A stretch of DNA of 26,396 nucleotides, taken from positions 1 through 26,396 of the forward strand of contig JBFLYA010000031.1 of assembly GCA_040757115.1 (NCBI GenBank), in the 5' to 3' direction. A program made the position numbers and the translations under genes. This document shows, one piece after another, positions 1 to 26,396 of this stretch; within the stretch, counting starts at the first letter, position 1, and every line of letters begins with the position of its first letter. This stretch comes from a bacterium. GTDB taxonomy: Bacteria; UBA9089; CG2-30-40-21; SBAY01. The notes beneath the pieces were generated by a model, which saw only the letters and a list, made by a program, of their open reading frames with translations, ran no database searches and had not been told where the DNA came from.

Positions 1-55
1 TTTGAGAAATAATCCCAAAGGCTAATCCGGCTACAAACCAGCGAACTACTTTCAT
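1..55 (-). CDS. N-terminal 18 codons of an unidentified gene, cut by window edge
   Basis: An ATG read leftwards from position 55 opens a frame that stays open to the window edge. It encodes a short hydrophobic start (MKVVRWFVAGLAFGIISQ). A near-perfect ribosome site, AAGGAGGTGAG at 61-71, lies 5 nt before it, so a real gene start is likely. The basic-then-hydrophobic start suits a membrane-anchored or exported small protein, such as a YtxH-like one, but 18 residues do not allow assignment. Confidence 0.6.
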   Translation of the reverse strand, partial: MKVVRWFVAGLAFGIISQ

Positions 56-81
56 CCTTTCTCACCTCCTTAAGAAAAAAG

Positions 82-646
82 GTAACTATTCAGCCACAGA
101 TGGACACGGATGAAACACTAAAAATTCGGTGGTGTCTGAAAATAACTCTAATAGTGAAATCTATGCAGATTTGGTGTCCAAAAGGGATTTCCTCCAAAGA
201 GCAAAATGCAAAAAGCAAATATAAAAATTACATATCAAAATGTAAAATTATCTCTTTCCTTTCAGCGTTAAAATACTTGAAGCAAAGATATTACCAAATT
301 CCTCCAACTCTTTGAGAAATCCTGTTACTTCCTCTTTGAAATTTGATTTGTAATTTTGCATTTTGATATTTAATATTTGATATTTATTTGTTGTCTCCCT
401 CAAATCCTATTTTGCAGAACCCTATACACTATTTTAACCTTTATGCTAGATTAAGACACCACTAAAAATTCATGAATCGTGTCCGGTATCCGTGTCCGTT
501 TGTCCTTTGCCTTCTACCCTCTGCCCTCTACCCTCTGCTATTTATCCGTGCTAATCCGTGTTAATCAGCGGTTGAATAGTTATTTTATTTCTATATTTTC
601 TCTGTTCCTCTGCGTCTGTGCGGTAAAGGACTACCTGAACGGTTAC
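82..646. repeat. Composite GTAAC-family repeat region holding MITE copy 1
   Basis: This fills the gap between the partial gene at 1-55 and the OB-fold gene. It opens with a GTAACTATTCAGCCAC end at 82-97, followed by the 'cagatggacacggatgaaac' interior seen again at 4662 and, inverted, near 10550. Right-hand ends occur at about 573-583 (TGAATAGTTAT) and at 636-646 (TGAACGGTTAC). The second is preceded by the 'ctgcgtct..gcggtaa' arm typical of the elements at 7200 and 17570. No matching target duplication is visible, so it is probably a recombined remnant of two elements. No gene is supported here. Confidence 0.7.
128..463. mobile_element. MITE-like element, copy 1 (GGTGGTGTCT ends)
   Basis: A 336-bp non-coding element with inverted ends, GGTGGTGTCT at left and AGACACCAC(T) at right. 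It is flanked by the direct repeat aaaaattc at 120-127 and 464-471, an 8-bp target duplication. Nearly the same sequence recurs at 5058-5413. It has inserted into an older GTAAC-family repeat: the 'gatgaaacactaaaaattcg' text is split by it. The open frame inside also appears in copy 2 and matches no protein, so I treat it as non-coding. No transposase is present, so it is non-autonomous. Confidence 0.85.
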
Positions 647-1155
647 CCTTTATCGAATTTCGTTTTAGTAATAAAATGAGTAATAATAATAACTAAGGCG
701 ATTAATGAGAGTAATAAAGCTATTCTTACTCTGACTAAATTTATGGGATGTTTTACTAAATTGCCCGGTTTGATTATCTCTAATGATGTGGCGTGAATAT
801 CGAGTTCACCTCCGTGATTGGGACAGGCACGATGGAAAATCCCTTTTACCATTATTCTATCTCCAATGGCTTTATAACAACCGTGGTAAGTAATCTTTGG
901 GAGTTGCGAGATTTGAACAAAAACACCAATGGCAAAATTTCCATCGCTAATATTAAGCCAGGCAATATTTCCTCTTTTCATTACCGAACCAATGACCTCA
1001 CCCTCATAATAAACCATTTTCCCATCGTATTCTTTTGCCTTTTCAATTAATTCGGTCGATGAAATAGGAGATGCATAAACAAGATTCTTTATAACCACAA
1101 AGAACATAAAAAATACAAAGCTTTTAAATTGATTTTGGATTTTGGATTGATTCAT
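643..1155 (-). CDS. Membrane-anchored OB-fold-like protein, function unknown
   Basis: A 170-residue protein with an N-terminal hydrophobic segment (about residues 11-28, signal peptide or anchor). A compact beta-rich middle (about 45-130) reads like an OB-fold of the tRNA-anti/YhcR type: ...YYEGEVIG..., GNIAWLNISDG, GDRIMVKGIF. A second membrane segment spans about 145-162. Its ATG overlaps the trkH stop (ATGA), so it is translationally coupled to the potassium-uptake operon. Whether it has a role in that system is inference. The stop codon TAA is formed by the GGTAACC end of the repeat element beginning at 646, so the original C-terminus may have been longer or different. No catalytic motif is visible. 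Confidence 0.7.
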   Translation of the reverse strand: MNQSKIQNQFKSFVFFMFFVVIKNLVYASPISSTELIEKAKEYDGKMVYYEGEVIGSVMKRGNIAWLNISDGNFAIGVFVQISQLPKITYHGCYKAIGDRIMVKGIFHRACPNHGGELDIHATSLEIIKPGNLVKHPINLVRVRIALLLSLIALVIIITHFITKTKFDKG

Positions 1156-2675
1156 CTTATTACCCTCTTTTTAGAAGACCATAATTGGGTAGTTGAGATA
1201 ACAAAACTAATCAAGGCAAAAATAGACATAAATTCTAATCTTCCTGCCCACATTTCAAATATATAGGTTATTTTAAGTAAAAATGGCATTTGAGGAGAAA
1301 CAATTCCACAACTAAGTCCAGTGCCGCTTCCTGCGGAAACTGAATCAAACAGAGCATCTAATAATGGATAATCACAAATAACTCCAACAAATGTCCCCAG
1401 TCCATAACTAAATAAAAAACAAAAAATAATGAACATTGTTGAGCGAACGATTTTATCTTCTAATACAATATCTTTGATATGGTGAAACTTTTCCTTTACG
1501 ACCGCTGATTTAGGGAGTGAAAGGGATTTTATATCCTGAAGCATTCCTTTAAATAAAATACCTATTCTTAAGGATTTAATTGCTCCTGATGTCGAACCAC
1601 TATTACCTCCAATTCCCATAGCGATGATTAAACCTATCATTGCTAATGGTCCCCAGTCGGTTAAGAATTGTTGTGAATAAATCGTCGAATGGCCAGCAGT
1701 GCCAAGTGCTGAGATAACAAGATAAAGTGCCTTTCTAAAAAAGGTAGTGAAGTTTGAATAAACTTGTTGTTGGACAAGTCCATTTATGATGATAAAGAAA
1801 ACTATTAAGAATATGCTTATAAAACTAATGATTTCAATATTTTTGTATATTTCTTTGCGGTTTCCCGTAAAAAGTGCGTAATGAATTGAGAAATTAATTA
1901 CGCCAAGGATAATTACTACTGCGGTAATTATTTCAATAGTTAAACTATGGTAATAAAGTAAACTCATACTTTGTGGTGCAAAACCACAAGTTGCCCATGA
2001 ACTTATATATAACCACATACTATGCCAGAATGCCTCTAATTTCGGTAATCCTATATTTACATAAGCAAACCAGAGAACTAATGTCCCAAGACAAAAATAA
2101 CCCAGACTAATCGCCCAGATTATTCTTGCGGTCTGAACGATGTTAGGTAAAATTCTATCTTCCCTGCCCTCCCCAACATACATTCCATAGACACCGCTGG
2201 TGCGAATTAATAATGTCAGAGCAACAAGAATCATTCCTTGACCACCAATAAAGGTCATCGTGAATCGCCACATATTAACTGTGTAAGAAGTATGGTCTAA
2301 ATCTTGAATTAAAGATAATCCAACCGTGGCTAAACCACTCATAGCATCAAAACATGCATCTGTGTAAGAAACAAAATGGCCACTCATGAAAAGTGGGATG
2401 GCGCCTAAAAACATCGTTAAAATCCAGGAAACTGAAGCAATGACCATTCCTTCTATCCATGAAAGGTCAGTTGAAACAGGACAGATTAAAAGGAGGATAT
2501 AACCAATAATCATGCAACACAAAAAACTAATGAAAAAATTTATTCCTTCGTTATACTCATTCATCAGAAAGGAAACAGCAATAGGAATAATCATTAAAAG
2601 CCCATATCCAACAATTAGCCTGCCACTATAATAACCAATAGTTTTAATATCCTGTAAGGTAGGTTTTGGAATCAT
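1152..2675 (-). CDS. trkH: Trk/Ktr-type potassium uptake channel subunit TrkH
   Basis: A 507-residue polytopic inner-membrane protein, the ion-conducting subunit of a Trk/Ktr K+ (or Na+-coupled K+) uptake system. Four pore-loop repeats are recognisable by their filter glycines: TVGLS, TCGFA, TAGHS and GTGLS. Between the third and fourth is the family's intramembrane-gate motif GIGGNSGSTSGAIKSL. Length is normal for the family. I start at the ATG at 2675 (MIPKPTLQD), which overlaps the stop of the preceding 42-codon ORF as ATGA. An upstream TTG in frame would run through that ORF and has no ribosome site. The gene lies downstream of two TrkA-type regulators and is coupled by overlap to the OB-fold gene. 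Confidence 0.95.
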   Translation of the reverse strand: MIPKPTLQDIKTIGYYSGRLIVGYGLLMIIPIAVSFLMNEYNEGINFFISFLCCMIIGYILLLICPVSTDLSWIEGMVIASVSWILTMFLGAIPLFMSGHFVSYTDACFDAMSGLATVGLSLIQDLDHTSYTVNMWRFTMTFIGGQGMILVALTLLIRTSGVYGMYVGEGREDRILPNIVQTARIIWAISLGYFCLGTLVLWFAYVNIGLPKLEAFWHSMWLYISSWATCGFAPQSMSLLYYHSLTIEIITAVVIILGVINFSIHYALFTGNRKEIYKNIEIISFISIFLIVFFIIINGLVQQQVYSNFTTFFRKALYLVISALGTAGHSTIYSQQFLTDWGPLAMIGLIIAMGIGGNSGSTSGAIKSLRIGILFKGMLQDIKSLSLPKSAVVKEKFHHIKDIVLEDKIVRSTMFIIFCFLFSYGLGTFVGVICDYPLLDALFDSVSAGSGTGLSCGIVSPQMPFLLKITYIFEMWAGRLEFMSIFALISFVISTTQLWSSKKRVIR

Positions 2676-2800
2676 TTTATATACCACACCAGTCCCGCGA
2701 TAATCAAACAAAGGACAATGATAATAAAAATAGCTAAAATTTCAATCAAAAACCCCATAACAGGGTTAAAAATTTTTGTTATTGTTTTTCTATTATTCAT
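2672..2800 (-). CDS. 42-residue single-span membrane protein between trkA and trkH
   Basis: A short frame, MNNRKTITKIF...LVWYIK, made of a basic N-terminal ten residues and one long hydrophobic helix (about 15-40). Its ATG lies inside the end of the upstream trkA (8-nt overlap), and its TGA overlaps the trkH ATG as ATGA. A TTAGGAG ribosome site sits 12 nt upstream. The tight two-sided coupling argues that it is translated. A small accessory subunit of the K+ transporter, by analogy with KdpF in the Kdp system, is an inference only. I recognise no family. Confidence 0.75.
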   Translation of the reverse strand: MNNRKTITKIFNPVMGFLIEILAIFIIIVLCLIIAGLVWYIK

Positions 2801-3470
2801 TTATATCAATTTCTCCTAAGAAAATATTGAGTAATGCCTGTTCATTTTCAATCGTCGTCAGGGCAATTATATCATCTCCTTTTTCTAACTTAGTTTTGCC
2901 GTTGGGAATGATAAGGTCTTCGCCTCTAACAATAGAGGCAATAACTGAGTTAGATGGTAATTTAATTTTCTCTATTGGTTTATTTATAACCGGTGAGTTA
3001 TCCATAAGGTCAACGCGGACAATTGCTAATTTACCTTTCTGGACAGTCATCAGGTTAATAAAGTCTTCAAGGGATGTTTCTTCCTCAATTATTCGAGCAA
3101 TAATTGCGGTGCTATTGATGGGCACATCCACTCCTAAATCATTAAAAATCTGTTCATTTTTGGGGTCATTTACTCGGGCGACAGTGCGAGGGACATTAAA
3201 GTATTCCTTCGCCAATTGACAGACAACAATATTATCTTCGTCATCACCGGTTACAGCCGCAACAACATCAGCCTTTTCAATCCCGGCATCTTCTAAATAA
3301 TGTGCCTCACAACCATCTCCTTCGATTGTAAGTACATTTTCTAATTCTTCGGCAATTTCAGAACAGATATTTGTATCTTTTTCTATTAAGGCAACCTGAT
3401 GCTTATCCTGGCAAAGTGTTTTAGCCAGTTGATACCCAATCTTTCCTCCACCAACAATAACTATATACAT
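2793..3470 (-). CDS. trkA: TrkA/KtrA-type NAD-binding regulator of K+ uptake (second copy)
   Basis: A 225-residue cytoplasmic RCK protein that gates TrkH in response to nucleotide. Residues 1-120 form the Rossmann TrkA-N domain, with glycine motif GGGKIG at 7-12 and an acidic residue (E30) after the second strand, which suits NAD(H). ADVVAAVTGDDEDN is the usual family signature. Residues about 140-220 form the TrkA-C ligand domain. It starts with ATG preceded by GAGGGC. It is one of two adjacent single-unit TrkA proteins; many TrkA proteins are a fusion of two such units, so the pair may assemble together. It reads directly into the 42-codon ORF and trkH. Confidence 0.93.
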   Translation of the reverse strand: MYIVIVGGGKIGYQLAKTLCQDKHQVALIEKDTNICSEIAEELENVLTIEGDGCEAHYLEDAGIEKADVVAAVTGDDEDNIVVCQLAKEYFNVPRTVARVNDPKNEQIFNDLGVDVPINSTAIIARIIEEETSLEDFINLMTVQKGKLAIVRVDLMDNSPVINKPIEKIKLPSNSVIASIVRGEDLIIPNGKTKLEKGDDIIALTTIENEQALLNIFLGEIDINE

Positions 3471-3487
3471 TTTAGCCCTCTTGTTTA

Positions 3488-3596
3488 GTAAACATTCAAA
3501 AGTTAGTTTTCAGCCATTAGTATTTAGATTCAGCATTCTACATCTTGTATCTTGCATCCTCTCTTAACTGCTGATATCTGCTCGCTGAACGCTTAC
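3488..3596. repeat. Short GTAAC-family repeat between the two trkA genes
   Basis: A 109-bp insert with inverted ends GTAAACATTCA (3488-3498) and TGAACGCTTAC (3586-3596), a diverged version of the GTAACYRTTCA family. The interior is low-complexity 'ctacatcttgtatcttgcatcc' type sequence. I see no clean target duplication. The right end supplies the TAA stop of the upstream trkA. Confidence 0.6.
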
Positions 3597-4201
3597 CTTT
3601 TAACAATAATTAATAAAATATCCTTTTCTTTAGTAATTATTTCTTCTTCTGGAAATAGAATTTCCTTATCACGAAGCACGGCAAGGGTTTTACCCTGTTG
3701 TTTTGTTTCTATTTCTTTTAAAGTTAAACCAGATGTATCTTCATTTATTTTAAATTCAATTATTTCTATCTCATTTACTTCGGATAAGTGATGAACAAAA
3801 TGTCCAGAGGTAATTTTTTCTTTGATCATTTTCGCCATTAAGGTTGTTCCACCAATTACATTTAATCCTAATTGGTGATATAGTTGTGTTCGTTTTGGGT
3901 CATATATTCTGGTTATCACAGTAGGTATTTTAAATATTTTCCTTGCGACCTGTGTTGCGACCACATTGGTATTATCGCCGTTTGTCACCACAGCAACTGC
4001 ATCTGCATTTTCAATACCCGCTTCTTTCAAAAGCTCAACATCATAACCATTACCAACCATAGTTCTACCATTAAAATTTGTGCCCAGTCGTTTGAAGGAA
4101 GAGTTACTTTTATCAATCACAACAACATTATGTCCTTCTAAACTTAAAGTAGTTGCTAATTGAGACCCGACTCGACCACAACCAATGATGATAATATACA
4201 T
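3593..4201 (-). CDS. trkA: TrkA/KtrA-type NAD-binding regulator of K+ uptake (first gene of operon)
   Basis: A 202-residue RCK regulator. The TrkA-N Rossmann domain has GCGRVG at residues 7-12, D30 closing the second strand, and NADAVAVVTNGDNTNVVA. A TrkA-C domain (about 130-202) ends in KDILLIIVKR. A strong ribosome site, GGAGGG, lies 8 nt upstream. It is the first gene of the leftward potassium operon. A 754-bp mobile element begins only 21 nt before its ATG and separates it from a good promoter at 4993-5021. The TAA stop comes from the GGTAAGCG end of the repeat at 3488-3596, so its last residues may have been altered by that insertion. Confidence 0.93.
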   Translation of the reverse strand: MYIIIIGCGRVGSQLATTLSLEGHNVVVIDKSNSSFKRLGTNFNGRTMVGNGYDVELLKEAGIENADAVAVVTNGDNTNVVATQVARKIFKIPTVITRIYDPKRTQLYHQLGLNVIGGTTLMAKMIKEKITSGHFVHHLSEVNEIEIIEFKINEDTSGLTLKEIETKQQGKTLAVLRDKEILFPEEEIITKEKDILLIIVKR

Positions 4202-4222
4202 TTATTTTCCCTCCAAAATTAT

Positions 4223-4976
4223 GTAACCATTCAGCCACAGAGGCACAGAGTTCACAGAGAATTAGAGAAATTAGCTACAAATGGACACGAATTAACCTCT
4301 GACATTCGATAAATGTAGTGCGAACCTTATTGCTTTTTCATAAATAGGTTCCTCTTTTGGGGAGAGCGATAGCAAGAAGAACTTTAATGTAAATATCAAA
4401 ATGCAAATATCAAAATTACAATGCAAAATGCAAAAATACTTGTAAATTAACAAAGTAGCTGGAGAATATTTTGATTTTTGATTTGTAATTTTACATTTTG
4501 ATGTTTGATTTTTAATTTATTTTATGGTATTCCAGAAAAGTGGAAGTTAATTTTGCAAAAACCATTAGGTTCGCTTTCCTGCTTGCCAGAAGCGAGGCTA
4601 AAGCCTCGCACTACAAATCTTTTTATTCGTGTTCATTCGTGGTTAGTAACTATTCAGCCACAGATGGACACGGATGAAACACTGAAAATTCGTAATCCGT
4701 GTCCGTTTTCCGTGTCCGTAATTAGGCTGAAGAGTTTTTCTCCTTTTGACTTTTATCTTCTATCCTTCTTGATTCTCTGCCAGTGGAGGAAATTTCCACC
4801 CCCTAACCCCCGCCAGCGGGGGACAACCCGCCTCTGCCCTCTGCCCTCTGCTCTCTGCCCTCTATCCTCTGCCCTCTGTATTTATCCGTGCTAATCCGTG
4901 TTAATCAGTGGCTGAATAGTTACCGTGGTTATATATTCCCTCTGTGTTCTCTGTGACTATATCCCTGAACGGTTAC
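4223..4976. mobile_element. GTAAC-family element with 8-bp target duplication, carrying a nested second element
   Basis: Ends are GTAACCATTCAGCC at left and CTGAACGGTTAC at right. They are flanked by the exact 8-bp direct repeat aaaattat at 4215-4222 and 4977-4984. Without the nested element at 4646-4923 and its duplication it would be about 468 bp. The arms carry 'cacagag' repeats. The interior has A/T-rich 'caaaatgcaaatatcaaaat' text and a hairpin GCGAGGCT..AGCCTCGC at 4592-4609. No intact gene lies inside. It has inserted between the trkA promoter and the trkA ribosome site. Confidence 0.88.
4646..4923. mobile_element. GTAAC-family element nested inside the 4223-4976 element
   Basis: A 278-bp element with perfect inverted ends, GTAACTATTCAGCCAC and GTGGCTGAATAGTTAC. 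It is flanked by the exact 8-bp duplication cgtggtta at 4638-4645 and 4924-4931. The interior has the 'cagatggacacggatgaaac' and 'ccgtgctaatccgtgttaat' text found in other copies. It interrupts the older outer element, giving a clear order of insertion. Confidence 0.9.
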
Positions 4977-4992
4977 AAAATTATTAAAGGGT

Positions 4993-5021
4993 ATCATATC
5001 ATAAAATATGTCCTTTGTCAA
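4993..5021 (-). promoter_or_regulatory. Probable original promoter of the trkA-trkH operon
   Basis: On the minus strand: -35 TTGACA (5016-5021), a 17-nt spacer, and -10 TATGAT (4993-4998), a near-consensus sigma70 promoter. Transcription should start near 4986, just before the mobile element that ends at 4976. If the element and one target copy are removed, the start lies about 30 nt from the trkA ATG with its GGAGGG site, which is a normal leader. Confidence 0.8.
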
Positions 5022-5057
5022 CTTTAAAAAATTATCCTGTCCATCTGGGCAAATCTG

Positions 5058-5413
5058 GGTGGTGTCTGAAAATAACTCTAATAGTGAAATCTATGCAGAT
5101 TTGGTGTCCAAAAGGGATTTCCTCCAAAGAGCAAAATGCAAAAAGCAAATATAAAAATTACATATCAAAATGTAAAATTATCTCTTTCCTTTCAGCGTTA
5201 AAATACTTGAAGCAAAGATATTACCAAATTCCTCCAACTCTTTGAGAAACCTTGTTACTTCCTCTTTGAAATTTGATTTGTAATTTTGCATTTTGATATT
5301 TATATTTGATATTTAATATTTGCTATTTGATATTTATTTGTTGTCTCCCTTAAATCCTATTTTGCAGAACCCTATACACTATTTTAACCTTTATGCTAGA
5401 TTAAGACACCACC
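5058..5413. mobile_element. MITE-like element, copy 2 (GGTGGTGTCT ends)
   Basis: A 356-bp near-identical copy of 128-463. Both ends read GGTGGTGTCT (inverted), and the flanking 8-bp duplication is caaatctg at 5050-5057 and 5414-5421. It differs from copy 1 mainly by an extra stretch of 'atatttgatatttaatatt' type repeats near 5300. It ends 12 nt from the acyP stop codon. Confidence 0.88.
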
Positions 5414-5425
5414 CAAATCTGCGTC

Positions 5426-5710
5426 CTATCTATGTCCATATTTTATTTCAAATGTAGAAAATTCTCCGGTATAATCTTCGTAAGTCATTTCAACATTTTT
5501 AACACTTGCCCCGGGAGGACCTTTATGGCACCAGGAGATGATTTTTTCTACTTGTGCTTCTTCTCCTTCAAATACTGCTTCTACTCTCCCATCCGGGAGG
5601 TTTTTTACCCAGCCATTAATTTCTAATCTTTTTGCAGAATCTTGAGTATATGCTCTGAAGAATACTCCCTGGACATCGCCAGAGATATAGAGATGTGCTC
5701 TTATGTTCAT
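5426..5710 (-). CDS. acyP: Acylphosphatase
   Basis: A 94-residue cytosolic enzyme that hydrolyses carboxyl-phosphate bonds in acyl phosphates. The family signature is complete: GDVQGVFFR with catalytic Arg19, and [17 protein letters not shown] with Asn37. Length is typical of the single-domain family. It stands alone between a MITE on its 3' side and a GTAAC element 56 bp upstream of its start. The promoter is not obvious in the short upstream stretch. Confidence 0.96.
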
Positions 5711-5824
5711 AACTTCATTACTTCCTAACTTCCAAACTTCGTAATTTCCTGACTTTTCATTAGACGTAACTATTCAGCATACCAAGCAAGTAGGAAGTAG
5801 GAAGTAGGAAAGGGGGAAAATACT

Positions 5825-5953
5825 TCATACTATTTTACTCTTAATTGATTTGATTAAACCTATAAGCATCCTACTCACTTCTTCAGATATATCCCAAATG
5901 GATTGAAAATCTGGCAGATAATTAAGATCTTTAGATAGAATTAGATAATGCCT
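5825..5953 (-). pseudogene. C-terminal fragment of a four-helix-bundle (23S rRNA intervening-sequence type) protein
   Basis: An open stretch on the minus strand reads ..RHYLILSKDLNYL.. then SEEVSRMLIGLIKSIK and a TGA stop. This resembles the C-terminus of the four-helix-bundle family (S23/IVS, related to Avd), where a 'lilaKDLGYL...seEvsrmL.GLIksl' pattern is typical (from memory). No start codon or N-terminal half is present; the frame runs into the 'tttcctac' repeats. I read it as the decayed cargo of the element. Confidence 0.65.
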
Positions 5954-6204
5954 TTCCTACTTTCCTACTCTCCTACTTCCTACTTTCAGGAGGAAATAGT
6001 AGGCAAGTAGGTAGTAGGAAAGGGATAAAGGATGTGCACGGTATTCCTCTTTTGGGGACAATGTCTCCCCTTTCCTACTTTCCTACTTTCCTACTCTCCT
6101 ACTTCCTACTTTCAGGAGGAAATAGTAGGCAAGTAGGTAGTAGGAAAGGGATAAAGGATGTGCACGGTATTCCTCTTCTGGGGACAATGTCTCCCCTTTC
6201 CTAC
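5953..6204. repeat. Two tandem 126-bp units
   Basis: The unit contains 'tactttcaggaggaaatagt', 'gatgtgcacggtattcctct' and 'ggggacaatgtctcccc'. It repeats with a 126-bp period and very few differences (for example cttttgg versus cttctgg). The 'ggggacaatgtctcccc' part is a palindrome. It lies inside the 5766-6235 element. The open frame across it is an artefact. Confidence 0.85.
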
Positions 6205-6237
6205 TCTCCTACTTTCCTACAGGGTGAATAGTTACCA

Positions 6238-7140
6238 TTAGACATATTTTTTATGAAGAAAAGGTAGTTTTTTTGAAGGAGTAATTAAGTTTTGAAGTAG
6301 ATAAAGTCTCATATCACGCGAGGCAACGGCAATATGTTTTGCATTAGGAGTAATATCTACTTCATAAACACTTCCTTTTGTTTCATATTTCCAGATTTCT
6401 TTTCCTGCTTTATTAAATAAATAAACATAATTATTATTTACTCCCGCAGCTATAAATTCACCATCAGGTGTAATTCTAACTCCATAAATTTCTCCCCCAA
6501 TATATTTTTTGAAGAGTAATTTACCCTTTTTATTTAAAAGGTAAATATATTTATCTTCGCCACCAGCTATAATTCGATTACCATCAAAGGAGATATCAAC
6601 ATCATAAACCTCGCCATTTGTTTCAAATCTCCATAACAACTTTCCGTTTTTATTCTGAAAGTAAATATATCTATCTCCACAACCCGAGACAATATATTCC
6701 GCTGCGGGTGTAAGTGCTACGCCACTAATCATTTGACTTACTCCATATCGCCAGAGGAGTTTTCCATTTATTACATCTAAAAGTCCTATTTTCCAATCAG
6801 CAGTGCCAACCGCAATATAATCTCCTCCTGGAGTAATAGAAACGCTATTTACATCGCCCCCGGTTTTATATTTCCATAGCAATTCACCTGTATTATTAAA
6901 GAAACAAACATCATAATCACCAGTTCCAGCAACAATATAGTTCCCTTTATAGGTAATATCTACGGAATGTACCCATTGTCCAATTTCATATTCCCAGAGT
7001 TTATTACCTGTTCCATCTAAGAAATAAAGATTTTTATCATTGGCACCTACAACTATATATTTAGCATCATGGGTAATGGCAACACAAAAAACACTTTCTC
7101 GAATGTTATAACTCCATTTTTCTTTGACTAATTCTGGCAT
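6238..7140 (-). CDS. Stand-alone seven-bladed beta-propeller (WD40/PQQ-like) protein
   Basis: A 300-residue protein built of seven units of about 40 residues. Each has the pattern LLWKY....V.SV.ITP.G.YI..GT.D..IY..N..GK; examples are KLWEYEIGQWVHSVDIT, LLWRFETNGEVYDVDIS and EIWKYETKGSVYEVDIT. No signal peptide or second domain is visible, so it is probably a cytosolic scaffold or sensor-like propeller. I start at the internal ATG at 7140. The longer frame begins with a GTG that lies within the end of a mobile element at 7200, so those extra residues are repeat-derived. An AGGA motif precedes the chosen ATG at about 11 nt. Partner and function are unknown. Confidence 0.85.
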   Translation of the reverse strand: MPELVKEKWSYNIRESVFCVAITHDAKYIVVGANDKNLYFLDGTGNKLWEYEIGQWVHSVDITYKGNYIVAGTGDYDVCFFNNTGELLWKYKTGGDVNSVSITPGGDYIAVGTADWKIGLLDVINGKLLWRYGVSQMISGVALTPAAEYIVSGCGDRYIYFQNKNGKLLWRFETNGEVYDVDISFDGNRIIAGGEDKYIYLLNKKGKLLFKKYIGGEIYGVRITPDGEFIAAGVNNNYVYLFNKAGKEIWKYETKGSVYEVDITPNAKHIAVASRDMRLYLLQNLITPSKKLPFLHKKYV

Positions 7141-7199
7141 AGATAGAAATTCCTGGTAACTATTTAGTGTGATAAGAAGATGGAATGTTGAGATTTTTC

Positions 7200-7446
7200 G
7201 GTAACCGTTCACCGCAGAGACGCAGAGAAAAAAATTAAAAACTATTTGTCATACGTTTCATTCCATCTTTGATTTTCATCAGAGCAAACTTTTTAGGATT
7301 GACATATCATAATTGATTAACAAATTTGGTTTTGATGTCCTATGTATTACAAAGATTACCTCAATAATCTTTTCTGTGATCTGATTTATTTCTATGTCTT
7401 CTCTGTTTCTCTGCGTCTCTGCGGTAAATTACCACCTGAACGGTTA
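7200..7446. mobile_element. GTAAC-family element carrying a GxxExxY gene remnant
   Basis: An element of about 247 bp with ends GGTAACCGTTCA and TGAACGGTTA, flanked by the exact 8-bp direct repeat gatttttc at 7192-7199 and 7447-7454. The boundary is uncertain by 1 bp. Inner arms read 'accgcagagacgcagag' and its inverse. It is the inverted counterpart of the element at 17570-17863: both share the same arms and the same degenerate coding stretch. Confidence 0.85.
7235..7395 (-). pseudogene. Internally deleted GxxExxY-family gene
   Basis: On the minus strand the start region reads (I)EINQITEKII....IHRT, close to the N-terminus of GxxExxY proteins (INEITEKIIG.AIEVHR.LGPGL). The end reads SILK, a 23-nt out-of-frame insert with TGATGA, then DGMKRMTNSF and TAA, like the family's usual C-terminus. 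The ATG is ATA, and most of the middle, including the GxxExxY motif, is gone. This is a pseudogene inside a mobile element. Confidence 0.65.
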
Positions 7447-7495
7447 GATTTTTCCTCTTCGCACCTTTTCATAACTGATTATCGAATATTCTTCC

Positions 7496-7856
7496 TGGTG
7501 GAGGCGGCGGGAATCGAACCCGCGTCCGAAGATACAAAGACATAAGCCTCTACACATCCATTGTCTGAGATTTTAGTTTTCACTTCCTTAATCTCCTCTC
7601 AGACAGGATACAAAGGAAATTAGCTTATTTTTTCTCGCTACTTTTGCCCAAGCAAAGCAATAAGTAACCAGTCTGTTAAACTAACACCCTTAATAATTCT
7701 ACAGACAAGAATTATCAGGATGTGCTGCTAAATTAAGCAGCAAGTGCCAGATCGTAGTTGGCGTTTATTGGTTTTGCTGTCTGTTTAACGAGGCCTGACA
7801 GCACCTCGGGATGCAACCTATATTTTGTTTATCTCCGTCGAACCCTTTTCGCCCCC
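7496..7856 (-). ncRNA. ssrA: Transfer-messenger RNA (tmRNA)
   Basis: A 361-nt tmRNA. The 5' end GGGGGCGAAAAGGGTTCGACGG and the 3' end GGGTTCGATTCCCGCCGCCTCCACCA form the tRNA-like domain, with a 7-bp acceptor stem GGGGGCG/CGCCTCC and an encoded CCA. The tag frame at 7733-7777 reads AKPINANYDLALAA then TAA, ending in the usual ALAA degron. It rescues stalled ribosomes together with SmpB, whose gene is at 15367-15825. A sigma70 promoter copied from smpB lies about 115 nt upstream of the mature 5' end, so a precursor leader of roughly 105 nt must be removed. Confidence 0.97.
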
Positions 7857-7885
7857 TTTTTTTTTTACCCCAGAGAACACATGTT

Positions 7886-7951
7886 TTAACCGAGGCTCTG
7901 ATTGTTATATGTATTTAGAGAGTAATTACTGCATATTGTCTTCAGGGGCAC
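7886..7951 (-). pseudogene. Truncated copy of the smpB start upstream of ssrA
   Basis: Reading leftwards from a GTG at 7951, the first nine codons (V/M P L K T I C S N) match the smpB start (M T L K T I C S N) with one substitution. The frame then diverges and stops after 21 codons at a TAA (7886-7888). The copy keeps the GGTGGAAAGAAA ribosome-site region and the promoter. Similarity to 15800-15884 is about 93% over roughly 85 nt. Confidence 0.8.
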
Positions 7952-7969
7952 TTTCTTTCCACCAGTTTA

Positions 7970-7998
7970 AGTATACCATATTTTAAGAAAAATTACAA
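7970..7998 (-). promoter_or_regulatory. ssrA promoter (duplicate of the smpB promoter)
   Basis: On the minus strand: -35 TTGTAA (7993-7998), a 17-nt spacer, and -10 TATACT (7970-7975). The intact smpB gene has the same layout and nearly the same bases at 15844-15872. Transcription would start near 7963. Confidence 0.85.
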
Positions 7999-8063
7999 CT
8001 ATTTTTTATCAGTTGGGTGTATGTAAAATTTGTGGATAACTTTTAACACCTCTATTTTTATCA

Positions 8064-8303
8064 ATTTCCTCCAAAGAGCAAAATGCAAAACTCGTTTATA
8101 GTGTATAGTTTATAGTTTATAGTTTATAGTGTATAGTTTATAGTTTATAGTTTATAGTTTATGGTTTATAGTCTATAGTCCTTCAACTATCAACTATCAA
8201 CTATCTACTATCAACTATAAACTATCAACTATCTTTGCCAAAGTTCAGTAAAATTATCTCTTTCCTTTCAGCGTTAAAATACTTAAAGCAAAGATATTAC
8301 CAA
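8064..8303. repeat. Decayed third MITE copy split by heptamer repeats
   Basis: 8064-8090 matches the left-centre of the GGTGGTGTCT MITE ('cctccaaagagcaaaatg'), and 8248-8303 matches the next part ('tctctttcctttcagcgtta', 'agcaaagatattaccaa'). The two parts are separated by the heptamer array at 8094-8234. Neither MITE end is present. The rest of 7999-8392 holds only similar low-complexity text and no gene. Confidence 0.75.
8094..8234. repeat. Opposed heptamer arrays (TATAGTT)n and (AACTATC)n
   Basis: About a dozen TATAGTT-type heptamers run from 8094 to 8180, followed by about seven AACTATC/AACTATA heptamers to 8234. The second set is essentially the reverse complement of the first, so the transcript or single strand could fold as one long hairpin. 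Confidence 0.85.
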
Positions 8304-8392
8304 TCTTCATTCTTCTGCAATTTCTGCCTGCTTTAGTCTGAGGTCTGATGTCTATAGTCTACTGTCTGAATCACAGATTTTTTTTAAAATGC

Positions 8393-8422
8393 TTGACAAA
8401 AATTTAATTAATATGCTATTAT
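8393..8422 (+). promoter_or_regulatory. Promoter upstream of the radical SAM gene
   Basis: -35 TTGACA (8393-8398), an 18-nt spacer ending in TGC (extended -10), and -10 TATTAT (8417-8422). It is about 200 nt before the ATG at 8623. The intervening leader (8430-8622) holds no recognised riboswitch and no gene. Confidence 0.75.
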
Positions 8423-8622
8423 ATAATCATAAGGGATGAGGAATTAAATCCCCCTTTCAATTGTAGATAGGAATCAGAAACAAGAGATATCGCTATATCT
8501 TATTGAAAATCAAATGGTTATGTTAAATTTTTGTCTTTAAATAGAGGGGAAGTTCCGTTATAAGGATCCCCATCTTTACATATTATCAAATTCCCATCAG
8601 TTTTAGGAGACCAAACCTTAAA

Positions 8623-10212
8623 ATGAAACCACAAATTTTAATTATTGTGCCAAAACAACTCAATCTTGAAAAAGCTAATTACAACTACAACTTTCCATTA
8701 GGATTAGGCTATATCTCTTCAATTTTAAAAAAAAATGGGTATAATGTAGATTGTATTAACTTAAACCATTATGAAGGGAAAACTGAGAATTTAGTAAAAT
8801 CTTCTTTAAGTAAAAAAGAATATGATTTTGTTGGAATTGGGAACATTGCTTTAGGATTTAATTCTACCAAAATAATTATAGATAGCATAAGAGAATATAA
8901 TCCTAAAATAAAAATTATCATTGGAGGAATGATTATTATTGCTGATCCAAAATTAATGTTTCCTCTTTTAAATCCTGATTTTGGAGTTATAGGAGAAGGT
9001 GAAGAAACAATTATAGAGCTTCTTGAGGCAATTGAGAATAAAAAAGATTTAAAAAATATTAAAGGCCTTATTTTTAAAGATGTAAAAGGAGATATAATTT
9101 TAACAGAGCAGAGAGAGCCTATAAAAGATATTGATTCTTTGCCTTGGCCTGATTTTGAAGGCCTTGAATATTTAGAGTTTATAGAGCATCTTCATCCTAA
9201 TTTTGGGAATGCATATAATTTTTTTGACAATCCGCGTCCTTACCCTATTTTAGGAAGCAGGGGATGCCCGTTCCATTGCACTTTTTGCTATCATTACAGC
9301 AATTACAGAGCAAAGTCTGTTAGAAGTATTGTTGAAGAGATTCGAGTAGCAATAGAAAAATACAGGATAAATATAATTGCATTCTATGATGAATGTATTT
9401 CAGTAAACAAACTAAGATTATTTGAAATTTGCGAAGAAATAAAAAAATTAAGAGAAGAAACTCCATGGAACTTAAACTGGATACCTCAGATGACAGTGCA
9501 TAACATTGATGAAGAGGTTCTTAAAAGAATAAAAGAGTCTGGAGGAGCTATAATAAGCTATGGTTTTGAAAGTTTTTCAGAAAAAGTTTTAAAGAGCATG
9601 AGGAAGCCAATTACGCCGCAGATGATTGAAAATGCTTTTTTAAAAACAATAAACGCAGGAATAGGGGTTCAGGGGAATTTTATTTTCGGAGATGTCGCTG
9701 AAACAAAAGAAACAGCAAAAGAAACTTTAGACTGGTGGAAAAAAAATGCAAAAGGTCAGATAAACCTGGGTTTTATCCAGCCTTATCCTGGAAGCGAAAT
9801 CTACAAGCATTGCGTGAGAAAAGGGATAATAAAAGATGAGGCAAATTTTATAAAAAGTCAGCTTTCAACAATGCATTATTACAACATGACTGAAAACATG
9901 ACTGATAAAGAATATGCTAAAATGAAAAAAGAAATATTTAATGCAGTTGTAAAATATCATATATTTACAAAGCATAAAATAAAAAGATTGGTTGAAAATG
10001 TCTATGAAGTAAATGTTAAATGCCCTTTCTGCCAAAAAATAATCACTTACAAAAATATTCTTATAGAAGATCCTATTTTATATGGATTTTGGCTTTATTG
10101 CAGAAATTGCCATCAAAGATTCTTCATAGTAAGTCCTTTAAAAAGACTTTCATATAAATTTTACTCTTATTTAAAATTCTTACAAGAACGAAGGGATAAA
10201 AAGAAATACTAG
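8623..10212 (+). CDS. B12-binding-domain radical SAM protein with C-terminal zinc ribbon
   Basis: A 529-residue enzyme of the cobalamin-binding-domain radical SAM superfamily. Residues about 1-150 form the B12-binding-like Rossmann domain (PLGLGYISSILKKNGY; DFGVIGEGEETI). No clear DxHxxG is seen, so cobalamin may not bind through a lower histidine. The 4Fe-4S motif CPFHCTFC has cysteines at 215, 219 and 222, followed by a radical SAM barrel (ISYGFESFSEKVL). A C-terminal four-cysteine ribbon (C467, C470, C493, C496) is an uncommon addition. Its AGGAGA ribosome site is rather far from the ATG (about 13 nt). Codon use looks more A-rich than the downstream sugar genes, possibly a separate origin. 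Substrate unknown. Confidence 0.88.
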   Translation: MKPQILIIVPKQLNLEKANYNYNFPLGLGYISSILKKNGYNVDCINLNHYEGKTENLVKSSLSKKEYDFVGIGNIALGFNSTKIIIDSIREYNPKIKIIIGGMIIIADPKLMFPLLNPDFGVIGEGEETIIELLEAIENKKDLKNIKGLIFKDVKGDIILTEQREPIKDIDSLPWPDFEGLEYLEFIEHLHPNFGNAYNFFDNPRPYPILGSRGCPFHCTFCYHYSNYRAKSVRSIVEEIRVAIEKYRINIIAFYDECISVNKLRLFEICEEIKKLREETPWNLNWIPQMTVHNIDEEVLKRIKESGGAIISYGFESFSEKVLKSMRKPITPQMIENAFLKTINAGIGVQGNFIFGDVAETKETAKETLDWWKKNAKGQINLGFIQPYPGSEIYKHCVRKGIIKDEANFIKSQLSTMHYYNMTENMTDKEYAKMKKEIFNAVVKYHIFTKHKIKRLVENVYEVNVKCPFCQKIITYKNILIEDPILYGFWLYCRNCHQRFFIVSPLKRLSYKFYSYLKFLQERRDKKKY

Positions 10213-10698
10213 TGCTGTGTCGCTACTCAATTGATGTTCCCCGCTGGCGGCGGATTAAGGGGGTGGAATATGAAATCTGAAATAGAAAAATGCAGCCCCC
10301 AATAATTAACAATTGACAATTTACAATTAACAATTGACCATTATTTGTTAATTTTGTCAACATCAAATATTAATTGTGAATTGATAATGGCTAATTGATA
10401 ATTGTCAATTAACTATATTTGGACTTGTGGGTAACGATAAGACTCCCGCCAGCGGGGGGGATTAAGGGAGTGGAAATGAGAAGAAGAAAAGCCCTTCAGC
10501 CTTCAGCCTGATTACAGACACGGATACCGGAGATGCCTCACCGATTTTTCCGTGTTTCATCCGTGTCCATCTGCGGCTGAATAGTTACGATTTGGTTTAT
10601 AATTCTTCGTACCCTTCGTGTTCTTCGTGATTTTAAAAGATGTGAGGAAGGTTAATCTAATCGCACAGGTGGAAAATTTCATTTAATGAGGTAACTTA
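10213..10698. repeat. Intergenic repeat region with no gene
   Basis: The 486 bp between the radical SAM gene and rfbF. It holds two copies of a 'ggattaaggg.gtggaa' block next to ccgcyggcgg palindromes (10239-10269 and 10444-10475). An inverted AT-rich repeat, 'aattgacaatttacaatt' against 'gataattgtcaattaac', spans about 10305-10412. A GTAAC-family right end, GGCTGAATAGTTAC, lies at 10575-10588 without a visible left partner. No convincing promoter for rfbF is seen. Confidence 0.7.
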
Positions 10699-11484
10699 AT
10701 GTCTAAAGTAGTTATTTTATGTGGTGGAATGGGTACCAGATTACGGGAGGAAACTGAAATTCGACCGAAACCATTAGTTGAAGTAGGAAATAAACCCATC
10801 CTCTGGCACATTATGAAGATTTATTCATATTATGGATTTAATGATTTTATTCTTTGTCTGGGTTACAAAGGAGAGATGATTAAAAACTATTTCTATAACT
10901 ATGAAATGCTAAATAATGATTTTACCATAGAATTAGGTAACTCTAAAAATATAGAGATTTACAGCCATCATAAAGAAAAGGACTGGCGAGTTACACTGGT
11001 TGATACCGGAGCAAATGCCTTGAAAGGGGCGAGGATAAAAAAAATAGAAAAATATATCGATAGCGACCTGTTTATGCTGACTTATGGAGATGGCGTAGCT
11101 AACATCAATCTCCATGAATTGTTATCCTTTCATAAGAGTCATGGTTGTATTGGAACGGTAACTGGTGTCCGACCGATGTCGCGATTTGGGGAATTAATAG
11201 TTAAAGAAAATAGAGTTATCTCATTTACAGAAAAGCCCCAGGTTTCTTATGGAATAATAAATGGGGGGTTTTTTGTTTTTAATCGAAAAATCTTTGACTA
11301 TTTATCTGAAAATGATAGTTGTGATTTTGAAATAGGACCGTTAGAACAATTAGCCAGAGAAGGCGAATTAATGGTCTATGACCTCAAAGGAGCATGGGAG
11401 TGTATGGATACCTTTAGGGATACTCAGCATCTTAATAATTTGTGGAAAAATAAAAAGGCATTCTGGAAAGTTTGGGAGGAGTAA
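10699..11484 (+). CDS. rfbF: Glucose-1-phosphate cytidylyltransferase
   Basis: A 261-residue nucleotidyltransferase making CDP-glucose from CTP and glucose 1-phosphate, the first step of CDP-3,6-dideoxyhexose synthesis. It has the family start LCGGMGTRLREET..RPKPLVEVG with the GGMGTRL loop at 9-15 and Lys24, then LTYGDGVANI and the CDP-glucose-type ending (SCDFEIGPLEQLA, GAWECMDTFRD). Length is normal. A GAGGT ribosome site precedes the ATG. It begins the rfbF-cupin-rfbG-rfbH-GT operon. Its last codons hold the ribosome site of the next gene. Confidence 0.96.
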   Translation: MSKVVILCGGMGTRLREETEIRPKPLVEVGNKPILWHIMKIYSYYGFNDFILCLGYKGEMIKNYFYNYEMLNNDFTIELGNSKNIEIYSHHKEKDWRVTLVDTGANALKGARIKKIEKYIDSDLFMLTYGDGVANINLHELLSFHKSHGCIGTVTGVRPMSRFGELIVKENRVISFTEKPQVSYGIINGGFFVFNRKIFDYLSENDSCDFEIGPLEQLAREGELMVYDLKGAWECMDTFRDTQHLNNLWKNKKAFWKVWEE

Positions 11485-11488
11485 AAAA

Positions 11489-11950
11489 ATGGATAATAAC
11501 CAGATTGAAGGCGTGGTTATAAAACCACTAAAAAAAATACCGGATGAAAGAGGTTCTATCTGTCTCATGTTAAGATGGGATGACCCAATTTTTGAGAGAT
11601 TTGGAGAGATATATTTTTCTTTAGCCTATCCTGGAGTTATTAAAGCCTGGCACCTACATGAAAAAATGACGCTAAATTATGCGGTTATTCAAGGAATGAT
11701 AAAACTTGTCCTTTTTGATAATAGGGAAAACTCATCTACAAAAGGTAATTTAATGGAAGTGTTTATTGGTGAAGAAAATTATTCTTTAGTTAAAATTCCA
11801 CCAAAAATTTGGAATGGATTTAAATGTATTGGAACAAAACAGACCATAGTGGCAAATTGTGCGACCTTACCTCATGACCCAGACGAAATTAAAAGAATAA
11901 ATCCTTTTACAAATGAAATACCTTACGATTGGGACCTAAAACATGGATAA
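11489..11950 (+). CDS. RmlC-like cupin, sugar-nucleotide epimerase family
   Basis: A 153-residue protein of the dTDP-4-dehydrorhamnose 3,5-epimerase (RmlC/RfbC) cupin family: KKIPDERGSICLML near the start, KAWHLHEKMTLNYAVIQG as the metal-free cupin core with a candidate base histidine, and NGFKCIG. The start is the ATG after GGGAGGAG, which overlaps the end of rfbF. Between rfbF and rfbG it is well placed to epimerise a CDP-4-keto sugar, as the CDP-ascarylose 5-epimerase does in Yersinia. The exact substrate is inferred from context. It overlaps rfbG by 8 nt. Confidence 0.85.
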   Translation: MDNNQIEGVVIKPLKKIPDERGSICLMLRWDDPIFERFGEIYFSLAYPGVIKAWHLHEKMTLNYAVIQGMIKLVLFDNRENSSTKGNLMEVFIGEENYSLVKIPPKIWNGFKCIGTKQTIVANCATLPHDPDEIKRINPFTNEIPYDWDLKHG

Positions 11951-13055
11951 ATATCTTAGACAAATATATGAAAATAGACGGGTGTTAGTTACAGGACATA
12001 CGGGATTCAAAGGCGGATGGTTATCAGTATGGCTTACAGAATTAAGGGCAAAGGTTATTGGTTACTCCCTCCAACCCCCTACACAACCAAATCTGTTTGA
12101 ATCTATAAATCTAAAAGATAAAATTGAACACATTATTGGTGATATTCGAGATGAAAAAAATTTGCTCGCTATCTTTGAAGAATATCAACCTGAATTTGTC
12201 TTCCACTTAGCGGCACAACCATTAGTGAGATTTTCTTATAAAGAACCAAAATTTACCTATGAAACAAACATCATGGGCACAGTAAACCTTTTAGAAGCAG
12301 TACGAAAATCCAAGAGTGTGAAAGTTTGTGTTATCATTACCAGTGATAAGTGCTATGAAAATAAAGAATGGATTTATGGTTATAGAGAAATAGACCCGAT
12401 GGGTGGCTATGACCCTTATAGTTCAAGTAAGGGGTGTGCTGAACTCATAACCGCTTCTTATAGAAATTCTTTTTTTAATCCTAAAGACTATGGGAAAATT
12501 CACCAGGTATCTCTATCATCTGTCCGAGCTGGAAATGTAATCGGTGGTGGAGATTGGGGGGAAGATAGACTTATTCCGGATTGTGTGAAATCATTTTCAA
12601 AAAATAAAACAGTTCTCATTCGTAATCCACACGCCACAAGACCCTGGCAATATATTTTGGAACCATTATCAGGTTATCTATTGCTGGGAGCGTTAATGTA
12701 TGAAAACGGAGCAAAATATAGTAGCGGGTGGAATTTTGGTCCAAACGATGAAAGTATAATAAAGGTGGAAGAAATAGTTAAATGTTTAATTAAACATTGG
12801 GGTAGCGGCGACTATCAAATAGACACTTCAAATGTCACTCAACCTCATGAAGCCAGCCTCTTAAAATTGGATATAAGTAAAGTTCGTGCTTTACTTGGTT
12901 GGAAACCTATTTATCATATCTATGAATCACTTGAAAAAACTATTATGTGGTATAAAAGTTTTTACAATGATGTTGGTCTGGAAAAGTTGTATGAAATTAC
13001 AGTCCAGGAAATTAGGAACTACATAAACTCTATAAATAGGAAGGAATTAAATTAA
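11943..13055 (+). CDS. rfbG: CDP-glucose 4,6-dehydratase
   Basis: A 370-residue extended short-chain dehydrogenase converting CDP-glucose to CDP-4-keto-6-deoxyglucose. The NAD-binding loop is TGHTGFKG (residues 17-24) and the catalytic pair is Y159-x3-K163 (YSSSK). [13 protein letters not shown] and [16 protein letters not shown] are typical of the CDP-glucose dehydratase subgroup. Length is normal. Its ATG lies inside the end of the cupin gene, showing coupling, and it is followed after 4 nt by rfbH. Confidence 0.96.
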
Positions 13056-13059
13056 GATA

Positions 13060-14370
13060 GTGGAAAATAAAGATTTAAAAAGTGAGATTTTTGAGATGGT
13101 TACCAGGTATTATGAAGAAAAACATAAACACAAACCATTTATACCTGGTAAAACACACATTCCGTATGCTGGTCGGGTCTATAACGAAGAGGAGATAATT
13201 TTTCTTGTTGATTCGGCTTTGGATTTCTGGCTGACAACTGGAAGATTTGCAGAACAATTTGAGAAGGAATTGAGTAAGTTTTTAGGGGTAAAACATTGTA
13301 TTCTCACTAACTCGGGTTCTTCTGCCAATCTTTTAGCTATTTCTGCTTTGACATCTCCTAAGTTAGGAGAAAGAAGGCTTAAACCAGGAGATGAAGTAAT
13401 CACTATAGCCTGTGGTTTCCCAACCACGGTGAATCCGATTATCCAGAATAATCTGGTGCCGGTATTTATAGATGTAGATATTGGGTCTTATAACATTCAA
13501 TCAGATAAAATTGAAGAGGCTTTATCTGAAAAGACAAAGGCTATTTTTTTAGCCCATACACTTGGTAATCCATTTGATTTAAACAAAATAATGTCCATTG
13601 CTCAAAAATATAATTTGTGGGTAATTGAAGATAACTGCGATGCTCTTGGCTCAAAATACAATGATAAATATACTGGCACCTTTGGACAGATAGGGACTTT
13701 AAGTTTTTACCCTGCTCACCACATCACTATGGGAGAAGGAGGGGCATTAATAACTAATGATACTCAGCTAAAGAGATTGATTGAATCTTTTAGAGACTGG
13801 GGTAGAGACTGCTGGTGTGAGCCAGGAAATGATAATACCTGTGGAAAGAGATTTTCACAGCAGTTGGGTAGGTTACCTTTTGGTTATGACCATAAGTATA
13901 TCTACTCTCATATAGGTTATAATTTAAAAATAACAGATATGCAAGCGGCAATAGGGATTGCTCAATTAAAAAAATTACCCTCATTTATTGAAGCCAGAAA
14001 GAAAAATTTTAATTTGCTTTATCAAGGGCTAAAGAAATATGAGGAAGTCTTCATCCTGCCACAACCTACTTCTAATTCACAACCAAGCTGGTTTGGATTC
14101 CCAATAACCGTAAGACAAAAGGCTAAATTTTCACGAGCAGAGATTGTTAATCATTTAGAAAAAAATAATATTGCTACCAGAATGCTTTTTGGTGGCAATT
14201 TAGTCAAACAACCGGCCTATCAAAATGTGAATTATCGCCTTATAGATTCGTTAAAAAATACAGATTTTGTCATGGATAATACCTTTTGGTTGGGTGTATA
14301 TCCTGGCTTAACTGAGGAAATGATTGAATTTATTCTTAAAACAATAGCCTCTAAATTGCGAGGGATATGA
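13060..14370 (+). CDS. rfbH: CDP-4-keto-6-deoxyglucose 3-dehydrase (E1), PMP and [2Fe-2S] enzyme
   Basis: A 436-residue aminotransferase-fold enzyme that removes the C3 hydroxyl from CDP-4-keto-6-deoxyglucose. Two hallmarks identify E1. The PLP lysine is replaced by histidine in [13 protein letters not shown] (His220). The iron-sulfur cysteines C193, C251, C253 and C261 keep the C-x57-C-x1-C-x7-C spacing known for E1. It starts with GTG with a weak, distant AGGAAGG site, so it probably depends on coupling with rfbG. It overlaps the glycosyltransferase start by 4 nt. Catalysis needs an E3 reductase, not found in this window. Confidence 0.96.
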
Positions 14371-15362
14371 TGGTTGATTTAACTATATCGATAATTAATT
14401 TTAATAATGAAAAGTTATTAGAAGAGTGTCTAACATCTATTTATGAAACCGCTAAAAAGATTAGCTTTGAAATATGGGTAGTGGATAATTACTCAATGGA
14501 TAACAGTGTAGAAATGGTTCGAACTAAATTCCCACAAGTTAATCTAATAGTCAATCCCCACCATAAAGGTTTTTCTACCAATCATAACCAGGTGCTATCG
14601 CGGATGAACGGCAGGTATGCTTTAATCTTAAGTGATGATGTGATTGTAAAACCAAATGCCCTTGATTATATGGTCGAGTTTATGGATGAACATTCTGATA
14701 TAGGAATATTAGGGCCAAAGGAGTTTTTCCCGGATGGAAGATTGCAAAAATTTCATTGTTTGGAAATACGCTCTCCCTGGTCTGAATTTTTAGAGGCATT
14801 TATGATTAGTCCTTTTTTAAGAAGGGTTTTTCCTGAACTAAGATTTCCAGGACAATTGTATATGTCTTCGCTCAAAGATTATAACTATGCTCATGAGGTA
14901 GCTTCTGTTCATGGAAGTTGTCTGATGGTGAGAAAAAAGATGTTAGACCAAATTGGGCTCATGGAAGAAAAATATTATTTCTATTATGAAGAACCGGATA
15001 TATGCCTTCGGGCTAAAAAAGCAGGCTATAAAGTCTATTATACCCCAGATGCACAAATAATCCACTATTTTGCCGCTACCACTCGAAAATCTAATCCATT
15101 TTTTATGATAGATAAATCTTTAAATGCCCTCCATTCTTTTTATAAAAAATTCTATGGTTTATCTGGCTCTATTTTAGTTGGATGTATTACCATTGCCTCT
15201 TCAATATTTATCTTATTCACCTTCCCTTTTGTCTATATATTTGATGTGAAAAAGAGAGATGTGATAAAAAGAGGTATAAAATCTAATTTACTGGTTCTTC
15301 ATTGGTATTTTACCTTCGGAGGACGATTCTCTTCTAAGAAGAAGAATGTGTATCTTGACTAA
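14367..15362 (+). CDS. GT2-family glycosyltransferase with a C-terminal membrane segment
   Basis: A 331-residue GT-A fold transferase of the WbbL-like GT2 type. It has [20 protein letters not shown] at the start, VVDNYSMD (D40), SDD at 89-91 as the metal-binding DxD equivalent, and [22 protein letters not shown] as the acceptor-side motif. A hydrophobic stretch at about 270-293 should anchor it to the inner membrane face. It probably adds the deoxyhexose made by the preceding genes to a surface polysaccharide. Donor and acceptor are inferred. It ends 4 nt before the convergent smpB stop. Confidence 0.9.
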
Positions 15363-15366
15363 CCTT

Positions 15367-15825
15367 CTATTTCCTCATAGTTTCTTTCATCGCCCGTCTC
15401 ATTTCTTTTTCATGGTCTCTTTTCTTAATTACCGCACGCTTATCATAAAGTTTTTTACCTTTACCTAATCCTAATTCTAACTTTACCTTTCCTTTTTTAA
15501 AGTATAATCTTAATGGAATTAAGCTAAGTCCTCTTTCTTGCGTCTTCCCTATCAATCTTTTGATTTCTTCTTTTTTTAAAAGGAGCTTACGAATCCTTGT
15601 CGGCTCATGATTTTGAATATTTCCATACGGATATTGATTTATATGACAATTAAATAAAAAAACCTCTTCATTTTCTACCCTGGCTAAACTATCCTGTAAA
15701 TTTGCTTGATGATTTCGTAATGATTTAACCTCTGTTCCTCGAAGGCAAATACCTGCCTCGTAAGTTTCTAAAATTTCATAATCATGGTATGCTTTACGAT
15801 TACTACATATTGTCTTCAGGGTCAC
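15367..15825 (-). CDS. smpB: SsrA-binding protein SmpB
   Basis: A 152-residue RNA-binding beta-barrel protein that carries tmRNA to stalled ribosomes. The family landmarks are complete: NRKAYHDYEILETYEAGICLRGTEVKSLR at the start (positions 9-37), the NQYPYGNIQNHEPTR loop, LYFKKGKVKLELGLGKGKKLYDKR, and a basic tail from about 135. It starts with GTG, with GGTGG about 10 nt before. The promoter at 15844-15872 predicts a leader of only about 12 nt. Its RNA partner ssrA is 7.5 kb away and carries a copy of this gene's promoter and first codons. Confidence 0.97.
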   Translation of the reverse strand: MTLKTICSNRKAYHDYEILETYEAGICLRGTEVKSLRNHQANLQDSLARVENEEVFLFNCHINQYPYGNIQNHEPTRIRKLLLKKEEIKRLIGKTQERGLSLIPLRLYFKKGKVKLELGLGKGKKLYDKRAVIKKRDHEKEMRRAMKETMRK

Positions 15826-15843
15826 TTTCTTTCCACCATTTCA

Positions 15844-15872
15844 ACTATACCACATTTTAAGAAAAATTACAA
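15844..15872 (-). promoter_or_regulatory. smpB promoter
   Basis: On the minus strand: -35 TTGTAA (15867-15872), a 17-nt spacer, and -10 TATAGT (15844-15849). It is the counterpart of the ssrA promoter at 7970-7998, sharing the AAAATTACAACTATTTTTTAT block just upstream. Confidence 0.82.
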
Positions 15873-15899
15873 CTATTTTTTATATTCCCTGTTTTTTTA

Positions 15900-15928
15900 T
15901 TGACTTTTAGATGAACAATGATTATAAT
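15900..15928 (+). promoter_or_regulatory. Promoter of the VapBC-type operon
   Basis: -35 TTGACT (15900-15905), a 17-nt spacer, and a consensus -10 TATAAT (15923-15928). The antitoxin ATG is about 100 nt further on, with an imperfect inverted repeat in between. Confidence 0.8.
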
Positions 15929-15934
15929 ATAAAA

Positions 15935-16012
15935 GTCAGTAGTCAGTGAAGAGAAAACAGTAATTAGAGAAAAGTGATTATTGTTTCACTTTTCGCTTCT
16001 CACTGTTCACGG
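15935..16012. repeat. Imperfect inverted repeat in the vapBC leader
   Basis: 'gtcagtgaagagaaaacag' at left is roughly inverted by 'cacttttcgcttctcactg' at right. It lies between the promoter and the GGAGG site, so it would form a hairpin in the mRNA leader. It could be a small mobile repeat or an autoregulatory operator for the antitoxin; sequence alone does not decide. Confidence 0.55.
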
Positions 16013-16031
16013 TTAAAGGAGGTTACTTACT

Positions 16032-16223
16032 ATGGGTTCTACGGCGAAGTTAAGCAGTAAATATCAAATTGTTATCCCTAAAAAAATAAGACGAGAATTA
16101 AACCTGAAATCAGGTGATGAATTAATAATGAAGATTGAAGATGATAAGATAATTATGCGGGCAAAACCTAAGAGTTATACCGACTATATGTTAGGATTAG
16201 GTGAAAAAGTCTGGAAGGAATAA
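16032..16223 (+). CDS. vapB: AbrB/MazE-fold antitoxin (VapB-like)
   Basis: A 63-residue swapped-hairpin AbrB-type DNA-binding antitoxin: KLSSKYQIVIPKKIRRELNL, then KSGDELIMKIEDDKIIMRAK, with a short C-terminal tail (YTDYMLGLGEKVWKE) expected to wrap the toxin. GGAGG lies 9 nt before the ATG. The stop is followed after 2 nt by the PIN toxin gene. By analogy with the family it should repress its own promoter. Confidence 0.9.
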   Translation: MGSTAKLSSKYQIVIPKKIRRELNLKSGDELIMKIEDDKIIMRAKPKSYTDYMLGLGEKVWKE

Positions 16224-16225
16224 TT

Positions 16226-16690
16226 ATGAACAAATTAGAAAAATTTCTGAAAGGACATCATGTTATAGGATTAGATGCACAAATCTTTATTTATCTTTTT
16301 GAAAATAATCCGAGATTTAAACCAGTTACAATCGCCCTATTTAGTCTAATGGAGCAAGGAGAAATAATTGGTGTTACATCTATTCTATCTCTTCTTGAAA
16401 TTCTTATCAAACCGATGGAGAAACAAGAACATCATTTGATAAATGAATATAAATTTTTGCTTAATACATTTCCGAACTTGATTATTGGGAAAATTGATGA
16501 AGAGATAATCGATTTAGCCGCATCTTTCAAAGCAAATTATTCTTTTTTGGATGATACTTTTGCCATTCAATTAGCTACCGCTAAATTATACGACGCCGAG
16601 TGTTTCATTACTCATAACCAATCGCTGAAAAAAATGCGAGAGATTAAAATAATTAATATAGCCGAGATTTTAGAAAAGGTAGAAGATTGA
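16226..16690 (+). CDS. vapC: PIN-domain ribonuclease toxin (VapC-like)
   Basis: A 154-residue PIN domain. Acidic metal ligands are D17 (GLDAQIFIYL), E58 (LSLLEILIKP) and D109/D110 (SFLDDTFAIQLATA). The late motif usually read as TxD is THN here (129-131), so one conserved acid is replaced. Gene order and spacing with the AbrB antitoxin make it a type II toxin, probably an RNA endonuclease. Its TGA overlaps the next ATG by 1 nt (TGATG). Confidence 0.9.
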   Translation: MNKLEKFLKGHHVIGLDAQIFIYLFENNPRFKPVTIALFSLMEQGEIIGVTSILSLLEILIKPMEKQEHHLINEYKFLLNTFPNLIIGKIDEEIIDLAASFKANYSFLDDTFAIQLATAKLYDAECFITHNQSLKKMREIKIINIAEILEKVED

Positions 16691-17532
16691 TGAGACGATT
16701 TATCTTGTTTTTAATATTATTTTTTGGAATCTCATTTTTATTTTATATCACCATTTTAAGAGATTTCAAACCAACTACCATTAACATTTCTGGCTATCTT
16801 TCACTTGAAGAGAGGGTTAGTGCTGAAGGAGTGAAGGTTGAAGTCGTTCCATTTTATCCTAAAAGGATTTTTAGAAAACCTGTCCAACATTTCTTTACCG
16901 ACTCAACAGGATTTTACAAATTAGAAGAAATTGAAGTCCCTATTGGACCTTTGGGTGAAATTTTTGTTTTATGGTTAGATGGTCAGAAAAAAAAGGCACC
17001 ATATTTAAAGTTAAGAATTATTAAAAAAGGTTACCTTCCGGTGGAAGTTCTAATATTCAAATTTACACCCATAGTCAAAATACCATTTCTAACTTTAGAT
17101 AAGGAAGGAACACGAAAACCACTAAATGAAGTCATTTCTGAAAATGGTATTAAAATTGTAAAAAATATCACCAGGTATAGATTTTGTGCCCTTCATAATT
17201 ATCTATGGTTTTATCCAGAATACTACGACCTTGAACTTATAATTCCAACAGATAAACCAAAACAAAATGTCAAACTCAAACTTCGGTTGATTAATGAACC
17301 ACTTTACACCAATTTTGAGGAAGAACTTAATGAATCAGCCGATGAATTAAAAGGGATAATAAAGATACTTATTCCCGAAATTCCTGTCGAAGAGGTAAAA
17401 TTGCGTAGTGGAGAAAATGTGGCTAATTCATTATCTAACCCATCTTTACTGGATAAATTAAACGAAATCTTAATCAACTCTAAAATAAAACATATTCGTT
17501 TAACATCAATAGATTTAGTAAAGAAAAAGTAA
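16690..17532 (+). CDS. Membrane-anchored protein with a carboxypeptidase-regulatory-like beta domain, function unknown
   Basis: A 280-residue protein. It starts MRRFILFLILFFG, a signal anchor to about residue 22. Residues about 30-115 look like an Ig/transthyretin-like domain (ISGYLSLEERVSAEGVKVEV, FFTDSTGFYKLEEIEVP, LRIIKKGYLPVEVLIF). The rest is charged and unrecognised. I use the ATG at 16690, which overlaps the toxin stop, rather than the TTG one codon earlier. The TAA stop is formed by the GTAACTG end of a mobile element at 17529, so the natural C-terminus may have changed. A link to the toxin pair is only positional. Confidence 0.75.
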   Translation: MRRFILFLILFFGISFLFYITILRDFKPTTINISGYLSLEERVSAEGVKVEVVPFYPKRIFRKPVQHFFTDSTGFYKLEEIEVPIGPLGEIFVLWLDGQKKKAPYLKLRIIKKGYLPVEVLIFKFTPIVKIPFLTLDKEGTRKPLNEVISENGIKIVKNITRYRFCALHNYLWFYPEYYDLELIIPTDKPKQNVKLKLRLINEPLYTNFEEELNESADELKGIIKILIPEIPVEEVKLRSGENVANSLSNPSLLDKLNEILINSKIKHIRLTSIDLVKKK

Positions 17533-17569
17533 CTGTTCAGCCACCAGGGCACAAAGACTCGAAGAAAAG

Positions 17570-17863
17570 GTAACCGTTCAGGTGGTAATTTACCGCAGAG
17601 ACGCAGAGGAACAGAGAAGATATGGAAATAAATCAGATAACAGAAAAGATTATTGGTATAGCCATTGAAATACTTAGGACCTGCTTGCCGAATGTTCAGC
17701 CGGCAAGCCAGATTTGTTAATCCATCCCTGATTTTCATCAGGGCAAGTTTAATGTTGTTGGACTCAAGAGCTTGCACTGATGAAAATCAGGGATGTTAAG
17801 CCTATCGTCCATAAATTTTAATTTTCTTCTCTGCGTCTCTGTGTCTCTGCGGTGAACGGTTAC
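17570..17863. mobile_element. GTAAC-family element carrying a GxxExxY remnant, nested
   Basis: A 294-bp element with perfect ends GTAACCGTTCA and TGAACGGTTAC, flanked by the exact 8-bp duplication aagaaaag at 17562-17569 and 17864-17871. Inner arms are 'accgcagagacgcagag' and its inverse. It also holds two inverted copies of a small palindrome (ccctgattttcatcaggg type) at about 17726-17745 and 17777-17794. Confidence 0.9.
17622..17821 (+). pseudogene. Internally deleted GxxExxY-family gene
   Basis: The ATG at 17622 starts MEINQITEKIIGIAIEILRT, which looks like the N-terminus of GxxExxY proteins. The end reads FNVVGLK, a 23-nt out-of-frame insert (with TGATGA), then DVKPIVHKF and TAA. The centre is missing. 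The insert sits at the same point as in the copy at 7235-7395, so both elements descend from one already-broken ancestor or from a shared sub-insertion. Confidence 0.7.
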
Positions 17864-17930
17864 AAGAAAAGATTATTTTATCTTCGTGGCTTCGTGGCTC
17901 AATAATTAAAGAAACAAGGATTAAAATATT

Positions 17931-18788
17931 ATGATGAATTATTATCTCTCATACATATTTGGAAGTCATTATGATGGTCCGTCTTACTTTATTGGATTAA
18001 TACCATTTGTCATCGTCATAGGACTAATTATCTTTTTAGAAGAATTTATCTCTTGTGGAATTAATTTTATAATGACTAATAATAAAATAATCAGATTAAG
18101 ACTTATTTTATCTTCTATTATTATAGCTCTATTTACGATATTCTTAGTTGGAACAAGCGTATTATTTTATCATAATGTTTATCTGGGCAAAAAAATTATT
18201 TTTTTATATTTTTATCTTAATGGACTATTTTTTCTTTTTTATCTTGGGTTATTGGCAATTGGGACATATATTTTCCTCGTCTTATGGAAAAGAAGATTAG
18301 ACCATAGCATTGGTCAAGGTGGATTAAGTGGTCTTATTTTTGGGATACTCTTAATCGTTAGCCTTGATTTTATAGGGTTAGAACATTATGATAAAATTCT
18401 TGTGATATTATTATTTGCCGGACTTGGATTTCTATGGGGACTGCTTGGAAAAAAAGAGGTAATTTTACAAAAATGGGTTTTAATTCTATTTCCAGTAGAA
18501 CAAAGTGTTATTATCTCTTTAATCTTCAGTGTATTTTTAATCTGGCTTTTCAGGGCTTTATATGGAATTGATTTCGAAAATGAAAAACTTTTATCTATGA
18601 TTGGATTAATCTTGCCTATTATAAGTGTGATATTTACCAGCATTTATATCGATAGGTTAATTCGCGTAGAACCTTTTGAAAGTAGTCCGTATAAGAAATC
18701 GCGGTATCTTAAATTAGGACTATTAATATTCCTATTTTTCTGGATAGGTGAATTATACTCTCTTTTAACCATCAAAATGATCTCATAG
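17931..18788 (+). CDS. Polytopic membrane protein, function unknown
   Basis: A 285-residue, very hydrophobic protein with about seven or eight membrane spans (clear ones near 20-36, 58-80, 90-115, 135-150, 190-210, 220-240 and 265-282). Short basic loops such as LWKRRLDH mark cytoplasmic faces. An AAGGA motif lies about 10 nt before the paired ATGs. No family motif is recognised. It stands alone between two repeat-rich gaps. Confidence 0.75.
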   Translation: MMNYYLSYIFGSHYDGPSYFIGLIPFVIVIGLIIFLEEFISCGINFIMTNNKIIRLRLILSSIIIALFTIFLVGTSVLFYHNVYLGKKIIFLYFYLNGLFFLFYLGLLAIGTYIFLVLWKRRLDHSIGQGGLSGLIFGILLIVSLDFIGLEHYDKILVILLFAGLGFLWGLLGKKEVILQKWVLILFPVEQSVIISLIFSVFLIWLFRALYGIDFENEKLLSMIGLILPIISVIFTSIYIDRLIRVEPFESSPYKKSRYLKLGLLIFLFFWIGELYSLLTIKMIS

Positions 18789-19149
18789 TAGCCTACTGTT
18801 TTGTCAAGTTCGTCTTTTGGGTAGAGTTTTCCCTGAAAATAGTAGTTAGTAGTCAGTAGTTATAGCAGTTATTAGTCAAAATTTTACTCAGAGTGGATAA
18901 GTAAAAAAAATCCTAAATCCCAAACACCAAATCTCAAATAAGCACCAAATTCCACATACCAAAAAGCGAATTAGAGATTAGTGAATTAGAGATTAGATTT
19001 TACTAATTCGCTAATTCGCTTAATTCACTAATTCACTAAATGGAATTTGGAATTTGTGATTTGGAATTTCATAGCCATATCTATGTTAAATTTCGATTAA
19101 TAAGTGCTATATATGTAACTGTTCTTTCTGACAAAAATCGAAAAAATAC
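18789..19149. repeat. Intergenic region with a large imperfect inverted repeat, no gene
   Basis: From 18910 to 19071, 'ccaaacaccaaatctc..ccaaattcc' is mirrored by 'ggaatttggaatttgtgatttgg'. Inside it, 'gaattagagattagtgaatt' is mirrored by 'aattcgctaattcgc' and similar text. 18840-18880 has 'agtagttagtagtcagtag' low-complexity sequence. I see no gene here. Confidence 0.75.
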
Positions 19150-19178
19150 TTGACTTTTGTTAAACTATATGCTATATC
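19150..19178 (+). promoter_or_regulatory. Promoter upstream of the RHS gene
   Basis: -35 TTGACT (19150-19155), a 17-nt spacer ending in TGC (extended -10), and -10 TATATC (19173-19178). It resembles the radical SAM promoter in its TATGCTAT core. About 300 nt of repeat sequence separates it from the RHS ATG. Confidence 0.65.
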
Positions 19179-19187
19179 AAATATATA

Positions 19188-19468
19188 GTAAGTGTTCAGG
19201 GTGTAATAAAGGAAAAATGGAAAAACCAGGGAAAAAGGGTAAATCTAAGAAGGGAAGAAATTAAGAGGTTGATAAGTCTGTCCTGGCGACAGGTCAGGGT
19301 GAGAGGTTAAGATGGATGTTTTGCTTCTCACAATCTCATCTTCTTAACTTCTTATCTTCTTTTCTTCCTTTCCCATTTTTTCCGTGTTTCCCCTTTTTCC
19401 CTATGGACACTACCTGAACGGTTACCTTTAATCTTTGTGTCGTGGTATCTTTGTGGCTGAACAATTAC
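19188..19468. repeat. GTAAC-family repeats between the RHS promoter and its ribosome site
   Basis: A left end, GTAAGTGTTCAGGGTGT, begins at 19188 and a matching right end, TACCTGAACGGTTAC, closes at 19425. The inner arms 'ggaaaaaccagggaaaaagg' and 'ttccccttt' are mirrored. A further right end, GTGGCTGAACAATTAC, lies at 19453-19468 with no left partner. No clean target duplication is visible. Confidence 0.65.
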
Positions 19469-19487
19469 AAAAAGGAGGTTGGTTAAA

Positions 19488-22400
19488 ATGTTAAAACAAA
19501 ATAATAGTTGTAAGTATAAGAGAGAGAGAGATTACGAAAGAAAAGAAGTTTTAAGTGGAGGTTTTTTATGTTTTTTAAGCAGGTTGATAGTATTAGTTGC
19601 CTGCTTTATTTGTCTTTTGGGTAGGTTAGTAAGTAAGAGATATTCGGGTCAGGAGACCAGAAGCGACTCATTTATGTTTTCTTGCTACTCTCTACTTTCT
19701 ACTCTCTACTTTTTCAGGAAAGTTGGCAAGGTATTATTATTTGCCGCTTGCCTGGTATTGATACTAATAGGAATCCAGGAAAAGAAATGTTTTGCTCAAA
19801 ATAATGAAGTAATGTTACCAATACAATGGGGAGGAACAATAGGGCATATCGAGCAATCTGGTCCAGTATGGAGATGTCTTGAAGTTTTTTATGCATTTAC
19901 GCCACTTGATGATTTTCAAGTTGATTATTACATGTATAAAAGTTCTCGAACTCAAGGATGGCAGAAAGCGAATCCCTTTTTACCTTCTGACATTGAATTA
20001 TCGCAGAACCCATGGCTTACTCCAAAACATTTACTTATGAGGCCAATGTACTATGGTTTATGTGCCGATCTAACCTTAGAAGAAGCTAAAAAAGAGCTAT
20101 TAGAGATGATAACAGACAACCAGGCTCATAATTATGAAGTAAAAGCAGTAGGAAAATGGAAAAAGGATGCATATGAATTAAAAAAAGAGGAAATACTAAA
20201 TAAGTTAGGTAAAGGTGATACTATAGGAGACCCTGTAAATCCTATTACCGGTAATTTCTTCTATTCTCATGAGGATTTATATATTCCAGGTGGTGGATTT
20301 CCAATACGGTTTATACGGAGTTATAACTCCCAAGATAATAATTTATTTGTAAGGCAAGTATTTGGAATAGGTTGGACACATAATTTTAATATTCACTTTA
20401 ATGCTCAGGATGAATGGAATTTACCTGATAATTACTACGTTCCAGTTGCAAGTATACGAGATTGGGACGGAAAAATGATTTACTTTAGGGAATGGAATGG
20501 TATATATTATCCCAAATGTGGTGAAAGGTCTACTTTATCTAAACAAGATGATGGTAGTTTTGTCTGGACAAAAAGAGATGGGATTAAATATTACTTTGAA
20601 GAAGTTATACCTAAACATGTCCCACTTCTTTCTAGAATAGTTAAGCCAAACGGGCATTATATCAGATTAATTTATAATGATAACGCTAAACTTATAAAAA
20701 TACAAAATGATTCTGGATATTACATAGACCTTGTATATGTGACTTATCAAGAAGACAAACTTACCGAGGGATGTCTTAAGAGCATATCAGATTCTACAGG
20801 TCGAACAGTTTCTTATGAATATACAGGTACAATTACAGAGAATAGGATAGGGAAGATGTATTTAGCCACTGTAACTGATACTTTAAATAATAAGATAGTA
20901 TACAACTATATGAAGGATGATTTTCCTTATTATCCAATTGATTGGATCAGTAATAGCAGTTATAAACCACTGACAAAAATTAAAGACCCTAATGGAAGAA
21001 TAGTTGAAATTTCTTATAATAACTTTGATGGAAGTGGATATTTTAGGTGTTGCGAGGTAATGGTACAATCTGAGTGGAAGCTATATGACTATGATTATCT
21101 TCTATGGATATCTTATGACTATGATAAAGACTATGGTTCAAAAACTACATTTATTGGAGGAAATAAGTATCAAGAAAAAATATATGGCTATAACCAGATA
21201 TATCAGTATAAAAGAACTGATGAATATGCCGAGTATGGGTGGGGATTAACTGTATCTAGAATAACGACTAATTGCAAAGAGATAGACACATGGTCTGAAA
21301 ATGTAACTAATAAAGTATTCACCTATAGTCCTAATGGACTTCTCTATCAAATTAAAGATGACAATGGCAATATTACTAAGATGGATTATGAACCCAATCT
21401 ACCATATAACCTGACTAACATAATTGACCCGCTAAATGGAACTACTACCTTTACCTATCATCCATCATTACCAATGTGCATAACACAAATAAAAGACCCA
21501 ATGAATAATATCACTACCTTCGATTATTATGATGATGGAAAACTCGGAACTATAACTGATGCACAAGGAAATAAGACAAGATATTTCTATGATACCAAAG
21601 GTAATTGTATTCAAATTATTGATGCCAATAACCAGATTGTCACCTATACCTATAATTCAAATGATAATTTAATAGCTATCAAAGACCCTCTTGGAAATAT
21701 AACCTCATTTGAGTATGACCCTATTGGTAATTGTAAAAAGATTATCTATCCTAACAATTACACGATTAGCTTTAATTACAATGCAGATAATAAAATAACC
21801 CGGATAATATATCCTGATACTACTATTTCATATGAATACGACCCGGTGGGGAACATAGGTACTATGACAGATTCAAGAGGGGTTACTCGGTATAAATATG
21901 ATTCAGTAGATCGACTTGTAAAAATAATACATCCTGATGGTAGTGTATCTACCTATACATCTACTTATGCAGTCTGGGCACAGGGCGTATCTAAAATATT
22001 AGTAGAAGATGCTAATGGAAAAGCAACAAATTATGCCTTTAACAGTCTTCATCAGCTTCAAGAAGTAAAGCAAAATAACGAAGGAGAGGATATTGTTACC
22101 AGGTATAGCCATGACCCATTAGGTAACCTACAATCTATAACCGATGCTAAAAATAGAACTACTGTCTATAGCTATGATGGACTAAATAGACTAACTAAGG
22201 TTACATATCCAGATGACACTGGAGTGGAGTATAGGTATGATAAAAATGGTAACTTGAGATTTAAACAAGAGCCAGAGGCAAAGGATAATTTCGAATGGAT
22301 AGAGTATCGTTATGATAACTTAAACCGCCTTATTTACAAAGGCACCATTACCTGCCTGGCAAATAATAATCCATTAACAGATGCTATTGGCTATGCGACT

Positions 22401-25400
22401 AAGACTGTTTTTGCTTATGATACTTATATCATTAGTCCACCTGCTGATTTAAATAACCCAAAAGGGAATCTGACAATGATGATTGATGAATCGGGCACTA
22501 CTACCTATTTTTACAATGCCTTAAATAGATTATGCCAACAAGATAAGATAATCGATGGGCTAAAATATACGACTCAATATCATTATGATAAAGCAGGAAA
22601 TATAGACTATATCATTGACCCAGCAGGTAAAAAGACGATTTATACCTATACCAACAATCGCATTACCTCAATTAATGTGGATGGAATTGGTAAGATAGCT
22701 GATTATACCTATAATCCAACGGATGCTGTCAAAAGTATAACCTTTAATAATAACATAAAGACTGACTTCGATTATTACCCTACACAAGGTTGGATAAAGA
22801 AAATAAATACGACTAAAGGGACATCATCGGTCCTTCAGCGCTATTATAAAGGTTATGACAAAATAGGTAATCTCTTAAATGAAAATATTGAAAAGGCGAT
22901 ATGGAATGAAGAATATAAAGGAAATATCCTGCCTGAAAATTTAGATTGGCCTGCTTCAGAAGGAACTGGAAATGCAGTCATTGAAAATGATGGAATTTTA
23001 CATATTACCGGAGTTAAAAATTGGAGAAAAGAGCACATATATCCTGATGAGTGGAAAGAACCAGAAGAAGGTTTTTGTATAGAATTCTCATTAAAAGTAG
23101 GAGGGAAAAATGAAGGTGCATTTGTAGCCTTTGGTGGAGATTGGACTGGTTGGAGAAGTGAATGGATACTTTTCTATCCTGACAGGATTGACTTTTTTTA
23201 TACCAGGGATTCTATATCAATGTCCACTAACGATAGTTTCCATACCTATCGAATAGAAATTGTAGGGAAAAATTTAAAGTTTTATGCCGATGATAAATTT
23301 AAAAAAATGATTGAGCCATTTGGAACATCAGGTGGTTCCATACATCCAACTACTCTTATCCAAATAGTAAAATGGGGATGTAAAGATGGTGCGGGAGAAT
23401 CCTTTTGGAAATATATTAAATATCGTTCAAGTGTTAACCCGATAAATGAACTCCCATTTGCTAGATATATCTATGATGATTTATATAGATTAGAAGATGT
23501 AAATTATGGCGATAAGTTTTTGGAATTCCCAAATCTTAGTTATGGATATGACAAGGTTGGTAATCGAGAATTTGAAAATAAAGGTAATGATATTCATTCC
23601 TATACCTATATAGATAATACTGATAGAATATACTCAAATGGAGTATATACCTATACCTACGATAACAATGGTAATCTGAAGACTAGGTCCATTAGCACTG
23701 CTACGACTACTTATCACTATGACTACGAAAACAGATTAATAAAGGTTGAATCGCCCGGTGGATTAGTTGAGGAATATGTCTACGATGGTTTTGGTCATAG
23801 AATTATGAAGAATACTGCCGGGACAAAAACAGTATATCACTATAATCAGGAAGGTAAAATTATCTGCCAGAATAGTTATATAGGGGGAGGACAAAATGAT
23901 AGTGAGGAGATATATGAGGAGGATTTTGAAAACCTACCAGAACAAAAGATATGGACTACAAGTGGGCTATGGCATCAGTCAGATAAAAAGAGCTATTCTG
24001 GAAAATATTGTTTTGCTTATAATAATGACAAAGACTATAATACTGGTGGCAGGAACTTTGGCATTTTGACCTCACCTATAATTGATCTAACTAAACCAGC
24101 TACGGCTACATTGAGTTTCTGGACAAGATGGCAACATGAATCTTATCCTTATGGAAAATATGATAATATGAAGGTAGAGGTCTATGATGGTAAGAGTTGG
24201 CGTCAGATTTTTTATAATGACTGTCGAGGGATAGCCTTTTCGGATTGGCATAGAAAATCCTTTGACCTCTTAACTTATTGTGGAAAGAAAATACAGATTA
24301 GGTTTTGTTTTGATACCGTTGATGGTTGGTATAACAATTATGAAGGCTGGTATATTGATAAAATTGAGATTAGAGGGGGAGATAAGATATTTTTTGAAGA
24401 TGATTTTGAGGAAACTCAAAATGAGATAAAAGACAAAATTTGGATAAATGATGGACTCTGGAATCATTCAATACTCAGGAGTAATAGCTCTGTTCATAGT
24501 TTTGCTTATAATAACGGAGCAAATTATAATACCGGTGGTAGAAATTCTGGTTGTTCTCTTTCACCATTAATTGATTTGTCAACGCTCAAAGGTAACCTTA
24601 CTCTAAATTTCTGGACAAGATGGCAACATGAATCTTATCCTTATGGAAACTATGACAATATGAAGGTAGATATTTGGGATAGTCAGAAATGGAATAGGAT
24701 TTTTTATAACGATTGTAATGAAGGACCATCGGTTATGGACTGGCATGAGGAATCCTTTGATATTTCAAACTACGCGGGTAAGAAGATAAAACTAAGATTT
24801 AATTTTGATACAGTAGATGGGTGGTATAACGACTATGAAGGGTGGTATATAGATGATGTAGAGATTATCAAGGGAGAAGATAAACCTGTGTATGTGCCTT
24901 TAGGAACTATCTCCTATATTTATGCTAATGATGAATTAGTCGCGAGGGTAGATAAAAAACCTGCTCAGTCCGAGAAAGTATATTATTATCATAATGATTA
25001 CTTAGGTTCAACAAGGGTGATGACTGATAGTATGGGAGAAATAGTTTGGTCGAGTGATTATTTACCTTTTGGTGAGTTGATAAATACAGAGGGAAAGATT
25101 GAAAATAACTTCACTTTCACTGGCAAAGAATATGATGAGGCAACCGGCTTATATTACTTCGGCGCCAGATACTATGATCCGAGGGTAGGGAGATTTATTA
25201 CTAAAGACCCATACACTGGCAATGTCTACTTTCCACCTAATTTACATAAGTATATCTATTGCTACAATGATCCGATTAACTGGATAGACCTGTGGGGATT
25301 GTGTCCAATAAGTCCAGAGGAGCAATCTATAATAGAGGACTGGTTAAGTGAAATTGGATTAGGTTTTCTGGCATATCTTTATCCAACACTATTTAGTTCA

Positions 25401-25649
25401 ATAGTTGGATTATCTCAACAAGCAGAAGCACCAAAGTATGATCCAAAACCTCCTGATGGATTTGTCGAAAATCCTGATCGAAAAGGAAGTTGGGGAAAGT
25501 ATGAAGACGGAAAGTTTAAAGAGAAATGGAGATTTGATAAGGGGGATCCTACAAAGCCAGGGTGGAGAGGAAAAGATCACTTACACTTTGATAAGAAAAA
25601 GAAACATTATCCCCCAGATACACCCTATCCAGGGAATGGAGGTCAGTAA
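19488..25649 (+). CDS. Giant secreted RHS/YD-repeat polymorphic toxin
   Basis: A 2053-residue exported toxin. I use the ATG 9 nt after GGAGG. Two N-terminal hydrophobic stretches (26-46 and 82-96) precede a likely signal cleavage near CFAQ (101-104). From 247, GDPVNPITGNFFYSHEDL starts the RHS N-terminal domain, then many YD repeats (YDxxGN). Three jelly-roll inserts interrupt the shell: a LamG-like one at about 1140-1315 and two tandem near-identical ones at about 1473-1632 and 1636-1800 (each with TRWQHESYPYG and DTVDGWYN.YEGWYID). The RHS core (GLYYFGARYYDP, DPINWIDLWGL) ends near 1938. The variable tip (1939-2053) carries DHLHFD at 2030-2035 and may be a nuclease; type unknown. The immunity gene follows directly. 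Confidence 0.93.
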   Translation: MLKQNNSCKYKRERDYERKEVLSGGFLCFLSRLIVLVACFICLLGRLVSKRYSGQETRSDSFMFSCYSLLSTLYFFRKVGKVLLFAACLVLILIGIQEKKCFAQNNEVMLPIQWGGTIGHIEQSGPVWRCLEVFYAFTPLDDFQVDYYMYKSSRTQGWQKANPFLPSDIELSQNPWLTPKHLLMRPMYYGLCADLTLEEAKKELLEMITDNQAHNYEVKAVGKWKKDAYELKKEEILNKLGKGDTIGDPVNPITGNFFYSHEDLYIPGGGFPIRFIRSYNSQDNNLFVRQVFGIGWTHNFNIHFNAQDEWNLPDNYYVPVASIRDWDGKMIYFREWNGIYYPKCGERSTLSKQDDGSFVWTKRDGIKYYFEEVIPKHVPLLSRIVKPNGHYIRLIYNDNAKLIKIQNDSGYYIDLVYVTYQEDKLTEGCLKSISDSTGRTVSYEYTGTITENRIGKMYLATVTDTLNNKIVYNYMKDDFPYYPIDWISNSSYKPLTKIKDPNGRIVEISYNNFDGSGYFRCCEVMVQSEWKLYDYDYLLWISYDYDKDYGSKTTFIGGNKYQEKIYGYNQIYQYKRTDEYAEYGWGLTVSRITTNCKEIDTWSENVTNKVFTYSPNGLLYQIKDDNGNITKMDYEPNLPYNLTNIIDPLNGTTTFTYHPSLPMCITQIKDPMNNITTFDYYDDGKLGTITDAQGNKTRYFYDTKGNCIQIIDANNQIVTYTYNSNDNLIAIKDPLGNITSFEYDPIGNCKKIIYPNNYTISFNYNADNKITRIIYPDTTISYEYDPVGNIGTMTDSRGVTRYKYDSVDRLVKIIHPDGSVSTYTSTYAVWAQGVSKILVEDANGKATNYAFNSLHQLQEVKQNNEGEDIVTRYSHDPLGNLQSITDAKNRTTVYSYDGLNRLTKVTYPDDTGVEYRYDKNGNLRFKQEPEAKDNFEWIEYRYDNLNRLIYKGTITCLANNNPLTDAIGYATKTVFAYDTYIISPPADLNNPKGNLTMMIDESGTTTYFYNALNRLCQQDKIIDGLKYTTQYHYDKAGNIDYIIDPAGKKTIYTYTNNRITSINVDGIGKIADYTYNPTDAVKSITFNNNIKTDFDYYPTQGWIKKINTTKGTSSVLQRYYKGYDKIGNLLNENIEKAIWNEEYKGNILPENLDWPASEGTGNAVIENDGILHITGVKNWRKEHIYPDEWKEPEEGFCIEFSLKVGGKNEGAFVAFGGDWTGWRSEWILFYPDRIDFFYTRDSISMSTNDSFHTYRIEIVGKNLKFYADDKFKKMIEPFGTSGGSIHPTTLIQIVKWGCKDGAGESFWKYIKYRSSVNPINELPFARYIYDDLYRLEDVNYGDKFLEFPNLSYGYDKVGNREFENKGNDIHSYTYIDNTDRIYSNGVYTYTYDNNGNLKTRSISTATTTYHYDYENRLIKVESPGGLVEEYVYDGFGHRIMKNTAGTKTVYHYNQEGKIICQNSYIGGGQNDSEEIYEEDFENLPEQKIWTTSGLWHQSDKKSYSGKYCFAYNNDKDYNTGGRNFGILTSPIIDLTKPATATLSFWTRWQHESYPYGKYDNMKVEVYDGKSWRQIFYNDCRGIAFSDWHRKSFDLLTYCGKKIQIRFCFDTVDGWYNNYEGWYIDKIEIRGGDKIFFEDDFEETQNEIKDKIWINDGLWNHSILRSNSSVHSFAYNNGANYNTGGRNSGCSLSPLIDLSTLKGNLTLNFWTRWQHESYPYGNYDNMKVDIWDSQKWNRIFYNDCNEGPSVMDWHEESFDISNYAGKKIKLRFNFDTVDGWYNDYEGWYIDDVEIIKGEDKPVYVPLGTISYIYANDELVARVDKKPAQSEKVYYYHNDYLGSTRVMTDSMGEIVWSSDYLPFGELINTEGKIENNFTFTGKEYDEATGLYYFGARYYDPRVGRFITKDPYTGNVYFPPNLHKYIYCYNDPINWIDLWGLCPISPEEQSIIEDWLSEIGLGFLAYLYPTLFSSIVGLSQQAEAPKYDPKPPDGFVENPDRKGSWGKYEDGKFKEKWRFDKGDPTKPGWRGKDHLHFDKKKKHYPPDTPYPGNGGQ

Positions 25650-26050
25650 TGCAGTTAAATTTGAGTCGTGAGCAAATTGAGTTTCTTCCTATCCATGATG
25701 CTGAATTACACAATCTTTCGATCATTCAAACTGTCGCAGGGAATTATATTTTGTTACTTGATGTGGAAATTACTGATGATTCTTATGACCCAGGTTATCC
25801 TATCCCTAAAAAAAATGGCTTAACAAGAATAATTTTTAAGAACTGTTGGGGAATAATGAATGATCTTAAATGTCACTGCGTAGATAGAGATACAATACAA
25901 GGGATAGATATGATTAAAGATTCTAATTTGATTTCTGAAATGGAAAGCAAAGGAATCAAACCACCCATTCCAGTTTATCATTATAGAATTTCTTTAAATA
26001 GTGGCTCGCAAATTGATGTTGTTTTAGAAGAGATTATATTAGAAGGATAG
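25649..26050 (+). CDS. Probable immunity protein for the RHS toxin
   Basis: A 133-residue soluble protein whose ATG overlaps the RHS stop (TAATG), the usual place for an immunity gene. It starts MQLNLSREQIEFLPIHDAEL and is beta-rich with no signal peptide or membrane span, as expected for a cytosolic inhibitor. The HDAEL..LSI opening recalls small polymorphic-toxin immunity families, but I cannot name one. The role rests on position and size. Confidence 0.75.
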   Translation: MQLNLSREQIEFLPIHDAELHNLSIIQTVAGNYILLLDVEITDDSYDPGYPIPKKNGLTRIIFKNCWGIMNDLKCHCVDRDTIQGIDMIKDSNLISEMESKGIKPPIPVYHYRISLNSGSQIDVVLEEIILEG

Positions 26051-26074
26051 ACTTTTGCTGCAAGAGAGGGATTA

Positions 26075-26134
26075 GGGGCAGACCTTGAATGTAGAAAGCA
26101 GTTTCTTCTACATTCAACATTCACGGTCTGCCCC
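26075..26134. repeat. Long two-part inverted repeat next to the orphan toxin tip
   Basis: GGGGCAGACC (26075-26084) pairs with GGTCTGCCCC (26125-26134), and GAATGTAGAA (26087-26096) pairs with TTCTACATTC (26106-26115). The hairpin lies between the immunity gene and the orphan toxin fragment. It could be a small palindromic mobile repeat inserted in the fragment, or a terminator-like structure; there is no clean T-tract. Confidence 0.75.
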
Positions 26135-26139
26135 CAACA

Positions 26140-26250
26140 TTCTCCGCAAATGAACCGGCACCTAACATAGATCCAACTCAAGATCCTAATAATTGGTGGA
26201 AAAACCTACTTGATAAAATAGGTGACTTGCTTGGCGATTGGCGAGAGTGA
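26140..26250 (+). pseudogene. Orphan RHS-type toxin tail fragment
   Basis: A frame with no start codon reads FSANEPAPNIDPTQDPNNWW then KNLLDKIGDLLGDWRE and TGA. The frame is closed upstream by TAG at 26092. The D/N/P-rich linker then helical tail looks like the end of a displaced RHS C-terminus. It is followed after 9 nt by another ORF, as in known orphan toxin/immunity pairs. The upstream portion is lost or disrupted by the hairpin at 26075-26134. Confidence 0.5.
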
Positions 26251-26259
26251 GCCAAAACC

Positions 26260-26396
26260 ATGAGAAAAAATATAATAAATATAGTCAAAAAAATTATAAC
26301 ATTTATATTAAATCACTATGTTTTTAGAAAGTTAAGAAACTTTCTATTGAGTTATCATGCTGTTACTCAAGGGATTGAATTTCTTCGTCAGGAAAG
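26260..26396 (+). CDS. Start of an unknown gene, possibly a second immunity gene; runs off the window
   Basis: The ATG at 26260 opens a frame of at least 45 codons (MRKNIINIVKKIITFILNHY...) with no stop before the window end. The start is basic and hydrophobic. It directly follows the orphan toxin tail, so an immunity role is plausible by position. No strong ribosome site is seen. Confidence 0.5.
   Translation, partial: MRKNIINIVKKIITFILNHYVFRKLRNFLLSYHAVTQGIEFLRQE

What the first reader, a model, noticed from the sequence alone, without database searches (positions are those of the whole stretch)
4215..17871. A family of small GTAACYRTTCA-ended cassettes with 8-bp target duplications
Four elements (4223-4976, 4646-4923, 5766-6235, 17570-17863) begin GTAACYRTTCA, end with the inverse, and are flanked by exact, different 8-bp direct repeats: aaaattat, cgtggtta, cattagac, aagaaaag. 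A fifth (7200-7446) has gatttttc with 1-bp ambiguity. Further ends without clear duplications lie at 82, 3488, 10588, 17529 and 19188-19468. The elements differ in their interior text, so the ends move while the cargo varies. This is direct evidence that 'human-readable' intergenic repeats of this genome are mobile. No transposase is present here, so mobilisation must be in trans.
Basis: seen in the sequence. Interest (0 to 1): 0.85.

Follow-up and report, generated by a model that had tools for sequence, protein, structure and literature searches.

The report
IS66-type miniature transposons (MITEs)
The short repeats between genes in this uncultured bacterium are small, recently mobile DNA elements without genes of their own, almost certainly moved by transposases of the known IS66 family; there are hundreds per genome and they differ even between two closely related species.

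Summary
GTAACYRTTCA ends occur 1065 times in the window's own genome (22 for the reversed control). In 1.36 Mb sampled, 32 of 106 adjacent inward-facing pairs carry an exact 8-bp duplication (0.4 expected), with nothing above chance at 4-6 or 9-12 bp. Five clean empty sites with one exact 8-mer were seen in a same-genus genome about 98% identical; window 17570-17863 is one. Others are polymorphic the other way. So the elements are real and recently mobile. They are MITEs of 157-754 bp, protein-free, intergenic, in at least ten families. Two end classes (GTAACTATTCA; GTAA[C/G][C/T]GTTCA) pair almost only with themselves. Full-length elements with the same ends encode an ISBst12-like IS66 transposase, in this genome (decayed) and in relatives; one has a perfect 8-bp duplication. 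Published IS66 elements have the same start and 8-bp duplications. No intact cognate transposase was found in the assembly, so mobilisation in trans is inferred. I found no earlier report of IS66-derived MITEs in the papers searched, but each component is a known kind. Verdict: new member of a known kind.

The parts
4223..4976 (.). Outer MITE, ends GTAACCATTCA/GTAACCGTTCA; 8-bp TSD AAAATTAT at 4215-4222 and 4977-4984
   Evidence: exact TSD; same insertion with the same TSD in G001 (L180 from 4066); with the nested insert removed it aligns over 451 bp at 96.7% with L114:148-597
4646..4923 (.). MITE nested inside 4223-4976, end class TATTCA; TSD CGTGGTTA
   Evidence: exact TSD; paralogous uninterrupted copy L114
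5766..6235 (.). MITE, end class TATTCA, internal repeats; TSD CATTAGAC
   Evidence: exact TSD; same family with TSDs at L107:4964-5430 and L091:14973-15298; G001 keeps one CATTAGAC before ATATTTT, left flank altered by other indels
7201..7447 (.). Older MITE, end class GTTCA, last base mutated; imperfect TSD ATTTTTCG/ATTTTTCC
   Evidence: 7/8 match; left end with the same flank in G001 (L180:6211)
17570..17863 (.). MITE, end class GTTCA; TSD AAGAAAAG
   Evidence: exact TSD; empty in G001 with a single AAGAAAAG at G001:C32 17421-17428, 292 bp aligned without gaps
17529..17539 (+). Solo end GTAACTGTTCA, no partner with an exact TSD; also present in G001
   Evidence: L180:17388
82..646 (.). Decayed region with ends at 82, 583 and 646 and no TSD; hosts the IS1-like insert 128-463
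3488..3596 (.). Decayed pair of ends (GTAAACATTCA/GTAAGCGTTCA), no TSD; also present in G001
10578..10588 (-). Solo end GTAACTATTCA
19188..19468 (.). Decayed cluster of ends (19188, 19425, 19468), no TSD

Best explanation
[quoted passage not shown] An IS66 TnpC (DDE transposase) made elsewhere in the cell recognises the 11-14 bp ends, cuts or copies the element and joins it to a staggered, AT-rich intergenic target, leaving an 8-bp duplication. Two cognate end classes, GTAACTATTCA and GTAA[C/G][C/T]GTTCA, are used by different TnpC lineages and rarely combine. Shown here: ends, 8-bp duplications, empty sites, nesting, end-class pairing, and IS66 elements with the same ends. Inferred: that TnpC moves the MITEs in trans, and that each end class has its own TnpC.
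For: 1065 ends in the genome against 22 for the reversed control. 32 of 106 adjacent pairs with exact 8-bp duplications against 0.4 expected, none at 5, 6 or 9-12 bp. Empty sites in the same-genus genome: window 17570-17863, L039:3060-3314, L049:9751-10004, L092:9796-10049, L122:11027-11572, and L103:12919-13076 with one changed base in the 8-mer. Converse case: G001 element L180:14102-15097 absent from the window. Nested 4646-4923: removing it restores an outer element that aligns with L114. End classes: 12 TA/TA, 24 non-TA/non-TA, 1 mixed of 37; 16.8 mixed expected, 0 of 20000 permutations as low. IS66 TnpC bounded by the same ends: G000:C277 3061-4623 and G004 L210:1971-3475, both NF033517 transpos_IS66 above cut-off. 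L221 is a full IS66 element with ends GTAACCGTTCAC and an exact 8-bp duplication AATTCTTT; the same ends bound IS66 homologues in Deltaproteobacteria, Planctomycetota, Krumholzibacteriia and Treponema. TATTCA-type ends bound an IS66 relic in G014 and lie beside IS66 fragments in G000:C130 and G005. Literature: ISDge4 (ISBst12 group) has GTGACTACTCAGCA/GTAACTGCTCAGCA and an 8-bp repeat (PMC12898284); IS66 ends start GTAAGCG with 8-bp repeats (PMC11946415); Pseudomonas IS66 ends GTAACCGTCCGGGCA and GTAAGCGTCCGG (PMC12888890).
Against: No intact cognate TnpC was found in the window's genome (C277 has two internal stops) or in G001, G008, G013 and G015, some of which have hundreds of ends. Three near-complete or partial IS66 copies with these ends in the phylum lack an 8-bp duplication. 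MITE interiors share no stretch of 24 bp or more with the five IS66 elements compared, so they are not plain deletion derivatives of those copies. About 70% of adjacent pairs have no exact duplication (decay, wrong pairing or recombination).
Confidence: 0.87

Rival explanations
1. They are true MITEs with 8-bp duplications, but another DDE transposase family (for example the intact IS6/IS256-like ORFs seen in relatives) moves them; the IS66 elements share the ends by chance or convergence.
For: No intact cognate TnpC in several heavily colonised assemblies; intact unrelated transposase ORFs exist in G001 and G007.
Against: The same 11-12 bp ends bound IS66 TnpC in several phyla, once with an 8-bp duplication; published IS66 elements have the same start and duplication length; no GTAAC-type ends flank the unrelated ORF of G001 (L067) or G007 (L075).
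Confidence: 0.08
2. The repeats are immobile now: old elements whose apparent polymorphism reflects deletion or homologous recombination between repeats.
For: Many ends lack duplications; intact transposase not seen.
Against: Five joined flanks match the relative through the junction with exactly one 8-mer; precise deletion of element plus one duplication at many sites is unlikely, and polymorphism goes both ways.
Confidence: 0.04
3. Non-transposon intergenic repeats (REP-like or regulatory palindromes) with chance flanking repeats.
For: Long imperfect palindromes and almost strictly intergenic positions.
Against: 8-bp duplications at roughly 80 times the chance rate and only at that length; empty sites.
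Confidence: 0.01

Closest known systems
IS66 family, ISBst12 group (for example ISDge4 of Deinococcus geothermalis)
   Same: Ends almost identical (GTAACTGCTCAGCA against GTAACTATTCAGCA), 8-bp target duplication; single-ORF TnpC in the full-length relatives found here.
   Different: The window elements carry no transposase and are 157-754 bp; ten or more interior families unrelated to tnpC.
Prokaryotic MITEs (Chunjie of Geobacter uraniireducens, Correia of Neisseria, ERIC, QMITE of Coxiella)
   Same: Short, AT-rich, intergenic, imperfect palindromes with terminal inverted repeats and target duplications, presumed moved in trans.
   Different: The IS66 link is tested here; many families and two end classes coexist in one genome. 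The 2024 review of prokaryotic MITEs has no mention of IS66. The duplication length of Chunjie was not checked: the paper was not read.
TIMEs and TIME-COMPs (Tn3-derived miniature elements)
   Same: Non-autonomous ends that can move intervening DNA as a composite, as in L122:11027-11572.
   Different: Tn3 ends; here IS66-type ends and 8-bp duplications.

Membership tests
MITE | short, no coding capacity, terminal inverted repeats | tested here: met
   37 TSD-bearing elements of 157-754 bp; 11-14 bp terminal inverted repeats, often extended to 40-115 bp imperfectly
MITE | constant-length target site duplication | tested here: met
   8 bp only
MITE | multiple copies and evidence of movement | tested here: met
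   families with up to 17 sampled copies; empty sites in G001
MITE | ends shared with an autonomous element | tested here: met
   IS66 elements C277, L210 and L221 with the same 11-12 bp ends
MITE | transposition in trans by the partner's transposase | not testable with these tools
   needs an experiment
IS66-type ends | terminal inverted repeat starting GTAA | tested here: met
IS66-type ends | 8-bp direct repeats | tested here: met
   full element L221
IS66 family (full element) | encodes TnpC with DDE_Tnp_IS66 | tested here: not met
   the window elements encode nothing, so they are IS66-derived or IS66-dependent, not IS66 elements; the proposed partners do encode it
ISBst12 group (proposed partners) | single ORF, no tnpA or tnpB | tested here: met
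   the L210 element of 1505 bp holds one transposase ORF of 468 aa; C277 is similar but has two stops

The most novel reading that the evidence does not exclude
IS66-type ends sustain a multi-family MITE population on an unusual scale: about a thousand ends per genome, two nearly orthogonal end classes, nested and composite units, across a small candidate phylum and at least one genome outside it. They would explain a large part of the word-like intergenic repeats (such as CTCTGCGTCTCTGCGGTGAACGGTTAC and CTTGGTGGCTGAACGGTTAC) seen in environmental genomes.
Probability: 0.4. Interest if true: 0.6.

Novelty: new member of a known kind. Interest (0 to 1): 0.45.

Why it matters
It turns anonymous intergenic repeats into a record of transposition: two species about 98% identical differ at many sites. 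It supplies a precise test (TnpC plus marked ends) of whether IS66 transposases act in trans and how they tell two end classes apart. It also warns that such repeats break metagenome assemblies and are not conserved regulatory signals by default.

Tried and rejected
Simple capture of random cargo between moving ends: rejected as the main rule, since interiors fall into repeated families. MITEs as internal deletions of the known IS66 copies: no shared interior of 24 bp or more; one possible intermediate, G008 L297:1397 to about 1670, keeps a TnpC C-terminal relic between GTAACCGTTCACGG-like ends but has no duplication. G105 L295 first looked like an IS66 element whose right end is shared with MITEs; on reading the DNA that right end belongs to a separate MITE next to an IS66/HD fusion ORF, so this argument was dropped. 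Literature search for a repeat motif as a word gave nothing. L094:3397 and L045:15408 were set aside as empty sites because of local repeats or a second indel.

Full report
Observation. The ends GTAACYRTTCA are strongly over-represented in the window and in its genome: 525 forward and 540 reverse in 4.3 Mb, against 9 and 13 for the reversed pattern. All four claimed elements have exact 8-bp direct repeats. The fifth is 7201-7447 with a changed last base and a 7/8 repeat; its left end with the same flank is in the sister species.

Statistics. I took 1.36 Mb of the genome. Of 106 adjacent inward-facing pairs of ends, 32 have an exact 8-bp duplication; shuffled flanks give 0.4. There is none at 5, 6 or 9-12 bp; two 7-bp cases (0.08 expected) and one 4-bp case (1.0 expected) remain. 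A peak at 8 bp is also seen in the same-genus genome G001 (18 of 68 pairs, 1.1 shuffled), in G008 of another family of the phylum (7 of 48) and in G105 outside the phylum (5 of 8).

Movement. G001 is about 98% identical over a syntenic 19-kb contig. Window 17570-17863 is missing there, and the two matching flanks overlap by exactly the 8-mer. Joined flanks of L039:3060-3314, L049:9751-10004, L092:9796-10049 and L122:11027-11572 also run through the junction with one 8-mer; L103:12919-13076 does so with one changed base. The reverse case exists: G001 element 14102-15097 (TATTTCTT) is absent from the window, and G001 6876-7313 is absent at a run of T. L054:1760-1994 and the outer element at 4223 are shared by both species. 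Hence there were insertions both before and after the split.

Nesting and composites. 4646-4923 lies inside 4223-4976. With it and one 8-mer removed, the outer element aligns over 451 bp at 96.7% with L114:148-597, an uninterrupted paralogue. L122:11027-11572 has the left end of one family and the right end of another, a perfect duplication TAAATATT, and an empty site in G001: the ends can move what lies between them.

Families and end classes. Clustering gave 17 groups of two or more and 21 singletons among 111 elements; the largest have 17 sampled copies, and 15 elements are exactly 237 bp. Bounded elements cover 28 kb of the 1.36 Mb sample, about 2%. In 37 elements with duplications the ends pair by class: 12 GTAACTATTCA-type with itself, 24 non-TA with non-TA, 1 mixed; 16.8 mixed would be expected. 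Targets are AT-rich (76% against 63%) and intergenic: 1 of 31 empty sites inside a 150-codon frame against 81% of random points.

Partner. A profile for IS66 transposase finds, in the window's genome, an element at C277:3061-4623 bounded by GTAACCGTTCAGGT at both ends, its TnpC broken by two stops. G004 holds an intact 468-aa TnpC between GTAACCGTTCACAGG and GTAACCGTTCACACC. Both pass the NCBIfam IS66 cut-off. A scan of named genomes gave L221, an Omnitrophota MAG, where the full element has an exact duplication AATTCTTT; the same GTAACCGTTCAC ends bound IS66 homologues in Deltaproteobacteria, Planctomycetota, Krumholzibacteriia and Treponema. IS66 relics with GTAACTATTCAGC ends occur in G000:C130, G014 and G005. 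Published IS66 elements have GTAAGCG or GTAACCG starts and 8-bp repeats, and ISDge4, of the ISBst12 group, has nearly the TATTCA-type end (PMC12898284, PMC11946415, PMC12888890). One MITE, L080:17213-17465, begins with the first 18 bases of the C277 element.

Limits. No intact cognate TnpC is in this assembly or in G001, and G013 and G015 show none at all. Multi-copy IS elements are often lost from short-read metagenome bins (general knowledge), and contigs C130 and C18 end inside IS66 sequence, so this absence is weak evidence. Three IS66 copies with these ends lack duplications. Movement by IS66 in trans is therefore the best inference, not a demonstration.

Spread. Of 19 genomes of the phylum most show an excess of these ends, up to about 1000. 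In the genomes outside it TGAACGGTTAC is mostly at 0-5 copies, with G105 (71) as the clear exception. The phylum was not named by the tools; one hit of the related IS66 is in a Candidatus Desantisbacteria MAG, which is only a hint.

Novelty. MITEs, IS66 ends and 8-bp repeats are all known. A 2024 review of prokaryotic MITEs does not mention IS66, and my searches found no report of IS66-derived MITEs; the library lacks many subscription papers. I rate it a new member of a known kind, of moderate interest for its scale, its two end classes and its recent activity.

Noticed in passing
window 128-463 and 5058-5413; L052:2526-3795: A second MITE family with ends GGTGGTGTCT and exact 8-bp duplications (AAAAATTC, CAAATCTG); 8 of 10 pairs in the sample have exactly 8 bp. 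A 1270-bp element with the same ends and duplication CAATATTT carries two ORFs, one a weak IS1-transposase match below cut-off.
   Followed up: partly
window 7496-7856 (-): tmRNA gene, tag ANYDLALAA; in G001 a 438-bp element with these ends sits at the run of T next to it.
   Followed up: partly
window 19479-25649: 2056-aa RHS-repeat protein with two MAM-like stretches.
   Followed up: no
L295:1399-3102 (G105): One open frame joins the N-terminal part of an IS66 TnpC to an HD domain, downstream of a GTAACCGTTCACCC end; possible IS-driven gene fusion.
   Followed up: no
L297:1397 to about 1670 (G008): Fossil of an IS66 element reduced to its ends plus a TnpC C-terminal relic, a likely intermediate of MITE birth.
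   Followed up: no
window 8623-10212: Radical SAM protein with a B12-binding domain, followed by what look like nucleotide-sugar genes for surface polysaccharide (my reading of the ORFs).
   Followed up: no

Follow-up and report, generated by a model that had tools for sequence, protein, structure and literature searches.

The smpB promoter and start region recurs in front of ssrA in two related bacterial species

The partners of trans-translation, SmpB and tmRNA, are encoded in Bacillus subtilis within the gene order secG-yvaK-rnr-smpB-ssrA (PMC3534368, Table 1). In the smpB-ssrA pair of Streptomyces, most of the tmRNA is made from ssrA's own promoter (PMC2635970). Here we describe a locus of an uncultured bacterial genus in which the two genes lie apart and ssrA is preceded by a copy of the promoter region and first codons of smpB. 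The locus is contained in a stretch of 26,396 nucleotides (hereafter the window), which is contig C31 of a 4.3-Mb genome in 462 contigs. No reports of such a duplication of the smpB start in front of ssrA were found in the literature searched, as judged by titles and abstracts.

Two copies of the smpB start region

The ssrA gene of the window encodes a full-length tmRNA: the RF00023 covariance model matches over model positions 1-374 with 208.6 bits, against a gathering score of 47. The smpB product gives a full-length match to TIGR00086 (188.7 bits, curated cut-off 119.1). The two genes are co-oriented within less than 8 kb of each other and are separated by about 7.5 kb; they are not adjacent and have genes between them, and thus do not form an operon in the window. 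The intervening block, on the opposite strand, includes CDP-sugar genes for glucose-1-phosphate cytidylyltransferase, an RmlC-like protein, CDP-glucose 4,6-dehydratase, RfbH and a glycosyltransferase (Table 1). The gene map agrees with a preliminary description of this DNA, made from the sequence alone, which placed the two genes about 7.5 kb apart with sugar genes between.

Table 1. Coordinates of the features of the smpB/ssrA locus in the window
Feature	Position	Strand	Basis
ssrA (tmRNA), tag ANYDLALAA	7496..7856	-	ARAGORN; RF00023
Leader between the stop of the mini-ORF and the mature tmRNA 5' end; contains an A run	7857..7885	-	Sequence; site of the 447-bp insertion in G001
Leader frame, 21 codons, GTG start, TAA stop; nine smpB codons and 12 unrelated ones	7886..7951	-	Sequence; same open length in G001
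ssrA-side copy: smpB promoter, ribosome-binding site and nine first codons	7925..8009	-	Repeat, 93%; ortholog in G001
Sigma-70-like promoter, ssrA side, TTGTAA-17-TATACT, extended -10; predicted start ~7963	7970..7998	-	Consensus match
Intervening genes: B12-binding radical SAM gene (8623-10212) and CDP-sugar genes	8623..15362	+	ORF/profile annotation
smpB, intact	15367..15825	-	TIGR00086 and NF003843, both over cut-off
smpB-side copy: native smpB promoter and start	15799..15883	-	Repeat, 93%
Sigma-70-like promoter, smpB side, TTGTAA-17-TATAGT, extended -10	15844..15872	-	Consensus match

The repeat is direct and 85 nt long, with 93% identity between its two copies, one of which spans the start of smpB and the other ends 69 nt ahead of the 5' end of ssrA. 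The alignment bears out the repeat of about 85 bp and about 93% identity reported in the preliminary description, with true coordinates lower by 1 nt. The promoter, ribosome site and KTICSN start that were said to be common to both copies are all present: each copy contains TTGTAA separated by 17 nt from TATA(C/G)T with an extended -10 TG, then GGTGG, 7 nt and GTG, and finally codons for xLKTICSN. The candidate sigma-70 promoter before ssrA has hexamers that match the consensus at 9 of 12 positions, a spacing of 17 nt (16-18 in this class) and the extended -10. A search of the whole genome with the repeat recovered exactly two full copies (E = 2e-30), which rules out a dispersed repeat; the third-ranked match is 35 nt long, 83% identical and A+T-rich, and the rest are short and A+T-rich as well. 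Because the residues ICSN are conserved in SmpB, the direction of copying is fixed as from smpB.

Several other features of the window were observed. Positions 8010-10690 make up a variable spot beside the conserved CDP-sugar genes, with the B12-binding radical SAM gene in the window and an NAD-dependent epimerase-like gene (L096 8138-9169) in the sister species G001. Positions 8094-8232 hold repeats of a 7-nt unit (TATAGTT and variants) that are continued by the inverted complement of the array, so that a long palindrome is formed. A 252-bp segment is present twice (121-372 and 5051-5302, 98% identical), and a 56-bp part of it occurs a third time at 8248-8303, just upstream of the ssrA-side copy; a 126-bp unit is found in tandem duplicate (5952-6203, 99% identical) where no ORF is listed. 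Immediately ahead of smpB, but on the other strand, a small AbrB-like frame is followed by a gene for a PIN-like protein (16033-16690), a pair that is VapBC-like by eye and whose PIN-like protein has no NCBIfam match. Finally, a YD-repeat (RHS-like) protein of 2056 aa is followed directly by a 133-aa gene (19479-26050), an arrangement resembling, by layout alone, a polymorphic toxin with its immunity gene.

The sister species, the copied promoter and the leader frame

G001, the single other genome of the genus in the comparison, has the two copies together on a single contig, ordered and oriented as in the window. At all six positions that distinguish the copies, each G001 copy agrees with its counterpart in the window (6 of 6), and the comparison of the two genomes shows no sign that gene conversion has acted between the copies after the species split. 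Because these copy-specific differences are shared, the duplication is placed before the split of the two species and is not an assembly error; the identical arrangement in another assembly, whose sequence has diverged, likewise rules out an artefact.

In G001, six bases (two codons) have been lost from smpB immediately behind the GTG start (L096 15529-15549), as judged against the smpB of the window and the ssrA-side copies. Between the ssrA leader and ssrA, G001 further contains a 447-bp multi-copy element (L096, G001:C32, 6868-7314), parts of which are found at dozens of places in that genome, and which carries a promoter-like TTGTCA-16-TATGAT (10 of 12 matches) 88 nt from ssrA. The element has inverted ends like GTAACCGTTCAGG and has entered the run of A residues that borders ssrA on its 5' side.

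No other promoter-like site was detected on the minus strand between the ssrA-side copy and ssrA in the window, and for this reason the copied promoter is most likely the best candidate for transcription of ssrA in this species, where the twin candidate promoters could possibly allow matched expression of smpB and ssrA. In G001, matched levels from the two predicted promoters appear doubtful because the 447-bp element and the promoter-like site that it carries lie between the copy and ssrA; judged by the predicted sites, the arrangement of matched promoters is not conserved even within the genus. An unlikely alternative is that the copy is a passive relic without a role today and that most transcription of ssrA begins elsewhere, in the leader or at an unrecognized site. 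Such a relic would fit the 447 bp of added distance in G001, the better match of the site brought in by the element and the agreement of the copied hexamers with the consensus at only 9 of 12 positions, but it is at odds with the promoter, ribosome site and spacing on the ssrA side being identical in both species and with the lack of a competing site in the window.

The 21-codon frame that had been noticed in the tmRNA leader is present at the position given in Table 1 and translates as MPLKTICSNYSLNTYNNQSLG, followed by the stop. Along the 156 bp of the ssrA-side region, the window and G001 differ at five positions; all five lie within the 21 codons (63 nt), four affect third codon positions, and the frame is open and of equal length in both species (P ~0.01 for location and ~0.04 for codon position, for one pairwise comparison and with tests picked post hoc). 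The other 93 nt, including the promoter and ribosome site, show 0 changes, compared with 3.2% divergence at four-fold sites (P ~0.05, a weak test picked after seeing the data). Taken as hints of selection, including codon-wise change in the frame, these figures are weak. In folding, the leader RNA showed no unusual stability relative to shuffled sequences (z -1.17), and a structured leader was rejected on these grounds.

We infer that the frame is a by-product of the copied smpB start. That it is translated in the manner of a leader peptide, tying the maturation or supply of tmRNA to translation, seems extremely improbable. The GGTGG-7-GTG start in common with smpB and the confinement of the species differences to a frame that stays open would suit this role, but these differences amount to five changes in one pairwise comparison, the folding of the leader is unremarkable, the frame has no counterpart in other relatives, and in G001 the 447 bp are inserted after it. 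We also consider it very doubtful that translation of the captured smpB start loads ribosomes on the pre-tmRNA and so co-tunes tmRNA with SmpB through near-identical initiation signals.

Wider relatives and the origin of the copy

The gene order on which the preliminary description had built its scenario, smpB directly upstream of ssrA, occurs with both genes on the same strand in six further members of the phylum (G006, G010, G011, G015, G017 and G018), with a gap of about 20 to 260 nt, and also beyond the phylum. In a wide scan, it was seen in at least 16 of the 80 SmpB loci, a lower bound because some contigs end too early to include ssrA. None of the other genomes with both regions compared has the smpB start copied in front of ssrA, and long perfect matches come from genomes in which the 600 nt upstream of ssrA reach the adjacent smpB itself; a phylum-wide habit is thus rejected.

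In both species of the sister genus (G002 and G003), ssrA, 83-85% identical to that of the window, is preceded by an unrelated, perfect sigma-70 promoter, TTGACA-17-TATAAT, that stays with ssrA despite differing neighbor genes, and no smpB-like start was found before ssrA in either genome. In G003, smpB lies on another contig than ssrA, and in G002 smpB was looked for and not found. Relatives of this kind, with an unrelated ssrA promoter and without an smpB-like start, had been named beforehand as refuting the proposal; this case applies in part, in the sister genus but not in G001. Because of the unrelated ssrA promoter and the unlinked or unfound smpB in G002 and G003, an ssrA with a promoter of its own may be the older state in the family. 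Three further genomes of the same order (G004, G005 and G007; completeness 93-96%) yielded neither SmpB nor tmRNA. For G004 and G005, a contig end falls immediately next to the site that the pair occupies in G006, and an assembly gap is therefore likelier than gene loss; a true loss of trans-translation in these two genomes is not supported.

The explanation that we prefer starts from an ancestor that would have had the gene order of the six other phylum genomes, with smpB immediately preceding ssrA and in the same orientation. The smpB gene would have been duplicated with its promoter region, and the copy next to ssrA would have lost its body after codon 9, so that the ssrA leader would have become joined to the promoter, ribosome site and nine codons of smpB. 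The remaining copy would have been kept as smpB, and the sugar-gene block would have arrived between the copies. This would leave ssrA under the smpB promoter, with a pre-tmRNA leader of about 107 nt that would then be removed by RNase P. We regard it as fairly probable that the ssrA-side copy is the surviving start of a duplicated smpB and that ssrA kept the copied promoter. Gene duplication is favored because smpB and ssrA are still co-oriented within 8 kb although gene neighborhoods are heavily shuffled within the family (a coincidence of about 0.2% in 4.3 Mb, by our own rough estimate).

Alternatively, and in our view possible but rather less likely, an 85-nt piece with the smpB start was later pasted in front of an ssrA that was already separate, replacing its native promoter with no tandem duplication or loss of a gene body. 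This would account for the repeat being cut close to the promoter and start, and for the finding of neither a remnant of the smpB body beside ssrA nor a remnant of ssrA beside smpB; remnants of the two genes were also not found in the segment of about 1 kb that separates smpB from the sugar block in that of G001. The independent ssrA promoter of both sister-genus species, kept despite their differing neighbors, is in line with it too. However, such later copying leaves unexplained both the co-orientation of the two genes within 8 kb of a heavily shuffled genome and the inclusion of nine codons, and our preference, a moderate one, is for gene duplication followed by loss of the body.

The earlier proposal was a tandem duplication of an smpB-ssrA unit with reciprocal loss. 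The shared duplication, the gene order in the phylum and the co-orientation agree with it; the reciprocal loss of full pairs, however, has no remnants to support it. Duplication of smpB alone would be simpler because duplication of the full pair needs an extra loss that has left no trace.

Comparison with known systems

The event is a lineage-specific duplication, seen in two species, within a known type of gene neighborhood and is a matter of ordinary genome evolution. If the proposed history is true, it would be a readable example of a protein-RNA partner pair that split while both members retained the same promoter, and would also illustrate how a stable RNA gene can capture the start of a coding gene. 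In B. subtilis, smpB, upstream of its trans-translation partner ssrA on the same strand, shows the order that we propose as ancestral here; in the window, by contrast, the two genes are 7.5 kb apart, with sugar genes on the opposite strand between them, and the smpB promoter stands a second time before ssrA. In Streptomyces and, by prediction, in the window, ssrA has a promoter of its own apart from the smpB transcript, but the candidate promoter in the window duplicates that of smpB, together with the start of the gene. A dedicated promoter upstream of ssrA is likewise found in the sister genus, where, unlike in the window, it is the unrelated and perfect TTGACA-17-TATAAT and comes without smpB codons.
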